A stretch of 64,000 bases of DNA from Verrucomicrobiia bacterium DG1235 (GTDB taxonomy: Bacteria > Verrucomicrobiota > Verrucomicrobiia > Opitutales > Opitutaceae): assembly GCA_000155695.1 (NCBI GenBank), contig DS990593.1, positions 164,131-228,130 of the forward strand, written 5' to 3'. A program made the position numbers and the translations under genes. The notes under the pieces are model-generated. The model was given only the letters and a program-made list of their open reading frames with translations. It was not told the DNA's origin and made no database searches. Positions 1-64,000 of the stretch are shown piece after piece; the stretch's first letter is position 1; every line of letters starts with the position of its first letter.

Positions 1-870
1 GGGCTGGACGAGCGGCCCTGACGGGATGAGGGAACGGACTTCGACGAGTGAAATCCCGAGAAGAATGGAGAGTTGGTTGGTGAGCTGGACTTCGTTGGCC
101 TTCAAGCCCGCGAGAGTGGCTCGGGATTGGTAGAGCTGGCTTTCGGTTCGGCTGAAGTCGAGCGCGGTTGCATAGCCTTTCTCCAGAAGGCTGTCGATGC
201 GGCCGAGGTTGTCGGCCCGGCGCGCTTCACTTTGCTCGGCAAGTGATATTTGGGCTTGGGTGCTGCGAAGTTGGAGATAGGTCGTAGCGACTTGCGAGGT
301 GACGATTCGCTTCAGGTCGCGAAGCAGCTCCTCGTTGGCGGCGACTTCGTACTTCGTATCCTTGAGGGCAGCCCGGGCTTGTCCGAATACGTCGATTTGC
401 CAAACGGCGTTTAAGTTGAGATCTGTTGTGAAGCGCAGCGTTTCGCGCTGGAACTCGTTGGAATCGACATCGAATTCGTTGACGGTCTCCTCAAGCGAGA
501 GATCGACGCTCGGTAGAAGGGCCGCTCGGGAGCTTCGAAGTCCCGACAGCGCTTCTTGCAGGCGGGTCGCTCCGATGCGTATGTCCCATGATTGCTCATG
601 AGCTATGCGGATGAGGGAATTGAGAGTTTCGTCTTCTAGGGCTTCCCACCAGAAATGAGAGTCTGAAGCCGCGAACTGTTCGGAGGGAAGGTTCGCCTCC
701 GCGGAGGCTTGGCTCGGGAGCTCTAGGTCTTGGTTTCTTTGGATTTCGGAGGCTAGATCCTGTCCTCTCCGACTCACGCATCCGACGAAGGTGATGCAAA
801 TCAGAGGCGCGATAGCTTTGATAGCGAGGTGTGGGAATTTGCTAGGGATGAGCTCCATTGGTTGGTTCAT
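1..870 (-). CDS. Outer-membrane efflux lipoprotein, NodT/OprM type (partial, C-terminus beyond the left edge)
   Basis: TolC-superfamily outer-membrane channel; 290 residues are visible and the frame is still open at base 1. The N-terminus has a basic/hydrophobic signal ending in a lipobox (T-F-V-G-C, Cys31), so the mature protein should be lipid-anchored as in the NodT/OprM group. The region that follows has the family's paired helical stretches (around Trp75, and the R-I-G-A-T-R-L-Q-E-A segment). Start taken at the ATG at 870; the ATG four codons downstream is an alternative. It is transcribed away from the type I ABC exporter and adaptor genes across a 205-bp shared promoter region, so it is probably their outer-membrane partner. 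That is inference, since NodT lipoproteins more often work with RND pumps. Confidence 0.85.
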   Translation of the reverse strand, partial: MNQPMELIPSKFPHLAIKAIAPLICITFVGCVSRRGQDLASEIQRNQDLELPSQASAEANLPSEQFAASDSHFWWEALEDETLNSLIRIAHEQSWDIRIGATRLQEALSGLRSSRAALLPSVDLSLEETVNEFDVDSNEFQRETLRFTTDLNLNAVWQIDVFGQARAALKDTKYEVAANEELLRDLKRIVTSQVATTYLQLRSTQAQISLAEQSEARRADNLGRIDSLLEKGYATALDFSRTESQLYQSRATLAGLKANEVQLTNQLSILLGISLVEVRSLIPSGPLVQP

Positions 871-1075
871 TTGGAGGAGATATCGTATCTGCTTTGGGTA
901 AGTTTAGTTTTCTGGCTGGAATGTTGAGGGTTGAGTTCCAGTTCGTTACAGCCAAACCCAAATAGAGTGTCGCCTCCAATGCTGTCTAATGTTCCTTCCT
1001 TCCATACGAACAAAAAATTCAGTACTCGTGGCAATTGCCCGATAAGTTAGTACCAGTCCTTCATCCTCTTACGAA
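871..1075. promoter_or_regulatory. Divergent promoter region between outer-membrane factor and ABC exporter
   Basis: This 205-bp non-coding stretch lies between two divergent starts and must carry promoters for both directions. It is more AT-rich than the flanking genes. I could not recognise a specific operator or a convincing -35/-10 pair. Confidence 0.5.
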
Positions 1076-2830
1076 ATGAATCCCCCACCAAGTGTCTCGA
1101 AAGCAACCGATGCGAAGGTCAGAGTTTTTGGCCTCCGCCAGGTGTGGTCGATCGTGGTCTTTTCCTTCGTTATAAACCTGCTCTATCTGACGGGGCCTTT
1201 GTTCATGCTTCAGATCTACGATCGCGTGCTTGCGAGCGCAAACATACCAACCCTGCTTGGGCTTTTGTTCATCGTAGTCGTGCTCTATGTCTTTTTCGGG
1301 GTTTTAGAGTTTATTCGCAGTCAGGTGATCGCCTCGAATGGGGAAGCAATCACTGAAACTCTGGCTGACGCCTCTTACCGGGTATCGGTTGCGAGCAGTT
1401 GCGAAGCGAATCCGAGCCTTGAAAAGGCGAGCGCTTTGGAGGATGTGGACAGGCTTCGCAGTTTTCTGAAATCTCCTACTTTTTCAGCCCTGTTCGACCT
1501 TCCATGGGCTCCGATCTTTTTGCTTTTTGTATTCGGACTTCACCCGATGCTGGGGGTGATCGCAACGATCGCGGCGGCGGTTTTGGCGGGATTGGCGATC
1601 GTGAACGAGAGGCTGTCCCGGAAGAATATCGCGAAGGCGACTTCGGTATCGACTGAGGCCAGAAAAAAGGCTCAGTACGCGCGTCGTAATGCGGTTTCTT
1701 TGCGGGGCAATGGAATGGTCGGAGCGGTCGGTCAGCTTTGGCGCGGCTCGGATCGCGAGGCCCGTCAGATCGGGCTTCGGACTGGGGCGATCAATTCTGG
1801 ATTTTCGACTGCAACCAAGACCCTGCGGCTTGCCATCCAATCCGTGATGCTGGCGGCGGGAGCGTATTTTGTCATCCAAGGCGAGCTCAGCGCTGGTGGA
1901 ATCGTGGCTGGATCTATCATTTTCTCTCGGGCCTTAGCCCCTCTCGAGCAAATATTGAGCAACTACACTCAGCTGGCCCGCGCTCGCGACAGCTATGCGA
2001 ACCTGAATTCCTGGTGGTCGGAGGAGAAGGACGTGCCTTTCAAGGAAGGCCTGCCTCCTCCCGAGCGCTCGGTGGAAGTCTCTGGGCTCGGGGTGTGCGC
2101 TCCCGGCGTGAAGCAGTTTATCATCGCGGGAATCACATTTGGCCTGGAATCGGGAGACGTGCTTGGAGTGAGTGGCGCCAGCGGTTCTGGCAAGTCGACT
2201 TTGGCCAAGGCGATCGTCGGAGCGTGGCCTTGCACGGTTGGCAAAGTCTGTCTCGATGGCGCTGAGCTATCCCAGTGGTCTGAAAAAGAGCTAGGAGCGC
2301 ATGTGGGCTACTTGCCTCAAGATATTGAGCTCTTCAACCACACGGTCGCCTCGAATATCGCTCGGTGTCGCGGCGACGCAGACTTCGAAAAGGTCCTTGA
2401 GGCAAGTAAGCTGGCGGGGACTCATGAGATGATTTTGTCCTTGCCGGATGGATACAATACGGTGTTGGGAGAAGGTGGCGTGTCGCTTTCCGCCGGCCAG
2501 CGTCAGCGCGTAGCTCTTGCTCGAGCGCTGTACGGAAATCCGTTTCTGGTGGTTTTGGACGAGCCTAACTCGAACTTGGACGAGCAGGGCGAGAAGGCCC
2601 TTGCTCAGGCGGTGGACAGTTTACGCCTGAAAGGGCGAATTGTGATCGTGATCGCCCACCGGCAGAATATTTTGAATCGAGCCACCAAGCTGCTGGTGAT
2701 GGAAAAGGGACAGATGAAGGTATTTGGAAAGCCTGAAGACCTTGTGAAGGCCATGAAAGCTCAGGCAGCTGCAGGGGCGAAGCCCAAAGCTCTCGCCTCG
2801 ACGAGGAAAGGAAACCAGTCGGATGTCTGA
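1076..2830 (+). CDS. Type I secretion ABC transporter, PrtD family (permease fused to ATPase)
   Basis: Inner-membrane exporter of a type I secretion system, 584 residues with the membrane domain N-terminal and the ATPase C-terminal. Hydrophobic segments lie near residues 25-45, 55-80, 140-185 and 255-300. The nucleotide-binding domain shows Walker A G-A-S-G-S-G-K-S-T (about 366-374), the Q-loop in Y-L-P-Q-D, the signature L-S-A-G-Q-R-Q-R (about 471) and Walker B L-V-V-L-D-E-P (about 491). There is no N-terminal peptidase domain, which fits PrtD/LapB-like exporters of proteins with C-terminal signals. The 3' end overlaps the adaptor gene by 8 bp, so they are co-translated. No RTX-type substrate gene is visible in the window. 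Confidence 0.93.
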   Translation: MNPPPSVSKATDAKVRVFGLRQVWSIVVFSFVINLLYLTGPLFMLQIYDRVLASANIPTLLGLLFIVVVLYVFFGVLEFIRSQVIASNGEAITETLADASYRVSVASSCEANPSLEKASALEDVDRLRSFLKSPTFSALFDLPWAPIFLLFVFGLHPMLGVIATIAAAVLAGLAIVNERLSRKNIAKATSVSTEARKKAQYARRNAVSLRGNGMVGAVGQLWRGSDREARQIGLRTGAINSGFSTATKTLRLAIQSVMLAAGAYFVIQGELSAGGIVAGSIIFSRALAPLEQILSNYTQLARARDSYANLNSWWSEEKDVPFKEGLPPPERSVEVSGLGVCAPGVKQFIIAGITFGLESGDVLGVSGASGSGKSTLAKAIVGAWPCTVGKVCLDGAELSQWSEKELGAHVGYLPQDIELFNHTVASNIARCRGDADFEKVLEASKLAGTHEMILSLPDGYNTVLGEGGVSLSAGQRQRVALARALYGNPFLVVLDEPNSNLDEQGEKALAQAVDSLRLKGRIVIVIAHRQNILNRATKLLVMEKGQMKVFGKPEDLVKAMKAQAAAGAKPKALASTRKGNQSDV

Positions 2831-4097
2831 GTTTAAGGAGAGGCAGAGGCGCTTCGAGAAATTGGGGGTCGTGGCTTGTTTGGGATTCGTGCTCGCGGTG
2901 ATAGTCTGCGGAATCTTCATTCGGATTTCCGGAGCGGTGACCTCGGTTGGTTATGTTGTTCAAACGGGTGAGAACAAGGCCGTGCAACACGCCGAGGGTG
3001 GAAGCGTGGCGGAGATTTTCGTGAAGAACGGGGACTTGGTGGAGATGGGGGATCCGTTGTTGATCTTGAATGCCGCCTCAGTCACATCGCAGTACGATAT
3101 TCTTAAGAAGCGACGTTTTGAGTTGGAGGTGACGATTGCGCGATTGAAGGCGCTCACAGCTGGCGACGAGACGTTTCGATACGATGGCGAAGTTGAGTAT
3201 CCTGACATTGTGTTAACGCAGGAGTCCATATTTCAGGCCCACAAGGACCGGACTTTGAGCGCTCAGACGCAATTGGAGGTGCGCATGAATGGTTTGGAGT
3301 CCGAGCTGGCGGCGCTGCAGAAGCAAACAAAGACGAGCAGTCAGCAGTTGGAGTTTCTCAGCGAGTCCATCGAAGAAGTGCAGGAGCTATTCGACGAGCA
3401 GCTTGTTTCCAAGGCCCGATTGACCGCTTTAAGGCGCGATCGGGTGGCGGTTTTGAGCGAGCTTGATGCGTTGGCCTTGTCCGAAGCTCGCATTCGCAAC
3501 GCGTACAATGATGCCCGACAGCAGTCGAATCTTCTGAAGATGGAGGAGTTTTCTGATCTCTGGCGGGAAATGGAGCTTGCGAGAGAGCAGATGAACGAAG
3601 TTTCAAGTTCGCTCGACGCAACTCAGGATCGGCAGAGTCGCTTGGTTGTTTCAGCTCCGGCGAGCGGTCGCGTACACGAGCTCGAGATTCGGAACGTCGA
3701 AGCAGTTGTCTCGCCGGGACAGACGATAATGGAAATCGTACCAGTGTCCGAGGGACCAACCGTAATTGCTCGGGTGAGCCCGATGGATGTCGAACAGGTC
3801 TACGAAGGGCAGCAAGTGCGTGTGCGATTCGATACTTTCGACAGCAAGACGACTCCTGAAGTGCTTGGCGAGGTTTTGGGGATATCTCCAGACCGCATCA
3901 CCGATGAAGCTTCGGGAGAGATCTATTACGAAGTAATCGTGAACCTGCCAGATGAGGAGGTTGCCAAGATAAAGACGGGAATCATCATTCCGGGACTGCC
4001 CGTTACGGCTTTGCTGACTACGGAAGAGCGCAGTTTGCTCGACTATCTGCTCAAGCCTTTGAGGGTTCAGCTCTTTTCGGCGTTTAGGGAAAGCTGA
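2823..4097 (+). CDS. Type I secretion membrane-fusion adaptor, HlyD family
   Basis: Periplasmic adaptor linking the ABC exporter to the outer-membrane channel; 424 residues. One N-terminal membrane helix (about 16-38) is followed by a split lipoyl/barrel-sandwich domain (V-Q-T-G-E-N-K-A-V-Q-H before the hairpin, S-A-P-A-S-G-R-V-H-E-L after it), with a long coiled-coil hairpin between (about 85-265). The C-terminal beta-barrel carries the family segment G-L-P-V-T-A-L-L. Length and domain order match PrtE/HlyD adaptors. It begins 8 bp inside the ABC gene. The next gene (lpxC/fabZ) starts 104 bp downstream in the same direction and is unrelated in function. Confidence 0.93.
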   Translation: MSEFKERQRRFEKLGVVACLGFVLAVIVCGIFIRISGAVTSVGYVVQTGENKAVQHAEGGSVAEIFVKNGDLVEMGDPLLILNAASVTSQYDILKKRRFELEVTIARLKALTAGDETFRYDGEVEYPDIVLTQESIFQAHKDRTLSAQTQLEVRMNGLESELAALQKQTKTSSQQLEFLSESIEEVQELFDEQLVSKARLTALRRDRVAVLSELDALALSEARIRNAYNDARQQSNLLKMEEFSDLWREMELAREQMNEVSSSLDATQDRQSRLVVSAPASGRVHELEIRNVEAVVSPGQTIMEIVPVSEGPTVIARVSPMDVEQVYEGQQVRVRFDTFDSKTTPEVLGEVLGISPDRITDEASGEIYYEVIVNLPDEEVAKIKTGIIIPGLPVTALLTTEERSLLDYLLKPLRVQLFSAFRES

Positions 4098-4201
4098 TCA
4101 TAGAGGATATGGCGATTGCCGCTTGCTTTCGAAGAAGCCTTGCTGCCTTGGTTTTCTAAATTCTTGAATTCGTGGCGCATTGCTGCCACTAAGCGATCCC
4201 C

Positions 4202-5539
4202 ATGAAGCAACGCTCGATCTTGCGCGAGGTCTCTATCAAAGGCGCGTCCCTCCACACCGGTGATAAAACACAGCTCACGCTGAAGCCTGCTCCCGCCAAT
4301 GCTGGCATTACGATCCGCCGTACGGATTTGCACGATAAGCCGGTGATCAAGCCGCACATTTCGCTGGTTACCGATTTGGTTCGCGCCACGACGCTAAGCT
4401 CTGGCCACGCGAAGGTTCATACTGTCGAGCATATCCTTGCGGCCTTGCATGGGATGGGCGTTGACAATGTTGAGATCGAGATGGACGCGTCCGAGCCGCC
4501 GATTCTGGACGGGTCTTCGAAGGGATTCGTGAACCTCATCCTCGAGGGTGAAATCGTCGAGCAGGACGCGGAGCGCGATGTGTTTGTATTGGATCAGCCT
4601 ATATCGGTATCGAAGGGGAACTCCTCGCTGATCGCCTTGCCCTACGATGGCTTCAAGATTTCGTGTACCTCGGCGGATGATCGAGGGATCCATACGCAGC
4701 ATCTTTCTATCGAAATCGATCCGGACGTCTTCGCGACGCAGATTGCGGCGGCGAGAACCTTCACGGTTTACGAAGATATCGAGGAGCTGCTGAAGCTCGG
4801 CAAGATCAAGGGAGGCAGCCTTGAAAACGCGATTGTGCTGAAGGACGACAAGATCATGTCCAAGGAGCCGTTGCGCTTCGAGGATGAGCTCGTACGGCAC
4901 AAGATTCTGGACGTCATTGGGGATATTTTCCTACTCGGTAAACCGCTTAAGGCTCATATCGTGGCGGTTCGCCCGGGCCATGCCGTAAACGCTGAACTCA
5001 CGGCGAAGCTAGCTGAGCGGATGGAGGAATTAGCCAAAGGCAAGGCTGCTCCCGCCAAGGGAAAGCCCAAGACTGCGAAAATCGAAGAGGAAACGCAACT
5101 CGACATCAGACGAGTCATTGAGACTTTGCCGCACCGTTATCCGTTTTTGATGATAGACCGCGTGGTTGAGTTTCGGGGAGAGGACGAGCTGACGGCGATC
5201 AAGAACGTCACGATCAACGAACCGTATTTCCAGGGGCACTACCCAGGACAGCCTATCATGCCGGGGGTGCTTCAAGTCGAAGCAATGGCGCAGGCGGCGG
5301 GTATTTTAATGCTTCGCAAGATCAATCAGGAGGGCAAGACCGCGGTTTTCATGAGCGTAGACAAGGTCAAGTGGCGCCGAAAGGTTACCCCTGGTGATCA
5401 ACTTCGTATCGATATTAAGCTCCTTAAGATCATGCGGGCCAAGATCGGTACGGCGTCGGCTACTTGCTATGTGGGTGACGAGGTGGCATCTTCCGGTGAG
5501 CTCAAGTTTATGATCTTGGGCGAAGGAGAAGACGTATAA
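4202..5539 (+). CDS. lpxC/fabZ: Bifunctional UDP-3-O-acyl-GlcNAc deacetylase / 3-hydroxyacyl-ACP dehydratase (LpxC-FabZ fusion)
   Basis: One polypeptide of 445 residues carries two enzymes. Residues 1 to about 280 are LpxC, the committed zinc-dependent deacetylase of lipid A synthesis: the zinc/catalytic signatures are V-H-T-V-E-H (about 75), H-K-I-L-D (about 233) and R-P-G-H-A-V-N (about 258). A Lys/Ala-rich linker (about 282-302) leads to FabZ (about 303-445), with L-P-H-R-Y-P-F-L and the catalytic His/Glu in [12 protein letters not shown] and L-Q-V-E-A-M-A-Q. FabZ dehydrates 3-hydroxyacyl-ACP, the acyl pool also used by LpxA and LpxC. The fusion is known from Bacteroidota and Verrucomicrobiota. 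lpxA follows after 21 bp. Confidence 0.97.
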
Positions 5540-5560
5540 GCTTTCCAAATACGATCAGCT

Positions 5561-6352
5561 ATGAGTGAGAAGATTCATCCTACTGCGGTTGTCGACCCGA
5601 AGGCGGAGCTCGCATCAGACGTGGAAATTGGCCCGTACGCGGTGGTGGGCGCGGGAGTGAAAATCGGCGCAGGCTCGAAGGTCTGGCATCATGCGACGGT
5701 ATGGGGCAATACGTCGATCGGCGCGGCCTGCGAGATTTATCCTTATTCGAGCATTGGCATGCAGACGCAGGACTTGAAGTTCAAGGGCGGCAGTCCGGGC
5801 GTGAAGATCGGCGATCGAAATATTTTTCGCGAATACGTTTCTATCAATGCGGCAACGAATGACGGCGAGTTTACGGAGATCGGCGACGATAATTACCTGC
5901 TCGCGTATTGCCATGTGGGGCACTGCTGCAAGTTGGGGAATCACATCATTGCGAGCAATGGAGCGACTTTTGCGGGGCACGTGATCGTGGAGGACTATGT
6001 TGGCGTTGGTGGCGGCGGCACGGCGATCCATCAGTTTTGCCACATCGGGCAGCGCAGCTTCATAGGCGGTTGCGCCAAGGTGGAGCAGGACATTCCTCCC
6101 TTCATGCTGGGCGACGGAAATCCGGCCAAGATTCGCATGTTTAACAAAGTTGGTCTTGAGCGTGGCGGCTTTACGCCGGAGCAGATGTCGGCAGTGAAGC
6201 TAATTTTTAAAACCTTCTATCGTCAGGGCTTGAACCGCCAGCAAGCGATAGACTTTGTATTAAGTAGTCCGTATTCGGATACGGATGAAGTGAAGGCCTA
6301 TGTCGCTTTCGCGGAAAAGTCTGAACGAGGACTGACGGGCGGGAATAAGTAG
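5561..6352 (+). CDS. lpxA: Acyl-ACP--UDP-N-acetylglucosamine O-acyltransferase
   Basis: First enzyme of lipid A synthesis: transfers a 3-hydroxyacyl chain from ACP to the 3-OH of UDP-GlcNAc. The 263 residues match the family length. The N-terminal two thirds are a left-handed parallel beta-helix of hexapeptide repeats (I-H-P-T-A-V-V, A-E-L-A-S-D-V, and so on). The catalytic His lies in H-V-G-H-C-C (second His, about 121), equivalent to E. coli His125, and the C-terminal helical domain (about 195-263) is intact. Encoded directly after lpxC/fabZ, so the early lipid A steps are grouped. The 3' end converges on a DUF72 gene 19 bp away, with no clear terminator between. Confidence 0.96.
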   Translation: MSEKIHPTAVVDPKAELASDVEIGPYAVVGAGVKIGAGSKVWHHATVWGNTSIGAACEIYPYSSIGMQTQDLKFKGGSPGVKIGDRNIFREYVSINAATNDGEFTEIGDDNYLLAYCHVGHCCKLGNHIIASNGATFAGHVIVEDYVGVGGGGTAIHQFCHIGQRSFIGGCAKVEQDIPPFMLGDGNPAKIRMFNKVGLERGGFTPEQMSAVKLIFKTFYRQGLNRQQAIDFVLSSPYSDTDEVKAYVAFAEKSERGLTGGNK

Positions 6353-6371
6353 CGTTTGCTTGGAGCGTGGA

Positions 6372-7265
6372 CTAAAACAAGTCCAGCTGTTCGGTATCTT
6401 TTTGCGGCGGAGTTCGGTCGCTTTCGAATTCGGGAAATTCCGGTAGAAGCGGGTTTATTCGTTTGATCTGCCGGTGGAGTTGTTGGGCAACGTAGGGAGC
6501 GAAGGCGTCGTCTCCTGCATGGGAGAAGATGTAGGGCTTCTTTCCTTCGAGTATCCACTTATTGATGACGGGTGCCCATTCCTTGATGTAAGGCTCGTTC
6601 TTTTCGATTAGGTTTTTTCCGACGAAGCGTAGAACTGGATTGTTCGAAAGAGCGACGTGGCGAATGGGCATCTGCGGCTTGCGGGCTTGGGCGTCGCGTT
6701 CCTCCTCGTCGTCCGGTTTGCTGGAGAAGAGGGGGCGGGTGTCAAAGACTACCTTATCGATGCCGTGGGTTTCGAGCAGGTCGTCGAGACGCTTTTCGTT
6801 GTCCGCTTCGTCGAACCAGCTGATGTGGCGCGGCTCGACGGCGTAGCTAAAGTCCTTGGGGAGCGCTTTGAGGTAGCTTGTGAGCGTATCCAGATTGTTT
6901 ATATTGAATGAGGGGGGGAGCTGCAGGAAGGAGACGCCGAGCTTTTGTCCGTGGGAGAGGGCTTCGAGAATTTTAAAGAAGGCGCTGTTTTCTTCGCCGG
7001 CGTTGGATAGGCGGCGTTCGTGCGAAATGGCTTTTGGAAATTTTGGGGCGAAGCGGAAGCTGTCTGTTGTTTCCGCCATCCAGCGCTCGACGGTGGCCAT
7101 TGGGGGAAGGGCGTAGAAAAGGGTGTTGCCCTCGACGGTGTTGAAGATGCGCGAATACTCTCGAAGCAGGTCGCCCGTGGCGGTGCCGGTTCGAAAGACT
7201 TTGCCGATCCAGTCGCGGTTGGACCAGGCTGGGCATCCGAAGTAGTAGGGGAAGGTGGCGGGCAT
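6372..7265 (-). CDS. DUF72 (YecE-like) family protein
   Basis: TIM-barrel protein of the DUF72 family; biochemical role unknown. 297 residues from the ATG at 7265 (M-P-A-T-F-P-Y-Y-F-G-C-P-A-W). The frame stays open further upstream, but that part is low-complexity Ser/Ala sequence running across the terminator behind hisI, so the internal ATG is preferred. Family hallmarks: Y-Y-F-G-C-P-A-W near the N-terminus, N-T-L-F-Y-A-L-P (the usual V-E-x-N-x-x-F-Y block), F-x-F-A-P-K-F-P-K-A-I, and Y-A-V-E-P-R-H. It is in its own transcription unit because a strong terminator separates it from hisI. No functional link to neighbours is evident. Confidence 0.87.
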   Translation of the reverse strand: MPATFPYYFGCPAWSNRDWIGKVFRTGTATGDLLREYSRIFNTVEGNTLFYALPPMATVERWMAETTDSFRFAPKFPKAISHERRLSNAGEENSAFFKILEALSHGQKLGVSFLQLPPSFNINNLDTLTSYLKALPKDFSYAVEPRHISWFDEADNEKRLDDLLETHGIDKVVFDTRPLFSSKPDDEEERDAQARKPQMPIRHVALSNNPVLRFVGKNLIEKNEPYIKEWAPVINKWILEGKKPYIFSHAGDDAFAPYVAQQLHRQIKRINPLLPEFPEFESDRTPPQKDTEQLDLF

Positions 7266-7290
7266 AGAGGTCGTTTTGAGAAAGGGGTAT

Positions 7291-7325
7291 AAAAAAAGAG
7301 GGGAGGCGCGGTGCCTCACCCTCTT
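7291..7325 (-). terminator. Rho-independent terminator downstream of hisI
   Basis: On the minus strand a GC-rich stem (left arm AAGAGGGTGAGGC, right arm GCCTCCCCTCTT, short loop) is followed directly by a run of seven T. It sits 10 bp past the hisI stop codon and upstream of the DUF72 start. Confidence 0.85.
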
Positions 7326-7335
7326 GGTAGAATCG

Positions 7336-7773
7336 TTATTTTTTGTATACTTCGGCGGGATCGAAAACGCGTTCGCCGCCGTCGTAGACGAGCTTTTCGC
7401 CGTCGAACTTGCGATAGAAGCAGGACTTGTAGCCGGTATGGCAGGCGGCTCCGTTTTCGCCAATGTCTGCCTTGATGAGGATGACGTCTTGGTCGCAGTC
7501 GGTGCGGAGTTCCTTGACCCACTGGATTTGTCCGGAGGACTCGCCCTTTACCCAGAGCTTTCCGCGGGAGCGGCTGAAGTAGGTCGCCTTGCCGGTTTCG
7601 ATTGTATGCTTGAGGGCTTCCTCGTTCATCCAGGCGAACATGATCACCTCGTTGGAATGGACCTCGGTCGTAATGCAGGGAATGAGGCCGTTGCTGTCGA
7701 ATTTTGGCTGCAGCTTCTGGCCGTTTTCAATTTCCTCGTGCGAGGTGCGTTCGTGGATGCATGTGTGTGACAT
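7336..7773 (-). CDS. hisI: Phosphoribosyl-AMP cyclohydrolase
   Basis: Third step of histidine biosynthesis: opens the purine ring of phosphoribosyl-AMP. 145 residues, the stand-alone HisI form without a HisE domain. The metal sites are clear: D-C-D-Q-D (about 91-95, Mg/Zn), and C-H-T-G-Y-K-S-C-F-Y-R (about 109-119) which supplies zinc cysteines and a histidine. S-R-S-R-G-K-L-W-V-K-G-E-S-S-G is the substrate-loop signature. No other his gene is in the window, so it is an orphan member of the pathway. It is followed by a strong terminator and lies 115 bp downstream of the HAD gene. Confidence 0.97.
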   Translation of the reverse strand: MSHTCIHERTSHEEIENGQKLQPKFDSNGLIPCITTEVHSNEVIMFAWMNEEALKHTIETGKATYFSRSRGKLWVKGESSGQIQWVKELRTDCDQDVILIKADIGENGAACHTGYKSCFYRKFDGEKLVYDGGERVFDPAEVYKK

Positions 7774-7856
7774 AACGGCGTGGAGGAAATCCGAGTGTGG
7801 CAGGCATGTAAAGTCGGTAAAAGCGCTCTCCGCTCGCTGGTGGAGGGCGGCTGGGG

Positions 7857-7886
7857 CGCGAAACGTGTAAGGTTGCGCGTTTCGCG
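7857..7886 (-). repeat. Hairpin just downstream of the HAD gene
   Basis: Perfect 9-bp arms (CGCGAAACG at 7857-7865, CGTTTCGCG at 7878-7886) around a 12-nt loop, starting 2 bp after the HAD stop codon. There is no T-run, so it may be a Rho-assisted terminator or mRNA 3'-end stabiliser rather than a classical terminator. Confidence 0.5.
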
Positions 7887-7888
7887 TT

Positions 7889-8584
7889 CTAAAGGAGTGG
7901 GAGGAGCTCGCTGAGTTTTGCGATGTGGCGGTAGCCGTTTGCTTGATGGCTGGGTTCGTCGGTGATCCGAAGGGTCTGCCAGCCGGCGGCTTGGGCTCCC
8001 TGGATGTCGTGCTGGAGGCTGTCGCCGATGTGGAGTATTTCGGGAGGCTCGAGCTGGAGGGCGGTTTGGCAGTGGCGGAAAATTTCCGGGTCCGGCTTTT
8101 CGTGGCCGATTTCGCTGGAGATGAAGAGGTGGTCGAAGAGGTTGGCGAAGTCTGTTTCGTCCACTACGTTTCGAACGCGGCTGTCCCAATTGGTGAGAAG
8201 GGCGGTTTGGTAGCCTTTTTTGCGGAGTTCGGAAATGGTCTCGCGGGCGGAGGCTTCGGGCTTCCATCTGTGTCCGTGCGAGAATTCGTCCCAGAGTTCC
8301 TGGAAGAGGCTATCGAAATCGTCGGGCTGTGGGTCGAGTTGGGAGATGGACTCTGCGACGATCGCTTTCCAGTAGCTCCATTCGCGTCGCTCGCCGTCTA
8401 CGATGGCCTTGTCCTTGGATACTGAACGGAAGGCGCGGCGAAAGCCGGCTTGAAGTTCGGTCGCCTCGTAGTCCAATCCGTGGCGCTGCATGACCTCGCG
8501 GTAGATTTGGCCGACTGAGGGATATGGGTGATAGATGGTATGGGCGGCGTCGAAGGTGACGGCTTTGACCTGGGAAAACTGCAT
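7889..8584 (-). CDS. HAD-superfamily hydrolase, REG-2/HDHD3-like
   Basis: 231-residue haloacid-dehalogenase-fold protein with an alpha-helical cap inserted after motif I (subclass I). Motif I is F-D-A-A-H-T-I (nucleophile Asp near residue 11); the usual second Asp is Ala, as is tolerated in dehalogenase-like and REG-2-like branches. Motif II is L-L-T-N-W-D-S (Thr/Asn), motif III the Lys in G-H-E-K-P-D-P, and motif IV H-I-G-D-S-L-Q-H-D. The overall pattern (H-P-Y-P-S-V-G-Q-I-Y, then E-R-R-E-W-S-Y-W) matches the REG-2/HDHD3 branch, whose substrate is unknown. Its start is 18 bp after the DUF971 stop, so the two are probably co-transcribed. Confidence 0.88.
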   Translation of the reverse strand: MQFSQVKAVTFDAAHTIYHPYPSVGQIYREVMQRHGLDYEATELQAGFRRAFRSVSKDKAIVDGERREWSYWKAIVAESISQLDPQPDDFDSLFQELWDEFSHGHRWKPEASARETISELRKKGYQTALLTNWDSRVRNVVDETDFANLFDHLFISSEIGHEKPDPEIFRHCQTALQLEPPEILHIGDSLQHDIQGAQAAGWQTLRITDEPSHQANGYRHIAKLSELLPLL

Positions 8585-8602
8585 GAGTGGGAAGCGGCGG
8601 CG

Positions 8603-8902
8603 TTACTCTGCTCCTAGGCTTTTGAGAAGCTCGTAGCTGTAGAGTCCGGTGGCGTGGCCGTCTGAGAAGCGGAAGCGTACGGCGTAGTTGCCTACGAATT
8701 GCCAGTTTTGGACTTCGACCTTGGAGTAGTCTTTTCCGCGTTCGCCTCCGTGGAGAACTCCGAGGATATCGCGTTCGCCCGCGGTTTCGGCGCTGGGCGA
8801 GGCGGCTCTGAGCTTGGCCGAGGGAATGTAGGTTTCGGAGCCGTCTTGCCAGACGATGGCGATTTCGGAGCCGATAAGCTGAATGTTTTTAGGGGGCGTC
8901 AT
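8603..8902 (-). CDS. DUF971 (GBBH-like N-terminal domain) protein
   Basis: Small 99-residue protein equal to the DUF971 domain, which also forms the N-terminus of gamma-butyrobetaine hydroxylases. Diagnostic positions: I-V-W-Q-D-G-S-E-T-Y-I near the start, L-R-A-A-S-P-S-A-E, and the C-terminal N-Y-A-V-R-F-R-F-S-D-G-H-A-T-G-L-Y-S-Y block. The ATG at 8902 is chosen because it leaves exactly the domain; the open frame extends 27 codons further but that part is not domain-like. Stand-alone DUF971 proteins have been linked to iron-sulfur cluster carriers, though nothing here tests that. First gene of a leftward pair with the HAD hydrolase and divergent from mraZ. Confidence 0.85.
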   Translation of the reverse strand: MTPPKNIQLIGSEIAIVWQDGSETYIPSAKLRAASPSAETAGERDILGVLHGGERGKDYSKVEVQNWQFVGNYAVRFRFSDGHATGLYSYELLKSLGAE

Positions 8903-9277
8903 GATTTTGATCAGGCTCGGGAATAGGGCGGACGGACTTTTCAGGCAAGTCTGGAGGCGAGCGTCCGGGGGAAGTTGGCGCACTTATTCCCGACTTATTC
9001 ACAGGGATTTTCGAAAGCTCAAAAATGGCCCGTTTTAGGGGCTTTTTCGGGTGGTTAACAACCTAGGCCCTCATTTCCGATTTTGGCGTGATCCGCTACT
9101 GCTTTGCTTTTGCTTAGAGGGAAAATCCCGAAAAACGTAAAATGTCTGTCAAGGAATGGGGTGTTAACAACTTGTTGATAGTAAAAAAGGGTGGTTGTGG
9201 AGGATTTTAATTGAAAAGTGGGGGAAAATGGGGAGTTTTGGGGAAGTTTTTCACAGATCTTCCGGAAACAGATTTTA
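8903..9277. promoter_or_regulatory. Divergent intergenic region upstream of mraZ
   Basis: This 375-bp stretch without a gene is the control region of the dcw cluster. It holds two GTTAACAAC copies (9054-9062 and 9163-9171), two sequences fitting the DnaA-box pattern TTWTNCACA (TTATTCACA at 8995-9003, TTTTTCACA at 9247-9255), and the MraZ box listed separately. An open frame enters mraZ from a GTG at 9218, but it overlaps the operator and is not domain-like. Confidence 0.6.
9219..9243 (+). promoter_or_regulatory. MraZ box (three TGGGG repeats, 10-bp period)
   Basis: TGGGG occurs at 9219, 9229 and 9239, exactly one helical turn apart. Known MraZ operators are TGGGN direct repeats separated by 5 nt, upstream of mraZ, so this is the expected autoregulatory site. 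It lies 34 bp upstream of the mraZ ATG. Confidence 0.85.
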
Positions 9278-9733
9278 ATGAGCGCCTTGGGCAGACCAAT
9301 TTTCGTTGGCAAACACCAACGAAACCTTGATTCGAAGAATCGTCTTACGATCCCTTCGAAGTGGCGCTTTGACGGGGACACAGAGGACGTTTACTTGGCC
9401 TTTCCGGATCCGGGCACGGGCTCGATTCACGTGCTTCCTCCGTCTCGTGTTGAAAAGCTGATGGAGCTCATCGAGTCTCAGAGCTTGAGCGACGAGGAAA
9501 TGGCTACGCTACAAGACAAGCTTTTCTCGCAGGCTCATTCGTTTGGCTGTGACAAGCAGGGCCGCGTGAATTTGACGGAAGAGTTGCTCGAACATGCCGG
9601 TATCACCAAGGAGGTGATGGTTGTCGGTCGTTTGACTGACTTTCGCATTTGGTCGCCTGAGCGTTGGTCGTCGGTCGATCCGAAGGCGAACAATGACGAC
9701 ATGGGTAAGATCATGAAGCTCGCAGGAATTTAA
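9278..9733 (+). CDS. mraZ: Transcriptional regulator MraZ
   Basis: DNA-binding AbrB-like (swapped-hairpin) protein that regulates the dcw cluster in other bacteria; 151 residues, the usual size. Two MraZ repeats are visible: K-N-R-L-T-I-P-S-K-W-R in the first half and K-Q-G-R-V-N-L-T-E-E-L-L-E-H-A-G in the second. The ATG at 9278 (M-S-A-L-G-R-P-I-F-V-G) gives the normal N-terminus; an in-frame GTG 20 codons upstream lies in the operator. First gene of the cluster, with the triple TGGGG operator directly upstream, implying autoregulation. A 69-codon ORF follows after 15 bp. Confidence 0.97.
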   Translation: MSALGRPIFVGKHQRNLDSKNRLTIPSKWRFDGDTEDVYLAFPDPGTGSIHVLPPSRVEKLMELIESQSLSDEEMATLQDKLFSQAHSFGCDKQGRVNLTEELLEHAGITKEVMVVGRLTDFRIWSPERWSSVDPKANNDDMGKIMKLAGI

Positions 9734-9748
9734 GGGAGGAGCAGAACC

Positions 9749-9958
9749 ATGAACGATCGCCAATCTATACTCTCTAACATAATGGAAGCAGTCGGGCTTG
9801 GCCCGCGCAAGAGGCTCGCTCCAGGGGCGGGCCGCTATCTTGGGATGGGTGGCACCTTTGGCCGCGCCAAGATTCGCCACTGCTCGACATGGGATTTTGA
9901 ATACAAGCTGCCACGCGTGGCGGCTCGCAACCACAACAGTGATTTCGGTAATCGATAG
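9749..9958 (+). CDS. Small conserved-position ORF between mraZ and rsmH, function unknown
   Basis: 69-residue ORF that I do not recognise. It starts 15 bp after mraZ behind a strong Shine-Dalgarno (GGGAGGAGC, spacing about 5 nt) and ends 22 bp before rsmH, filling the gap between them. The protein is basic, soluble-looking and Gly/Arg-rich, with G-L-G-P-R-K-R and G-M-G-G-T-F-G-R segments and no membrane helix. Codon choice looks like the neighbours'. Its reading frame differs from rsmH, so it is not a mis-started rsmH N-terminus. It is probably translated; whether it has a division-related role is unknown. Confidence 0.6.
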   Translation: MNDRQSILSNIMEAVGLGPRKRLAPGAGRYLGMGGTFGRAKIRHCSTWDFEYKLPRVAARNHNSDFGNR

Positions 9959-9980
9959 TCTAGTAGGTATCGCCCCCGTA

Positions 9981-10898
9981 ATGGAAGGACATGTACCAGT
10001 ACTCGCCGCGGAGACGCTAGAGCATCTCGCTCCTAGCGACGGTGGCCTGTATCTGGACTGCACCTTTGGCGGAGGAGGGCACACCGAACTAGTGCTGGAG
10101 GCGGCCAACTGTACGGTCGTCGCCCTCGATCAGGATCCGGCTGCAGTAGCTCGCGCGGCCGAACTGAAGGAGCGTTACGGCGACCGTTTACGTTTTCACC
10201 GAATGAATTTCGAAACCCTCGACCAGCTTGAGGAAGGTCCCTTTGACGGGATCCTCTTCGACTTTGGAGTTAGCTCCTTCCAGTTGGACGAGGTAGATCG
10301 AGGCTTCTCCTTCCGTGGGGAAGCCCCTCTAGACATGAGGATGGATCCCGAATCGGGAGTATCAGCTGCCCAATGGCTTGCCACAGCCGATCAAGCAGAC
10401 TTGCTACGCGCGATTCGCGGGTACGCGGAAGAAAAAAACTGGCGCAAAATCGTTAATGCGATCCTTGCCGCTCGGGAGAAAAACGAACTCAGCACCACCA
10501 CGCAACTCGCTGATCTTATCCTATCCTGCACTCCAGCGAGGGTTCGTTTTAATTCCAAGCTGCATCCGGCTACCAAGGTTTTCCAAGGTATTCGGATAGC
10601 GATCAATGACGAGATTGGCGTGATCGAGCGAGGGCTGCCCGCAGCCTTCGACAAGCTCAAAACAGGGGGGATCCTCTGCGCGATCAGCTTCCATTCATTG
10701 GAAGACCGCGTGGCTAAGGTGCTCTACCGACGTTGGGCTGGCAGGCCGGAAGGCTCTCGAGACAATCGCCCACAGGACATGCGCGTGACGCGCGCCGAGC
10801 TGCTCGGCAAGCGCCCAATAACGGCTAGTGACAAGGAAGTCGCCGTCAACCCGCGGAGTCGCTCAGCGAAGCTCCGCGTTCTAAAGAAGATAAAGTAA
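9981..10898 (+). CDS. rsmH: 16S rRNA (cytosine(1402)-N4)-methyltransferase
   Basis: SAM-dependent methyltransferase acting on C1402 of 16S rRNA, formerly MraW. 305 residues from the ATG at 9981 (M-E-G-H-V-P-V-L-A-A-E-T-L), the standard N-terminus; the frame is open further upstream but overlaps the small ORF. Motif I is L-D-C-T-F-G-G-G-G-H-T; the Asp of V-A-L-D-Q-D-P binds SAM; D-G-I-L-F-D-F-G-V-S-S-F-Q-L-D is the family signature, and S-F-H-S-L-E-D-R the C-terminal one. A helical inserted domain lies at about 110-210. Standard position after mraZ, apart from the intervening small ORF. Confidence 0.97.
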   Translation: MEGHVPVLAAETLEHLAPSDGGLYLDCTFGGGGHTELVLEAANCTVVALDQDPAAVARAAELKERYGDRLRFHRMNFETLDQLEEGPFDGILFDFGVSSFQLDEVDRGFSFRGEAPLDMRMDPESGVSAAQWLATADQADLLRAIRGYAEEKNWRKIVNAILAAREKNELSTTTQLADLILSCTPARVRFNSKLHPATKVFQGIRIAINDEIGVIERGLPAAFDKLKTGGILCAISFHSLEDRVAKVLYRRWAGRPEGSRDNRPQDMRVTRAELLGKRPITASDKEVAVNPRSRSAKLRVLKKIK

Positions 10899-10905
10899 CA
10901 AAAAC

Positions 10906-11142
10906 ATGAATACGTTAGTAACACGGAGTCGCAGGATAATGAGAAATTCAACTACGCTTAAGTCTATACTTAATCGCCAGGTCGTAACGCTTGGCTTTGG
11001 CCGTCCTCTAGAGGCTGGCTCGTTCGATTGTCGCCAAGAGGCGAGTATCGGCACGGAATCACCCACCATCTCTTTCAAACCTTTCGAACGCGTTTACAAG
11101 ATCCCGTCGCGAGATAGGGAACTAGCGCTTGAGGCATCATGA
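10906..11142 (+). CDS. Small ORF between rsmH and ftsL, function unknown
   Basis: 78-residue ORF that I do not recognise. It starts 7 bp after the rsmH stop and its TGA overlaps the ftsL ATG (ATGA), which suggests translational coupling. The N-terminal half is basic (R-S-R-R-I-M-R), the middle has V-T-L-G-F-G-R-P-L-E-A-G, and the end is charged; there is no membrane helix or signal peptide. Codon use resembles its neighbours. Like the ORF after mraZ, it has an S-I-L followed by a G-[LF]-G element, but the similarity is too weak to claim homology. An accessory division-cluster protein is possible. Confidence 0.55.
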   Translation: MNTLVTRSRRIMRNSTTLKSILNRQVVTLGFGRPLEAGSFDCRQEASIGTESPTISFKPFERVYKIPSRDRELALEAS

Positions 11143-11516
11143 GCACACGCAAGACTCAGAAAACTTCCCGTAGACCTTCCATTCTCAACCGCGTCATCTG
11201 GCTTACCTTCGCTCTCTTTCTTTTCGTAGGTATGTTTGGACTTAGCACTGTCTACCTCCGCCATGAAGCGGCAGTCCTAGCGAATCAGAACAAGGCTCTC
11301 TACACAGGAATCTCGGAGCAGAAGCGTCACATCGCGGAGCTCGGAGCAGTGATCGCCCGCGAAACTACGCGGGACCGACTTAAGTCGCTCAACCACGCCT
11401 ACAGCCTTGGCCTGCACTTGCCGCGTGAGCGTCAAATCGTGCATGTAACGGAAGACCCCATGAAGCGCCTCTACGACAAGCAATCGGATCCGATGCTTAC
11501 CGTATCCAGCTTCTAA
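11139..11516 (+). CDS. ftsL: Cell division protein FtsL-like
   Basis: 125-residue bitopic membrane protein: basic cytoplasmic N-terminus (residues 1-19), one membrane helix (about 20-40, V-I-W-L-T-F-A-L-F-L-F-V-G-M-F-G-L), then a periplasmic coiled-coil (about 44-80). Size, topology and position directly before ftsI identify FtsL, which is poorly conserved in sequence. FtsL joins FtsB/DivIC and FtsQ in the FtsQLB complex that activates FtsWI. A C-terminal extension of about 40 residues follows the coiled coil. It overlaps the upstream small ORF by 4 bp and is followed by ftsI after 6 bp. Confidence 0.85.
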   Translation: MSTRKTQKTSRRPSILNRVIWLTFALFLFVGMFGLSTVYLRHEAAVLANQNKALYTGISEQKRHIAELGAVIARETTRDRLKSLNHAYSLGLHLPRERQIVHVTEDPMKRLYDKQSDPMLTVSSF

Positions 11517-11522
11517 GTACTG

Positions 11523-13322
11523 ATGGCAAGTCGCCCAGGAACGAATTTCAGATTTTGGATACTCGCTCTCTTTTTTCTAACCGGCTACGGAGCGATCGGG
11601 TTTCGCTTGGTCGAATTGCATGCCTTCAAGAGCACTGAGCTTGTTGGGGAGCTAGAGAACAGTCGTTTTCGCGTTTTGCGTGAGTTGCCGCGTCGCGGCG
11701 ATATTCTGGATATTAATGGGGAGATCTTGGCTACGAGTCACATCTTTCTCGAGGTCGGCGTGGATCGACATGAGATCAAGCCGTCTGACCTTGAGCGAAT
11801 TCCTGTCATTGCAAAGAATCTTGGTCTAACGGTAACGCAGGTTCAGGAGGCTTTTGGAATTAGCAACGGTCGCATGCCTGCGGATACGAAGACCTTGAGT
11901 CCGCGTTGGAAATTGCTGAAGCGTCGAGTTGAGCCACGGGCTTTCGAAGCCTTGAGCGAGTTCGGCCTAAAGTGCGTAACCAGCACGAAGAGCTACGAGC
12001 GCGAGTATCCGCAAGGGGAGCTCGCTTCGCATGTGCTAGGCTTTGTTCGTAAGGATGGCGAGACGGCGATGGGCGTGGAGCGCGAGTTTAACTATTATCT
12101 CAGCGGAGAAGAGGGGTGGACAGAAACGGAGATCGGTGCTGGTCGTCGGGAGATGGCGCAGTTTCGCCGTCGCCAGGTGTCATCGACGGATGGGTTCAAT
12201 GTGGTTCTTACCATCGATTCCTACGTGCAAGACGTTGTCGAGAAGGAGCTTAAGGCGGTAGTGGAAAAGTTTAATCCGAAGGCCGCGACGATTATCGTGT
12301 CTGATCCGTATACGGGCGATATCCGCGGGCTTGGAAATTATCCAAATTTTAATCCGAATACGTATTCGAAGTCTGACGACGAATCGCGGAAGAATCGAGC
12401 TTTGACTGATATTCTGGAGCCCGGGTCTACTTTTAAGATTGTTGCTGCGACAGCTGCTCTGGAGGAGCGTGTCGTAAACGTGGATACTCAAATCGATTGC
12501 GCGGAGCCGATCGCAGTGATGCCGGATGGCTACCGGGTAAAGCTTCCTCGAGACGATCACCCTATGGGTGTGTTGACGGTGGGGCAGGTGATTTCGAAGT
12601 CATCGAATCGCGGCGCGGCTCATCTCGGTTTTAAATTGGGCGATCGAACATTCTATGAATGGGTCGAGAAGTATGGATTTGGTGAATACAGCGGTTTGGA
12701 TTTGGGATCCGAGTCGAAAGGTATTCTGAACCCTCCACGGAAGTGGGATAGGCTGACTCTTTCTCGTATGACGATGGGGCACTCGATTGCGGCTACGCCC
12801 ATACAGATTCATATGGCGACCGCGACGCTCGCGAATGGCGGAGTGTTGATGACTCCACGGGTCGTGAAGGCGATCACGAACTACGAGGGCGAGGTTGTTT
12901 TGGAGTTCGGACCTTTGGCCAAGCGAAAAGTATTTTCACTCGGTACGGCTCGCATGGTTTCTCAGTTGCTCGAGGATGCCGCGTCGGAGAGGGGGACTGC
13001 CCGTCGGGCGATGATCGATGGCTATCGCGTAGCGGGAAAAACCGGTACCACTCAAAAGATCGTCAACGGCCGGTATTCTACTAGGGAGCATGTGGGTTCG
13101 TTTACAGGATTTTTCCCTGCGGATAATCCCGAGGTTGTCATCACGGTGATTGTTGACAGCGGAAAGCCAGAGGGCGGTCTTGCCTATGGTGGAGTGGTTG
13201 CAGCTCCCTCGTTTCGCAACATTGGGCTGAAGTTGATTCCCCACTACGCAATTTCTCGTTCTGAATCGGCAAGCGGCCTTGCTCAGACTCAATCCGGCAA
13301 CCTCTACTCTGGAGGCAACTGA
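11523..13322 (+). CDS. ftsI: Peptidoglycan D,D-transpeptidase FtsI (PBP3), class B PBP
   Basis: Septal cross-linking transpeptidase, 599 residues. One N-terminal membrane anchor (about 7-28), then the PBP dimerisation domain with R-G-D-I-L-D-I-N-G-E, then the transpeptidase domain. Active-site motifs are complete: S-T-F-K (about Ser303), S-S-N (about 360) and K-T-G-T-T (about 506). F-F-P-A-D-N-P-E-V-V-I-T-V follows, as expected. It works with the glycosyltransferase FtsW, encoded further on in the cluster. No PASTA domains are present. Confidence 0.96.
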   Translation: MASRPGTNFRFWILALFFLTGYGAIGFRLVELHAFKSTELVGELENSRFRVLRELPRRGDILDINGEILATSHIFLEVGVDRHEIKPSDLERIPVIAKNLGLTVTQVQEAFGISNGRMPADTKTLSPRWKLLKRRVEPRAFEALSEFGLKCVTSTKSYEREYPQGELASHVLGFVRKDGETAMGVEREFNYYLSGEEGWTETEIGAGRREMAQFRRRQVSSTDGFNVVLTIDSYVQDVVEKELKAVVEKFNPKAATIIVSDPYTGDIRGLGNYPNFNPNTYSKSDDESRKNRALTDILEPGSTFKIVAATAALEERVVNVDTQIDCAEPIAVMPDGYRVKLPRDDHPMGVLTVGQVISKSSNRGAAHLGFKLGDRTFYEWVEKYGFGEYSGLDLGSESKGILNPPRKWDRLTLSRMTMGHSIAATPIQIHMATATLANGGVLMTPRVVKAITNYEGEVVLEFGPLAKRKVFSLGTARMVSQLLEDAASERGTARRAMIDGYRVAGKTGTTQKIVNGRYSTREHVGSFTGFFPADNPEVVITVIVDSGKPEGGLAYGGVVAAPSFRNIGLKLIPHYAISRSESASGLAQTQSGNLYSGGN

Positions 13323-13328
13323 CGGGAG

Positions 13329-14900
13329 ATGGCTATTTCACTTGGGGGAAACAGGCTTCCCTTGGGCGGGTCAAAATGGGGAGTTCGATCAAATTATTCG
13401 ATGCAGACCAAAGCGAAAAAACTTAGCTCCCTTCTCGGAAAGGAATTTGAAAAGCTTCTCAAGGGACAACCTGATCCACGAATCTCTCGCTTGGCTATCG
13501 ATAGTCGGCGGGTGGTGCCCGGCAGTCTTTTTTTTGCTCTTTCAGGTCTGAAGTCAGATGGAAACTCTTTCGTGGACGAAGCGATTTCGCGCGGAGCGGT
13601 GGCGGTTATTTCGTCGCAGGCTCGCCGTTTTCGCAGCGCGAAGGTGGCCTATCTTACGGTGGACAATCCACGCTTGGTTCTCGCTGCTGTATCGCGAGCG
13701 TTCTACGATCATCCCGATAAAGACCTTTCTCTGGTCGGGATTACGGGAACGAATGGGAAGACGACTGTTGCGTACCTCGTGAAGCAGATTTTAGCCAATC
13801 TCGGTCAACGCTACGGTTGCTTGGGTACGGTCGGCTACGATCTGGTGCGTCGCACGGTGCCATCTTTTCGCACGACTCCGGAATCGCACGATCTCTGCGG
13901 TTTGCTTAGCCAGATGCGCGATTTCGAGTGTCGCGGCGCGGTGATGGAGGTCAGTTCGCATGGCATTGATCAATTCCGCGTGTCCGGTTTGGGATTCGAA
14001 GTGGGAGCATTTTTAAACCTCACTCGCGACCATCTCGACTACCATCAAGATATGGAGTCGTACTATGCGGTGAAACGCCGCTTCTTCAATGGCGAGAGCG
14101 GTCCATTGCCGAAGGTAGCGGTCGTAAACATAGACGATCCTTATGGCAAACGTCTTGTATCCGAAATTCCAGAACAGGTAGCGATTCTAACTTTCGGCGA
14201 AACTGAGGGTGCCGCGTTTCGGGCGAGCGAGATAGAGCTGAGCTCGGAGGGATCGGAGTTTCGTTTCACGACTCCGCTTGGAGATTTTGCCGTTAAGACT
14301 TCGCTCGTGGGCGACTATAACGTGAGCAACACGCTGGCAGCTTTGACCATTTGTTCAGGGCTAGGCTTGAATATTGAAAATTGTATTGAAGACTTGGATT
14401 CGTTTCCGGGAATTCCTGGGAGAATGCAAAAGGTCGAGGCGGGGCAGGCGGCTACGGTCCTCGTAGACTACGCTCACACGGAGGACGCTTTGCAAAATGC
14501 TTTAAGCATGCTTCAAGGCGTTACGGTCGGGAAGCTTCGTGTGGTTTTTGGCTGCGGAGGGAATCGCGATCGGGGAAAGCGGCCTGCTATGACGAAGGTC
14601 GCCAATACTCTAGCTGACGAGGCTTGGGCGACATCCGACAATCCTAGGAACGAGCAGGTTGAAGACATTTTTGCCGATATGAAGGAGGGTCTTGTCGATC
14701 CTGAACGGGTTCACTTCGTGCCGGATCGCCGTAGGGCAATCGAGCTGGCTCTAGAAGCTAGTCATGCGGGGGATTGCCTTTTGATCGCCGGCAAGGGGCA
14801 TGAGTCTTTTCAGGAGTATGGCGAAACCGTGGTGCCATTTGACGACCGTAAGGTAGCGATCGAATTGATAGAAAATATGCGTCTAGGAGGTAGGGGCTAG
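13329..14900 (+). CDS. murE: UDP-MurNAc-tripeptide synthetase (meso-DAP-adding)
   Basis: Adds the third residue of the peptidoglycan stem. 523 residues with the three Mur-ligase domains: I-D-S-R-R-V-V-P-G-S-L-F-F-A-L in domain 1, the ATP loop G-I-T-G-T-N-G-K-T-T (about 138-147), then the C-terminal domain with S-D-N-P-R-N-E (about 436). The DNPR motif indicates meso-diaminopimelate rather than lysine. The carbamylated-Lys region and L-N-L-T-R-D-H-L-D-Y-H are present. The start is uncertain: ATG 13329 sits 6 bp after ftsI and adds about 24 residues over the ATG at 13401; both lack a well-spaced ribosome site. Confidence 0.95.
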   Translation: MAISLGGNRLPLGGSKWGVRSNYSMQTKAKKLSSLLGKEFEKLLKGQPDPRISRLAIDSRRVVPGSLFFALSGLKSDGNSFVDEAISRGAVAVISSQARRFRSAKVAYLTVDNPRLVLAAVSRAFYDHPDKDLSLVGITGTNGKTTVAYLVKQILANLGQRYGCLGTVGYDLVRRTVPSFRTTPESHDLCGLLSQMRDFECRGAVMEVSSHGIDQFRVSGLGFEVGAFLNLTRDHLDYHQDMESYYAVKRRFFNGESGPLPKVAVVNIDDPYGKRLVSEIPEQVAILTFGETEGAAFRASEIELSSEGSEFRFTTPLGDFAVKTSLVGDYNVSNTLAALTICSGLGLNIENCIEDLDSFPGIPGRMQKVEAGQAATVLVDYAHTEDALQNALSMLQGVTVGKLRVVFGCGGNRDRGKRPAMTKVANTLADEAWATSDNPRNEQVEDIFADMKEGLVDPERVHFVPDRRRAIELALEASHAGDCLLIAGKGHESFQEYGETVVPFDDRKVAIELIENMRLGGRG

Positions 14901-16283
14901 GTGGATACGATCGACCCAAGCGATCTCGCCCGATGGTGTTCCAGTGTATGGAAGGGAGGCGTTCCTGCGCGGATCATGGGATTGACGAACGACTCTCGTA
15001 AGATAGAGAGCGGTGAGCTTTTTGCGGCCTTGAAAACTGCTGCTCGCGACGGGCACGATTTTTTGGAGTCGGCTCGAAGGTCCGGAGCGGCTGGGGCGAT
15101 TGTGGATCGGTTTCAGGAGGAAATAGAGTTGCCACAGCTTGTGGTGGATGAAGTCGGAGAAGCTTTGCTTGCGTTGGCTGGCGGGTATCGCGCGACATGG
15201 CAGGCGAACGTGGTTGGTATCACGGGGAGTTGTGGAAAGACGACCTGCAAGGAAGTTTTGGCGTGTTTGCTTTCGGGATTTGCGACTCTCAGCACGCGGG
15301 GGAATTTGAACAATTTGATCGGGGTGCCGATGAGCATGCTGCGCCCTGAGGGGGCGTCTTGCGAATTTGCGGTTCTCGAGGCTGGTATTTCCGAACCAGG
15401 CGAGATGGAGCGGCTGGCGGCTGCGATTAATCCAGAATGGGGAATCGTCACGGCTCTTGGTCCCGCTCATTTGGAGGATCTTGGCACTGTGGAGAATGTG
15501 GCGCGGGAAAAGGGTAAGCTTTTTCAGGGGAGCCGGTTGCGTCGCGTGTTTGCCGGTGAAAGTTGCGAGCCGTATCTGTCGGATATGGCGGCTCCGAGAG
15601 TGCTCTTGGTAAAGCAAGATCCCTATCTTTCGGTTGAGTGGGCGTTCCGTTTCTCTAGCGAAGCGGGCCGGACTTGTCTTGAGCAAAGGATTGGGGGCTC
15701 GGTTCAGCGTTTCGAGTATGAAGGTTTGGGGGCCGGTCTGGCATCCAATGTAGCGCTTGCGTTGGCGACCGCCTTTTCGATGGGACTTGAGGTCGACCAG
15801 TTGCGTTCGGCCCTTGGTTCTTGGAAACCGTCCCAAATGCGCAATGAATGGAAGGAGATCGGGGGGAGGCTCGTTTTCCTCGATTGCTACAATGCGAACC
15901 CGATCTCCATGCGAGATTCTCTTGCGACTTTCGTGTCGAACACGCCGGAGGGGGAGCCGCGGATGTATGTGATCGGTTGCATGGAGGAGTTGGGCTCCGA
16001 GGCGTCTCGTTTGCATGAGGAACTGGGGCGGGAGTTCCCTCTTAGAAATCAAGATTTCCTGCTTGTGATTGGGAGCGAAGCGGCGAGCGTGTTGCGAGGT
16101 ATGAAGGACTCTGGACACGAGATGGATCGCTGTTTTGAAATTGAGACAATTGAGGAGGCGAGCGAGCGCTTGAAGGACTTTGCTGGGAGCGTATTCCTAA
16201 AGGGAAGCCGCCGCTACCGCCTGGAGTCGATGCTCGGCGCGTTCGCGTCTGTTTCGGAGGAGAAAGGGAACGAGAAGTGTTAA
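14901..16283 (+). CDS. murF: UDP-MurNAc-tripeptide--D-alanyl-D-alanine ligase
   Basis: Adds D-Ala-D-Ala to complete the UDP-MurNAc pentapeptide; 460 residues. The domain 1 motif is L-T-N-D-S-R-K-I-E-S-G-E-L-F-A-A-L; the ATP loop is G-I-T-G-S-C-G-K-T-T-C-K (about 107-118); then L-N-N-L-I-G-V-P and L-D-C-Y-N-A-N-P, the MurF-specific C-terminal signature. Translation starts with GTG immediately after the murE stop codon (no gap), and the 3' end overlaps mraY by 7 bp, so expression is tightly coupled. Substrates come from MurE and from the ddl gene in the same cluster. Confidence 0.96.
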   Translation: MDTIDPSDLARWCSSVWKGGVPARIMGLTNDSRKIESGELFAALKTAARDGHDFLESARRSGAAGAIVDRFQEEIELPQLVVDEVGEALLALAGGYRATWQANVVGITGSCGKTTCKEVLACLLSGFATLSTRGNLNNLIGVPMSMLRPEGASCEFAVLEAGISEPGEMERLAAAINPEWGIVTALGPAHLEDLGTVENVAREKGKLFQGSRLRRVFAGESCEPYLSDMAAPRVLLVKQDPYLSVEWAFRFSSEAGRTCLEQRIGGSVQRFEYEGLGAGLASNVALALATAFSMGLEVDQLRSALGSWKPSQMRNEWKEIGGRLVFLDCYNANPISMRDSLATFVSNTPEGEPRMYVIGCMEELGSEASRLHEELGREFPLRNQDFLLVIGSEAASVLRGMKDSGHEMDRCFEIETIEEASERLKDFAGSVFLKGSRRYRLESMLGAFASVSEEKGNEKC

Positions 16284-17377
16284 GCTATCTCGCACAATAC
16301 GAGGAGGTTTTTGGCCCCTTTCGTCTTCTCCGTTTCATCACTTTACGGACTTTGTTCGCATCGGGTACGTCCTTGCTGATTGGATACATGCTAGGTCCAT
16401 GGGTGATCGCCAAGCTGCGTTCGTTCAGTTTTCAGCAGAGTCTGCGCGACAAGAGCGAGGTCGGAAGGCTTGCCGAGTTGCACGAAGGGAAGAAGAACAC
16501 GCCAACCATGGGGGGGCTTCTCATTTGCTTGAGCGTGACTTCGAGCTGCTTGCTCTGGGCCCAGTGGAACGTCTGGGTGCTGACAGCTCTCATGGTCTAC
16601 GTCAGTTTGACGGCGCTCGGGTTCATGGACGACTTTCTCAAAGTCTCCAAGCGGAACAGCAAGGGTGTGAGCTCTCGGTTCAAATTGGTCTGGCAAAGCG
16701 TTACGACTTTGGTGGCGATTTTGATTCTCGTGAACAATCCCGCTAGCGCAGATCTGACGAGAGAGCTGTGGCTGCCTTTCTTTAAGGATGTGGTGGTTGA
16801 GACGATGCCGTTTTGGTTTCTTTTCATCTTCCTTTTTTTCGTGCTGGTTGGTTCGAGCAATGCGATCAACCTGACCGATGGAGTCGATGGTCTTGCCATT
16901 GGCTGCACAATCTCGGCGGCTCTGGTTTACGCGGTGATGGCTTATGCGGCGGGAAATGCGATCATCGCCGACTACCTTTTAATTTCCTATGTCCCCGGAG
17001 TAGGGGAGTTGACGATCATTTGCGGTTCGCTTGTTGGGGCTGGCTTGGCGTTTCTCTGGTACAACACCCATCCGGCCGAGGTGTTTATGGGCGATACTGG
17101 GTCGCTTGCGCTCGGAGGCTTGATCGGTATCGTAGCATTTATGGTGCACCAGCCCGTAACGCTCGTAATCGTGGGCGGAATATTCGTCATGGAGGCGATG
17201 TCCGTGATCCTTCAGGTCGGTTCTTTCAAGATGACTGGAAGGCGTATTTTTCGTATGGCTCCGATTCACCATCACTTCGAATTGAAGGGTTGGGCGGAGT
17301 CTAAAGTTGTCGTCAGGTTTTGGATACTTTCTTTAATCTTCGCGATCGCTGGGCTGGGGACCTTGAAGCTGAGATGA
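16277..17377 (+). CDS. mraY: Phospho-N-acetylmuramoyl-pentapeptide-transferase
   Basis: Integral membrane enzyme transferring phospho-MurNAc-pentapeptide to undecaprenyl phosphate (lipid I). 366 residues, about ten membrane helices. Catalytic and signature motifs: F-M-D-D-F-L-K (Asp pair), N-L-T-D-G-V-D-G-L-A, F-M-G-D-T-G-S-L-A-L-G and the His-rich P-I-H-H-H-F-E-L-K-G-W. Starts with GTG inside the murF 3' end; its TGA overlaps the murD ATG. Position between murF and murD is canonical. Confidence 0.97.
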   Translation: MLSYLAQYEEVFGPFRLLRFITLRTLFASGTSLLIGYMLGPWVIAKLRSFSFQQSLRDKSEVGRLAELHEGKKNTPTMGGLLICLSVTSSCLLWAQWNVWVLTALMVYVSLTALGFMDDFLKVSKRNSKGVSSRFKLVWQSVTTLVAILILVNNPASADLTRELWLPFFKDVVVETMPFWFLFIFLFFVLVGSSNAINLTDGVDGLAIGCTISAALVYAVMAYAAGNAIIADYLLISYVPGVGELTIICGSLVGAGLAFLWYNTHPAEVFMGDTGSLALGGLIGIVAFMVHQPVTLVIVGGIFVMEAMSVILQVGSFKMTGRRIFRMAPIHHHFELKGWAESKVVVRFWILSLIFAIAGLGTLKLR

Positions 17378-18663
17378 GCGTCCGGATCTCAGAGTTGCCG
17401 GATTGGCTGAAGACGAGACTGGATGCTCCGGTTGCAATTTTCGGTCGCGCGTCAAGTGGTCAGGCTGCGAACAATCTGCTGGAGAGTTTCGGATGCGAGT
17501 GTCACGTCTTTGATCAGGGGCATGAAGACGAGGCATGGCGATCGTTCGGCGCGGAGAAGGCTCAGCAATACAAGCTGGTCGTTTGCAGCCCCGGTTTCTC
17601 GGCGGATCATCCTTGGCTGGTTGCGGCCCGATCTGTTGGTTGCGAGGTGGTTCCGGAGCTCGATCTTGGAGCGAGTCTTTGGAGAGGGCCTATCGTAGTC
17701 ATCACTGGCACGAATGGAAAGACGACGCTTACGGAGTTCATCACCTCCGCCTTTAGCAGCGCAGGCATCGAGGCTTACGCGTGCGGAAACATTGGCCGTC
17801 CCATTTCGAGCTTGGTGGCGGACGACTGTAACTTGGAGGCAATCGCGGTTTGCGAGGTAAGTTCCTTCCAAGCCGAAATCACCAAGCGCTTGCACGCGGA
17901 TTCGCTTCTGTGGACGAATTTCGACGAAGATCACCTCGACCGGCACAAGTCTCTCGAATCGTATTTCAAATGCAAATACACGCTGACTCAGTTGCAGCGT
18001 GGCGACGTTTTTCTTTTTGACGAGAGCGTGAAGGAGTTTGGCGAGCGGTTTAACTATGCGATACCTGATGAAGGACTGATCGATAGTAGTCTCGATGCCT
18101 TGGAGCTTGGCGTAGCTGGCACCGTATTCGAAACTCTGCCCGAGCGAAACACCTACTTGATCGCCCGAGCCTTATGGCTGCGCATGGGCCTGGACGAGGG
18201 GGAGCTCATTGAAGCGGCGAACAATTTCAAGAAAAGCCCGCATCGGATGGAGCTAATCGTAAACCAAGACGGTATTTCCTACTGGGATGATTCGAAGTCC
18301 ACGAATTTTCACGCGGTCTACGGAGCCTTAAAGCGCTTCGAAAACCCGGTGGTGTGGATTGGCGGCGGCAAGAACAAAGGAGGGGATTTGCCGCGTTTCG
18401 TCGCGAGGGTCGCTTCCAGTATAAGCTCGGCTCATTTGATTGGCGAAACGTCTGCGGAATTAGCAGCAGCTTTTGAGGAGCACGGCGTGCCGGTGCGTGT
18501 CTACGAGGATTTGGAGGAAGCTGTGGCTGGAGCGAATGCCATGGCGGAGTCCGGCAGCAACATTTTATTGAGCCCAGGCTTTGCGAGTCTCGACATGTTC
18601 GAGGGTTATTCGCAGCGTGGGGAAGCATTCAGGAGAGCCATCAGCCATTTGTCAGACCTATGA
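17374..18663 (+). CDS. murD: UDP-MurNAc-L-alanine--D-glutamate ligase
   Basis: Adds D-Glu to UDP-MurNAc-L-Ala; 429 residues. The start is the ATG at 17374 overlapping the mraY stop (ATGA); an in-frame upstream codon would run into mraY. A Rossmann-like N-terminal domain (A-I-F-G-R-A-S-S-G) is followed by the ATP loop I-T-G-T-N-G-K-T-T (about 112-120), N-F-D-E-D-H-L-D-R-H, and the C-terminal Y-W-D-D-S-K-S-T-N and G-G-G-K-N-K-G-G signatures specific to MurD. The 3' end overlaps the LysM gene by 4 bp. Confidence 0.96.
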   Translation: MSVRISELPDWLKTRLDAPVAIFGRASSGQAANNLLESFGCECHVFDQGHEDEAWRSFGAEKAQQYKLVVCSPGFSADHPWLVAARSVGCEVVPELDLGASLWRGPIVVITGTNGKTTLTEFITSAFSSAGIEAYACGNIGRPISSLVADDCNLEAIAVCEVSSFQAEITKRLHADSLLWTNFDEDHLDRHKSLESYFKCKYTLTQLQRGDVFLFDESVKEFGERFNYAIPDEGLIDSSLDALELGVAGTVFETLPERNTYLIARALWLRMGLDEGELIEAANNFKKSPHRMELIVNQDGISYWDDSKSTNFHAVYGALKRFENPVVWIGGGKNKGGDLPRFVARVASSISSAHLIGETSAELAAAFEEHGVPVRVYEDLEEAVAGANAMAESGSNILLSPGFASLDMFEGYSQRGEAFRRAISHLSDL

Positions 18664-19895
18664 AACTATCAGCGTACAAAGACCTCGAATCGAGCAAACG
18701 CGCCCAGACTATGAGCCGCATCATATTGATAGCTGGCGCTCACCTCGTGATCATCGGAGGCGCCTTTCTTGTAACTAATTTTGGTGAAAAGAACAACGAC
18801 GACTCAACCTCTCTAGCGGGAGTCGGTACGTGGTCGAATCAAAGCAGCAGTGCTAACGAGCCAAGTGTCGACGCTTCGTCGAGCACGCTTTTCGATCCTC
18901 GCGCCAGTGATCTCTCCGGATACAATTCAGGGGAGGCGAAGCCGGTGCTCCTCGCCAGTAATTCTACGCCGACTTCTTCCTCCGGCGGTCGCTACGCGCC
19001 GCGTCGTCCGACCAGCTCCGGCAGCTCGAATGATTCTGCGAGTTCATCCACTGCGAGCTCTTCTCTTGACGACGAATTGCTGCAGCCGGTCTACCGGTCG
19101 AGCAATGAGCTCTACCCAGCTCGCTCGCCTTCTCGCCCTGACTCCAGTTTGTCTCAAACGATTGAATACAAGGTGCAGAATGGCGACAGCCTTTGGGGAA
19201 TTTCGAAACGTTTCAAAGTATCCGTATCGGAAATCACTGCGGTTAACCCAGGGATCAAGGCGAATGCTATTCGTGTCGGTCAGACGGTAAATATTCCTCG
19301 CACATCGGACTCCGCACCTGCTTCGTTAGTCGCAGTGAAGCCCGAGACTGTATCTACGCCCGTAGTGGGATCGACTTACACAGTTAAGGCAGGGGATAGT
19401 CTTTCGCGTATCGCTTCGCGTCAGGGCGTTACAGTTGCGGAGCTCAAGGCAGCTAACGGGCTTTCGAACGATATGATCCGCATTGGCCAGGAACTTGTAG
19501 TACCTACTCGTACCAATAGCGCGGCTCTCGTCTCGAAGCAGCATCGAGGCCCAAAAGTTACCGTTGAAGCGGGAGATACCTTGGACAAGTACGCGGCGAT
19601 TTATGGCGTATCGATTGCGGATTTGATGAAGCTCAACAACATCGACAACCCGCGTCTAATCCGCATTGGCCAAACTCTCTTGATTCCCGAGAAAACTTCG
19701 AGTCGAGTGGTAACTCCGCAACCAAGGCAGCAGACCGTGACGCAACCCGCTCGCACCCCTCCCGTTCAGGAGCAGACGCTGCAATCACTTGATGACCTAG
19801 CGCCGGATGACGAATTAGTTCCGCTACCCACGCTCGAGGATGAATTTGGCGAAGAAGACTTGGACGACCAACCACTGATTCAGATAACGGAATAG
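18660..19895 (+). CDS. Membrane-anchored protein with three LysM domains
   Basis: 411-residue protein. A cytoplasmic N-terminus (about 20 residues) and one membrane helix (about 21-38, I-I-L-I-A-G-A-H-L-V-I-I-G-G-A) lead into a Ser-rich low-complexity linker (about 50-165). Three LysM domains follow, near 168-216 (Y-K-V-Q-N-G-D-S-L-W-G-I-S), 238-284 (Y-T-V-K-A-G-D-S-L-S-R-I-A) and 299-346 (V-T-V-E-A-G-D-T-L-D-K-Y-A), then an acidic tail. LysM binds peptidoglycan GlcNAc. No catalytic domain is present, so a scaffold or wall-tethering role at the division site is plausible. It is translationally coupled to murD and 32 bp before ftsW. Confidence 0.9.
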   Translation: MKLSAYKDLESSKRAQTMSRIILIAGAHLVIIGGAFLVTNFGEKNNDDSTSLAGVGTWSNQSSSANEPSVDASSSTLFDPRASDLSGYNSGEAKPVLLASNSTPTSSSGGRYAPRRPTSSGSSNDSASSSTASSSLDDELLQPVYRSSNELYPARSPSRPDSSLSQTIEYKVQNGDSLWGISKRFKVSVSEITAVNPGIKANAIRVGQTVNIPRTSDSAPASLVAVKPETVSTPVVGSTYTVKAGDSLSRIASRQGVTVAELKAANGLSNDMIRIGQELVVPTRTNSAALVSKQHRGPKVTVEAGDTLDKYAAIYGVSIADLMKLNNIDNPRLIRIGQTLLIPEKTSSRVVTPQPRQQTVTQPARTPPVQEQTLQSLDDLAPDDELVPLPTLEDEFGEEDLDDQPLIQITE

Positions 19896-19927
19896 TCGCC
19901 TGTATTCTTTCTTTCGATACCCCTGGA

Positions 19928-21091
19928 ATGGCGAAAAAGAAGAAGACTCATGTCGGATACAGCGGCGTACTGAATCCGGCGACGGTGGTTCTGGTATGCG
20001 CGGGTCTGCTTGCCATACTAGGGATCACCATTCTGTTTAGCGCCAGTCTTCATATCCATTCGAGTTCGCCTTACTTCTTCCTTGAAAAGCAGGCGATCTG
20101 GATCGCGCTTACAATCGTTGTGGGACTTGTCCTGATGATGGTGAATCTCGATTGGATTCGACGTTTTATTTGGGTAGGTTACGCTCTAGGCATTGGGCTG
20201 CTTTTGCTCGTGTTCATTCCGGGAATTGGCACTACGATCAATGGCAGCAGAAGTTGGGTACGGATTGGCCCAGTCGGCTTTCAGGTGGCGGAGTTCGCGA
20301 AGATCGGTTTCGTTTTTTTCATCGCCCACTATTTCAGTTCGATTCGGAATGAGAATCACACCTTTTTGCGGGGGTTTATTTATCCTAGCATCGGCATGGG
20401 GATTTATATCGGTTTGGTCATTTTGCAGCCCGATCTCGGCACCGCTTTGATATTCGTAATGGTTGCGGTTAGCTTGCTCTACCTTGCTGGTGTTCGTCTC
20501 GTCTATCTGGTTCCCTCGGTTTTTGCCGGGTTTGCCGGAGTGGTTGGTTTGATCTATAACGACGTGGAACGTTGGAGTCGTTTGACTGCCTTTTGGAATA
20601 TGGAGGCTGAAAAGTCCGGTGACGCGTATCAAGGCTGGCAAGCGTTGCTCGCTTTCGGGGCGGGTGGAATAGAGGGAGTCGGGTTGGGCAACGGGCGTCA
20701 GCAGCAGAGCTTTTTGCCGGAGGCTCACAATGACTTTATCTTTGCTATCATCGGCGAGGAGCTAGGCATGATCGCGACGCTTGCGGTGGTGGTGACTTAC
20801 GGAGTTCTGTTTGCCGCTGGCGTGTTGCATATTCGTCGGGCTCCGAACACTTACCAGTATCTGCTCGCCGCAGGATGTGTATTGATGATTTCGGTACAGG
20901 CGATTTTGAACTTAGGTGTCGTTACAGGAGTGTTGCCCACCACAGGATTGCCGCTTCCGTTCATCAGCTATGGAGGCTCGAATTTCCTAACTATGGGAAT
21001 ATTCGTGGCGATCATTCTTAACACTAGTTTCGCTTGGCGGAGTCCTGTTCTCCAACAGTCGAAACGTAAGCTCAAGGATATCGGAGGATGA
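19928..21091 (+). CDS. ftsW: Septal peptidoglycan glycosyltransferase FtsW
   Basis: SEDS-family polytopic glycosyltransferase that polymerises lipid II at the septum with FtsI. 387 residues, ten membrane helices. Family signatures: G-S-R-S-W-V-R-I-G-P-V-G-F-Q-V-A-E-F-A-K (containing the conserved E-x-x-K), Q-P-D-L-G-T-A, G-L-G-N-G-R-Q-Q-Q-S-F-L-P-E-A-H-N-D-F-I-F-A-I-I-G-E-E-L-G, and L-P-F-I-S-Y-G-G-S-N. Location between murD and murG with ftsI upstream marks it as FtsW rather than RodA. The stop overlaps the murG start. Confidence 0.96.
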   Translation: MAKKKKTHVGYSGVLNPATVVLVCAGLLAILGITILFSASLHIHSSSPYFFLEKQAIWIALTIVVGLVLMMVNLDWIRRFIWVGYALGIGLLLLVFIPGIGTTINGSRSWVRIGPVGFQVAEFAKIGFVFFIAHYFSSIRNENHTFLRGFIYPSIGMGIYIGLVILQPDLGTALIFVMVAVSLLYLAGVRLVYLVPSVFAGFAGVVGLIYNDVERWSRLTAFWNMEAEKSGDAYQGWQALLAFGAGGIEGVGLGNGRQQQSFLPEAHNDFIFAIIGEELGMIATLAVVVTYGVLFAAGVLHIRRAPNTYQYLLAAGCVLMISVQAILNLGVVTGVLPTTGLPLPFISYGGSNFLTMGIFVAIILNTSFAWRSPVLQQSKRKLKDIGG

Positions 21092-22215
21092 GGCGGGTCA
21101 TTATCGCGTGCGGCGGAACGGGAGGTCACATGTCGCCCGGTATTGCTCTTGCCGAAGAGCTGGTTTCCCAAAACTGGGAGTGCACGCTGCTGATCAGCAA
21201 CAAGCAGGTAGACTCCAGGCTCGTAAAGAAGTACAAGCAATTTGAATACGAATCTGTAGATGGTAGACCGTTTTCCGTACGTCCGGACCGGTTGATTCTG
21301 TTTTTGTATAGTTTGCTTCGCGGAACGATCAAGTGCAGTCGCATTATCCAGAAGCGTCGTCCAGATGTCGTAATCGGCTTTGGAGGATTTCTCTCAATGC
21401 CTGCAATGTTGGCTGGTTTTTTTGCAGGTTTGCCAACTGTGATTCACGAGGCGAATAGAGTGGCGGGTCGCGTTACTCGAGTTGTCAGTCTGTTTGCTCG
21501 GAGGATCTATTTGCCCAAAGGCGTTGGGATTCGGACTAAACGGAGTAGTCGTATCCGCTATCTTGGGATGCCAGTGCGGAATGAAATTCGTAGCCTGTCC
21601 AAGACGACCGCGAAACGAAAGCTAGGGCTCAATCCACAACAGAAATTGCTAGCGGTGATGGGAGGGAGTCAAGGCGCCGAGTCGTTGAACAAGTGGGTAA
21701 AGTCAAGTTTGCCGTCTTTGGCTAAACGAGATATTCAAGTGTTTTGTCTTACGGGAGGCTCGGGAGCCGATGGCTCGATGACTTTCCGCTCCTCCAAAGG
21801 GGAGGAAGTAAAGTCGCTTTTTCGCAAATTCAGCGACGAGATGGCGACTGTGCTTTCGGCGGCGGATCTTGTCGTCTCTCGTTCCGGCGCGGGGAGTATC
21901 GCGGAGATGATGCGTTGCCGCGTTCCTGGGATTCTTGTTCCGTATCCATTTTCAGCTGACGATCATCAAGTAGCCAATGCTCAGAATTTCGAGATGCTCG
22001 GCTGTGGCATGCAAATGTCTCAGGACTATATCGGGAACATGCTCGAGGAAGTGATGGATGTTATCTACAACGAGTGGCTTTTACAGAAGTTTCGTCGGAA
22101 TCTGGAGCTCGCGGACCGTACCGATATTCAAGGGTTTATGGTTTCTGACTTGGAGAGGATAATTACTGGCGGTATGGGTTTGTCAGCTGGATCGAAGCAA
22201 GGCGTACAAGCATGA
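21088..22215 (+). CDS. murG: UDP-GlcNAc--lipid I N-acetylglucosaminyltransferase
   Basis: Peripheral membrane GT28 glycosyltransferase making lipid II; 375 residues. The N-terminal glycine loop is A-C-G-G-T-G-G-H-M-S-P-G; V-I-G-F-G-G-F-L-S-M-P and H-E-A-N-R-V-A-G-R are acceptor-site elements; M-G-G-S-Q-G-A-E begins the C-terminal donor domain; S-R-S-G-A-G-S-I-A-E and P-Y-P-F-S-A-D-D-H-Q are the UDP-GlcNAc contacts. Overlaps ftsW and the murC/B fusion by 4 bp each. Confidence 0.96.
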   Translation: MRRVIIACGGTGGHMSPGIALAEELVSQNWECTLLISNKQVDSRLVKKYKQFEYESVDGRPFSVRPDRLILFLYSLLRGTIKCSRIIQKRRPDVVIGFGGFLSMPAMLAGFFAGLPTVIHEANRVAGRVTRVVSLFARRIYLPKGVGIRTKRSSRIRYLGMPVRNEIRSLSKTTAKRKLGLNPQQKLLAVMGGSQGAESLNKWVKSSLPSLAKRDIQVFCLTGGSGADGSMTFRSSKGEEVKSLFRKFSDEMATVLSAADLVVSRSGAGSIAEMMRCRVPGILVPYPFSADDHQVANAQNFEMLGCGMQMSQDYIGNMLEEVMDVIYNEWLLQKFRRNLELADRTDIQGFMVSDLERIITGGMGLSAGSKQGVQA

Positions 22216-24491
22216 TTGAGGGATTGCCTAAGCGTATCCATTGTTTGGGGGCGGCTGGAGCCGGGATGTTGCCGCTCACTCTCTATTTAGCGAATGCAGG
22301 GCATGATGTTTCCGCTGAAGATAGTGATTTCGGAGAGGAGGCGCTTAAGCTGCTTGAATGTGGAGGCGTTAGGATTGGCTCCTATTCGGAGGCTGGGGAA
22401 GCCGGACTCGTGTATTCGTCTGCGATTGCGGAAGATCACCCCGCACGCGTTCTCGCCCGAGCCCAGGGCAGTGTATGCCTTCGGCGCGGCGAGTGCCTTG
22501 CTCTTATTTCGCGAGGCAGGAAGCTGATCGCGATTGCCGGTTCGCACGGGAAGACGACGACCTGTGGCATGTTGATCGACGTTTTGGATACGCTCGGATT
22601 TGGCTGCGACTATTTGCTCGGAGCTCAATTTTCGAGCGGGGATCCTTACCGATCCGATGGAAACGAGTGGCTGGTAGCGGAGATTGACGAAAGCGATGGC
22701 ACGATCGACCTTTTCGAGCCTGAGATCACAGTGATCGTGAATGTCGATCACGACCATCACGCCCGCTATGCTACGGAGGAAGCGTATTTTGCGGCATTCG
22801 AAGGCTTGGTAGCTCGTACTCGAGGTCAGGTGATTTTGAATGCAGATGTCGCGGAGCGGCTTCGCTCGTTTGCATCGGTCCCTTTGCTTTCGCTGGGAGA
22901 GGGTGGTGAAGTTGGCTTGAAGGCTGAGCGAGCAGGATCGTCTTGGACGAGCTTGAGTTTAACGGGAGCTGTCACTCTTGACGGCGCGTTGATCAACCGT
23001 AGCGGACAGATGAACGCTTGCGATGCAGGCTTTGCTTTTTTGGCTTCAGGCTCGGCTGGGGCGAGAATCGAATCCGGTCAAGCTTTCGAATTTCGCTCCA
23101 TCAAGCGACGCCAGCGGTGTTGGTACAACAGTCCGAACATTCAAGTGTTTGAGGATTATGCTCATCATCCGGAGGAAATCGATTCCGTATTTGAAAGCTT
23201 TGGAACTCGAAAAGGCTGGAGTACTGTAGTTGTTTTTCAAGCGCACCGCTATTCGAGAACGCGGGAGTTGAAGCGCGCTTTTGCCAGAAGCTTAGCGAAT
23301 TGCGAAGAGCTCGTTTTGCTCGATGTATACGCAGCTAGCGAGAGTCCGCTTGAGGGGGGAATGGCGGAGGATCTGTTGTCTGCTTGTCGCGAGCGAACTG
23401 AAAAGGTGGTGTACGTTCCCGAGAGTTCTGATCCTATTGGCATGCTAGCAGAGCGAGCGAGGCGCGGTCCGACGCGTATCCTCTTTTTGGGGGCGGGTAA
23501 TGGAGATCGGCACGCGAAGGCTTTGCGGGATAGGCTCGTGAAATCGGAGCCGCGTTGGGGGTCGGTTTACGAGTCACTAGCGGAGGTCTCAAGTTTCGAG
23601 ACGGTGATTCGCGAGGAGGAGCCGATGGCCTCGAAAACGACCTTGCGGGTTGGCGGCGTTGCGGAACGCTATTTCGAGCCAGAGTCGCTTTCGCAACTTT
23701 TGGCCGTTTTGAAGGCCTGTTATGCGGCGGATATACCGGCCCGTCCACTTGGACGAGGCTCGAATCTGCTCGTGCCGGACGAGGGCGTATCCGGATTGGT
23801 GATTCGGCTTGGGCATCCGTACTGGAGTCGTTTTGAATTGCTGGGCGAAGGTCGAGCTCGCTTGGGAGCGGGCATGCGAATCAAGGCACTGTGCGGTCAG
23901 GCGGCCAAGGAAGGTTTGGTGGGTTTTGAGTTTTTGGAAGGTATTCCTGGAAGTCTGGGCGGCGTACTTCGCATGAATGCGGGAGCGATGGGCGGATGGG
24001 TTTTCGATGTGGTGGAATCGATACGCTATGTGACTTTGAAGGGCGAAGTGCTGGAGGCGACCAAGGGCGATTTGGAATTTGGATACCGGTACTGTAGGGA
24101 GCTTGAGTCCGCCATCGCGATAGATGCGGTGCTGGTTTCTAACAAGGGAATCGGCTCTCAGGAAGAGATTCGTCGGACGATCGATACGTATCAGAACAAG
24201 CGCAAGGAATCGCAGCCTCGCGAGCCAAGCGCAGGCTGCATCTTCAAGAACCCTGAAGGAGATTCGGCGGGGCGTTTGATTGATGAACTGGGGCTCAAGG
24301 GCGCGGTGGTCGGTGGGGCTGAGATTAGTCACACGCACGGAAACTTTATCATTAACCGGGGCGGAGCGAGGAGCTCGGATGTGATCGAGCTGGTCAAATT
24401 CGTTCGTAAGGTGGCGCGCGAGCGCAAGGGTGTGGATCTGCACCCTGAGGTACTGCTCTTTGGTACGTCTTGGGAGGATACTTTGAGATGA
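22212..24491 (+). CDS. murC/murB: Fused UDP-MurNAc--L-alanine ligase / UDP-N-acetylenolpyruvoylglucosamine reductase (MurC-MurB)
   Basis: 759 residues coding for two successive-step enzymes. Residues 1 to about 455 are MurC: H-C-L-G-A-A-G-A-G-M at the N-terminus, ATP loop I-A-G-S-H-G-K-T-T-T (about 112-121), D-E-S-D-G-T, then D-Y-A-H-H-P-E-E-I. Residues about 470-759 are MurB, the FAD-dependent reductase: R-P-L-G-R-G-S-N-L-L-V-P, G-I-P-G-S-L-G-G, then S-A-G-C-I-F-K-N-P (Cys about 676), N-F-I-I-N-R-G-G-A and L-H-P-E-V. The proton-donating Ser of E. coli MurB (Ser229) is Cys here. The short C-terminal form fits type II MurB. MurB makes the UDP-MurNAc that MurC uses. Overlaps murG and ddl by 4 bp. 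Confidence 0.95.
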   Translation: MIEGLPKRIHCLGAAGAGMLPLTLYLANAGHDVSAEDSDFGEEALKLLECGGVRIGSYSEAGEAGLVYSSAIAEDHPARVLARAQGSVCLRRGECLALISRGRKLIAIAGSHGKTTTCGMLIDVLDTLGFGCDYLLGAQFSSGDPYRSDGNEWLVAEIDESDGTIDLFEPEITVIVNVDHDHHARYATEEAYFAAFEGLVARTRGQVILNADVAERLRSFASVPLLSLGEGGEVGLKAERAGSSWTSLSLTGAVTLDGALINRSGQMNACDAGFAFLASGSAGARIESGQAFEFRSIKRRQRCWYNSPNIQVFEDYAHHPEEIDSVFESFGTRKGWSTVVVFQAHRYSRTRELKRAFARSLANCEELVLLDVYAASESPLEGGMAEDLLSACRERTEKVVYVPESSDPIGMLAERARRGPTRILFLGAGNGDRHAKALRDRLVKSEPRWGSVYESLAEVSSFETVIREEEPMASKTTLRVGGVAERYFEPESLSQLLAVLKACYAADIPARPLGRGSNLLVPDEGVSGLVIRLGHPYWSRFELLGEGRARLGAGMRIKALCGQAAKEGLVGFEFLEGIPGSLGGVLRMNAGAMGGWVFDVVESIRYVTLKGEVLEATKGDLEFGYRYCRELESAIAIDAVLVSNKGIGSQEEIRRTIDTYQNKRKESQPREPSAGCIFKNPEGDSAGRLIDELGLKGAVVGGAEISHTHGNFIINRGGARSSDVIELVKFVRKVARERKGVDLHPEVLLFGTSWEDTLR

Positions 24492-25420
24492 ATGATCCAC
24501 GAATCGCGGTATTGTATGGGGGAACGTCGGAGGAGCGGGAGGTCTCGCTTGGCTCGGGAAAAGCAGCCGCGGCGGCTTTGGGTAAGAGCTTCGAAGTCGA
24601 TCTTTTCGATGTTCAGGCGTATTCACGTTTGCCTGACGGACTGGATCCTCGGAGGCATGTCGTTTTTTCAACTTTGCATGGCTCGTTCGGAGAGGATGGG
24701 ACAGCTCAGCGTATGATGGACGAGGCCGGCGTGATTTACGCTGGGTGCGACGCGGTTTCGAGCCAATTGACCTTTGACAAGGTAGCAACTAAGAGGGAGA
24801 TGAGCGCGGCGGGCGTGCCGGTGACGCGGGAGGTCGTTTTTGCGGACGGGGCAATCCCGGGCGTGGAGGAAATTATCGGTCGTCTCGGGTCTTCGGTCGT
24901 ATTGAAGCCGGTTGCTCAGGGCAGTAGCGTGGGGCTTATGTTCGCGGAAAGTGAAGCGAAGATTGTGGGGTGCCTAAAGAATTGCGAGGAAGGGCGTTGG
25001 CTGGTCGAACCCCGTATCCAAGGGCAGGAGGCGACAGTCGGGATTTTGGACGGCGAGGCGATGGGAGTGGTAGAGATACGTCCGAAAAGCGGCCATTTCG
25101 ACTACAGCAGCAAGTACACGAAAGGGCTGACGGAGTATATCGCGCCTGCTGAATTTGATGAGGAACTGACGGAGCGCATCCGAAAATTGGCTACAAAGGC
25201 ATTCGAGGCATGCGGCTGTCGGGATTACGCTCGCATTGACTGTATGGTGGATACAGGGGGAAATCCTTATTTTTTGGAGATTAATACACTCCCCGGACTC
25301 AAGGAAACCAGCCTTTTGCCCATGTCGGCAGCGCTTTCTGGATACAATTTCGACGAACTACTGCAAAAGCTTGTCGAACCGGCTTTGTTGAGGTATAGGA
25401 AACGCTATTCTTCTAGCTAA
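24488..25420 (+). CDS. ddl: D-alanine--D-alanine ligase
   Basis: ATP-grasp ligase making D-Ala-D-Ala for MurF; 310 residues. The start is the ATG at 24488 overlapping the murC/B stop (ATGA). Motifs: V-L-Y-G-G-T-S-E-E-R-E-V-S-L-G-S-G (N-terminal, catalytic Glu), S-T-L-H-G-S-F-G-E-D-G-T, K-P-V-A-Q-G-S-S-V-G (ATP loop), and R-I-D-C-M-V-D with F-L-E-I-N-T-L-P-G-L (Mg ligands). The omega-loop position after S-K-Y-T-K-G is Leu rather than the Tyr of classical E. coli DdlB (Y-D-A-K-Y), so the loop differs from the textbook enzyme. Confidence 0.95.
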   Translation: MNDPRIAVLYGGTSEEREVSLGSGKAAAAALGKSFEVDLFDVQAYSRLPDGLDPRRHVVFSTLHGSFGEDGTAQRMMDEAGVIYAGCDAVSSQLTFDKVATKREMSAAGVPVTREVVFADGAIPGVEEIIGRLGSSVVLKPVAQGSSVGLMFAESEAKIVGCLKNCEEGRWLVEPRIQGQEATVGILDGEAMGVVEIRPKSGHFDYSSKYTKGLTEYIAPAEFDEELTERIRKLATKAFEACGCRDYARIDCMVDTGGNPYFLEINTLPGLKETSLLPMSAALSGYNFDELLQKLVEPALLRYRKRYSSS

Positions 25421-25421
25421 T

Positions 25422-26318
25422 ATGGCTGCCCGTAATCCCACACCTGCAAGTCGTCGTAAGCGTAAGTCCAATACGTGGAAAGACATTGACCAAAGCGTTA
25501 AGCCTAAGGCTATGAGCTCGGCTTCTGAACGTCGTGTCTGGTTTGGCCGAGCGAAGGTGGCCTGCATGGTTTTGGCGTTTGTCGTTGTAGTTGGAGCGGC
25601 GCTACACTTTGCGCCGCGAATTGAGGGTGGTCCAGAGCTTCTTACGAAAGCGGGCGAGTCGATGCCGGTGGCGATTATCGACATCGAGACGGATGGTAGC
25701 CTGACGCGTGACTTTATTCTCGACTGCTTGAGCGTGCCAGAGGACGCGAATCTGTTGAGTGTGGATCTTGACACGTTGAAGGAGCGCTTGGAATCGGTTG
25801 GGCAGATCGAAAGCGCGGTGGTATCGCGTCGTTTTCCGGATGCATTGGTGGTGACGATTGCCGAGCGTCAACCGATCGCGCGGCTTTTAGCGCAGCGTCC
25901 CAACGGCGAGAAGCTCATGCTGTTCGTGGACCAGGAGGGCGAGGTTTTTGAGGCGGATCGGCTCGATGCGAAATTCTCCCGCTCGCTTCCGTTTTTGGAC
26001 GGGGTGGCTCTTTCCAAGAAAGAGGAGGGTTTTTCACGTATTGAGGAGATTGCTCCCTTGGCGGATCTCCTCTCCGAGGCGCAGGCTATCGCTCCGCACT
26101 TGTACAGTCGCTGGAGGGTGGTTTCTTTGGAGAGGGAGGATCGTTTGATTGCGAAGGGACCGGTCGCGAAGGAGGTAGTTTTCGATCGAAACGCTGATTT
26201 TCGTAGGCAGCTTGGGAAGCTGGACTATATTTTGGACTATTATCGAAGCGCTCGGATTGGAAAAATCGAAAGCGTGGATTTGACCTTGGGAGATCAGGTG
26301 CCAGTAAGATCTCTTTAG
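25422..26318 (+). CDS. ftsQ: Cell division protein FtsQ/DivIB
   Basis: 298-residue bitopic division protein. A long basic cytoplasmic tail (1-48) precedes one membrane helix (about 49-66, A-C-M-V-L-A-F-V-V-V-V-G-A-A-L) and then a periplasmic POTRA domain (about 85-150, with R-R-F-P-D-A-L-V-V-T-I-A-E-R-Q-P at its end, the conserved FtsQ block) and the beta domain (F-V-D-Q-E-G-E-V-F-E). Identity rests on topology, this block and position between ddl and ftsA. Starts 1 bp after the ddl stop. Confidence 0.9.
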   Translation: MAARNPTPASRRKRKSNTWKDIDQSVKPKAMSSASERRVWFGRAKVACMVLAFVVVVGAALHFAPRIEGGPELLTKAGESMPVAIIDIETDGSLTRDFILDCLSVPEDANLLSVDLDTLKERLESVGQIESAVVSRRFPDALVVTIAERQPIARLLAQRPNGEKLMLFVDQEGEVFEADRLDAKFSRSLPFLDGVALSKKEEGFSRIEEIAPLADLLSEAQAIAPHLYSRWRVVSLEREDRLIAKGPVAKEVVFDRNADFRRQLGKLDYILDYYRSARIGKIESVDLTLGDQVPVRSL

Positions 26319-26375
26319 ACGCGAAGTATCGGGTTGAAATAATTCGAGAACCAGTCAGCCGTACGGTCAAGCAAG

Positions 26376-27587
26376 GTGTATAAGACGAAAGTAATTGCAG
26401 GAGTAGATATTGGTACGAGCAAGGTGACGGTGCTTCTTGGTGAGATCCATGAAGACCGTAAGCTTAACGTGATCGGCCTTGGTCAATCGTCTTCCAAGGG
26501 GATGCTCAAGGGAGAGATCGCGGACTATTACCTCGCTAGCGACTGTGTGCACGCGGCGATTTTAACTGCGGAGAGCCAAGCCGGCGTGTCTATCGATGGC
26601 GTTTACCTAGCTCAGACTGGAGGCCATATCGAGGGATTTCCCAGCGAGGCATCGGTTAATATCACTTCTTCGGACGGGCGTGTGCAGGCGGAAGACGTGG
26701 AGCAGGCCTGTTCTCTCGCTCAGGGGCGCGAGCTGCCGGAGAATCGCACGACGATTCATCATCTACGTCGTCCTTACAAGCTGGATGGCCGTTCCGTGGA
26801 GTCGCCTGTTGGCATGGAGGGCGAGCGTCTGGAGGTTGGCTACTGGACGGTTCATGGCGACTCGCGCAAGATAGGCGACGCGATCCACATCATCAACGGC
26901 TTCAATTTGCACGTGGACGATATCGTGCTGGCAGGGCTCGCCAGCAGCGCGGCGGTTGCGACGGCTGACCAGAAGAAAAGCGGGGCGCTGATAATCGATA
27001 TCGGTCGCGGCACTACTGACTACTGTCTTTTTCTTGATGGGCGTTGCATGAAGGCCGGCTGTTTGCCGATTGGCGGCGACCATATTTCCAACGATTTGAG
27101 CATTGGTTTGCGCATGCGCCTCAAGCAGGCGGAGAGTCTCAAGCTTCGCTATGGTTCCGCGATAGTGGAGCATAAGGACAAGACGGAAAAAGTCTGGCTC
27201 AATAACGATTTTGAGATTGGTGACCGACCGATTCCGCTTTGGAGCATTGAGAAGATCATCGAGTTGCGGATGACGGAGATTTTCGAAGTCGTCCGCAAGA
27301 AGCTCGGCGCGCACTACGTGCCGGAGAAGATTTCTTCGGGAGTGATTTTGGCGGGAGGAGCGAGTCGGTTGACGAATATCGACCAATGCGCGGAGAACGT
27401 ATTCGGAATCCAAGCGCACGTGGGAGACAATTCCGCAATGGCTTCCGGCGAGCTCAAGGACTCTCAATACAGCACGGCGCTTGGGCTTCTGCACTACGGT
27501 CTTCAGTATCAAAGTGAAAAGGGCTACGCCAAGCATCGGCAGAGCAGCATATTCGGACGCCTGAAAACTCTTTTCCAGAAAGCTTAG
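26376..27587 (+). CDS. ftsA: Cell division protein FtsA
   Basis: Actin-like ATPase that tethers FtsZ to the membrane and recruits later division proteins; 403 residues, translation from GTG. The phosphate-1 loop is A-G-V-D-I-G-T-S-K-V-T; A-L-I-I-D-I-G-R-G-T-T-D-Y is phosphate 2; G-V-I-L-A-G-G-A-S-R-L is the adenosine motif. The FtsA-specific 1C domain lies at about 80-165. The C-terminal peptide I-F-G-R-L-K-T-L-F-Q-K-A is an amphipathic membrane-targeting sequence as in other FtsA proteins. ftsZ follows after 18 bp. Confidence 0.95.
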   Translation: MYKTKVIAGVDIGTSKVTVLLGEIHEDRKLNVIGLGQSSSKGMLKGEIADYYLASDCVHAAILTAESQAGVSIDGVYLAQTGGHIEGFPSEASVNITSSDGRVQAEDVEQACSLAQGRELPENRTTIHHLRRPYKLDGRSVESPVGMEGERLEVGYWTVHGDSRKIGDAIHIINGFNLHVDDIVLAGLASSAAVATADQKKSGALIIDIGRGTTDYCLFLDGRCMKAGCLPIGGDHISNDLSIGLRMRLKQAESLKLRYGSAIVEHKDKTEKVWLNNDFEIGDRPIPLWSIEKIIELRMTEIFEVVRKKLGAHYVPEKISSGVILAGGASRLTNIDQCAENVFGIQAHVGDNSAMASGELKDSQYSTALGLLHYGLQYQSEKGYAKHRQSSIFGRLKTLFQKA

Positions 27588-27605
27588 CCCCATTTATCTA
27601 ACCCC

Positions 27606-28847
27606 ATGAGCGACGTAGACACCGACGAGCAAGACGACTCCACCGACATCCGCATGAAGGTGATCGGTGTTGGGGGAGCCGGTTCGAATATCGTCGATCG
27701 TCTCATGCTTTCGCAGTTTTCGGGGGTAGAGCTGGTAGCGGTCAATACGGATCAGCAAGCTCTTTCGAATTCGCCTATTGTGCAAAAGCTTTGTATCGGG
27801 AAATCGGTGACAGGCGGTCTTGGAACGGGCGGAGATGTAGAGGTCGGTCGAGAGGCGGCGCTCAAGCACATCGACGCAATCGACGAGCTTGTCAGCGGTG
27901 TGGACTTGCTCTTCATCACCGCAGGTCTAGGCGGCGGCACCGGAACGGGCGCGGCTCCAGTCATCGCGGAGCAAGCTCTGAGGCAAGGAGCTCTGGTTAT
28001 CGCCTTTGTCGCCTTACCCTTTACGATCGAGCGCTCGGCCCGGGCGAACGTGGCCCAGGAAGGTCTTAAGCGACTGCGCGACACTTGCAATGCCGTGGTG
28101 CCTCTGCCCAACGACTTGCTTATTCAAGAGTCCGATCCCGACGCCTCGTTGCTCGATGCTTTCGCCAAGGCGGATGCGTGGATCGAGAAGGCGATTCGTT
28201 CGATCTGGTGCATGATGAACAAGACGGGCATGATCAACCTGGACTTTGCCCAGCTACGTCAAATGTTGGCAAAGAAGGCGGGCAAGACGCTTTTTGGCCT
28301 AGGTTTCGGAAGCGGGGAAAACGCTGCTGCCGATGCGATGGCAGATCTGAAGCTCTGCCCCTTGCTGCATACTCCTGAGTTTTCCAAGAAGGCAGATCAG
28401 TTGCTCGTCAACATTGTCGGCGGCACGCGCATTGGGATTTCGGATACGCAGATGATCATGGAGGCGATTTCGGAAGAGTTCGGAGCTGATGCGAACGTGA
28501 CGATGGGCGCGGTCGTGGATGAGGATTTGGGCGAAACCGTGGAAATCTGCATTCTCGGAACGAGCGAGGTGACGAGTATTCCCTTCACCAAGGTGGTAAA
28601 GCCGCGTGTTGCTGTTTCAAAGCCCACATCCGGAATCGAAACTCAGGATACGGCTGAAGCGGCTCCGACTGGAAAGAAAGCACGTCCCGTTACGCATAGT
28701 CGTTCAGCGTCCGCGGCTCAAGAGGAGTTCTCGTTTTCGGAGGGGGATCCTAAGGGCGAGTTTGAAAACACCGATGGAACGATTTTTGAAGGGCAAGATC
28801 TCGATTCGCCGACATATCTACGTCGCGGCGTGAAGATCGTGTTGTAA
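27606..28847 (+). CDS. ftsZ: Cell division protein FtsZ
   Basis: Tubulin-like GTPase forming the Z ring; 413 residues. The nucleotide site shows V-I-G-V-G-G-A-G-S-N, A-V-N-T-D and the tubulin signature G-G-G-T-G-T-G (about 109-115); the T7 synergy loop is N-L-D-F-A-Q-L-R. After the globular domain (to about 325) there is a variable linker, then a C-terminal peptide D-S-P-T-Y-L-R-R, equivalent to the conserved D-x-P-x-[FY]-L-R tail that binds FtsA. Last gene of the dcw cluster. Confidence 0.97.
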   Translation: MSDVDTDEQDDSTDIRMKVIGVGGAGSNIVDRLMLSQFSGVELVAVNTDQQALSNSPIVQKLCIGKSVTGGLGTGGDVEVGREAALKHIDAIDELVSGVDLLFITAGLGGGTGTGAAPVIAEQALRQGALVIAFVALPFTIERSARANVAQEGLKRLRDTCNAVVPLPNDLLIQESDPDASLLDAFAKADAWIEKAIRSIWCMMNKTGMINLDFAQLRQMLAKKAGKTLFGLGFGSGENAAADAMADLKLCPLLHTPEFSKKADQLLVNIVGGTRIGISDTQMIMEAISEEFGADANVTMGAVVDEDLGETVEICILGTSEVTSIPFTKVVKPRVAVSKPTSGIETQDTAEAAPTGKKARPVTHSRSASAAQEEFSFSEGDPKGEFENTDGTIFEGQDLDSPTYLRRGVKIVL

Positions 28848-28892
28848 GGTAGGTTTTCGTAAATTGCTCTAATAGAGGAAACGAGACGTCCT

Positions 28893-28916
28893 CACCCCGA
28901 CCAGGTCGTAGGGGTG
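28893..28916 (+). terminator. Possible terminator hairpin after ftsZ
   Basis: CACCCC (28893-28898) pairs with GGGGTG (28911-28916) around a partly self-complementary 12-nt centre, 45 bp past the ftsZ stop codon. There is no T-run, so it could be Rho-dependent or only a structured 3' end. Confidence 0.35.
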
Positions 28917-28939
28917 GTAGCGACCAAAATTTTCACCTG

Positions 28940-29110
28940 CTACTCGTGATTGACGTTTTCCTCTTCCCGTAGCTCGTTGAGTATATCATCGATTACATTT
29001 TCGGGAATCCTATGGAAGCTTTTCGTCAATTGACGTTGTTCTTTTTCGGGATTTTCGTTGATGGCAGGGTCTTTTATTTCGTCTCTACGCTCTTTTTTTT
29101 CGGACTTCAT
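28940..29110 (-). CDS. Small charged hypothetical protein
   Basis: 56-residue Lys/Glu-rich ORF that I do not recognise (begins M-K-S-E-K-K-E-R-R-D, ends N-E-L-R-E-E-E-N-V-N-H-E). The ATG at 29110 has a plausible ribosome site (AAAGGG, 4 nt spacing); an ATG six codons upstream lacks one. It sits 94 bp downstream of the ferredoxin-NADP reductase gene in the same orientation, so it may be the last gene of the Rnf operon or a chance ORF in the gap to ftsZ. Confidence 0.35.
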   Translation of the reverse strand: MKSEKKERRDEIKDPAINENPEKEQRQLTKSFHRIPENVIDDILNELREEENVNHE

Positions 29111-29204
29111 GATACCCTTTCGACGCATTGCGTTAGGGCGGGTTTAGTATGGAGTTAATGGGGTGGGATAAGATTCTATAAGTGTGGGAAAGGACCTATT
29201 GGGT

Positions 29205-30065
29205 TTAATTATAAAAAAGCGTGGACCAGCGACCTTCCTCTTTCATAGTGAGTCGATGTTTGATCCAGGCTTCTTCTGAGTCGGCGAATTTCGATAGGGC
29301 ATCGTCTAAGTTACTCTTCAGCTGTGATAATCCTGAAACGTAAACGTGTGTTTTGGGGTCCTGTAGAAGATCCCAGATTTCGGAGGCGTTTTCTGCCAGC
29401 GATTCTTCAATCTCGTCGGACTCGTTTAGGTAGGGCTTACTGCTAAGCGATTGGAAGGCTTTGAAGGTTTCTTCGTCGTAGTAGTTGGATATATCACTGT
29501 TTTTGTCATTTAGATAGAGTAGGTCCATTCCTGTTTGAGCCCCGTAGTAGAGGCGAACTGTTCCTTTCCACGATTTATTATTTTCGTAGATATGCTTCAT
29601 GAATGCGCGGTAGGGGGCGATGCCGGTACCGACGCCGATCATGACGATATTGGACGAAGGGTCATTAGGAGGGAGGAAGTGTCTACCGTAAGGGCCTGTG
29701 ATTTTCAGGGAGTCGCCAGGCTTTAGGTCGCAGAGATAGTTCGACGCGACTCCCGGGTAGCGCTCGCCGCTTACTTCATCAATATAGAAGCAACGTCTAA
29801 CACATATTTCCAATTCGATCTTTGTCTGACGACCTTCTTTTCTGGAGCTCGCGATTGAGTAGAGTCTCATGTGGTGCTTGTTGCCGAAATCGCGGGGAAC
29901 GGGGGCTAGTATTCCAATGCTTTGCCCTTCGATATATTGAAAGGTAGGGTCAGGGACAGTCAGGGTTATATGTCTCACTTCCGCTGTATTTTCATCGGTA
30001 ATACGATCCGTCTTCTCAACGGTAGCGATATAAGGGTGGCTGATGTCGTATGATGCTAGATTCAT
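29205..30065 (-). CDS. Plant-type ferredoxin--NADP(+) reductase
   Basis: 286-residue FAD protein moving electrons between ferredoxin and NADP(H). FAD site R-L-Y-S-I-A-S-S (about 87-94), then V-A-S-N-Y-L-C-D-L-K-P-G-D and I-T-G-P-Y-G-R-H-F-L-P; NADP site G-V-G-T-G-I-A-P-Y-R-A-F (about 147-158); V-Y-V-S-G-L-S-Q-L-K near the end. The tail W-S-T-L-F-Y-N keeps the FAD-stacking aromatic Tyr of chloroplast-type FNR but adds one Asn after it. It is much closer to plant/cyanobacterial FNR than to the bacterial Fpr branch. It overlaps the upstream small gene by 4 bp (ATGA) and ends the rnf operon, suggesting NADPH formation from the same ferredoxin pool that feeds Rnf. Confidence 0.9.
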   Translation of the reverse strand: MNLASYDISHPYIATVEKTDRITDENTAEVRHITLTVPDPTFQYIEGQSIGILAPVPRDFGNKHHMRLYSIASSRKEGRQTKIELEICVRRCFYIDEVSGERYPGVASNYLCDLKPGDSLKITGPYGRHFLPPNDPSSNIVMIGVGTGIAPYRAFMKHIYENNKSWKGTVRLYYGAQTGMDLLYLNDKNSDISNYYDEETFKAFQSLSSKPYLNESDEIEESLAENASEIWDLLQDPKTHVYVSGLSQLKSNLDDALSKFADSEEAWIKHRLTMKEEGRWSTLFYN

Positions 30066-30322
30066 TTGGTTTCACCTGAGGTTTTTGAATTATCTATTGT
30101 AGTGATATTTTTCTGATTCTTCGAATCGGATAGTAGCTCGCGCTTGGGACATGTGCCTTGATCCACGCACATGCAAAAGAGCGAACAGCTTAGACCTTCG
30201 TTGCGCGGTGGACCTAGGTCTGGTCTTTTAGCTGCAAAGGCGCGGCCCAACTTTTCCACGAAGATCCATCCGGATAGCAGTCCGAAGATGAGGAAAATTG
30301 AGATGATATAAGTCATAGTCAT
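30062..30322 (-). CDS. Small Cys-rich membrane protein, NqrM-like layout
   Basis: 86-residue protein with one N-terminal membrane helix (about 4-22) and a short polar tail with four cysteines in C-x3-C-x-C-x5-C order (Cys46, 50, 52, 58: C-S-L-F-C-M-C-V-D-Q-G-T-C). NqrM (DUF539), the iron-delivery factor for Na+-NQR, has the same plan: one helix followed by four Cys including a C-x-C. It lies 9 bp after rnfA, with a GGAGG site in the end of rnfA, and overlaps the FNR gene by 4 bp, so it is a genuine operon member. A role in maturing the membrane [2Fe-2S] cluster held by RnfA/RnfE is inferred. Assignment to the NqrM family is not certain. Confidence 0.75.
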   Translation of the reverse strand: MTMTYIISIFLIFGLLSGWIFVEKLGRAFAAKRPDLGPPRNEGLSCSLFCMCVDQGTCPKRELLSDSKNQKNITTIDNSKTSGETK

Positions 30323-30331
30323 GAACGTTTA

Positions 30332-30913
30332 TTATCCTCCAAGACCTGCGAAACCCATGAACGCTAACGAGAGGAGGCCGGCGAGGGTAAGGCTAAGAGC
30401 GGCTCCAGAACTGGCGCTTGGCACGTCGGCTAGGTTGAGTTTTTCTCTTAGGCCTGCCATGAGCACTAAGGCGAGGGTGAAGCCTGCTCCGGCTCCGATA
30501 CTGAAGGCTAGGCATTGGAGGAAGTTGTACTCTCGATTTGTTTGAAAAAGGGCGAGTCCTAGTATGGCGCAATTCGTGGTGATGAGCGGAAGGTAGATTC
30601 CCAGCGCTTTAAAGAGGGTAGGGCTGAATTTTTTGATGGTCATTTCGACCAGTTGTACCGCTGAAGCGATTACGGCAATGTAGCAAATCAAGCGAAGGAA
30701 CTCCAATTCGAATCGAACGAGCAATCCGTTAATCAAATAGGCGCAAGTCGAGCTTACCAGCATGACAAAAATGACGGCTAGGCCCATGTTCCAAGCGGTC
30801 TTCAGTTTGCCCGATACACCGAGGAAGGGACATAGCCCGAGAAACATCGCGAGAACGAAGTTATTTATAATGAAGGCGTTGAGGAATATGAACGTCAAAG
30901 AGTCAGGTTGCAT
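30332..30913 (-). CDS. rnfA: Rnf electron transport complex subunit RnfA
   Basis: 193-residue integral membrane subunit with six helices, homologous to NqrE. With RnfE it forms the inverted pair that holds a membrane-embedded [2Fe-2S] cluster; the conserved cysteines are Cys28 in M-F-L-G-L-C-P-F-L-G-V and Cys115 in I-T-T-N-C-A-I-L-G. N-terminal N-A-F-I-I-N-N-F-V-L is family-typical. The 5' end overlaps rnfE by 11 bp. In this operon the order is B, (PFOR), C, D, G, E, A. Confidence 0.95.
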   Translation of the reverse strand: MQPDSLTFIFLNAFIINNFVLAMFLGLCPFLGVSGKLKTAWNMGLAVIFVMLVSSTCAYLINGLLVRFELEFLRLICYIAVIASAVQLVEMTIKKFSPTLFKALGIYLPLITTNCAILGLALFQTNREYNFLQCLAFSIGAGAGFTLALVLMAGLREKLNLADVPSASSGAALSLTLAGLLSLAFMGFAGLGG

Positions 30914-31562
30914 TTTCTAAGGTCTCCTTTTGATGCTGTACCTTTTGGCGCCGGTTTTGGACGGCGCTGAATAGAAAGAGCCAGAACGCCAATACAAAGA
31001 AGCCGCCCGGCGGTAGGGCGAAGATGCCCCATGGCTGGAAGCCCGGGCCAAAGAGGTCGAAGCCGAAGAGCGAGCCGTTGCCAAGAATCTCTCGTACGAC
31101 TCCTAGGCAAAGAAGGGCAAAGGTAAATCCGACTCCCATGCCAAGGGCGTTGACCGATGCGTTTACTATATTGTTCTTAGAGGCATAGACTTCGGCTCGG
31201 CCGAGAATTATACAATTGACCACAATGAGCTGAATAAAGGCTCCGAGAGCTTTATAGAGATCAAGGCTGATGGCCTGGATGGCGTAGTCGGCAATCGTGA
31301 CGAAGGTGGCGATTATGATAATGTAGGAGGCGATTCTGACCTGTTTAGGAATCAGGAACCGGAGCGAGGAAACGAGTATGCCTGAGCAGATGAGCACGAA
31401 GGTGGTGGCCACTCCCATGGCCAAGGCGTTAATGGCGGTATTGGTTACGGCCAGTACGGGACAAAGCCCGAGTAGCATGACGAATACTGGGTTCTCTTTC
31501 CAAAGGCCTCGAAGAAAGGTGTCCCAGCTTAGGGATTCTGGAATTCTAGGATCTTTGACCAT
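30903..31562 (-). CDS. rnfE: Rnf electron transport complex subunit RnfE
   Basis: 219-residue integral membrane subunit, homologous to NqrD and partner of RnfA. Cys34 (L-L-G-L-C-P-V-L-A-V-T) and Cys117 (L-I-V-V-N-C-I-I-L-G-R-A-E) are the cluster ligands. Start taken at the ATG at 31562 (M-V-K-D-P-R-I-P-E), which shares one base with the rnfG stop; the frame is open further upstream but that part lies in rnfG and is not membrane-like. N-A-L-G-M-G-V-G-F-T-F-A-L is the C-terminal signature. Confidence 0.95.
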   Translation of the reverse strand: MVKDPRIPESLSWDTFLRGLWKENPVFVMLLGLCPVLAVTNTAINALAMGVATTFVLICSGILVSSLRFLIPKQVRIASYIIIIATFVTIADYAIQAISLDLYKALGAFIQLIVVNCIILGRAEVYASKNNIVNASVNALGMGVGFTFALLCLGVVREILGNGSLFGFDLFGPGFQPWGIFALPPGGFFVLAFWLFLFSAVQNRRQKVQHQKETLENAT

Positions 31563-32266
31563 TATTCGTCTCCTTTCTCCATGGGAATAGTCATTTGCAG
31601 CGAGTCTTTGTGCTTCGCGAGGAGGGGAAGCGTTTGGTTCGTGCTTTCTCTGAGGGCCGTGCCGATGGCCTTGGAAGTCACGGTGGCTCCCGAGATGCCG
31701 TCGATTTCCCAAGGCTTTGTCTTCTTACCGTTTTTTACGGTGACGATGTCGTTTTCCAGGGCGGTGCGATCTTGGTTGAGGCTTGCCTCTAGTTTGACGA
31801 AGTTGGCGAGAAAGTCGGGGTCGGTCTCCACTTTGTCTCCGAGGCCTGGCGTTTCCGAGCTTTGCAGCACGGTAATTCCGATGATGGATTCGTTTGATAA
31901 CGAGTATCCGTAGAGAACGGACACGATATCCTGGTATCCGCGTGCGGAGCCTTCGATGGCCAATCCGGACAGTTCACCCTTGGCGTCGTAGCCTGCGAAG
32001 ATGTTTGCTTCGGCGAAGGACTCGTCGGAGAGGAGTTCTAGGCCTGTCGTATCCAGAAAGTAGTTTTTCCGAACGCTTGCCTCGGGGAGCACGGCAAAAA
32101 CCGCTTGTTCGAGAGCTGCCTGTTTGTTGGCTTCGATCCGCGATTTAGTAAGTTGGAAGGTGAGGACGACGAAGAGTCCGGACGCGATCGAAATGGTCGC
32201 GAGTGCGATCATAAGCGAACTGCTTTTTGGAGGAGCTGGGAGGGGAGTTGAGGTGGTATCGCTCAT
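31562..32266 (-). CDS. rnfG: Rnf electron transport complex subunit RnfG (FMN-binding)
   Basis: 234 residues: one N-terminal membrane helix (about 20-40) and a periplasmic FMN-binding domain. The flavinylation motif is S-G-A-T-V-T-S (acceptor Thr about 190), modified by ApbE, which is encoded upstream in the same operon. E-T-P-G-L-G-D-K is the other conserved block of the RnfG/NqrC family. Overlaps rnfD by 4 bp at the 5' end and rnfE by one base at the 3' end. Confidence 0.95.
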   Translation of the reverse strand: MSDTTSTPLPAPPKSSSLMIALATISIASGLFVVLTFQLTKSRIEANKQAALEQAVFAVLPEASVRKNYFLDTTGLELLSDESFAEANIFAGYDAKGELSGLAIEGSARGYQDIVSVLYGYSLSNESIIGITVLQSSETPGLGDKVETDPDFLANFVKLEASLNQDRTALENDIVTVKNGKKTKPWEIDGISGATVTSKAIGTALRESTNQTLPLLAKHKDSLQMTIPMEKGDE

Positions 32267-33342
32267 TGACCTCCCTTTCGTTTAACCGCTCCGTAGATTT
32301 TCGGCTGCGTGGCGGCGCTGATGAGTGGGGAGGCTGCATTCGCGAGTAAGATCGCGTACATGACTCCTTCAGGCAGTCCGCCGAAAAGTCTTATTATCAC
32401 TGTTACGAAGCCGATGAAAGCTCCATAGATCCAGATGCCCCAAGGGGTTACGGGCGATGCCACCATATCAGTCGCCATGAATACGGCGCCAAGCATCAGA
32501 CCACCCGAGCAGAGCGTGAAAAGCGGGTCTGGATAGATCTCCGGGTTGAGCAGGTAGAAAGCTCCGGAGGTTGCGGCTGCGGTGAGAAGGACGCTGGCCG
32601 TAATGCGCCAGTTCATCATTCTCCGCATGACGAGGTAGGCGCCGCAAAGCAGTATCAGCAAGGCGGAGGTTTCGCCAGAGGATCCGGCAGTCGTTCCCAA
32701 GAGCATCTGTATCGAATCCGTGGGTACCTGCTCAAATTTCATAAGGGCGAGCGGGGTCGCTCCGGCGAATCCGTCTATCGCGTTTTCGGCTACCCAGTCT
32801 GCGGTCGGTATCGGCCTGAGGAAGGGGAGAGTGAGCGAGGACGGTATGAATTCCGTGAATCGATTTTCTGAGAGATAGGGCACCCATGTGGTCATGGGTA
32901 CGGTGAAAGCGGCTTGAGCGAAGGCGCGACCGACGAGCGCGGGATTCATGACATTGTAGCCCAGTCCGCCAAAGAACAGCTTCCCTACGGCGACTCCTAC
33001 GATGGAGGCGACGGCAGCCATCCAGAGAGGGAATCCAGGCGGAAGGGTGAGGGCGAGAAGTAGTCCCGTGATCACTACGCTCCAGTCATTCGTAGTTGAA
33101 GGCTTGGAGGAGCAAAGGCAGACGAAATGTTCGGTCAGCAAGCAAGCGCCGACGCAGACAATAACCAACGCCAAGACACTGATGCCAAATTGGTAGACGG
33201 AGAACATGCATATTGGCAGCAAGGCGTAGACGACGTTGCGCATAATCACCTCTACGGAAGCGCTTGGCCGCAGATAGGGAGAAGTGTGCAGCTGCACGTT
33301 TAGCGTCTCTTGGGAGGGAGATCTGGATGCAGATTTGTTCAT
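32263..33342 (-). CDS. rnfD: Rnf electron transport complex subunit RnfD
   Basis: 359-residue integral membrane subunit homologous to NqrB, carrying a covalent FMN. S-P-Y-L-R-P-S-A-S-V is the N-terminal signature. The flavinylation site is G-A-T-P-L-A-L-M-K (Thr about 193), and G-G-L-G-Y-N-V-M-N-P-A-L-V-G-R-A-F and T-D-M-V-A-S-P-V-T-P are family blocks. About nine helices. 4-bp overlaps with rnfC and rnfG indicate tight coupling. Confidence 0.95.
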   Translation of the reverse strand: MNKSASRSPSQETLNVQLHTSPYLRPSASVEVIMRNVVYALLPICMFSVYQFGISVLALVIVCVGACLLTEHFVCLCSSKPSTTNDWSVVITGLLLALTLPPGFPLWMAAVASIVGVAVGKLFFGGLGYNVMNPALVGRAFAQAAFTVPMTTWVPYLSENRFTEFIPSSLTLPFLRPIPTADWVAENAIDGFAGATPLALMKFEQVPTDSIQMLLGTTAGSSGETSALLILLCGAYLVMRRMMNWRITASVLLTAAATSGAFYLLNPEIYPDPLFTLCSGGLMLGAVFMATDMVASPVTPWGIWIYGAFIGFVTVIIRLFGGLPEGVMYAILLANAASPLISAATQPKIYGAVKRKGGQ

Positions 33343-34709
33343 GATTTTTTGGCTTTCTCCCTATTGGCCGATTTCGCTATTCTAAAGTATTGGACCAGCG
33401 GTATTGAAGAAGGGCATACATAGCTGCATGAGCCGCATTCGAAGCAGTCGTTCAGATGGAACGAGGATTGCATCTCATCGTATTGGCTCTTGTAGGCTAG
33501 GCGGCCCAGCTGGCAGGGATTCAGGTGCATGGGGCACGCTTCGACGCAGGCGCCGCAGCTGATGCATGGGTGGCTTGTTCGGGAGGCTTCGCTTTGGACA
33601 TCCCTCTCGGTGAGCACCAGCACGCCTCCGCAACCTTTTGTGATCGGCACGTCGAGAGACGAGATGCAGGAGCCCATCATGGGTCCGCCCAGAATGATAT
33701 GTTGAGCGCTTCCGCGAAATCCCAGTTGGTCGAGAATGAAGCGAATCGGAGTGCCGATGGGGACGTTGTAGTTTCCCTGTTTCTCGATGCCCGGTCCGGT
33801 GACGGTGACGACGCGTTCGATGACGCCTCCATTTACGGGAAGCAAGGCGCCGACTTGGGCAGTGGAGGAAACATTGAATACAGCCAGTCCTACGGATGAG
33901 GGGTATCCGCCGGAAGGGATTTCCAAATTCATCAGGGCTTTGGCCAACATCTTTTCGGCGCCCTGCGGGTATTTCGTTTTCACCGCCTGGACGGTGATCG
34001 AGCCGTCCTTTGGAAGTTTGGCGCGAATCGCTTCGACGGCATCGAGCTTGTTGTTTTCCGTCCCGATGATCGCTCGCTCCGCATTCAGGGCTTTCATGAA
34101 AATGCGGGTTCCGGCGACTAGGTCCTCTGCTTGCTCCAGCATGACACGATGGTCGGTCGTCAAGAAGGGTTCGCACTCGCAGCCGTTAATCAGAACGGTG
34201 TGAACCTTATGGTCCTTGGGCGGAGTGAGCTTAACGTGCGTTGGGAAAGCCGCGCCTCCCAGACCGACTAGGCCGGTTTCCTGCACGGCTTTGACGATTT
34301 CCTGTTGGGACATCTCGTCCACGTTACGGGACTTGAAGTAGCGGACCTCCTGGCTGTCTCCCGGGTAGACTTCGAGGATGATAGAGAGCGTGCGGGGACC
34401 TTTCGCGGTGGGCATGAGCTCGATCTCTCGAATCACGCCGGTGGCCGGAGCGTGCAGCGGCACGGACATGAATCCGTCTGCCAGGGCGATGGGCTCGCCT
34501 CGGACGACTTCCTGTCCCGGGTGCACGATCGGCTTCGAAGGCTTTCCTGCGTGCTGTGAGAGCGGGAGCACCAATCTCTTCGAGAAGGGCAGACGCTGGA
34601 TTGGCAGCCCGGCCGTGAAGTGCTTGTTTTCGGCCGGGTGGATTCCGTGGGGAAATGTACCCAGGAACCAATGACGCCAATCAAGCGTCCTCTGCAACTT
34701 GGTAAACAT
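33339..34709 (-). CDS. rnfC: Rnf electron transport complex subunit RnfC
   Basis: NAD(H)-site subunit, 456 residues. The N-terminal region resembles a Complex I NuoF-like Rossmann domain (G-L-G-G-A-A-F-P-T-H-V-K, then I-N-G-C-E-C-E-P), a SLBB-like section lies in the middle, and two [4Fe-4S] motifs are C-terminal: C-I-S-C-G-A-C-V-E-A-C-P (about 380) and C-F-E-C-G-S-C-S-Y-V-C-P (about 420). Starts at the ATG at 34709 with an AGGAG site; a TTG lies one codon before. It follows the PFOR gene by 9 bp, an unusual direct linkage of ferredoxin producer and consumer. Confidence 0.95.
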   Translation of the reverse strand: MFTKLQRTLDWRHWFLGTFPHGIHPAENKHFTAGLPIQRLPFSKRLVLPLSQHAGKPSKPIVHPGQEVVRGEPIALADGFMSVPLHAPATGVIREIELMPTAKGPRTLSIILEVYPGDSQEVRYFKSRNVDEMSQQEIVKAVQETGLVGLGGAAFPTHVKLTPPKDHKVHTVLINGCECEPFLTTDHRVMLEQAEDLVAGTRIFMKALNAERAIIGTENNKLDAVEAIRAKLPKDGSITVQAVKTKYPQGAEKMLAKALMNLEIPSGGYPSSVGLAVFNVSSTAQVGALLPVNGGVIERVVTVTGPGIEKQGNYNVPIGTPIRFILDQLGFRGSAQHIILGGPMMGSCISSLDVPITKGCGGVLVLTERDVQSEASRTSHPCISCGACVEACPMHLNPCQLGRLAYKSQYDEMQSSFHLNDCFECGSCSYVCPSSIPLVQYFRIAKSANREKAKKS

Positions 34710-34718
34710 CAAGGTCTC

Positions 34719-37700
34719 CTATTGATAGCTTTCGGCTCGCTTGATGAGCTTATCGACTCCTTTTTCGTTCGGGTTCGCTGGCGTGCCAGGGTGAATACAG
34801 TGACCGGCGCATTTTTCGGCGGCTCGGACAACGTCCTTGTAGGGGCCGCCTTTCGGATCCTTGACGTATGCCTTTTTGGACTCGTCGTAGGCGAAGATCT
34901 TCGAGTTTATGTTCGTGCACTCGTCGCAGGCCGTGCAGTCGGTCTGGTCGATCCACGCGGGCTCGAAATCGACTTTTGCGCCATTCTCCGATGGTGCGGC
35001 TGCTGTAGCGACTGACGCGTCCATGGCGAAGGTGGCGTTGCTATCGCCAGAGAGCATAGCGAGAAGTCCGCTTGCCAGCTTTTGGGCGGTCTCGCTTCTG
35101 ACCTGCTGGGCGATCGCATCTGGATCCACTTTCTTGGTGAGTCCGGCCAGTCCCTTGAGGGTGTGCCAGAAGCCAAGTCGTTCTTCGGTTGAAAGTACCA
35201 TTTCTTTGGATACGATTACGCGAATGAGGTGATCCTTCTTGTCTACGGCCCAGATGAACGGGAAGAGTCCTTCTCTGTCTTCCTCATCGAGTTTGATGAA
35301 TTCCGCAAGCGGCGTCATGTCGTCGTTCCAAGTGTCGCGCGGAGCGGTTCGGAAGTGCTTGCGGAAGCGGCCTTCCTGCACGGCGAAATCCGCGAAGGTC
35401 ATTGGCAGTTCCATCTTCAGCTTGTTGCCCTCGCCATCGAGGTAGTCCAACTGGTAGGTAGGCCAATCGGAATCGATTTCCGGATTTCCGTCGAGGTCGA
35501 TGCAATCTTCCCATGATTCTCCGGCGTCTGGATCGAATCGAAGAATTGGATACGCTCTAGACTCGAGGGCCATCTTGTTGCGATAGGCTGTGGAATCGTC
35601 GGGCACTCCATGTTCGGGCTGGCAGACAGCGTAGATATTGAAGAGAGCGGGACGGCGGGTATTGAGTCCGTCAATGAAGCCTTCGATCAAGTGCGTGTAG
35701 TTAGCGACGTTTCCTTGAAGAATGAAGGCGGTTCGATGGGCTGCGCCGATGAGTGTCATCTCCTTGCGGGTTTCGCTCTTGCCCTTCCAGACGGAAGCGT
35801 AGGGCGCCATGTCGGAGATTTGTCCGATGTATCCAGACGTACAGGCTTGGCCTCCGGTGTTGGAGTAGACCTGAGTGTCTAGCACGAAGATCTTCACGGG
35901 ACGGCCCGCCATGAGGGCGCGCGAGACGTTTTGGAAGCCAATGTCGTACATGGCTCCGTCGCCGCCCACTGCTACGACAGGAGGGCAGAGGAGGAATTCC
36001 TCGTCTGAGAATTCTTCCCAAGTGAAGCGCTTGAGGTTTTCTCTTGCCTGGACTGCGGTCTCCATTCCTTCGAGTTCCGATTCGGCAAGTCGGATGGCTT
36101 TAAATCCGTCGGCCATAGTCCGCATGTGTCCTTCGAACAATCCAAGAGCTACGGATGCGGAGTCTTGGAAGAGGTGATTCGACCAGGGGAATGGGTATGG
36201 ATTGTATGGATACGTAGATCCGTAGACCGAGGAGCATCCAGTCGAGTTGATGAAACCGAGCTTGGCGCGTCCGTTTTTGGTGGTGCCTTCTTCGTAGCGC
36301 CATTTCAGGTCCTTCAGCTGCGCTAGAAGATCGCTTGCCGTAGTGAGCCAGTCTTGGTCTAGGGGTTGTCCGGCTTTACCTTCGTCTAGGGCTTCCGCGA
36401 GTTCCGAGAGTTTGAGGTCTTTGTCTCGATGACTTGAGATCGCTTTTTGAACAGCTGACAGATCGCTTATGTCGACAGTGTCAGCGAGTTTATCTTTTAT
36501 GTGTCTCTCGAAGCGCTTGATGAGACTGTCGAGGTATTCCACGTGCTTCTTCACGCGTCGCTGCATGAGAGCAGTTATGGTGCTCGTGAAAATATGCAGG
36601 ACAGTCTTCTCGCCGCAACCGGTACAAGCTCCGTCGCCGCAAGCCATGGACTGGTAGACGGACTTGTCCATGAGCATGGTTTCGAGGGCGCCGATCTTTT
36701 CGTCGATATCCGTTATGCGAATGAAATCGGGCGGCGTGGTTGGCAGGTCGAGCCAGTATTGCCAGTTGCTTCGAAGGTCATCGAGGGTCTCGTTGGTTTG
36801 ATCGACAGCGAGGAGCGCATTGTCGTTACAGGCGTCGACGCAGAGCATACAGCCTTTGCAGGTGTATGGATTTACGGTGATGGAGTAGAGTCCACCCGAG
36901 CCTGACTGCGTTTTTTCCCTTTGGTTGTAGTACGGCTTGGTGAGGGCAAAGGAGAAGTTACCGACAGATTCGCGGAACCAATCGAATTCTCTCGTGAGCG
37001 TATCCTTATCAGCTGTTTCTTCGGCAATGGTTTCGGTAATAGCACGATTGAGCAATGGCTTAACGTCGATGCTATTGGTGTCGCCCTTGTCTTCTCCGGC
37101 GATGCTTCGTATTTTCTTTTCTACTACACGCACTGCTTTAGGCAGTAGCTTGACTTCGTGTCCGGCTTTTTGGACGCGTTTTATAGCAGTGCTGAACGCG
37201 TCGGTAATGGTGGTGGCCAGACCCGGTATGGCGCTGTCGGGACAGATAGTGAAGCAGTCGCTACAGGCGGTACATTTAGAAGGATCCCAAACGGGATGAT
37301 TGAATCGAATCTGAGACATGTCCCGATAGACGCCTGTGTTTGCCGGTATGAGGCTGAGGGCGTTGAAAGGGTCCGCTAGATTGTCATTCGGACGGCCGTT
37401 GAGGTAGAAGCTGCCTGTTTGTTCCCAGAAGCGATGGATATCAGTTTTCGGGTCATCGCTTTCCGGTATCCGCTTTAGCATGACTGGCAAGTTAGTGTTC
37501 TTGCGCGTTTCTTCGGTTTTCTCGGAGGAGCCGGTTTTATCCGTAATCTCGGTCAGTTCGTCGAATCCGCGTCGGACGACGCGCATGTTGTCCTCGACGA
37601 CACGGGCTCCTTTTGATCCGAATTTCTTGTCGACCTGGGACCTTATGGCCTTGAAGAGGGACTCTTCAGTCATGCCGGAGGATTCCATCAATGTGGATCC

Positions 37701-39635
37701 GGCGAAGAATGCGCCTTGGAAGGCGATTCCTTGCATACGGAAGCGAAGTTCCGGGTCTGTGGCCTCGTCCTGAGCTATCTTGAATGCGTCGAGGTAGAAT
37801 ACCTTGATGTCGTTTTCGACGATGTACTTTTGGGAGTGGTTCGGGAATGAATTCCAGACTTTATCAGCGGAGTCTAAGTCGCTTTGGATTATGAATACAC
37901 CGCCTTTTTTGAGTCCGAATAGCGGATTCGAATGACTGAAGACATTCGGGTCGGGCGAGAGAACGGCGTCGACGAAATAGTATTCGCAATTGATTCGGAT
38001 GTGTTCTGGCGCGGCGGAGAGGTAGTAGGTCGTGGGTTGGCCTTTCTTCTCGGATCCGTATTTCGGGTTGGCCTTGATGTCGTATCCAAGAAGGTCGTAC
38101 AAAGTGATGGCGAGATTCTTCCCGGTGGTAATGGCTCCCCAGCCGCCGACCGAGTGCATGCGAACGGTGATGGCACCCTTGGGCAGGAGGTTAGGATTTT
38201 CACTGCCTTTGACAGCGAGCTCTTTGACGTTTGGATAGTTTGCCTGAAGCGTTTGCTGGTAGATTTCGTTCTTCGGCGTAGACGGCTTTTCGTGCAGGAA
38301 GTCGATGGAAAGGTAGAAGAACTTTTTCTTGGGACCGTCATCCAGCATGTTCTCGATCGCTCCGACGACGCCTTCCGGCTGCAGGTCTCGGCTACCCATG
38401 CCGAAGCATCCAGAATAGAGGTGCGGCATGTCTTTCTGGTTCTTGAAGCTAGCGTATTCTGGATACGGCAGATCTTCGTGTTTTCCAGTCATGCCATTTT
38501 CCAGACACTTGCTAGCAGCGGCTCTGATTTCGCGAATGAGGGGCAGGTCTTCGGCGAGGGGTTGGTCGGTGCGTTCAAGTACGACTGCTCCTTTTCGGCC
38601 CTTGATAATATGGCCCACGAGATCGCCCGGGAATGGGCGAAACATCGTCATATTGACGACGCCAACCTTGAGGCCGCGGGTCTCGCGAAGGTAGTCGACG
38701 ACCGCTTCTGAGGTGCCGACGACGCTGCCCTGTCCGATGACAAGGTAGTCCGCGTCTTCGCATTTATATGTGGATACGCGATTGTAGAGGCGTCCGGTAA
38801 GTTCTCCGTATTCCGCCATGCATTGATCGGCTATTTCCCGAATATGCTCGAAGAAGTAGGGACGTTGGGCGGCTACGGATTGCATGTAGGCATCCTGGTT
38901 TTGCACCGGTCCGGAGAGCACGGGGTTGTCAACGTTCCAGAGCATGGGGACGCGCCGCCTCGTCACGCCGTAGAGCATCTTTTGAGCCGGCGTGGGACTC
39001 TGGATCATGTCATGCGGGTGGCCGAGGAATTCCGCGATGAGTTCACGCTCGGGAACCTTGAGAGTTTCGATGAGGTGGGTTGTCAAGAAGCCGTCTTGGC
39101 CGACTGCTCCAGGCGTGAGGGAGAGCTCGGCGACCTTTCGGGAAATGAGATTGAGGTCGGCCGCTTCCTGGGCGCTCTTCGCCATGACTTGGAAGAAGCC
39201 CGTATCGTCCATCAGGTGGTAGTCGTCGTGGCCGGCGTGAACGTTGAGGGAGTTTTTGGTGATTGCGCGGCAGCCGATGTTGAGGATGTAGGGGAGACGC
39301 TTCCCTACCGCTGCGTAAAGAGATTCGTGCATGTAGGCGATGCCTTGGCCTGAGGAGAAGTTGGAGGCTCGCAGTCCTGTCATCGACATCCCAGCGGTGA
39401 CTCCGGCGGCGGCGTGTTCGCCTTCAGGTTCGATGAAGATCAAGGGGTGCCCGGAAATGTTGATATGTCCTTTCGCGGTCTCCTCCGCCCAGTACTCACC
39501 CATTTGCGTGGAGGGAGTTATTGGATACGCTCCCGCTGCGTCGCTCGACTCCCGCTCGCATTGGATGACTGCAGTGTTTCCGTCCATGGCGGCGGGAATT
39601 CCGGGGTACTTAATCATTTGTTTTTGTGTAACCAT
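34719..39635 (-). CDS. Long pyruvate (2-oxoacid):ferredoxin oxidoreductase with extra C-terminal ferredoxin-like domain
   Basis: Single-chain TPP/Fe-S enzyme decarboxylating pyruvate (or another 2-oxoacid) to acyl-CoA with reduction of ferredoxin. 1638 residues, about 450 longer than typical NifJ/PFOR. In order: pyrimidine domain (A-G-A-Y-P-I-T-P-S-T near 40), domain II, gamma domain (about 480-700), a two-cluster ferredoxin domain (C-T-A-C-S-D-C-F-T-I-C-P about 788; C-K-G-C-M-L-C-V-D-A-C about 925), and the TPP domain (G-D-G-A-C-T-G-C-G-E-K-T about 1000; G-G-D-G-A-M-Y-D-I-G about 1223; Y-S-N-T-G-G-Q-A). The extra length is a wide spacer between the clusters, a helical insert (about 1030-1130) within the TPP domain, and a C-terminal one-cluster ferredoxin-like segment (C-T-A-C-D-E-C, about 1568). 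Lies between rnfB and rnfC. Confidence 0.92.
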   Translation of the reverse strand: MVTQKQMIKYPGIPAAMDGNTAVIQCERESSDAAGAYPITPSTQMGEYWAEETAKGHINISGHPLIFIEPEGEHAAAGVTAGMSMTGLRASNFSSGQGIAYMHESLYAAVGKRLPYILNIGCRAITKNSLNVHAGHDDYHLMDDTGFFQVMAKSAQEAADLNLISRKVAELSLTPGAVGQDGFLTTHLIETLKVPERELIAEFLGHPHDMIQSPTPAQKMLYGVTRRRVPMLWNVDNPVLSGPVQNQDAYMQSVAAQRPYFFEHIREIADQCMAEYGELTGRLYNRVSTYKCEDADYLVIGQGSVVGTSEAVVDYLRETRGLKVGVVNMTMFRPFPGDLVGHIIKGRKGAVVLERTDQPLAEDLPLIREIRAAASKCLENGMTGKHEDLPYPEYASFKNQKDMPHLYSGCFGMGSRDLQPEGVVGAIENMLDDGPKKKFFYLSIDFLHEKPSTPKNEIYQQTLQANYPNVKELAVKGSENPNLLPKGAITVRMHSVGGWGAITTGKNLAITLYDLLGYDIKANPKYGSEKKGQPTTYYLSAAPEHIRINCEYYFVDAVLSPDPNVFSHSNPLFGLKKGGVFIIQSDLDSADKVWNSFPNHSQKYIVENDIKVFYLDAFKIAQDEATDPELRFRMQGIAFQGAFFAGSTLMESSGMTEESLFKAIRSQVDKKFGSKGARVVEDNMRVVRRGFDELTEITDKTGSSEKTEETRKNTNLPVMLKRIPESDDPKTDIHRFWEQTGSFYLNGRPNDNLADPFNALSLIPANTGVYRDMSQIRFNHPVWDPSKCTACSDCFTICPDSAIPGLATTITDAFSTAIKRVQKAGHEVKLLPKAVRVVEKKIRSIAGEDKGDTNSIDVKPLLNRAITETIAEETADKDTLTREFDWFRESVGNFSFALTKPYYNQREKTQSGSGGLYSITVNPYTCKGCMLCVDACNDNALLAVDQTNETLDDLRSNWQYWLDLPTTPPDFIRITDIDEKIGALETMLMDKSVYQSMACGDGACTGCGEKTVLHIFTSTITALMQRRVKKHVEYLDSLIKRFERHIKDKLADTVDISDLSAVQKAISSHRDKDLKLSELAEALDEGKAGQPLDQDWLTTASDLLAQLKDLKWRYEEGTTKNGRAKLGFINSTGCSSVYGSTYPYNPYPFPWSNHLFQDSASVALGLFEGHMRTMADGFKAIRLAESELEGMETAVQARENLKRFTWEEFSDEEFLLCPPVVAVGGDGAMYDIGFQNVSRALMAGRPVKIFVLDTQVYSNTGGQACTSGYIGQISDMAPYASVWKGKSETRKEMTLIGAAHRTAFILQGNVANYTHLIEGFIDGLNTRRPALFNIYAVCQPEHGVPDDSTAYRNKMALESRAYPILRFDPDAGESWEDCIDLDGNPEIDSDWPTYQLDYLDGEGNKLKMELPMTFADFAVQEGRFRKHFRTAPRDTWNDDMTPLAEFIKLDEEDREGLFPFIWAVDKKDHLIRVIVSKEMVLSTEERLGFWHTLKGLAGLTKKVDPDAIAQQVRSETAQKLASGLLAMLSGDSNATFAMDASVATAAAPSENGAKVDFEPAWIDQTDCTACDECTNINSKIFAYDESKKAYVKDPKGGPYKDVVRAAEKCAGHCIHPGTPANPNEKGVDKLIKRAESYQ

Positions 39636-39679
39636 AGCTAAGAGCGATTGACGTTTTCGTGTTTAAATGAGCCCGTTTC

Positions 39680-40582
39680 TCAGAGGCGTTTGTTGTTGGG
39701 GTCCGACTGAATGGGCAGGGGATCCTTGCGGATAATTCTTTTGGCGGCTTGTCCTTTAAGAGTGGTAGCTTTTTCCAGCCAGACGATGGCTCCGGTCGGG
39801 CAGCGCTGTATGGCGACCGGGGATGCGAGGCTGTTCTTTGTGTAGTCTATGACTGCGAGATTCTTCTTAATGCAGATGAGTCCTTCTGGGGCGTCGGCTG
39901 CGCAACGGGCGCATCCGGTACAAGCGACTTCGCAATCCGCGAGCGCTTTCTCTCCTTCGTCCAGGTTCTTGCACGCGACCCATAATTGATTGCTGATTGG
40001 CTGGAGTGAGAACAGGTCGAGCGGGCAGGCTACCACGCAATCGTTGCAGGCGACGCATTTTTCCTCGTCCACGACGGGAAGCCCGTGCTCATCCATTTTT
40101 ATTGCATCGAAACCGCAGGAGACTTCGCAGTCGCCTAGTCCGAGGCAGCCCCATGAGCAGGCCTTGCCGCCTCCGCCTGCGACTACAGCGGCGCGGCAGG
40201 AGCCAAGGCCGTTATATTTTGCTCGCATTCTCGCGACATGATTTCCTCCGGCGCAGGCGAGACGCGCGACTTGCTTTTCTTCTTCTCCCAGTTCGACTCC
40301 GAGGTAGGAGGCGATGAACTGCGACATGTCCTTGGAATTGACGGTGCACTTGGCCGGGTTTGACTTTCCGGAGACGCAAGATTCCGCGAAGGGGCGGCAG
40401 CCCGGGTAGCCGCAGGCTCCGCAGTTTGCTTTGGGCAGCATATCCTCGACTTCGTCTATGCGAGGGTCTTCGGGGACTTGCAGCTTGCGGCTAGCGATGG
40501 CGAGTATCGCGGACAGTACAAGGCCTAGCCCTCCCATAACGATGAGAACGCTTACGACTTCGCTTGTTAGTGCTGTATTCAA
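39680..40582 (-). CDS. rnfB: Rnf electron transport complex subunit RnfB
   Basis: Ferredoxin-accepting subunit, 300 residues: an N-terminal membrane helix (about 8-30), the [4Fe-4S] domain L-P-K-A-N-C-G-A-C-G-Y-P-G-C (about 49-62), and a polyferredoxin part with C-V-A-C-N-D-C-V-V-A-C-P and C-T-G-C-A-R-C, plus C-S-W-G-C-L-G-L-G-D-C-E-V-S-C. It is the entry point for electrons from reduced ferredoxin. Here it is separated from rnfC by the PFOR gene, unlike the usual contiguous rnf order. apbE lies 24 bp upstream. Confidence 0.95.
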   Translation of the reverse strand: MNTALTSEVVSVLIVMGGLGLVLSAILAIASRKLQVPEDPRIDEVEDMLPKANCGACGYPGCRPFAESCVSGKSNPAKCTVNSKDMSQFIASYLGVELGEEEKQVARLACAGGNHVARMRAKYNGLGSCRAAVVAGGGGKACSWGCLGLGDCEVSCGFDAIKMDEHGLPVVDEEKCVACNDCVVACPLDLFSLQPISNQLWVACKNLDEGEKALADCEVACTGCARCAADAPEGLICIKKNLAVIDYTKNSLASPVAIQRCPTGAIVWLEKATTLKGQAAKRIIRKDPLPIQSDPNNKRL

Positions 40583-40606
40583 CGGAAACCTACACGGTTG
40601 AAGCTA

Positions 40607-41626
40607 TTAGGTCATGGACGGAAAGCCGGGCGTCGTTGAGACGCTGCCATCTTTGGCAACGAACAAGGCGTCTACTCCTGGCGTGGCTTGAACGAGCGTT
40701 TTGCCAGCGTCGAGACCTAGGATGAAGACGGCAGTGGAGAGGGCGTCTGCTTGCATGGCGCTCGGCGCCGCGATGGATACGCTTGAAAGTTCGAGGGGGG
40801 ACTTTCCTGTGTATGGATCGAAGAGGTGATGTGTAAGGTAGCTTTCGCCAAAGCGTGTTTCGTAGTCGCCGGATGTTGCGAGGCAGCGGTCTTTCAATTT
40901 GGCGAGCCGCAGGAATTCGTCGGTCTTGCGCGGGTGTTTGATGCCGATGGTCCAGTTTTCCTTTTGCGGAGGGCCTCCGATGGAGCCAATTTCTCCGGTA
41001 TCAACTAAAGCGCAGTGAATACCGCTATTAACTAAGGAGCGTCGAACGAGGTCCGACGCGTATCCTTGCGCAATGCCGTTAAGCGTGACTTCGGTACCCA
41101 TGCCTTGAAGCTCAATCCTAGCGGGAGAGATTGCGACGCGACGCCAGTCAACTCGCTTGAGAGCGGTTTTGATTTCAGCGTCACTGGGTTGTAGATCTTG
41201 TTTCGCTTTCTCGGAATATAGTTTCCAAAGGGGTTGTACCGTAAGGTCGAAAGCGCCCTTTGTTATCTGGGACATTAATTTAGCCTCTTGTAGCACTTCG
41301 ACCAAATAGGGGTGCGGGTCGTCGAGGTAAGCGTTTCTGTTGAGTAAGCTTAGCTGGCTGTCTGTGCGGTAGAGGCTCATCAGACTCTCGACTGTCTCGA
41401 GTTCGCTGAAGGCTTGGGAGATCGCGTTTTCCGCTATCGTAGAATCGTCGTGGTAAACGGTTAGGGTCACCTCCGCTCCCAGCGCCCAAGTCGAGCGGCT
41501 GACTCTTATCCAATTTGAATTCTGGCTTGAATATTTGGATACGTCGCGAAGCGGGTTCCATTTCCAGCCAGCCAATCCAGCTGCTGTCGTGCCGACGAGG
41601 CACAGAATGAACTTTCTGCGTTTCAT
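40607..41626 (-). CDS. apbE: FAD:protein FMN transferase
   Basis: Attaches FMN covalently to Thr of RnfD and RnfG, both encoded in the same operon. 339 residues. The N-terminus K-R-R-K-F-I-L-C-L-V-G followed by a hydrophobic stretch is a signal (Tat-like twin Arg), placing the enzyme outside the cytoplasmic membrane where its targets lie. Family motifs: D-T-G-E-I-G-S-I-G-G, G-I-A-Q-G-Y-A-S-D, H-H-L-F-D-P-Y-T-G-K-S-P, and A-M-Q-A-D-A-L-S-T-A (Mg/FAD site). Confidence 0.95.
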   Translation of the reverse strand: MKRRKFILCLVGTTAAGLAGWKWNPLRDVSKYSSQNSNWIRVSRSTWALGAEVTLTVYHDDSTIAENAISQAFSELETVESLMSLYRTDSQLSLLNRNAYLDDPHPYLVEVLQEAKLMSQITKGAFDLTVQPLWKLYSEKAKQDLQPSDAEIKTALKRVDWRRVAISPARIELQGMGTEVTLNGIAQGYASDLVRRSLVNSGIHCALVDTGEIGSIGGPPQKENWTIGIKHPRKTDEFLRLAKLKDRCLATSGDYETRFGESYLTHHLFDPYTGKSPLELSSVSIAAPSAMQADALSTAVFILGLDAGKTLVQATPGVDALFVAKDGSVSTTPGFPSMT

Positions 41627-41666
41627 GATTGGGGTAATTGTTTTTGGGGTATGGGGAAGTGTTTTA

Positions 41667-43283
41667 CTATTCTAAGCTATCCGCTGTTTTCATGCGGTGC
41701 AGCCAGAGGGCGAGGGCTGCTGAGGCGATGCATAGCGAACCTGCGACCGAGAACGCGGCAATGTAACTGCCGGTCAGGATTTTCGCGGCGTTTCCTGCGG
41801 CTATGCCTACGACTCCGGCAATGCCGTAGGAGGTGAACACCCAGCCATAGTTGGCTCCGAGGTTTTTCGCTCCGAACAAGTCTGCGGTGGCTGAGGGGAA
41901 GAGAGCGAAGGCTCCGCCATAGTTGAAGCCAACCATGGAAGCGGCGATGATCAGGGTGAGCTCGCTTTTTACGGCGCCGAGGGAAAACATGGTGATCGCC
42001 TGAAGAGTGAACATGGCGACGAATGTAGTGGTTCGACCGATACGGTCGCTAATGAAGCCCCAGACGATCCGGCCCAAGGCGTTGAAGATCGCGAGCACGC
42101 CCACGGCGCTGGCTCCTTTGATCATGAGGGCGGCAGTGTCCGAATCAGTGAGGATGGAGCCCGCTTCCTGCGCCGCTGTAACGAGTTGCTCACCCGCGAA
42201 TAGTTTCATGATTCCGATGACTCCGAGGCCAGCGACGGACGCGCTGAAAAACATAGTCCAGAGAACGTAGAATGCCGGTTGGCGAAGCGTTTGTTGCCAG
42301 GTGGTTTCGCTGACGAGCGCAGGTTTGGTTTCGGTGTCTGGCGGGTTTCGCAAGAGCAATGCTCCAAGGGATATGCCGACTAAACAGACGAGTCCGTGCA
42401 CGACGAAGAAACGGGTGATTCCGAATTCTCCGATGAAGCCGAGCGCTCCCCATTTCTGGCTGAAGAGATAGGCCCCGAATCCGAATCCCGCGACCGCCAG
42501 GCCGCTTACAAGTCCCTTGTGGTTTGGGAACCACTTAACGAGAGCGGCGATAGGGCAAACGTACGCGAAGCCTACGCCCGCTCCTGAAAGGAAACCGACT
42601 GTTCCCCAGAGAAGAAACAGTCGATCCAGTTCTTGGAATTTGCCTACGTATTGTTCGGCTAGGGAAACGCTAGCAACAACCACAATGGTTATAATGGCGA
42701 GAGGGGCGTACTTCACCATGGCGTGCTTCTCTTGATCAATATCATGGAAGAAGGCGTGGAAAAGCATAAGAGCCAGAAGAGCGACGAGCCCGGCGAATAG
42801 AGAGTGGGCGATGAAGAATACGATGGGGCTATTCATCAAGCCCGCCACGAGGAAACCACCTCCCATCAGAGTGGCGCCAATGATGGCAGGGAAGCGGGGA
42901 CCTTTTATATCTTGGATGCGTCCCGCAAAAACCATGACTCCCGCGAAACTGAGCACGCAGATGGAAAACGCGTATTTGAGATAGCCTTGCTGGATTGCTC
43001 GTTCGCGATCGATGGCAGCGTCGTCGGCGACTACCTTCATCTCGGAAATATCAATGCCTTGGGCGAGCAGGCTAGCTTGTTGTGCTTCTGTTATCGTTTC
43101 TGGAAATATGCGTGAAGAGAGCGGCTCCCAGAAAATGCTGTAGCCATAGATGGTGCCGAGAATCAGCTGTACGATGATCGCTCCCAGCAATACGAGTGAT
43201 CTGGAGGTGACGGAAAGACTGCGTCCTGTATGCCCGTTCGAATCCACATCAATGAGTTTGGGCAACAAGGTGATTAGCAGCAA
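41667..43283 (-). CDS. OFA-family MFS transporter (oxalate/formate antiporter family)
   Basis: Twelve-helix MFS carrier of the OFA family. About 538 residues, longer than usual owing to a periplasmic loop after helix 1 (about 60-100). Signatures: L-G-T-I-Y-G-Y-S-I-F-W in helix 1, W-F-P-N-H-K-G-L-V-S-G-L-A-V-A-G-F-G-F-G-A, and N-Y-G-G-A-F-A-L-F-P-S-A-T-A-D-L-F-G. Start uncertain: TTG at 43283, or GTG at 43247; no ATG is nearby. Members carry small carboxylates, and E. coli YhjX of this family is pyruvate-induced. With apbE-rnf-PFOR downstream after 40 bp, a 2-oxoacid such as pyruvate is a reasonable but unproven substrate. Confidence 0.88.
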   Translation of the reverse strand: MLLITLLPKLIDVDSNGHTGRSLSVTSRSLVLLGAIIVQLILGTIYGYSIFWEPLSSRIFPETITEAQQASLLAQGIDISEMKVVADDAAIDRERAIQQGYLKYAFSICVLSFAGVMVFAGRIQDIKGPRFPAIIGATLMGGGFLVAGLMNSPIVFFIAHSLFAGLVALLALMLFHAFFHDIDQEKHAMVKYAPLAIITIVVVASVSLAEQYVGKFQELDRLFLLWGTVGFLSGAGVGFAYVCPIAALVKWFPNHKGLVSGLAVAGFGFGAYLFSQKWGALGFIGEFGITRFFVVHGLVCLVGISLGALLLRNPPDTETKPALVSETTWQQTLRQPAFYVLWTMFFSASVAGLGVIGIMKLFAGEQLVTAAQEAGSILTDSDTAALMIKGASAVGVLAIFNALGRIVWGFISDRIGRTTTFVAMFTLQAITMFSLGAVKSELTLIIAASMVGFNYGGAFALFPSATADLFGAKNLGANYGWVFTSYGIAGVVGIAAGNAAKILTGSYIAAFSVAGSLCIASAALALWLHRMKTADSLE

Positions 43284-43449
43284 TTATTATTATCTAAACT
43301 ACCCAATAAGCGTGCTTATATAAGCTGCATTTATAGGGGTGTAATATAATGCGCTAGCAGGGGGCTTTAGCGTCTGTGTGCGTTGCAGAATAAGAAGGGA
43401 ATTGGGCGTGAAGAGGCGTTCAACTTTCAGGCTGCATCAAGGGGTTGTA

Positions 43450-43482
43450 AACAAAAACGGCCCGCTTAAGAAGCGGACCATA
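43450..43482 (-). terminator. Rho-independent terminator of the MCP-DUF2490 unit
   Basis: On the minus strand the stem formed by CCGCTT (43471-43476 read in reverse) and AAGCGG (43462-43467) with a 3-nt loop is extended by GG/CC pairs and followed by GTTTTTGTTT. It lies about 85 bp past the DUF2490 stop codon. Confidence 0.8.
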
Positions 43483-43487
43483 GAAGC

Positions 43488-43508
43488 GCTACACTATTAT
43501 AGTGTAGC
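43488..43508. repeat. Perfect short palindrome (9-bp arms)
   Basis: GCTACACTA and TAGTGTAGC are separated by 3 nt, between the DUF2490 stop and the terminator. It may be a second 3'-end hairpin or a protein-binding site; no T-run follows directly. The rest of the 277-bp gap (43284-43560) holds no gene I can support. Confidence 0.6.
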
Positions 43509-43560
43509 AAAGGTGTTGTGTGATTCCTAAAGTAGCATTCGATTCTCGAGGCTCGCGTAT

Positions 43561-44229
43561 TTAGAAGCTCAATGAGGTGCCAAGGATGTAGGCGCCGTTC
43601 CAGTTTGATGAGGTGCCGGCGCGTTTGCTCTGGTAGAGCAGGTAGTAGGTAGCCTTGATCTTCTCGTTGAGCTTCGAGCCCAGTTGGATGGGGTAGAAAC
43701 GGTTGATAGTCAGCTTGCCTTTGTCTTCTTCGAAAAAGAGTTCGTTCGCTATTGAGTAGGACTTGAAGGGGCCGGCATCGATTTTCCAAGTGGCTTTTGT
43801 TTGCTGGCGAATTCGATGGAAAATTTCGCTGCCCTTTCCTTCTTTCCAGCGGAGTTCCCAGCGGTTGCGCATACTGATGCTGGGGCCCTTTTCGCCAAGC
43901 TTGAACTTTCCCGGATTGAGTTCGAGATCGAGGCGGAAGGTGTGGTTCCAGTCGTCGCCTTTCTTGCTGTTTTCGAAGACTGGGTGCGAGCCCAGTTTCC
44001 AGCCTTTGGCTAGCTTGGTATAGAATTTTTGGGAAAAGCGAACGTAGCCGACTTCTTCTGTGTCTGGAAGGCGGAGTTCTAAGTGGCTCTTGGTGCTGAA
44101 TGTATCGCTGAGATTTGTGGTGCCGCTATTCAGGGTTGTCCATAAGTCTCCCCAGTCGTCGGCGCGGGCGACTTGAGAAACGAAAATAGCAGTTAGGATA
44201 GATAGGATGGTGAGGAGCTTCTTTTGCAT
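43561..44229 (-). CDS. DUF2490 family outer-membrane/periplasmic protein
   Basis: 222 residues with a signal peptide (M-Q-K-K-L-L-T-I-L-S-I-L-T-A-I-F-V-S-Q-V-A-R-A, cleavage near Ala-Asp). The mature part is rich in alternating aromatic/charged strands (F-R-L-D-L-E-L-N-P, R-N-R-W-E-L-R-W) ending in a terminal Phe (T-S-L-S-F), typical of outer-membrane beta-barrels and of DUF2490. Function unknown. The ATG at 44229 is chosen because it begins the signal peptide. It follows the chemoreceptor gene by 19 bp, so they are probably co-transcribed. Confidence 0.85.
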   Translation of the reverse strand: MQKKLLTILSILTAIFVSQVARADDWGDLWTTLNSGTTNLSDTFSTKSHLELRLPDTEEVGYVRFSQKFYTKLAKGWKLGSHPVFENSKKGDDWNHTFRLDLELNPGKFKLGEKGPSISMRNRWELRWKEGKGSEIFHRIRQQTKATWKIDAGPFKSYSIANELFFEEDKGKLTINRFYPIQLGSKLNEKIKATYYLLYQSKRAGTSSNWNGAYILGTSLSF

Positions 44230-44248
44230 GGTGTTTGATCGCGTTAGT

Positions 44249-45805
44249 CTAATTCCAGTCACTGGATGAATCGAAGGACATGGCAGGTTCGGATCTGGCG
44301 TGGCGCGAAGCTAGCGCCTCGGTTTTGGGCTTCTTCGCAGGGGCTTGAGAGGCGTTCGTATTTGTAGATTCGATACCGAGAATGTCAGATAGTTGTTCGA
44401 CCATTTGGTGAAGTTCGTTGGTCTGGGTATCGAGCTGAACAGTGGCGCTGGCAGTTTCCTCTGCGGAGGCTGCGTTGTCTTGGGTGACTTGGTCCATTTG
44501 GGTGAGAGCTAGGTTTAGCTCGCTGATGCCCGCTGACTGTTCTTGTGACGAGGTCGCCATATTCGTCATGAGTTCGTCCATTTCGAAGGCTTTGTTGCAA
44601 ATCTGCTCGAGTACTTCGGCAACACGTTCGCTTGTGCGAATGCCGGTTTCGCTACGTTGGGTGGATTCGTCAATGCGGTTGGAAGTCTCTCGGGCCGCCT
44701 TGGCGCATCGCTGAGCTAGGGCGCGGACTTCATCGGCCACGACTGCAAAGCCTGCTCCCGCTTCTCCGGCTCGAGCGGCTTCGACCGCTGCATTGAGGGC
44801 AAGAATGTTTGTTTGGAAAGCGATTTCGTCGATGGTTTTGAGGGTGTTGGCGATGTTGCTGCTCGACTCGGAGATAAGGCGCATGGCTTCGATCATGGTG
44901 TTCATCTCGGAACTTCCCTGTTGAGCCGCCTTGTTTGTTTCTTCGGAAACCGCTTTGATTCGTTGGGCGGCTATGGAGCTGTTTTTGATGGTTGCTGAGT
45001 TCTCTTCGAGTGAGGCGCTGGTCTCCTGCAGGGAGGCAGCTTGTTCGGACGCGCCTTCGGCGACGCGCTTACTGCTGTTGCTGATTTGGCTGCTTGTTTC
45101 TGCGGTCTTCTGTGCTGTGGTGGAGAGGTGTTGAGCAATCAGTTTGAGCTTACCCGCTACGTTGTATCCGATTTTCCATGTCATTAGGAGACCGATCAAA
45201 ACGCTTGCTAGAATGACAAAAAGTACGGTGATCTGCCCGCTTCGAGCAGTAGATTCTGCGCTTTCTCTGATTCGTTCAGATTGTGTTTCGAGGACTTCGG
45301 TGAGTTGGTCGATTTGATCCCTGGCGGTGTTGAAATAGGAAAGCGCCTCACCTTTGACATAGCTGATTCCGGCTACTTTTTCATTTTCGCTATCGCTGGT
45401 AAGTTTTTTAATCGCCTGATTTGAAGCGTTTTTCCAATCGGCAAAGTCGGAATCGAACGCGCGTTGGAATTCTTTGACTTTAGGTGTGGCGTAGGGGCTA
45501 ACCGCTTCTTGGAAGAGTCCCCATCGCTTTTCAACTTGGGCGATGTTTTCTTCGGCGTCATTGATGAAGCCCTCGACGTCGTCGCTTTTCGCTTCACTCA
45601 ACATGAGTTGAGCGACGAGGGCTTGATGCATGTCTCGATCGAGTTGCAGAAGGTAGTCGGTGGCAGGCAGGATGTTTCTCGAGAAGAGTTTTAGATCCGT
45701 AAGCACGAGTTTGTTGGTCGCGATACCTACTCCTCCGATTGTAAGACAGAGGAGGGAGAGGGTGGTAAACGCCAATGTGGTCTTTTTAGCGAAGGTGATT
45801 TTCAT
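44249..45805 (-). CDS. Methyl-accepting chemotaxis protein
   Basis: 518-residue transmembrane chemoreceptor. Helix 1 (about 8-28), a four-helix-bundle periplasmic sensor (about 30-190), helix 2 (about 193-213), and a long cytoplasmic coiled coil whose tip is the highly conserved E-I-A-F-Q-T-N-I-L-A-L-N-A-A-V-E-A-A-R-A-G-E region. The segment after helix 2 is short and lacks a clear HAMP domain. The Ser/Ala-rich C-terminus has no NWETF-type CheR tether. The start is the ATG at 45805 (M-K-I-T-F-A-K-K). No che genes are present in the window. Ligand unknown. Confidence 0.93.
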   Translation of the reverse strand: MKITFAKKTTLAFTTLSLLCLTIGGVGIATNKLVLTDLKLFSRNILPATDYLLQLDRDMHQALVAQLMLSEAKSDDVEGFINDAEENIAQVEKRWGLFQEAVSPYATPKVKEFQRAFDSDFADWKNASNQAIKKLTSDSENEKVAGISYVKGEALSYFNTARDQIDQLTEVLETQSERIRESAESTARSGQITVLFVILASVLIGLLMTWKIGYNVAGKLKLIAQHLSTTAQKTAETSSQISNSSKRVAEGASEQAASLQETSASLEENSATIKNSSIAAQRIKAVSEETNKAAQQGSSEMNTMIEAMRLISESSSNIANTLKTIDEIAFQTNILALNAAVEAARAGEAGAGFAVVADEVRALAQRCAKAARETSNRIDESTQRSETGIRTSERVAEVLEQICNKAFEMDELMTNMATSSQEQSAGISELNLALTQMDQVTQDNAASAEETASATVQLDTQTNELHQMVEQLSDILGIESTNTNASQAPAKKPKTEALASRHARSEPAMSFDSSSDWN

Positions 45806-46098
45806 GTGGGAGCTGGTCCGTGCGTTCAATGAAACTAATATGGTACATTAGCGTGATCGCGGAATAAGCCCATCGCTTGAGAAATGAAAAATGCTTCGCT
45901 TTTTTTGCCCCGATTTTTACAATGATCTCGGGCGCTTCCGATCAGGAACCTGAGGAAACGACCCTAAGGAATGAAAGCATTCAGGAGTCCGTCGGGATTC
46001 TGACCTGTATCGATCCGATAGATACAGATTTGGGGTTTTATGCTCCTGTTTTTGTAAGGAATTTGAAGTAAGGTGAAGTAGTCCTCGCCTTCTCAGTG
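45806..46098. other. Intergenic region between allophanate hydrolase and chemoreceptor
   Basis: About 290 bp without a supportable gene. It holds an inverted repeat CTGTATC (46005-46011) / GATACAG (46021-46027), possibly ending the allophanate hydrolase transcript, and must carry the promoter of the chemoreceptor gene. Confidence 0.4.
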
Positions 46099-47892
46099 CT
46101 ACTCTTTCGAAGCGAGGTAGGAGCGCCAGCCACCGAATGAAGTCGCTTCCTCGGCATCTTTGATTGCCCAGGATTCGCAGGAGAATCCTTTGACGTAAGT
46201 GCCGTCTGAGAGCTCGATGTTGGCGATGCCGAGTGGGGCGGGGATTTGGGCGATGAAGGCGGCCCATTGAGATTTAGGAAGGTCCCAGATTTCGAGCTCT
46301 ATGGCGGCCCCGTTTTCGGAGTCGCGGATCATGCCAGGCTTGGGCGGGGTGGTGCCCGGGAGGGCGAAGAGTCGGTAGCGCGCGCTGGTTTGTGTCGAGC
46401 GATTGAATGCGGCCCCGAGCTCGGTGAGCTGGTGATTGAGGGGGAGTCCGCTCATGTGGGCTCCGCAGACTGCGATGGGTAGGGAGTCGAAGGTGGCGGG
46501 GGCGAGTGGCGGATAGCTTTTGTGTTCGGTAGCTCCGAGAGGGAGATTGCTGACTTTTTGTAGTTGGTCGGCGACAACGAGGAGTTTTTCGTCGTGGAAG
46601 GCGGGAGCGATGAGGGTGATGCCGAAGGGCAGTTTCTTTGGAGTGAAAGCTGTGGGGACCGCGATGGATGCGAGATCCAGCAGGTTCATAAAATTGGTAT
46701 AGTATCCAAGGTTTGAATTCAACTGGATAGGATCGGCTTCGACTTCGGCTATGGTGTAGTGAGTTCCGGCTGTCGGAGTGGCGAAGAAGTCGACGGAGTC
46801 CCAGATAGGGAGTGTCGTTTGGCGGAAGGATTGAAGCTTGTAGGAAGCTTCGAAGGCGTCGACTGCGGTGCCGTCGATGCCTTTTTCTATGATTGCGCGG
46901 GTGACGGGGTGGAGGGAGTCGGGGGAATCTTTGATAAGCTCTTGGATAGCCCAATAGCGTTCGGCGACCCAAGGGCCTTCGTAGAGAAGTCGGGCGGCGG
47001 CGAGGAAGGGGGAGAAGTCGATGACTTGGCGTTTGTAGCCGAGGGATTCGAGGCGTTCGTGGGATTGGAGGTAGAGGTCGAGGTAGGCTTCGTTGCCGAA
47101 GAATTGGAGCTGTTCGGGTCTAGGGACGCCGAAGGTCATGCCGGGGCGGTAGGCGCGGCGGGGTGTATCCAGGTTTTGAGGATACTGACGGGAATAGGAA
47201 TCTGTAGGATCGAATGCGACGGCTACGCGAAAAGCGGCTTGGGCGTCGGCGGCGTTGAGGGCGAAGATGGAGACGCAGTCGAGCGATTTGCAGGCGGGGA
47301 CGACGCCTGTGGCGCTGAGGAGCCCACGCGAAGGCTTTAGACCGACGAGGTTATTAAAACAAGCGGGGATACGTCCGGAACCTGCCGTGTCGGTGCCAAG
47401 GGAGAAGGAGACTTGTCCGATAGAAACGGATACAGCGGAGCCGGAGGATGAACCGCCGGGGATGTAGTCAGGATTGAAAGCGTTTCCGGGAACGCCGTAG
47501 GGGGAACGAACTCCCACGAGGCCAGTGGCGAATTGGTCGAGGTTGGTTTTGCCGATCGGAATGGCTCCGGCGGCACGGAGCTGGGCGACGACCGTGGCGT
47601 CGGAATCGGCGAAATAGCGGTAGTCGGGGCAGGCGGCGGTGGTGGGAAGTCCGGCGACGTCGATATTATCTTTGACGGCGAAGGGGATGCCGTAGAGGGG
47701 AAGAGAAGTGGGATCTTTTGCTTCGAGCTCGGTGGCCTGGGCGAGGAGGCGTTCGGCGGAGTCGACGGATATCCAGATTTTGGAGTCGCCCGCTTCGATG
47801 CGCGCTAGCGTTTCTCGGATGATATCGGAGGGAGTGAAGGAGCCTGAGCGGTAGCCAGAAAGGAGAGTGGTGATGTCGAAGGAAATGTTCAT
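46099..47892 (-). CDS. atzF: Allophanate hydrolase
   Basis: Hydrolyses allophanate to ammonia and CO2, the last step after urea or guanidine carboxylation. 597 residues from the ATG at 47892. The N-terminal amidase-signature domain (about 1-440) has the Ser-cisSer-Lys triad: Lys in F-A-V-K-D-N-I-D (about 73) and the serines in P-G-G-S-S-S-G-S-A-V (about 146-152) and T-D-T-A-G-S-G-R-I-P. The C-terminal AtzF-type domain (about 465-597; L-P-I-A-V-C-G-A-H-M-S-G-L-P-L-N) is present. Last gene of the regulator-deiminase-carboxylase operon, separated from the carboxylase by an 85-bp gap holding an inverted repeat element. Confidence 0.95.
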   Translation of the reverse strand: MNISFDITTLLSGYRSGSFTPSDIIRETLARIEAGDSKIWISVDSAERLLAQATELEAKDPTSLPLYGIPFAVKDNIDVAGLPTTAACPDYRYFADSDATVVAQLRAAGAIPIGKTNLDQFATGLVGVRSPYGVPGNAFNPDYIPGGSSSGSAVSVSIGQVSFSLGTDTAGSGRIPACFNNLVGLKPSRGLLSATGVVPACKSLDCVSIFALNAADAQAAFRVAVAFDPTDSYSRQYPQNLDTPRRAYRPGMTFGVPRPEQLQFFGNEAYLDLYLQSHERLESLGYKRQVIDFSPFLAAARLLYEGPWVAERYWAIQELIKDSPDSLHPVTRAIIEKGIDGTAVDAFEASYKLQSFRQTTLPIWDSVDFFATPTAGTHYTIAEVEADPIQLNSNLGYYTNFMNLLDLASIAVPTAFTPKKLPFGITLIAPAFHDEKLLVVADQLQKVSNLPLGATEHKSYPPLAPATFDSLPIAVCGAHMSGLPLNHQLTELGAAFNRSTQTSARYRLFALPGTTPPKPGMIRDSENGAAIELEIWDLPKSQWAAFIAQIPAPLGIANIELSDGTYVKGFSCESWAIKDAEEATSFGGWRSYLASKE

Positions 47893-47906
47893 GGATTTTT
47901 TTTGCC

Positions 47907-47973
47907 CACGAATCACACGAATACGCACGAATCGAAAATTATATGTATAAGATCTTGTTCGTGTGGATTCGTG
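47907..47973. repeat. CACGAAT intergenic inverted-repeat element
   Basis: Three CACGAAT copies (47907, 47916, 47926) face two inverted copies (GTTCGTG at 47957-47963, ATTCGTG at 47967-47973) across an AT-rich spacer, filling the gap between carboxylase and allophanate hydrolase. It can fold as a hairpin in the transcript. Its make-up resembles the element at 51600-51723. Confidence 0.75.
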
Positions 47974-47977
47974 AGAT

Positions 47978-50900
47978 TCATTCTTTTATAATCGCTAGGG
48001 TTTGACCCTTTTGGGTGGGGGAGCCTTCGGCGCTTAGGAGGGATTCTATGGTTCCGTCGGCGGGGGCGGTTATGTTGATCTCCATTTTCATGGACTCGAC
48101 GATGAGGAGGGCGTCGCCTTTCTTCACTTGGTCTCCTTCTTGTACGCAGATTTTCCATACGCTGCCGGGGACGTGGCTTTGAATGGCTCGGCAGCCTTCT
48201 GGGATTTCGCTTTCTTGGTGGTTGGTAGCGAGAGCTTCCTCGGCCTCGTAGGTGGCTTGACCGGTTTCGATCCAGTGCTGGCGTTCTTTATCAAAGGCAG
48301 CTTGTTGCTTGTCTTTGAAGGTTTTGATGTCTTCGGCGTTGTCGGTGAGGAATTTATTAAAGTCGGCGAGATTGAATTCGCTTTCTTCGACGCGAAGCTC
48401 AAAGCGTCCATGTATGAAGTCTTGGCGCATTTCGAGGAGTTCGTCGGCGTTGACTTCGTAGAAGCGGATTTGGTCGAAGAAGCGGAGCAGCCAAGGCTTT
48501 CCTTCCTTGAAGTCTTTGGTTTGCTTGTAGCGGTTCCACATTTGCACCGTGCGGCCTACGAACTGGTAGCCGCCGGGGCCTTCCATGCCGTAGACGCAGA
48601 GGTAGGCGCCGCCGATGCCGACCGCGTTTTCGGGAGTCCAGGTGCGGGCAGGGTTGTACTTTGTAGTGACGAGACGGTGACGCGGATCGACGGGGGTGGC
48701 GACGGGGGCGCCGAGATAGACGTCGCCCAATCCCATGACGAGGTAGGACGCGTTGAAGAGGATGTCCTTGACGTCTTGGATTGAGTCGAGGCCGTTGATG
48801 CGGCGGATGAACTCGATGTTGGACGGGCACCATGGAGCGTTTTTACGAACGGACTCGTATTTCTTGATGGCGAGTTTGGTGGCTTCGTCGTCCCAGGAGA
48901 GAGGGAGGTAGACGGTGCGGGTGGGCACCTTCATTTCGGTGATGGGCGGGAGCTCGTCTTCGATTTGCTTGAGTCGATCAACAAGTTCGTCGAGCGGAAG
49001 CTGGAGGCTTTCGTAGTGGATCTGTAGGGATCGAATGCCCGGAGTGAGCTCGAGTACGCCGGGAATGGCGGCTTGTTTGACTGCCTCCATGAGAGCGTGG
49101 GCGCGGAAGCGGAGGTTGAGCTCCAACTTCATTTCTCCGTATTCGATGAGCAAATACTTGTCGCCAGATCGGCGGTAGCAGACAGAGGGCCTTGATAGTA
49201 TCGCTTGTTCTTCGCTTCGCTCTAGGACGGCATCATCGAGACCAAATCTTGAAGGGTGAAGGGTGAAGGGCGAATCGGAGAAGACTTTTTCTTGGGCGGC
49301 TTCGAGCTTGGTGGCGGTGGATTGGTCGACTTTTTTAAAGCGGATTGTGTCGCCGGGCTTGAGCTGTCCCATGATCCAGAGGTCAGCCTTAATGATGGTG
49401 GCGGGACAGACGAAGCCGCCGAGGCTAGGACCGTCGGGACCGAGGATGACGGGCATATCGCCGGTGAAATCGACGGTTCCGATGGCGTAGGCGTTGTCGT
49501 GGAGATTGGATGGGTGGAGGCCTGCTTCGCCACCATCGGTGCGGGCCCATTTCGGCTTGGGGCCGATGAGACGTACGCCGGTTCGGGCTGAATTGTAGTG
49601 AACTTCCCAGTTGGAGGCGAAGAAGGTGGCGATGTCGTCGTCCGTGAAGAAGTCCGGGGCTCCGTGAGGACCGTAGAGGACGCGGATTTCCCATTGGTTG
49701 CTGTAGTTGGGAATCTGAGACGGAAGAATCTTCGCAAGCGATTGAGCTTCTGTGTGGTGAAAGTGGAGGACATCCCCGGGAAGGAGGGTGCGTCCGCAGT
49801 GTCCTCCGAATTGTCCGAGGGTGAATGTTGATTTGCTGCCGAGGTAGTCCGGCACGTCGAAGCCGCCTTGGATGGAAAGGTAGGCGCGGCAGCCGTGTTC
49901 GACGACTTTTCCGCATTCGAGTTCGTCACCGACGGCGACGCGGATGGGTTCCCAGAAGGGGATGGGTTCGCCGTTGATGGTGGCGTGGGTGAGCGCTCCG
50001 GTTAGGGCGATCGTAGTGGCGTGGTTGAAAACGAGTGTAGGGCCTGTAACGGTAATCTCGATACCAGCTGCAGAATCAGAGTTTCCGAGGAGCTTGTTTC
50101 CTAGGCGGAATGCGTAGGCGTCGAAGGGGCCTGATGGCGGTACGCCGATGTCCCAATAACCGACGCGTCCTGGGTAGTCCTGTATGGTGGTTTGGGTGCC
50201 TGCTTCGATAACGTCGATAGTACGGGGATGGTAGGAGAGGCTGTCGCAGAATTTGGTGGTATGCTGGGCAGCGAGGAAGGTGTCGTCGGCGAGGATGTTT
50301 TCGAGGTATTCGAGATTGGTCTCGATGCCTTCGACTCGGGAATCGGCGAGGGCGGTTGCGAGGTTTTTAATGGCGTCTGATCGCTCGGCGCCTTTGGCGA
50401 TGACTTTGGAGAGGAGAGGATCGTAGAAGGCGGAAACCTCGGTGGAGGTTTCTATCCAGGAGTCGACGCGAACGTTTTCAGGGAAGGATACTTGGGTGAG
50501 CAGTCCGGAGGAGGGCTGGAAGTCTTTGTTGGGATCTTCCGCGTAGATGCGGGCTTGGATGGCGGCGCCGGTAGAGTTGACTGTGATGGTATCGAGGTCG
50601 GCCATGTCTCCGGCGGCTTGTTTGACCATCCACTCGACGAGGTCGACTCCGGTAACTTCTTCGGTGACGCAGTGTTCGACTTGGAGGCGGGTGTTGACTT
50701 CGAGGAAGTAGAATTTTTTTTCGTCGACGTCGTATACGAATTCAACGGTGCCAGCTGATCGGTATTTGACGGCTTGGGAGAGACGAACTGCTGTATTCAG
50801 GAGGTCGGCACGTTGTTCGCTTGAAAGGGCGGGGGCGGGCGTTTCCTCGATGACTTTCTGATTGCGGCGTTGGACGGAGCAATCGCGTTCGCCGAGAGCG

Positions 50901-51562
50901 ATGACTTTGCCGTTTCCGTCGCCAAAGATCTGGGCTTCGATGTGGCGGGCGCGTTGCACGAATTTCTCGATGAAGACGCCGCTGTTTCCGAAGTTGTGCT
51001 CGCAGAGGCGTTTGATGGAGTCGAAGGACTCGTGGAGCTCCTGATCGTTCCAGCAAAGGCGGATGCCGATGCCGCCACCGCCGCCAGTGGACTTGAGCAT
51101 GATGGGGTAGCCAATTTCTGACGCGGCGGCTTGGGCGTCTTCATAAGTATCCAGAAGTTCGGTACCTGGTAGGAGTGGAACATCGTTGGCGATGGCGATT
51201 TGGCGGGAGGTGTGCTTGAGTCCGAACTCGGTGATTTGCTTGGGAGTGGGACCGATGAAGGCGATGCCGGCGGTCTCGCATGCGGTGGCGAAGTCGGCGT
51301 TTTCGGAGAGGAGGCCGTAGCCGGGGTGGATGGCTTGAGCCCCGGTGGATTTGGCGGCGGTTAGGATGGCGTCGGAATCGAGGTAGCTTTGGGCGACGGG
51401 GGCGGGTCCGATGCGGATGGCTTCATCGGCGAGATCGACGTGCTGGGAAAACTTGTCGGCGTCGGAGTAGATGGCGACGGAGCCGACTCCCATTTTGCGG
51501 AGGGTTTTGATAACGCGGACGGCGATTTCGCCGCGGTTGGCTATGAGAACTTTGGTGAACAC
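47978..51562 (-). CDS. Biotin-dependent urea/guanidine carboxylase
   Basis: 1194-residue multidomain enzyme. Biotin carboxylase is about 1-450 (F-T-K-V-L-I-A-N-R-G-E-I-A-V-R, ATP-grasp loop K-S-T-G-G-G-G-G-I-G-I-R, E-V-N-T-R-L-Q-V-E-H). The carboxyltransferase follows as two Kip-type halves: KipA-like about 470-780 (V-I-E-A-G-T-Q-T-T-I-Q-D-Y-P-G-R) and KipI-like about 810-1030 (I-E-Y-G-E-M, G-V-L-E-L-T-P-G-I-R-S-L-Q-I). The C-terminal biotinyl domain has V-E-S-M-K-M-E-I-N (biotin Lys about 1158). Classed historically as urea carboxylase; the pairing with two urea-carboxylase-associated proteins fits guanidine carboxylase, whose product carboxyguanidine is deiminated to allophanate. A tandem TTCACCC repeat lies in the linker between the Kip halves (49251-49274). 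Confidence 0.93.
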   Translation of the reverse strand: MFTKVLIANRGEIAVRVIKTLRKMGVGSVAIYSDADKFSQHVDLADEAIRIGPAPVAQSYLDSDAILTAAKSTGAQAIHPGYGLLSENADFATACETAGIAFIGPTPKQITEFGLKHTSRQIAIANDVPLLPGTELLDTYEDAQAAASEIGYPIMLKSTGGGGGIGIRLCWNDQELHESFDSIKRLCEHNFGNSGVFIEKFVQRARHIEAQIFGDGNGKVIALGERDCSVQRRNQKVIEETPAPALSSEQRADLLNTAVRLSQAVKYRSAGTVEFVYDVDEKKFYFLEVNTRLQVEHCVTEEVTGVDLVEWMVKQAAGDMADLDTITVNSTGAAIQARIYAEDPNKDFQPSSGLLTQVSFPENVRVDSWIETSTEVSAFYDPLLSKVIAKGAERSDAIKNLATALADSRVEGIETNLEYLENILADDTFLAAQHTTKFCDSLSYHPRTIDVIEAGTQTTIQDYPGRVGYWDIGVPPSGPFDAYAFRLGNKLLGNSDSAAGIEITVTGPTLVFNHATTIALTGALTHATINGEPIPFWEPIRVAVGDELECGKVVEHGCRAYLSIQGGFDVPDYLGSKSTFTLGQFGGHCGRTLLPGDVLHFHHTEAQSLAKILPSQIPNYSNQWEIRVLYGPHGAPDFFTDDDIATFFASNWEVHYNSARTGVRLIGPKPKWARTDGGEAGLHPSNLHDNAYAIGTVDFTGDMPVILGPDGPSLGGFVCPATIIKADLWIMGQLKPGDTIRFKKVDQSTATKLEAAQEKVFSDSPFTLHPSRFGLDDAVLERSEEQAILSRPSVCYRRSGDKYLLIEYGEMKLELNLRFRAHALMEAVKQAAIPGVLELTPGIRSLQIHYESLQLPLDELVDRLKQIEDELPPITEMKVPTRTVYLPLSWDDEATKLAIKKYESVRKNAPWCPSNIEFIRRINGLDSIQDVKDILFNASYLVMGLGDVYLGAPVATPVDPRHRLVTTKYNPARTWTPENAVGIGGAYLCVYGMEGPGGYQFVGRTVQMWNRYKQTKDFKEGKPWLLRFFDQIRFYEVNADELLEMRQDFIHGRFELRVEESEFNLADFNKFLTDNAEDIKTFKDKQQAAFDKERQHWIETGQATYEAEEALATNHQESEIPEGCRAIQSHVPGSVWKICVQEGDQVKKGDALLIVESMKMEINITAPADGTIESLLSAEGSPTQKGQTLAIIKE
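49251..49274. repeat. GAAGGGT tandem repeat inside the carboxylase gene
   Basis: GAAGGGT GAAGGGT GAAGGGC GAA, a heptamer in three copies, encodes part of the linker F-T-L-H-P-S-R-F between the two Kip-type halves. It closely resembles the non-coding GATGAAGTATGAAGGGTGAA sequence at 53155-53189, suggesting that the same repeat has entered a permissive coding position. Confidence 0.7.
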
Positions 51563-51599
51563 GGTGGTTTGGTGGAGAGTGATTTAGTTGTGCTTTTTT

Positions 51600-51723
51600 A
51601 ACCGCAGATGGACGCAGATGGGGTGTTTTGTGTTTGGTGGCGGTGGTGGGATTGCTCTGATGAGCAAGGAGGCGGGTTTTTAGAGTTCTTTATGAGATTC
51701 GCGGCTATCTGTGGTCATTCGCG
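51600..51723. repeat. CGCAGATGG / ATTCGCG intergenic repeat element
   Basis: Between the carboxylase start and the 211-residue deiminase gene. The left end has CGCAGATGG twice with 10-bp period (51603-51611, 51613-51621). The right end has two ATTCGCG copies (51697-51703, 51717-51723) flanking ATCTGTGG, the complement of CCACAGAT. It is thus an imperfect inverted repeat with degenerate direct repeats in each arm. No gene fits in the 182-bp gap. Confidence 0.65.
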
Positions 51724-51744
51724 CTAGAGGCCTGTTTTGCTGGT

Positions 51745-52380
51745 TTAGTCCCAGATGAGGGCTTCGACGGGGGTCGGGTTGTAGGCGTTGCAGGGGTTGT
51801 TGAGCTGGGGGCAGTTTGAGATGAGGGCGATGACGTCCATGAGGGCGACCATTTCGACGTAGCGGCCGGGGGCGCTGATGCCGTCTTCGAAGCTGAGTCC
51901 GCCTTCGGGGGTGACGGGGACGTTCATGAAGAAGTTGATGTTGCAGGTGATGTCTCGTTTGCCGAGGTCGTCGGAGTGATGGTGGAGGCCGCAGATAAAG
52001 GAGTCGCGGCAGGCGTGCATGGGCTCCTTCTCTAGGGCGTAGCGCATGGTGTTGGACTCGCGAGAACAGGCGCCGCCGATGGTGTCGTGTCGACCGCAGG
52101 TGTCGCCGGTGATCTCGAGGAGGGCGTGGCCTCCGGTGGACATGAGCTTGCTGCCGGTAGTGAGGTAAAGGGCTTGCTGGCAGCGAATGGTGTCGCTGGC
52201 GGAGTAGCGGTCGACGGGGTCGTGGGCATTATAGAAAAGTGTATCCGCTGCTTGGTTACCTTCGAGGTCGAGAATGCGGAAAGTTTGGCCCTTTTTTATG
52301 ACGTGGCTCCAGTGGTCGCCTGCTTTGATGACGTGGCGGTAGATGGCGTCGGCTGGATTGAGGGTGGATTCGGTGAGCAT
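51745..52380 (-). CDS. Urea-carboxylase-associated protein 1 type (carboxyguanidine deiminase subunit)
   Basis: 211-residue DUF1989 protein. Blocks: [57 protein letters not shown] and the end [14 protein letters not shown]. The Cys/His residues of T-C-G-R-H-D and the H-H-H cluster are likely metal ligands. Proteins of this type were shown to form, with their paralogue, the carboxyguanidine deiminase CgdAB that converts carboxyguanidine to allophanate. Assignment to the '1' type is by length and C-terminal motif. Its paralogue lies 52 bp upstream. Confidence 0.9.
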
Positions 52381-52388
52381 GGGGAGAA

Positions 52389-52421
52389 AGTAGTGAGTAG
52401 TGAGGAGTGAGTGGTGAATGA
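52389..52421. repeat. AGTGAG low-complexity repeat between deiminase genes
   Basis: Degenerate tandem GTAGTGA / GAGTGAG units occupy most of the 52-bp gap between the two deiminase subunit genes. No ribosome site distinct from the repeat is obvious. Confidence 0.5.
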
Positions 52422-52432
52422 GACTCTAGTCT

Positions 52433-53149
52433 TTAGAAGCGGAGGGCGTTGTAGGTGGCGGTATTTTGGTGGGCTCGTTGGTTTTCGGAGCGGATGAGGA
52501 GGCTGGGGTCGTCGGGGAGGACGGGAGCGGCTTCGGTGACGGTGAGCTGGATGGGTTTCGGGTTGTATTCAGGATTTGGATCGAAGGGGTGCTGGCAGGT
52601 GTTGAGGACGACGAGGGAGTCGAGTTCGAAGCGGAGCTCGACGTAGTCACCTGCTTTTGAGTTGCCTGGGACGTAGCTGAGCTTACCCGTTTCGTCGGCG
52701 ACGACTTTGGAGAACCAGTTTATGTTTGGCACGAGATCGCGTTTGCCGAGCCCCCACTTAGCGAGCTCGATGAGGAAGCATTCCTGGGAGTTGCGGTAGA
52801 AGTTGTTGCGGAGGGATTGGTAGTCGCCTTCGCCGTATTTGGATTTTACGGACGCTGCATCGGTGGCTCCGCAGACGGTGTCGTGCCAGCCGCAGGTGTC
52901 GGCGGTAATGGAGGCGAGGAGTCGGCCCATGTCCGAGTGGAGGCAGTAGGGGGCCTTGAGGTTAAAGATGTATTGGCCTTTGAGGGTATCGGGCATGTTG
53001 TAGCGCTCGTGTTTCTCGTAAGCGTTGTAGAGGAGCATGCCGACGTTGGCGCCGCCTTCGAGGTCGGTGAGGCGAAGGGAGCGGCCGCGCTTGACGACTT
53101 TGGACCACATGCCGGCTCCGGAGAGGGTTTCTTGATGGATGAAGGACAT
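52433..53149 (-). CDS. Urea-carboxylase-associated protein 2 type (carboxyguanidine deiminase subunit)
   Basis: 238-residue DUF1989 paralogue of the following gene. Shared blocks: [54 protein letters not shown] and [14 protein letters not shown]. It has the longer C-terminus typical of the second type ([13 protein letters not shown]). Forms the heteromeric deiminase with the 211-residue protein. Second gene of the operon headed by the NikR-like regulator; an AT-rich repeat-like gap of 42 bp precedes it. Confidence 0.9.
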
Positions 53150-53154
53150 TTTTT

Positions 53155-53189
53155 GAAAGGATGAAGTATGAAGGGTGAATTATGAATCC
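53155..53189. repeat. GATGAAG/TATGAAG low-complexity repeat
   Basis: Units GATGAA-GTATGAAGGGTGAA-TTATGAA fill the gap between regulator and deiminase gene. Same type as the GAAGGGT repeat inside the carboxylase gene at 49251. Confidence 0.5.
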
Positions 53190-53191
53190 TG

Positions 53192-53638
53192 CTACTTTTG
53201 ATGGAGTGGGGGGATGATGGTGGAGGAGAGGTTGAGCTTGCCGGTTTTGACGCCTTTGCAGGTTATGAGCTCGTTGGCGATGGAACGCAGCTTGGGAGCG
53301 GGGCCTTGCACGACGAGGACTTCCATGATGTGGTCGTCTTCGAGCTGGACGTGAAGGGAGCTGATGACTTCGGCGATGTGCTGGCGCTGGATCTTACTGA
53401 GGGTGCTTTGCAGCGTGTTGCGGCGGGTGCTGTAGAAGAGGGTGATGGTGCCCGCCATGACTTGGTCTTCTCCGTGCGCTGTTGCTTCGATGATTTCTCG
53501 ATTGAGTATCTCCGCGATGGCTTGGGAACGGTTGGAGAAGCCGCGCTGGACCAGGAGCTGGTCGAACTTAGCGAGAACGGAGCGCGGAATCGTAATGCTT
53601 ACGCGTTCGGCTGGATCGGTCATGTTTTCGGTTGTCAT
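53192..53638 (-). CDS. NikR-like ribbon-helix-helix transcriptional regulator
   Basis: 148 residues: an N-terminal ribbon-helix-helix domain (V-S-I-T-I-P-R-S-V-L-A-K-F, F-S-N-R-S-Q-A-I-A-E-I-L) plus an ACT-like C-terminal domain as in NikR. The nickel ligands of E. coli NikR (His76, His87, His89, Cys95) are not all kept: L-H-V-Q has His96 but Gln98 in place of the second His, and the Cys position is Ile104 in an ungapped alignment, with His103 beside it. So it may sense another metal or a nitrogen compound. First gene of the deiminase-carboxylase operon. A GTATTAC-N14-GTAATAC palindrome lies immediately upstream and recurs before the transporter operon, indicating autoregulation and control of both. 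Start ATG 53638; ATG 53623 is an alternative. Confidence 0.88.
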   Translation of the reverse strand: MTTENMTDPAERVSITIPRSVLAKFDQLLVQRGFSNRSQAIAEILNREIIEATAHGEDQVMAGTITLFYSTRRNTLQSTLSKIQRQHIAEVISSLHVQLEDDHIMEVLVVQGPAPKLRSIANELITCKGVKTGKLNLSSTIIPPLHQK

Positions 53639-53640
53639 GC

Positions 53641-53670
53641 AGTATTACGAATTTTGAAAAACGTAATACT
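53641..53670. promoter_or_regulatory. Predicted operator of the NikR-like regulator (own gene)
   Basis: GTATTAC (53642-53648), 14 nt, GTAATAC (53663-53669), extended by A/T at both ends. Half-sites are two helical turns apart, as for NikR-type tetramers. It abuts the regulator start codon. It matches the site at 59427-59454 in half-site (GTAWTAC) and in spacing. Confidence 0.75.
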
Positions 53671-53703
53671 AATGAAGGCGGGCGGGACAAGCGTTTTTTC
53701 TGA

Positions 53704-55167
53704 TTAGTAGAGATTGGCGTAGCGATCGATTTCCCATTGGCTGACGCTTTGGTGGTACTGGCGCCACTCTTCAGATTTGTAGGTAACGAATTCGGAATGG
53801 AGGGTTTCGCCGAGGGTTTCTTTGGTGAAAGGATCGGATGCGAAGGCGGCGACGGCTTCCTGGAGGCTTTTGGGGAGTTCGCTGATGCCGCGTTCTTGCA
53901 TTTCGGCGGGGGAGAGTTCGTAGAGGTTTACTTCTTGCGGGTCGCCAGGGTTGAGCTTTTCTCGGATGCCTTCGAGGCCGGCGGCGAGGGCGAGGGTGGC
54001 GGCGAGGTAGGGATTGCAGGAGGCGTCGGCGTTTCGAGATTCGACGCGACCGCCGGACATGGGGACGCGGAGGGAGTTGGTGCGGTTGTTGCGTCCGTAG
54101 GAATTGAATACGGGTGCCCAGGAGTAGTAGGCCATGAGGCCGCGGCGAACGAGGCGTTTGTAGCTGTTGACGGTGGGGGCGAAGGTGGCGCAGAGGGCGG
54201 GACCGTGCTTTAGGATGCCTGCCATGAAGTGGTAGCCGAGCTCGGAGATGCCAAGTCCACGGGGATCTTCGGCGTGGGGGCGTTTGAAGAGATTCTCGTT
54301 TGTTTCAAGGTCGTAGAGCGACATGTTGAAGTGAGCTCCACTGCCGGTCTTGTCGGCGAAAGGTTTTGGCATGAAGGTGGCGACGAGGCCCTCTTCGGCG
54401 GCGTAGTGCTTGGCCATCATCCGGAAGAAGGTGAAGCGGTCGCACATGGTGAGGGCGTCGGCGTAGTTGAAGTCGAACTCGAATTGTGAGTTGGCGTCTT
54501 CGTGATCGAGGGAGTAGAGTCCCCAGCCGAGGTCGTCGATGGCGGTGGCGATTTTATCGAGCCATCCGTAGCGGTCCATGAAGCGCTTGATGTCGTAGCA
54601 GCTTTTGGTGAGGTTGTCGTCGGTATTGGGAACTTGGAGACGACCATCTTCGTCTTGCTTGAGGACGAAGAGTTCGGCCTCGATGCCGAGGTTCATGCCG
54701 AGTCCTAGTTCCTTGGCTTGGGCGAGGACTTTTTGGAGAGCGACGCGGGCGCTGACTTCGTAGGGTTTGCCGTGAAGAGTGTTGTCGGCGGGGATCCAGG
54801 CGACTTCGGGATTCCATGGGAGTGGAATGATCATTCCGAGGTCTGGGACGGAGGCAATTTCGTCGTCGTTGGGGGCTTGGCCGAGTCCGTCGAGAGCGTA
54901 GCCGGTATAGAGTTCGGAGCCGTGGGCGAAGTGTTCGAAATGGGAGAGGGGCACGAACTTGCCTTTTGGAGTGCCATGAATGTCGACGTAGGATCCGACG
55001 CAGTACTTGACGCCGGCTTCCTTAAGGGAGGCTTGGATGGCGTTGAGCTGGTCGTTGGACCATGGATACGTTTCGTCGTAGGCGAAGCCGCGCGCGGTGT
55101 TGTGGGATTGGTAGATCTTGGAAAGGGATCCTTGTGGGCGTTCGTAGGTTTCGGAGAGAGTGATCAT
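53704..55167 (-). CDS. Glutamine-synthetase family ligase (GlnT-like)
   Basis: 487-residue member of the GSI-type glutamine synthetase superfamily. N-terminal beta-grasp ([13 protein letters not shown]), then active-site blocks N-L-G-I-E-A-E-L-F (Glu ligands), [29 protein letters not shown] and [21 protein letters not shown] resembles the adenylylation-site region. It may be an ammonia-assimilating GlnT or a gamma-glutamyl-amine ligase acting on an amine; sequence alone does not decide. Last gene of the transporter operon, it would capture nitrogen released by the guanidine pathway. Confidence 0.9.
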
Positions 55168-55186
55168 AGTGCTCGGAAAATTGGTT

Positions 55187-55966
55187 TTAGCGTTCGGAGG
55201 TGAAATAGGAATGGGAGAGCGGGGGCGTTTCGATTAGGCCTTTTTTGATGAGAGCAGAGAGTGTGGTGTGAAGCTCTTGGTAGAGTGTTTCGCCGGCTTC
55301 CGGGGTGGCTTGGCTCGGTTTGCCGGTGACGCCGTTGAGGCTGGTATGATTGACAGGGTGGGAGAAGACGCAGTCGGTGGTGCGGTCGGGGTCGTCGGAG
55401 ATGGGTATCTTTTCGGGGCGTGTCGATGCGGGTTCGAGGTGGAGGACGAGGCTCGTTTCGGCGGCGTTTGCGTGCCAGTCGGCGGCGTCGGCGGAAAAGG
55501 CTGAGGCGATCTCTGGAGTGAGCTTTCCGGTATTGAAAATAGCGATACAGAGGTCGTCGTATTTGGAGCGGAGGAGCTCGAGGGCGCAACGAAGGGGGGC
55601 TTCGTTGGTGACGTGGCTATTGACGATGAAGAGTTTTCGAATGCCGGCGGGGTGGAGCCAGTCAGCAATGTCGGTGATTGTGGAAATGAGGGTTTGCGGG
55701 CTAAGGGCGAGGGTGCCGGGCCACCGGTGGGAGTGTCCGAGGGAACAGCCGTAGGGAAGTATTGGAAGTGTGGGTACGCCGGTGGTTGCGGACACGTCTG
55801 AGCAAAGTTGACGGCCGAGGAGGGAATCCATGCCAAGGGTGAGCTGTGGGCCGTGTTGTTCGGTGGCTCCGACGGGGAGGATGGCGGCGTCCATGCCGCT
55901 TGCCACTAGGTCGCGAATTTCTTCCCAAGTGTGGTTCTCCCATTGTCTCGATTTTTTCGTATCCAT
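55187..55966 (-). CDS. Creatininase-family amidohydrolase
   Basis: 259 residues. Metal-binding signatures: [18 protein letters not shown] (Glu, His, Asp), [25 protein letters not shown], and [10 protein letters not shown]. The usual N-G-H-G-G-N is N-S-H-V-T-N, so it is a divergent member. Family enzymes hydrolyse cyclic or linear amides such as creatinine. Here it lies 7 bp after the ATPase gene and 19 bp before the GS-like gene, so a role on a guanidino compound or a related amide is likely; the substrate is not known. Confidence 0.85.
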
Positions 55967-55973
55967 CTTCTGA

Positions 55974-56879
55974 CTACTCTGCTTCGTCTCCTACATTAGT
56001 CATACGTGTTATGGGGAGAGCTTCTTCTTCGATGTCGCGGCGAGGGTGGATGAGCTCTTCGAGGCGTTGTTTAGTGGCGAGGAATTCCGGCTGGAGGAAT
56101 TGCTGTGGCGAGCGTGGGCGGCTGACGGGGACTTCGACGAATTCGAGGACTTCGCCCGGGTGTGCTTTGAGAACGAGGATGCGATCGGAGAGGTAGATGG
56201 CTTCCTCGAGGTCGTGGGTGACGAAGAGGACGGTGATGTCCACGTTTCTCCAGATTTGGAGAAGATGTGACTGCATCTGGGCGCGGGTCTGGGCGTCGAG
56301 GGCGCCGAAAGGCTCGTCCATGAAGAGGATGCTCGGCTGGTTGGCGAGAGCGCGGGCGATGGCGACGCGTTGCTTCATGCCGCCTGAGAGTTGTCGCGGA
56401 TAGGCGTCGGCAAATTTTGTGAGTCCAACGAGGTCGATCCATTCGCGGGCTTCGGCTTCGGCGGCTTGCTGGGAGCGCTCGGCAACTTCGAGTCCGAACA
56501 TGACGTTCTTTTTGACGGTGAGCCAAGGGAAAAGGGTATAGCTCTGGAAGACCATGCCGCGGTCGGCGCCTGGACCATGTGGTTGGTCGCCGTCGAGGAG
56601 GAAGGATCCTGAAGTAGCGTCCTCGAGACCGGCGAGGATGCGTATGAGGGTGGACTTTCCGCAGCCCGAGGGTCCGATGACGGAGACGAACTCGCGTCGG
56701 TGGACTTTGAGGCTGACGTCGTTGAGGACGTTGACGGAGCCGTTGGCGTTCTGGAAGGTTTTGCAGAGGTTTTTGATCTCGAGCTTGACCGGACGTTCGC
56801 GAATTTCGGCGAAGTGTCTGGCGACCTCGGGGCTTTGCTCTTTGTATGACGGGAGCTCGACGGTGTGTGGATTGCTCAT
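55974..56879 (-). CDS. ABC transporter ATP-binding protein (nitrate/taurine type)
   Basis: 301-residue ATPase of the TauB/SsuB/NrtD group, energising import with the permease encoded 15 bp upstream. Walker [10 protein letters not shown] (about 73-81), Q-loop F-Q-S-Y-T-L-F-P-W, signature L-S-G-G-M-K-Q-R, Walker [14 protein letters not shown]-loop V-T-H-D-L-E-E-A. About 35 extra N-terminal residues precede the domain. Substrate specificity comes from the binding protein, not from this subunit. Confidence 0.95.
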
Positions 56880-56894
56880 GGTCTAGCTAGTTGA

Positions 56895-58271
56895 TCATTT
56901 GGGGGAGACGTAGACATCGCGGTTTATGACCCAGGCGAAGAAGCGGCCGATGGGGCCACGTTTTTTCTCGGCAGATTCGGGAGTCCACGGGAAGAGGTAG
57001 GATCTGCAGGTGGAGAGGAATTGGTCGGTGAGGAAGCCGGTGATGCCGATCAGTATTATGATTGGGAATACAGCGTCGAAGTTTCTCCAGCGGCCTTGGG
57101 TTTCGATAAATTCGGTGAGACCACTTTTAACGCCGATGAGTTCGGCAATGACGAGCCATGTCCAGGACCAGCCGAGGAGGATTCGCATATCGTTATAGAG
57201 GTTGGGCAGTATCCCTGGAATAATGACGCGGCGGAGGAGGGAGAGGTTTTTGGCGCCGAGAGTTTGCGCGGCTTCGAGGAGGGATTCGTCTAGTAGTCGT
57301 GTAGTATTGGATACGACGAGAACCATTTGGAAAAAGGTGCCTACGAATACGAGAGCGATCTTGGGAGCGTCGTGGGCGAGGAAGACGGCGACGAGCAGCG
57401 TGCTGAATGCCGGCGCCGGCATGTAGCGGAAGAAGTCGATGAAGGGCTCGAAGAGTTTGGAGAAAAAGTCGTAGGCGCCGCAGAGAATGCCGATGGGGAT
57501 TCCGATAAGGCAGGAAAGGAAGAATCCGAAGAAGACGATGCGCAGCGAGTGAAAGTATCGATCTGACATGCTGGTCTCGTCGTCAGCCAAATCTGCGGTG
57601 AAGAGGGACCAGCCTTGTAGGAGGACTTCGTGCGGATCGGGGAGGTAGACTGGATTGGCTGCTTTGCCTTGCGGGACGAGTTTTTCGAGCGGCGTTTCCG
57701 GAAGTAGTCTGGAGTTGAATACGTCTGATCGGGTTGAGAGGAGGTCCCAGTTTCGCTCTATGATGGCGAGGTTTTCATTGGTTAGGCGGCGTTTTGCGTC
57801 CGGTATCTTGTCGGTGGCGACTGCTTTCCAGATTTCATAGATCGCTTGGTCGTTTTCGCGGTCGTTGCGGGGAAGCCAGCCTTTCTCGACGGCGAAGGTG
57901 GCGATGTGGCGAAGGATCTTCTGGTTGGCTCGACGTATCCGGCTGCTGGATCCCGATGGTTCGATGCCTGCTTCGCGATTAGCGAGGATTTGGACGTTCT
58001 CCGCTTGGACTTCGCTAACGATAGTCGGGAAAAATTCTTTGCTGACGTGGTCGCCCGCGGTGTAGACGACGGTGACGTTCTCGCGATCAGCCGAGATCTC
58101 CAGCTTCATGTCTGGATGCCATATGAAGGGGGTGTAGCTGAAGAGGCACCAAATGGCGAGTGGAAGAAGGAAGGAGCAGACCGTCAGGAAGAGTTGGCGG
58201 TGAGGCGTGAGGTCCTTGCGAATGGCGAGCCAGGGACGTCGTGCTGATCCAGTGGATACCGGTTTGTTCAT
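56895..58271 (-). CDS. ABC transporter permease with large periplasmic insert
   Basis: 458-residue permease; TauC/SsuC relatives are about 260-280. One N-terminal helix (about 28-48) is followed by an extracytoplasmic region of roughly 190 residues (about 50-240), then the standard BPD_transp_1 helices from about 245, with the EAA-like coupling loop [26 protein letters not shown]. The insert has no domain I recognise; it may help dock the binding protein. Separated from the binding-protein gene by 114 bp with a strong hairpin. Confidence 0.92.
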
Positions 58272-58325
58272 TTGGTGGAGTGGGGTTGCGAGGAGCGACT
58301 TGAAATTCGGACAAGGCTAACGCAG

Positions 58326-58351
58326 GGCAGGCCGTTTGCTAGCGGCCTGCC
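58326..58351 (-). ncRNA. Intercistronic stem-loop between binding-protein and permease genes
   Basis: GGCAGGCCG (58326-58334) and CGGCCTGCC (58343-58351) pair perfectly around an 8-nt loop. There is no T-run. Such hairpins after a binding-protein gene commonly protect the upstream mRNA or partly terminate transcription so that the binding protein is made in excess over the permease. Confidence 0.65.
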
Positions 58352-58385
58352 ATGGATAAGAAAGCGGAAGGGGGAGGCGCTTTAA

Positions 58386-59396
58386 CTATTTCGATCCTAT
58401 CGGCGCCATGATACTTTTGGCGTATTCGATGGTGAGGCTCGGGTCGAGGTACTGATCGGTATTGAGGGGCTCGTCGTAGACGCCTTGCTCGACATTAAAT
58501 TTGTCGGCGATTACAGTGGAGCCGTAGACCGAGTCGAGATCGTCTCCGACCTTCCATGCTTCGAGGGCCTCTTCGAGCGAGAGGATGTAGGTGCCTTCGA
58601 AGAAGGGCTCGTACTCTTCGGGCTTAACCGAGACGCGCGCTGCGAGGATGCTGAGGGCTTCGTCGAGGTTGTCTTCGTCGTGAAGGTATTCAACGATTCG
58701 ATACCAGACTTTGACCACTTTCATCCAGTCGTCGCGGCGAGCTTCGAGGCTCTCGGGAGAGACGGAGAGGAAATCATAGATGATGCCCGGGGCATCGGCG
58801 GAGCTGAAAACGCGTTTGGATCCGGCGACTGTTTTGAGAGCCTGTCCGGAGTTTGGCTGCCAGGCTCCGATGGCGTCGACAGCTCCGGAGGCGAGCACCT
58901 GCGGTGTCTCGTTGGTGGGAGTGTTTACGATTTCGATAGCGTCGTTGTCGATTCCGTGCATCTGCATGCCTTTTTGCAGAAGCAGGTGGATGACGAAACC
59001 TTCTTCGAGGCCGACTTTCTTGCCGACGAGGTCTTCGAGTGACTCAATGCCAGGAGCGCCGACGATCATGTCGTTGCCGTTCGAGTAGTCGCCGGCGATG
59101 ATGGCGACGGAAGGCTTGCCGGTACCTCCAGTTACGAGGGCGTCGCCGTTTGTCATGGTGACAGCGTCGAGCTGGCCGGCGGCGTAGGCGTCCATGGATG
59201 CGACGTAGTCGAACCAGAGAAATTCGACTTCGACGCCTTCTTCGGCGAACCACTCTTTTTCGAGGCCGATTTCCCAGGCGACCCAGCCTGGCCAGTCTGA
59301 GTAGCCGATTTTAAGAGGTTCTGCTTGTGAAAGCGGGAGGGCGGCGAGGAGGGCAATGCCGGAGAGGGCACGGGCAGCGTAGCGGGCGAACTTCAT
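58386..59396 (-). CDS. ABC transporter substrate-binding protein (NMT1/TauA-like), putative guanidine/urea binder
   Basis: 336 residues with a signal peptide ([25 protein letters not shown]) and a type II periplasmic-binding fold: [13 protein letters not shown] at the N-terminus, [23 protein letters not shown]. The G-Y-S-D-W-P-G-W start is typical of binding proteins found with urea/guanidine carboxylase clusters. It heads the five-gene transporter operon and has the NikR-like operator 31-58 bp upstream of its ATG. Confidence 0.92.
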
Positions 59397-59426
59397 ATAG
59401 TTTTGGACGTTCAGGTTCTCGAGGAA

Positions 59427-59454
59427 GTAATACGAATGTTCCTAATCGTATTAC
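59427..59454. promoter_or_regulatory. Predicted NikR-like operator upstream of the transporter operon
   Basis: GTAATAC (59427-59433), 14 nt, GTATTAC (59448-59454), inside the longer arms GTAATACGA and TCGTATTAC. Half-site and spacing are the same as at 53641-53670. The remaining sequence up to 59579 shows no further element; I looked for a guanidine riboswitch (paired ACGR loops) and saw none. Confidence 0.75.
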
Positions 59455-59579
59455 GTATTTGAACCTCGATAAGCAGCGAACGTGCCATTGCCGCCACAGG
59501 TGGCGAAAGCGGATGAAATTGACTGTGGGCGCTTCCTTTGGGGCGCGGGGCGTGGTTGGAATTGAGCAGCTGCGGCGGT

Positions 59580-59978
59580 TTAGGCGGAAAGAGCGGGGGT
59601 TTTTGGCAGGATGATCCAGGAGGTGACAGCTCCAGCTGCAATGCCGATTGGAACAAAGTTATGCAGGGTTGCCACGTCGATTACGATGCCGATGAAGAAG
59701 CCGCAGAGCGCGCCAAGGAGTGGGCCCACGATGAAGATGCGTGGTTTCGAGGGACGGGATTTAGTTTTTGTGAACGCTTCGTGGGCGAAGAAAAAGAGGG
59801 TTCCCGGGATGAGGCAGAACAGGAACGCGAAGGCGAAGTAGAAAGGGAACCGTCCGATGAGGGCGGGTGGGTTTTCTAAGCTGGGGGAATTGGCGAGTTC
59901 CCAGGCGAATAGGGAGAGGGTTCCGATCGTTGGCGGCACGATCAGGCAAGCGAGGTAGCGTTTGAGCGGATGTTTCAT
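59580..59978 (-). CDS. Hypothetical four-helix membrane protein
   Basis: 132 residues with about four membrane helices (about 9-27, 44-66, 84-104, 108-127). I recognise no family. The ATG overlaps the stop of the epimerase gene (ATGA), making it the last gene of the three-gene operon behind the GbsR-type site. A glycine-rich helix pair (G-P-L-L-G-A-L-C-G-F-F-I-G) is the only notable feature. Confidence 0.75.
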   Translation of the reverse strand: MKHPLKRYLACLIVPPTIGTLSLFAWELANSPSLENPPALIGRFPFYFAFAFLFCLIPGTLFFFAHEAFTKTKSRPSKPRIFIVGPLLGALCGFFIGIVIDVATLHNFVPIGIAAGAVTSWIILPKTPALSA

Positions 59979-60943
59979 AGTCTGGGTAAGGTAAGGGCTG
60001 GCTCGGTGGGGAGCTCTTGCGAAGGCGTTCGCCGCGTGAGGTTTTCGAAGGCCTCGTCTAGGAATGGATAGTTGAATACGAAGCGGTGGCTGAGGAGCTT
60101 GGCGGGTATGGCGAAGCGACTTTTGAGGGTGAGCTCCGTTTCGGTTCGCATGATCCAGGCGGCGATTTCCAGCATGGGCTTGATGTGAGGGAGGCCGAAA
60201 GGGATTCGAAGCGATTGGCGTAGGGTTTTCATGAATACGCTGTTTGTGACCGGAGCGGGAGCTGTGAGGTTGAGTGGACCGGCGATATCCTCATCGTCTA
60301 TTGCGAATTCGATGGCGCGAGCGAAGTCCCTCTCGTGTATCCAACTCGTCATTTGGTTGCCGTGGCTGAGCTTGCCACCCATGCCGCAACGAGCGATGCG
60401 GGCGAGGATGGGGAAGACGCTGTTGTTTCCGTGGCCGAGCACCATACTGGTGCGGAGCGCGATGCGGCGTGTGGCTGGAAGTTCAGCTTCGAAGAAGGCA
60501 TCTTCCCATGCGCGGCAGATCTCGACCGAGAAGCCGTGGCCCAGCTCTCCGTCTGTCTCGTCCATAGGCGTATCGAAGCTGTGGCGGTAGATGGTGGCGC
60601 TGGAGGCGTTTAGCCAGACGGAAGGCGGGTTTTCCAGTTCGCGTAGGGATTTGGCCAATACGCGGGTGGGGCGGATTCGACTTTGCAGGATGGCCTCGCG
60701 ATTGCGGCGGCGGTATCGGCAGTTGACTGACTTTCCGCAGAGGTTGACGAGGACGTCGGCTTCATTCAGCTCGCTTGTCCAGGGGCCGATGGTTTCTCCG
60801 TCCCACTGCACGGGACGGCCTTCGGCGAACTTTGGGTCATCGCCGCGTGTGAGGATGACTGCGTCCCAGCCTTTTTCGTTGAAGTGGCGAGCGAGGACTT
60901 GTCCGAGAAAACCGGAGCCTCCGGCGAGGACTATCTTTTTCAT
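59975..60943 (-). CDS. SDR39U1/YfcH-family NAD(P)-dependent epimerase-like protein
   Basis: 322-residue extended short-chain dehydrogenase of the TIGR01777 (YfcH, SDR39U1) family. The cofactor loop is L-A-G-G-S-G-F-L-G at residues 5-13; N-L-C-G-K-S-V-N-C-R-Y follows, then N-A-S-S-A-T-I-Y-R-H (the active-site Ser/Thr/Tyr region), R-T-S-M-V-L-G and S-W-I-H-E-R-D-F. A C-terminal DUF1731-like tail is present. Physiological substrate unknown. Lies between two small membrane protein genes in one operon. Confidence 0.9.
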   Translation of the reverse strand: MKKIVLAGGSGFLGQVLARHFNEKGWDAVILTRGDDPKFAEGRPVQWDGETIGPWTSELNEADVLVNLCGKSVNCRYRRRNREAILQSRIRPTRVLAKSLRELENPPSVWLNASSATIYRHSFDTPMDETDGELGHGFSVEICRAWEDAFFEAELPATRRIALRTSMVLGHGNNSVFPILARIARCGMGGKLSHGNQMTSWIHERDFARAIEFAIDDEDIAGPLNLTAPAPVTNSVFMKTLRQSLRIPFGLPHIKPMLEIAAWIMRTETELTLKSRFAIPAKLLSHRFVFNYPFLDEAFENLTRRTPSQELPTEPALTLPRL

Positions 60944-60997
60944 GAGCTTGTATTCGGTTTTTGGGTGCTGAGCGTTTTGCTAGCCGGTTTTGCTTTG

Positions 60998-61378
60998 TCA
61001 GGCGGTAGCGACATGTTTGGGAGCGGGTCTGTACCTGGGCTCGCCTTTGCGCACCTTGTTGATCATTCGCATGTTGAAGAAGTGAATGAGGCCAATGATG
61101 AGGAGCGCGATGCCGAGGCGGTATCCTGCGACTTGGATGGCTTCCACGAGGTTGCTGGCGGTTACTGTGAAGCGGAGGCTGGTGCCGATGATGCCTAGAT
61201 TTAGGAGGTAGAATCCGGTGTTTAGCAGGACGTTGATGGCGTCGGCGAGGGCCGGCTTGTCCTGAAAGGCTTCCTCGAGGAAGGGCATTCCGTGAGTGCG
61301 CAGGGTGCGGCCCACGTAAATGGTCATGCCTATGGCGGCGGCTAGGTAGCCGAGGGTGGCGAGTAGCGTATAGTTCAT
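60998..61378 (-). CDS. Hypothetical three-helix membrane protein
   Basis: 126 residues with about three membrane helices (about 4-24, 44-70, 80-102) and a basic C-terminal tail (R-K-G-E-P-R-Y-R-P-A-P-K). I do not recognise the family. First gene of an operon with the epimerase-like gene; a TTTCGG-N6-CTGAAA site 43-62 bp upstream matches the one before the GbsR-type regulator, so it is a likely target. Confidence 0.75.
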   Translation of the reverse strand: MNYTLLATLGYLAAAIGMTIYVGRTLRTHGMPFLEEAFQDKPALADAINVLLNTGFYLLNLGIIGTSLRFTVTASNLVEAIQVAGYRLGIALLIIGLIHFFNMRMINKVRKGEPRYRPAPKHVATA

Positions 61379-61420
61379 GGCTGCTTTGGTTGGAGGATGA
61401 AAACAATGAAATTATTTTAA

Positions 61421-61440
61421 TTTTCGGAAAAAACTGAAAA
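61421..61440. promoter_or_regulatory. Predicted GbsR-type operator (membrane protein operon)
   Basis: TTTTCGG-N6-CTGAAAA (core 61422-61439), one mismatch from the palindrome at 62000-62017. It lies between the regulator stop and the operon's first start codon. Confidence 0.65.
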
Positions 61441-61476
61441 TTTATCTGGGCATTGTGCGGTGGGGGCGTCGGGTGG

Positions 61477-61986
61477 CTAGGAGAGGACTTTAAGGATTTT
61501 TGGGAGGAGGCTGCTCTTCTCTTTGGAGGCGACCTTTTCCATTATGGAGTTTGCGAGGGTGACGAACTCGTTGAGTGACGAGAGTTGTTTGTGTAGTTCC
61601 TTGGCCTCGGCGGTTTTGAGGTGCTTGGAGCGATCGACGCAGTCTTTGAGGACTTGGCTTGCGGGTTCTGTTTCGCGACGCTTGCGTTCGCGGGCTACGA
61701 TGCAGAAGATTTTCCAGGTGTCTTTCTCCGCCTCGTAGTGGTCTTTGCGTTCGCCTTTGAGGATAACTTGACGGATGAGGCCCCAGCTTACGAGGTCGCG
61801 CAGGTTCGTATTCGCATTTCCACGACTGACTGAAAGTTCGGCCATGATATCGTCGGTGGTGAGCGGATTGGGAGAGACGAGGAGGAGGGCGTGGATCATG
61901 GCCATGGTTCTGTTGATGCCCCACTGGCTGCCGAGGGCGCCCCACTGGGCTACGAAGTTGTCTTTGATTTTGGCGAGTTCGCTCAT
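61477..61986 (-). CDS. GbsR/MarR-type transcriptional regulator
   Basis: 169-residue winged-helix regulator of the GbsR group. N-terminal helix with W-G-A-L-G-S-Q-W-G-I-N-R-T-M-A-M-I-H-A-L-L-L, then the recognition region T-T-D-D-I-M-A-E-L-S-V-S-R-G-N-A-N-T-N-L-R-D-L and wing G-E-R-K-D-H-Y-E-A; the C-terminal helices likely dimerise. GbsR of Bacillus controls glycine betaine synthesis, but here the linked genes do not point to choline. Its own promoter carries TTTCAG-N6-CTGAAA, implying autoregulation, and a matching site precedes the downstream operon. Confidence 0.9.
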   Translation of the reverse strand: MSELAKIKDNFVAQWGALGSQWGINRTMAMIHALLLVSPNPLTTDDIMAELSVSRGNANTNLRDLVSWGLIRQVILKGERKDHYEAEKDTWKIFCIVARERKRRETEPASQVLKDCVDRSKHLKTAEAKELHKQLSSLNEFVTLANSIMEKVASKEKSSLLPKILKVLS

Positions 61987-61999
61987 AATTGAATTTAAG

Positions 62000-62017
62000 T
62001 TTCAGAAAATACTGAAA
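62000..62017. promoter_or_regulatory. Predicted GbsR-type autoregulatory operator
   Basis: Perfect palindrome TTTCAG-N6-CTGAAA, 14 bp upstream of the regulator ATG, matching the site at 61421-61440. Confidence 0.7.
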
Positions 62018-62098
62018 ATATAGAATGTCAAGCCTCCGGTTTCGTCTTTGGCTTGAGGGGGTGGGGGGTCGACTGGGTAGGCGAGTGGGCGCTTGTTG

Positions 62099-62542
62099 CT
62101 AGAGGGATTGGATGAACTCGTCGGGATTGGTAGTGACGGGGAGCTCTCTCAGCTTTTCTCCGCTGGGCGATAGGATAAGCAATGTGGGGAATGAGCGGGC
62201 GTCGTACATTTCCATGAAGGATTCGCCTTCGTCGGATTCGTATTCGATCCTGCTGAAAACGTACTTTTTGTTGATTGCCTTTTGGACGGCGGGATTGGAG
62301 AAGACTTGCTTGTCCAGGTTTCTGCAGGTCGGGCACCAGATTGCGGAAAGGTCCGCGAGTACGAGTTTGTTTTCCGCGTGCGCCTTCTGCATGGCGGCGG
62401 GCAGGGCGTGGCGCTCGAGCCCCATTTCTTCTAGGGCTTTTTTGCCGAAGTAGGTTTGTATTTCGACGTTTGCGAAGTAGGCGGCGGCGATGGCGGCGGC
62501 GACGACAAGGTATTTGTACCAAGAGGTTTTCTTTTCGGGCAT
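62099..62542 (-). CDS. Membrane-anchored thioredoxin-like protein
   Basis: 147 residues: a short basic N-terminus, one membrane helix (about 11-26) and a thioredoxin fold with C-P-T-C in A-I-W-C-P-T-C-R-N-L-D (about 69-72) and the cis-Pro in R-S-F-P-T-L-L-I. It resembles the C-terminal domain of DsbD and stand-alone DUF255/thioredoxin_7 proteins, so thiol-disulfide exchange on the periplasmic side is likely. Partner unknown. Transcribed in the same direction as the histidine kinase, 67 bp downstream of it. Confidence 0.85.
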   Translation of the reverse strand: MPEKKTSWYKYLVVAAAIAAAYFANVEIQTYFGKKALEEMGLERHALPAAMQKAHAENKLVLADLSAIWCPTCRNLDKQVFSNPAVQKAINKKYVFSRIEYESDEGESFMEMYDARSFPTLLILSPSGEKLRELPVTTNPDEFIQSL

Positions 62543-62609
62543 GGCAGCTGGGAGGTCTGCGGCTATTCGAAAGAAGTATCTTGGCGCTTGCGAGCGATTT
62601 CTGGCTGTC

Positions 62610-64000
62610 TCAGTTGTTTGAAAGATCGACTTCCCGGTTGTCGGCGAATTTTCTGAGGGCGGCGCGAATGTTTTCGTCTTTGACGGGTTTGGGAAGATAG
62701 TCGTTCATGCCGGCGGCTCGAATTGCCGGAGCGGCATCAGATTCGACGTTTGCGGTGAATCCTATTATCCATGGTTGGCTAATCTTGTCGCCAGAAGAGC
62801 GAATGGAGCGGGTGGCTTCGAGGCCGTCCATGACCGGCATTTGCAGGTCCATGAAGATGAGGTCGTAGCGTTGTTTTAGGATGGCGGCAAGGGCTTCTGC
62901 TCCGTCGTCGACGATGTCGATCTTATAGCCTTCTCTTTTCATGATAAGCTTGAAGACCTTTTGGTTGAGCTTGTTGTCTTCTGCTAGAAGGATGTTGAGG
63001 TTCTCGATTACGGGAGCCGGCTTATCGAATTTGTTGTCGGATTTCGTTTTCGGCTTGGCGGTTCCAAGTACTTGATGGACCAGTTTTCTCAGGTCTGAAA
63101 TGTGTAGTGGACTCGTAATGACGTGCGCTGAAAACTTGTCGTTGAGAGTTGTGTGGTGGCTGGGGCGGCATAGTATGTTCTTGTTCGTCTTTTCGGAAAG
63201 GTACTTCGTTTCCTGCTCTACGAAAAGCACAGCTGTGTTTTCGTCGTCGAACTGTGTCGAAGAAACTATGGAGAGGGTCGGTTTGGCGTCGTTGTCGTGG
63301 ACAATTTCGCATCCCCATTCGACTAGGGTTTCACTTATGCAGTTCTTAAGTGGCTCGTTAGCGATGGATAGGGAAGCGGTGAAAGGGACGGCGTCGGGAT
63401 TGGGACTTGGGTAGGTGGCAAGCGTTTCGTTTTCTTCGCAATTGAGAGGAATGGTGAACTGGAAGGTCGAGCCGGAGCCGACTTCGCTTTCGACTTCGAT
63501 AATTCCGCCCATAGCCATTGCCAGCCGCTGACTGATTGCGAGACCGAGTCCTGTGCCGCCGAAACGGCGGGTCATGGAAGAGTCGACTTGGGAGAAGGTT
63601 TGGAAGAGGCGGTGCTTGCGGTCGTCTGGAATGCCGATGCCTGTATCATGAATTGCGATACTTGCGAATACGTTTTCGCTTTCTCCTACGACGCAGCATT
63701 TTGCCTCGAGCCAAACATGACCTTTCTGGGTGAATTTGACGGCGTTTCCAAGGAGGTTGATGAGTACTTGACGCAGGCGGGTGACGTCGCCTTTGACGAT
63801 GGCGGGAAGTTTGGGATCGATGGTGACAATGAAGTCGATCGGCGCGTCGCGTCTCGGAGCGGCTACGATATCCATGGCCTCTTCGAGGCAATTCACAAGG
63901 TTGAAAGGCTGGTCTTCGAGGTCGAGATGGCCGCTCTCTATTTTTGAGTAGTCGAGTACGTCGTTGATGAGAGAGAGAAGTGCGTCGGAGCTGGAGCGAA
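62610..64000 (-). CDS. Hybrid sensor histidine kinase (partial, N-terminus beyond the right edge)
   Basis: About 463 residues are visible; the frame is open at the edge. It begins at the end of the HisKA helix ([17 protein letters not shown]), then HATPase_c with N-box [11 protein letters not shown]1 D-T-G-I-G-I-P, F-box and G2 F-G-G-T-G-L-G-L. Next comes a divergent receiver-like section with no clear phosphorylation Asp, then a complete receiver domain ([21 protein letters not shown] with the phosphoacceptor Asp, and P-K-P-V near the end). The order kinase, pseudo-receiver, receiver is BarA-like. No Hpt domain follows. Sensor input cannot be judged from this window. Confidence 0.92.

Follow-up and report, generated by a model that had tools for sequence, protein, structure and literature searches.

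A pyruvate:ferredoxin oxidoreductase with its own ferredoxin domain as a conserved part of an rnf operon type

An eleven-gene array around rnf

The window, a stretch of 64,000 nucleotides of contig DS990593.1 from Verrucomicrobiia bacterium DG1235, carries eleven genes that follow one another on the minus strand (Table 1). An earlier note on this DNA had described them as a tight run on one strand, and coordinates, families and junctions all bear this out. Each gene lies where it had been placed and belongs to the expected family, the exception being the small Cys-rich protein (30062..30322), for which no family match was found. Read 5′ to 3′, the upstream genes are separated by 40 bp (MFS transporter to apbE), 24 bp (apbE to rnfB), 44 bp (rnfB to PFOR) and 6 bp (PFOR to rnfC). 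The rnf genes that follow overlap by 4 bp (rnfC/D), 4 bp (D/G), 1 bp (G/E) and 11 bp (E/A); 9 bp then separate rnfA from the small open reading frame, which overlaps the FNR gene by 4 bp. The rnfE frame as listed (30903-31712, TTG start) is too long, and the ATG at 31562 is its likely start. A consensus scan, which returned 3 promoter-like sites for 9.0 expected and 25 terminator-like sites for 20.2 expected overall, found within the array no promoter-like site on the minus strand and two weak terminator-like matches on it, in apbE (41025) and in rnfE (31021). No known RNA element was found in the operon or its leader at an E value of 0.1.

Table 1. Features of the array, with positions in the window.
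Feature	Position	Strand	Basis or remark
OFA-family MFS transporter	41667..43283	-	closest NCBIfam SfMCT (L-lactate MFS transporter)
ApbE flavin transferase	40607..41626	-	PF02424 5.1e-68
RnfB, A. woodii/C. tetanomorphum-type polyferredoxin	39680..40582	-	over NCBIfam subfamily cut-off
Pyruvate:ferredoxin oxidoreductase (PFOR), 1638 aa	34719..39635	-	PFOR domains, linker and C-terminal [4Fe-4S] ferredoxin
Ferredoxin tail of PFOR, residues ~1558-1638	34722..34964	-	Fer4_13 9.4e-7 (residues 1562-1615); ligands C1567, C1570, C1573, C1609
RnfC, NADH/FMN and 2x[4Fe-4S] subunit	33339..34712	-	TIGR01945 493 bits (cut-off 246)
RnfD	32263..33342	-	TIGR01946 291 bits (cut-off 207)
RnfG	31562..32266	-	SGAT flavinylation motif; TIGR01947 99.7 bits, slightly below cut-off 102
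RnfE, 219 aa with corrected start	30903..31562	-	over NCBIfam subfamily cut-off
RnfA	30332..30913	-	TIGR01943 238 bits (cut-off 229)
Small one-helix protein with Cys motif	30062..30322	-	position after rnfA
Plant-type ferredoxin-NAD(P) reductase (FNR) without own ferredoxin domain	29205..30065	-	family match

All six Rnf subunits are present in this one locus. RnfA, B, C, D and E exceed the NCBIfam subfamily cut-offs, RnfG stopping at 99.7 bits against 102, and the cofactor motifs are in place: SGAT in RnfG, GATP in RnfD, NC in both RnfA and RnfE. The same residues recur in the related loci described below, where counts leave out shorter, cut sequences. RnfC has two CxxCxxCxxxC motifs in 67/68 loci, the flavinylation motifs are found in RnfG (56/63, as a pattern) and RnfD (GAT, 58/64), and the NC motif in RnfA (60/61) and RnfE (38/38).

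What belongs to the module and what does not

The comparison set consists of 80 loci selected on PFOR similarity alone, the best 80 of 584 confirmed candidates. The earlier note had reckoned with a gene order that might not hold in relatives. It does hold: where the flank is sufficient, rnfB lies upstream of PFOR in 67/68 of these loci and rnfC downstream in 67/67, followed by rnfD in 57/57 and by rnfG, rnfE and rnfA in 55/57 each. Because it recurs in loci chosen by PFOR similarity alone, the arrangement exceeds chance; rnfB-PFOR-rnfCDGEA is a conserved module, and it occurs in bacteria of several phyla, cultured carriers such as Allochromatium and Marichromatium among them. That Rnf operons normally encode the complex alone, as the note had it, agrees with seven non-module rnf operons, in which no PFOR match was found within 14.7 kb.

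Adjacency is not strictly required, since rnfB is located after the FNR gene in Persicobacter and away from the module in three further genomes (those of L041, L043 and L067). The idea that PFOR substitutes for RnfB in these three was rejected, an rnfB of 68-69% identity being found elsewhere in each genome. Trees of PFOR and of RnfBCD, drawn for 55 sequences, have 31 of 52 splits in common, for an average of 0.05 with shuffled labels; of the 37 PFOR splits with support, the RnfBCD tree shares 27 and contradicts five. Order and trees together show that rnf operons of this type include PFOR as a conserved member, inherited for the most part along with the Rnf genes. The pairing of a ferredoxin producer with an ion-pumping consumer, the core of the earlier module view, stands on both grounds; what that view had overlooked is the ferredoxin fused to PFOR and the cluster absent from RnfB.

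The accessory genes fare unequally. The transporter, which scores below cut-off on both SfMCT (307.9 bits; cut-off 320) and TIGR00890 (179.9; cut-off 374.85), had been taken for a substrate importer of the module. We reject it as such: among 58 named loci that offer 5 kb of flank or more, none has a same-strand homologue upstream of the module, nor does either of two loci of the same genus. The apbE gene keeps its place in Verrucomicrobiota relatives (L058, L059, L060, L070, L174 and L175); its product flavinylates RnfD and RnfG (PMC12174285). The small protein gene follows rnfA in 42/57 module loci. Its layout resembles that of NqrM, with one transmembrane helix and then a CG...CxC...C motif; no match to PF04400 (NqrM) appeared at an E value of 5, either for the window protein or for the matched stretches of seven relatives, and hhalign gave 78% probability over 14 columns, or 55% in global mode. 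This is suggestive of a candidate NqrM-like maturation factor for the [2Fe-2S] cluster of RnfA/E. FNR follows the module in 35/57 loci. It had been viewed as an NADP-linked consumer, and this specificity is doubtful because, of the S-R and R-x-Y elements that make up the NADP 2′-phosphate site, R-x-Y is missing from the window FNR and from 37 operon FNRs; near the first position of that site stands an Arg in 33 of the 37 and a Lys in the window.

A ferredoxin on PFOR and a cluster missing from RnfB

The window PFOR has all the domains of its superfamily (POR_N, PFOR_II, POR and TPP) and the ligands for three [4Fe-4S] clusters. In an alignment of 11 sequences C788/791/794/798, C926/929/932/936, C1004, C1007, C1134 and C1338 are invariant, and we take these cysteines to be the cluster ligands. 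Further on, the protein ends in a tail that matches ferredoxin I (1dax, 1.5e-7) and whose cysteines are also invariant in the 11 sequences. The 41 residues ahead of it are rich in Ala (27.5%) and Gly (17.2%), as compared with 9.7% and 8.0% for the whole protein. A CxxCxxC...EKC tail is found in 80/80 module PFORs (the best 80 of 584), 62 by strict pattern and the other 18 by eye. It is absent from 10/10 members of a second PFOR clade, and no rnf match was found in about 20 kb around each of these ten loci. The module clade of PFOR is thus marked by a linker and a [4Fe-4S] ferredoxin domain at the C-terminus.

The RnfB of the window is of the long polyferredoxin type (the short RnfB 8ahx, 174 aa, aligns with it only to about residue 104) and is without the four ligands of one [4Fe-4S] cluster in the C-terminal dicluster. 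In the numbering of the C. tetanomorphum segment (7 below that of the chain), positions 219, 238, 241 and 244 are lost in 76/76 module-type RnfBs, while 209, 212, 215 and 248 are kept in all 76; other RnfBs keep all eight, including the four lost in the module, in 9/10 cases. Such a loss also occurs outside the module: the RnfB of L144, which comes from another rnf set, is without three of the four cysteines, and no PFOR match was found in 3.7 kb around it. Passages of PMC9588780 place electron entry in the C. tetanomorphum Rnf at RnfB-6, the cluster furthest from the membrane, while passages of PMC11889175 place ferredoxin docking in A. woodii near clusters B1-B2. Both sources show that cluster number differs among RnfBs, so that a full cluster set does not define the Rnf complex and a missing cluster does not exclude membership of it. 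The cluster lost here is probably the outermost one, where ferredoxin enters; by ligand spacing, not from coordinates, it would be RnfB-6 rather than RnfB-5. Since PFOR carries a ferredoxin while its partner RnfB is without the cluster that probably meets ferredoxin, the pair suggests a direct wiring of one protein to the other.

A putative ion-coupled pyruvate:NAD+ oxidoreductase

We consider it probable, if by no means certain, that the Rnf of this operon has an electron partner of its own, hard-wired to it, the tethered ferredoxin replacing the RnfB cluster, and that the whole is a reversible, ion-coupled enzyme. PFOR would oxidise pyruvate with CoA to acetyl-CoA and CO2, its electrons passing through three internal [4Fe-4S] clusters to a fourth, on the ferredoxin tethered by the Ala/Gly-rich linker. 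This ferredoxin would dock on RnfB at the place of the missing C-terminal cluster (probably the outermost) and pass electrons straight into the RnfB chain; their further route would lead over RnfA/E, G and D to RnfC and finally NAD+, with pumping of Na+ or H+. The net result would be a reversible, ion-motive pyruvate:NAD+ oxidoreductase and, in reverse, a pyruvate synthase powered by NADH and the ion gradient. What underlies this proposal in the sequence is the gene order, its conservation, the largely shared trees, the tail, the four lost RnfB cysteines and the conserved catalytic and cluster residues; direct docking of the tail on RnfB, and the direction of the reaction, are what we infer from them. 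The earlier note had seen a single direction, from 2-oxoacid to acyl-CoA. This is incomplete: seven gammaproteobacterial loci have a PEP synthase gene after the module and one locus has PPDK there, while no PEP synthase was found in 42/48 loci with at least 22 kb. Where PEP synthase adjoins the module, in gammaproteobacteria, this neighbourhood makes pyruvate synthesis the likely use. A stronger version, toward which we lean almost but not quite far enough to adopt it, holds that electrons enter this class of Rnf through PFOR as a genuine subunit, the entry cluster having moved from RnfB to the dehydrogenase, in a membrane supercomplex that would couple pyruvate/NAD+ and acetyl-CoA/CO2/NADH to the ion gradient in either direction.

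The tethered ferredoxin could instead serve the operon FNR or other acceptors. This leads to a looser reading, which we find rather unlikely, where PFOR and Rnf are co-expressed and no more, the tail feeding a soluble ferredoxin pool for Rnf, FNR and others in the forward, fermentative direction. The frequent presence of FNR (35/57 loci), which would compete for the same electrons, speaks for it, as do the rnfB genes sited elsewhere in some genomes and an account of the Solemya velum symbiont, passages of which take pyruvate as the Rnf electron donor (PMC4287430). Yet co-expression alone accounts neither for the loss of four RnfB cysteines (76/76) nor for the tail (80/80), which both accompany the arrangement. 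That PFOR acts on some other 2-oxoacid, 2-oxoglutarate or a branched-chain one, so that the module is not about pyruvate, is improbable. The enzyme is indeed divergent (397.2 bits on the TIGR02176 equivalog, for a cut-off of 911.35), but the closest proteins of known structure (6cin, 7plm, 1b0p) act on pyruvate, T40, E73, R123 and N1259, which we take to be the active site, are invariant in the 11 sequences, and PEP synthase and PPDK are neighbours in some loci; we infer that its substrate is pyruvate. Quite improbable, finally, is a chief role in supplying low-potential electrons to nitrogenase with Rnf reversed: although the window's genome has a true NifH and passages of PMC12174285 have Rnf serve nitrogenase in Azotobacter, NifH exceeds the cut-off in 12/43 module genomes and 8/37 without the module, no clear association, and another PFOR, of canonical length, lies 10-12 kb from nifH, so that this is not supported as a general role.

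If the hard-wired Rnf is real, the dehydrogenase would supply its own ferredoxin to a cluster-deficient RnfB and so form a dedicated, channelled entry to the pump, and a single carbon reaction would be coupled to an ion gradient whichever way it runs. Purple sulfur bacteria and other sulfur oxidisers would then have a pyruvate synthase driven by that gradient, accounting for acetyl-CoA carboxylation in cells unable to photoreduce ferredoxin directly. Both the hard-wiring of Rnf to one enzyme and the source of reductant for pyruvate synthesis in purple and colourless sulfur bacteria become testable, and the seeming exchange of a cluster between two proteins leaves a clear evolutionary trace.

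The gene order is already in print for one symbiont. Passages of PMC4287430 (2014) place PFOR genes between rnfB2 and rnfC2 in the rnf2 of the Solemya velum symbiont, with pyruvate suggested as electron donor; the likeness to the window is one of published description, not of sequence, and these passages, on a single organism, make no mention of a fused ferredoxin, of the RnfB cluster loss, of wider spread or of the reverse direction. The arrangement is not stated in the passages available from PMC11636981, PMC12174285, PMC6315080, PMC6593406, PMC4853749, PMC9588780, PMC11889175, PMC5317091 and PMC3534657; it may have been noticed earlier, for example in the rnf review of Biegel et al. (2011), which lay outside our search. 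The Rnf complexes of C. tetanomorphum and A. woodii likewise have six subunits and a long polyferredoxin-type RnfB, in which, however, the cluster missing from the module RnfB is still present. We know of no PFOR in their rnf operons, and Rnf is usually thought to use soluble ferredoxin. With 6cin and 1b0p, presumably the homodimeric PFORs of Moorella and Desulfovibrio, the window PFOR has core domains and cluster ligands in common; it is 400-470 residues longer, through insertions and the C-terminal ferredoxin on its linker. The pyruvate:NADP+ oxidoreductase of Euglena and Cryptosporidium is a PFOR fused to a flavoprotein reductase. Both there and in the window PFOR is fused to an electron acceptor module, but the window protein carries a ferredoxin, from which electrons would pass through an ion pump to the final acceptor.

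The window's operon

The earlier note had described a one-strand array with gaps of at most 44 bp, and all eleven co-directional genes and all their junctions agree with it: no junction exceeds 44 bp, and 7 of the 10 overlap or lie within 9 bp. A DUF2490 gene stands upstream of the MFS transporter. Downstream of the FNR gene, ftsZ is the first gene identified and lies on the opposite strand. The window's genome has two matches to PF02508, both in this operon, which makes it, by the PF02508 test, the only rnf or nqr set there.

Coordinates of the operon and of associated loci (G000, the window's own genome; bare numbers refer to the window, G000:C5:164131-228130)
Feature	Coordinates	Strand	Remark
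Operon	43283 to 29205	-	5' to 3': OFA/SfMCT-type MFS transporter, apbE, rnfB, PFOR (1638 aa), rnfC, D, G, E, A, small Cys-rich protein, plant-type FNR
Hairpin with T-run	43481-43457		between DUF2490 gene and transporter
Methyl-accepting chemotaxis protein, allophanate hydrolase	44249-45829 and 46099-47928		upstream of operon
Second long PFOR (L046)	G000:C6:743730-748013		about 1548 aa; no ferredoxin tail, no rnf match nearby
True NifH, with a PFOR of roughly canonical length 10-12 kb away	G000:C6:5277527-5278342 and C6:5265104-5265655		PFOR open frame 1280 aa
Second rnfCDGEA set	L129:430-4845		Calditrichales MAG; upstream of module
Second RnfB of a module genome (L144)	G023:C8:99086-99799		belongs to another rnf set

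The last two products of the operon deserve a comment. Its FNR gives a good alignment to the cyanobacterial enzyme, but R-x-Y, part of the NADP site, is missing from the window's copy and from 37 other operon FNRs. In its window copy the small protein contains a single hydrophobic stretch; 47 sequences of it have between 3 and 5 cysteines. The layout is like that of NqrM, a possible homologue.

Spread and gene order of the module

PFOR relatives with at least 65% identity were found in 12 further genomes among 387 Verrucomicrobiota (two interrupted by contig ends), none of them in the window's family. The same search returned a second PFOR clade at about 38% identity, to which a further PFOR of the window's own genome belongs. 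The module's PFOR was present in 3 of 8 genomes of the genus, the window's included, and in 3 of 398 of a Pseudomonadota sample, its centre genome included. A scan of named genomes with a PFOR alignment confirmed at least 584 of at least 595 candidate stretches. The best 80 of these, as ranked from the scan (L058-L137), comprise by record title 37 Gammaproteobacteria, 14 Verrucomicrobiota/PVC, 11 Rhodocyclales or other Betaproteobacteria, 7 Acidobacteriota, 5 Hydrogenedentota and 6 labels seen once, which on MAGs may reflect mis-binning. The module extends to Bacteroidota and Gemmatimonadota as well, since it is present, at about 50% identity, on plasmid records of Persicobacter and Gemmatirosa.

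That PFOR sits between rnfB and rnfC holds far beyond the window. Among those of the best 80 loci with enough flank, rnfB lies upstream in 67 of 68, and downstream come rnfC (67/67), rnfD (57/57) and rnfG, E and A (55/57 each). As the loci were selected by PFOR, adjacency to rnf genes was not built into the selection. The small protein (42/57) and FNR (35/57) are less constant; upstream, apbE occurs on the same strand in 4 of 58 loci and in the opposite orientation in 5, whereas none of the 58 has the MFS transporter there. Between PFOR and rnfC the gap has a median of 123 bp and extremes of -6 and 1368 bp, showing that the window's tight spacing is not general. Trees of PFOR and of RnfBCD (55 sequences) have 27 of 37 supported PFOR splits in common, with 5 conflicting. 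Local variants exist: in an Acidobacteria MAG (L088) the order is PFOR-rnfC-D-G-FNR, within which neither rnfE nor rnfA is matched, and a LysR-type regulator stands on the opposite strand upstream of rnfB in L071, L072, L076, L085, L091 and others, mostly gammaproteobacterial.

As controls, ten loci from the clade at 38% lacked both the ferredoxin tail and any rnf match within about 20 kb; nine with shorter or partial PFORs had no rnf match in flanks limited to about 1.5 kb, nor had two other loci for 2-oxoacid oxidoreductases in the window's genome within 20 kb. Seven rnf operons from plasmid records showed no PFOR match in 14.7 kb. The clade of L046 is matched in all 8 genus genomes, partially in one.

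A tethered ferredoxin and a cluster lost from RnfB

The window's PFOR belongs to a long, divergent branch (TIGR02176, 397 bits against a cut-off of 911), with 6cin, 7plm and 1b0p as best solved matches. In an 11-sequence alignment the catalytic and cluster-binding residues are invariant. Beyond the core come an Ala/Gly-rich stretch and a ferredoxin domain (Fer4_13, 9.4e-7; ferredoxin I 1dax, 1.5e-7). All four cysteines of this domain occur without exception in two overlapping sequence sets (11 of 11 and 18 of 18).

The module's RnfB is of the long type, like that of C. tetanomorphum or A. woodii. The window and the 80 loci gave 76 RnfBs; leaving aside 5 shorter than 255 aa, the C-terminal dicluster keeps the same four cysteines and has lost the other four in 71 of 71. 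With Persicobacter, Gemmatirosa and three orthologues whose genes lie apart from PFOR, the count becomes 76 of 76. By the cysteine pattern usual in ferredoxin diclusters, the lost four are the ligand set of one cluster. All eight cysteines are present in nine RnfBs from other rnf operons; L144 retains one of the four and lacks three. In the C. tetanomorphum structure, electrons are described as entering at RnfB-6, furthest from the membrane, then passing to 5, 4, 3, 2 and 1, cluster 4 taking two cysteines from the segment that joins both ferredoxin parts (PMC9588780). One joining-segment cysteine lies four residues before a kept ligand, which would make the kept cluster RnfB-5; the lost one should then be RnfB-6. 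The rest of the Rnf electron chain looks intact, judging from its sequences. The simplest reading, which joins both facts, is that the ferredoxin tethered to PFOR would supply the cluster absent at the RnfB entry, the linker letting the domain travel between the distal cluster of PFOR and RnfB.

Direction of electron flow and precedents

PFOR is reversible. Rnf is described as reversible too (PMC9588780, PMC12174285), so the host would determine which way the pair runs. A PEP synthase gene comes after the module in L087, L098, L106, L118, L123 and L127, and in L113, interrupted by a contig end (TIGR01418, 1171-1199 bits for four; the other three by tblastn), with a PEP synthase regulator in five of these loci. 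Among the 48 of the best 80 named loci with at least 22 kb, PEP synthase occurs in 6 and in none of the other 42; FNR was not found in the 6 full PEP synthase loci. L071 has PPDK after the module, and in L126 a fragment of PPDK is found a long way upstream. Since PEP synthase works towards PEP, the module at PEP synthase loci more likely makes pyruvate than burns it. In the Kentron symbiont a strongly expressed PFOR, not necessarily of this clade, was read as carboxylating acetyl-CoA (PMC6593406). In the Riftia symbiont a PFOR isoform, again not necessarily this one, is reported to increase under low oxygen, together with ppdk and glycogen breakdown (PMC11636981), a pattern that counts against one single direction. 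In the window's organism, the lactate-type transporter upstream of the rnf genes weakly favours oxidation.

The counts do not support nitrogen fixation as the module's general role: NifH occurs in 12 of 43 module genomes, a subset of those found that includes some incomplete MAGs, against 8 of 37 controls (5 from the genus, 17 from the family, 15 Pseudomonadota). One more module genome, G093, has a partial NifH match under the cut-off. The window's genome holds NifH and four COX1 matches, from which its organism may be a facultative diazotroph; the PFOR near nifH could be NifJ.

As for precedents, we found no report of the fused ferredoxin, of the RnfB cluster loss or of the module's spread in the open-access literature covered. 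The gene arrangement itself is previously published: in the Solemya velum symbiont, PFOR genes are described between rnfB2 and rnfC2 (PMC4287430).
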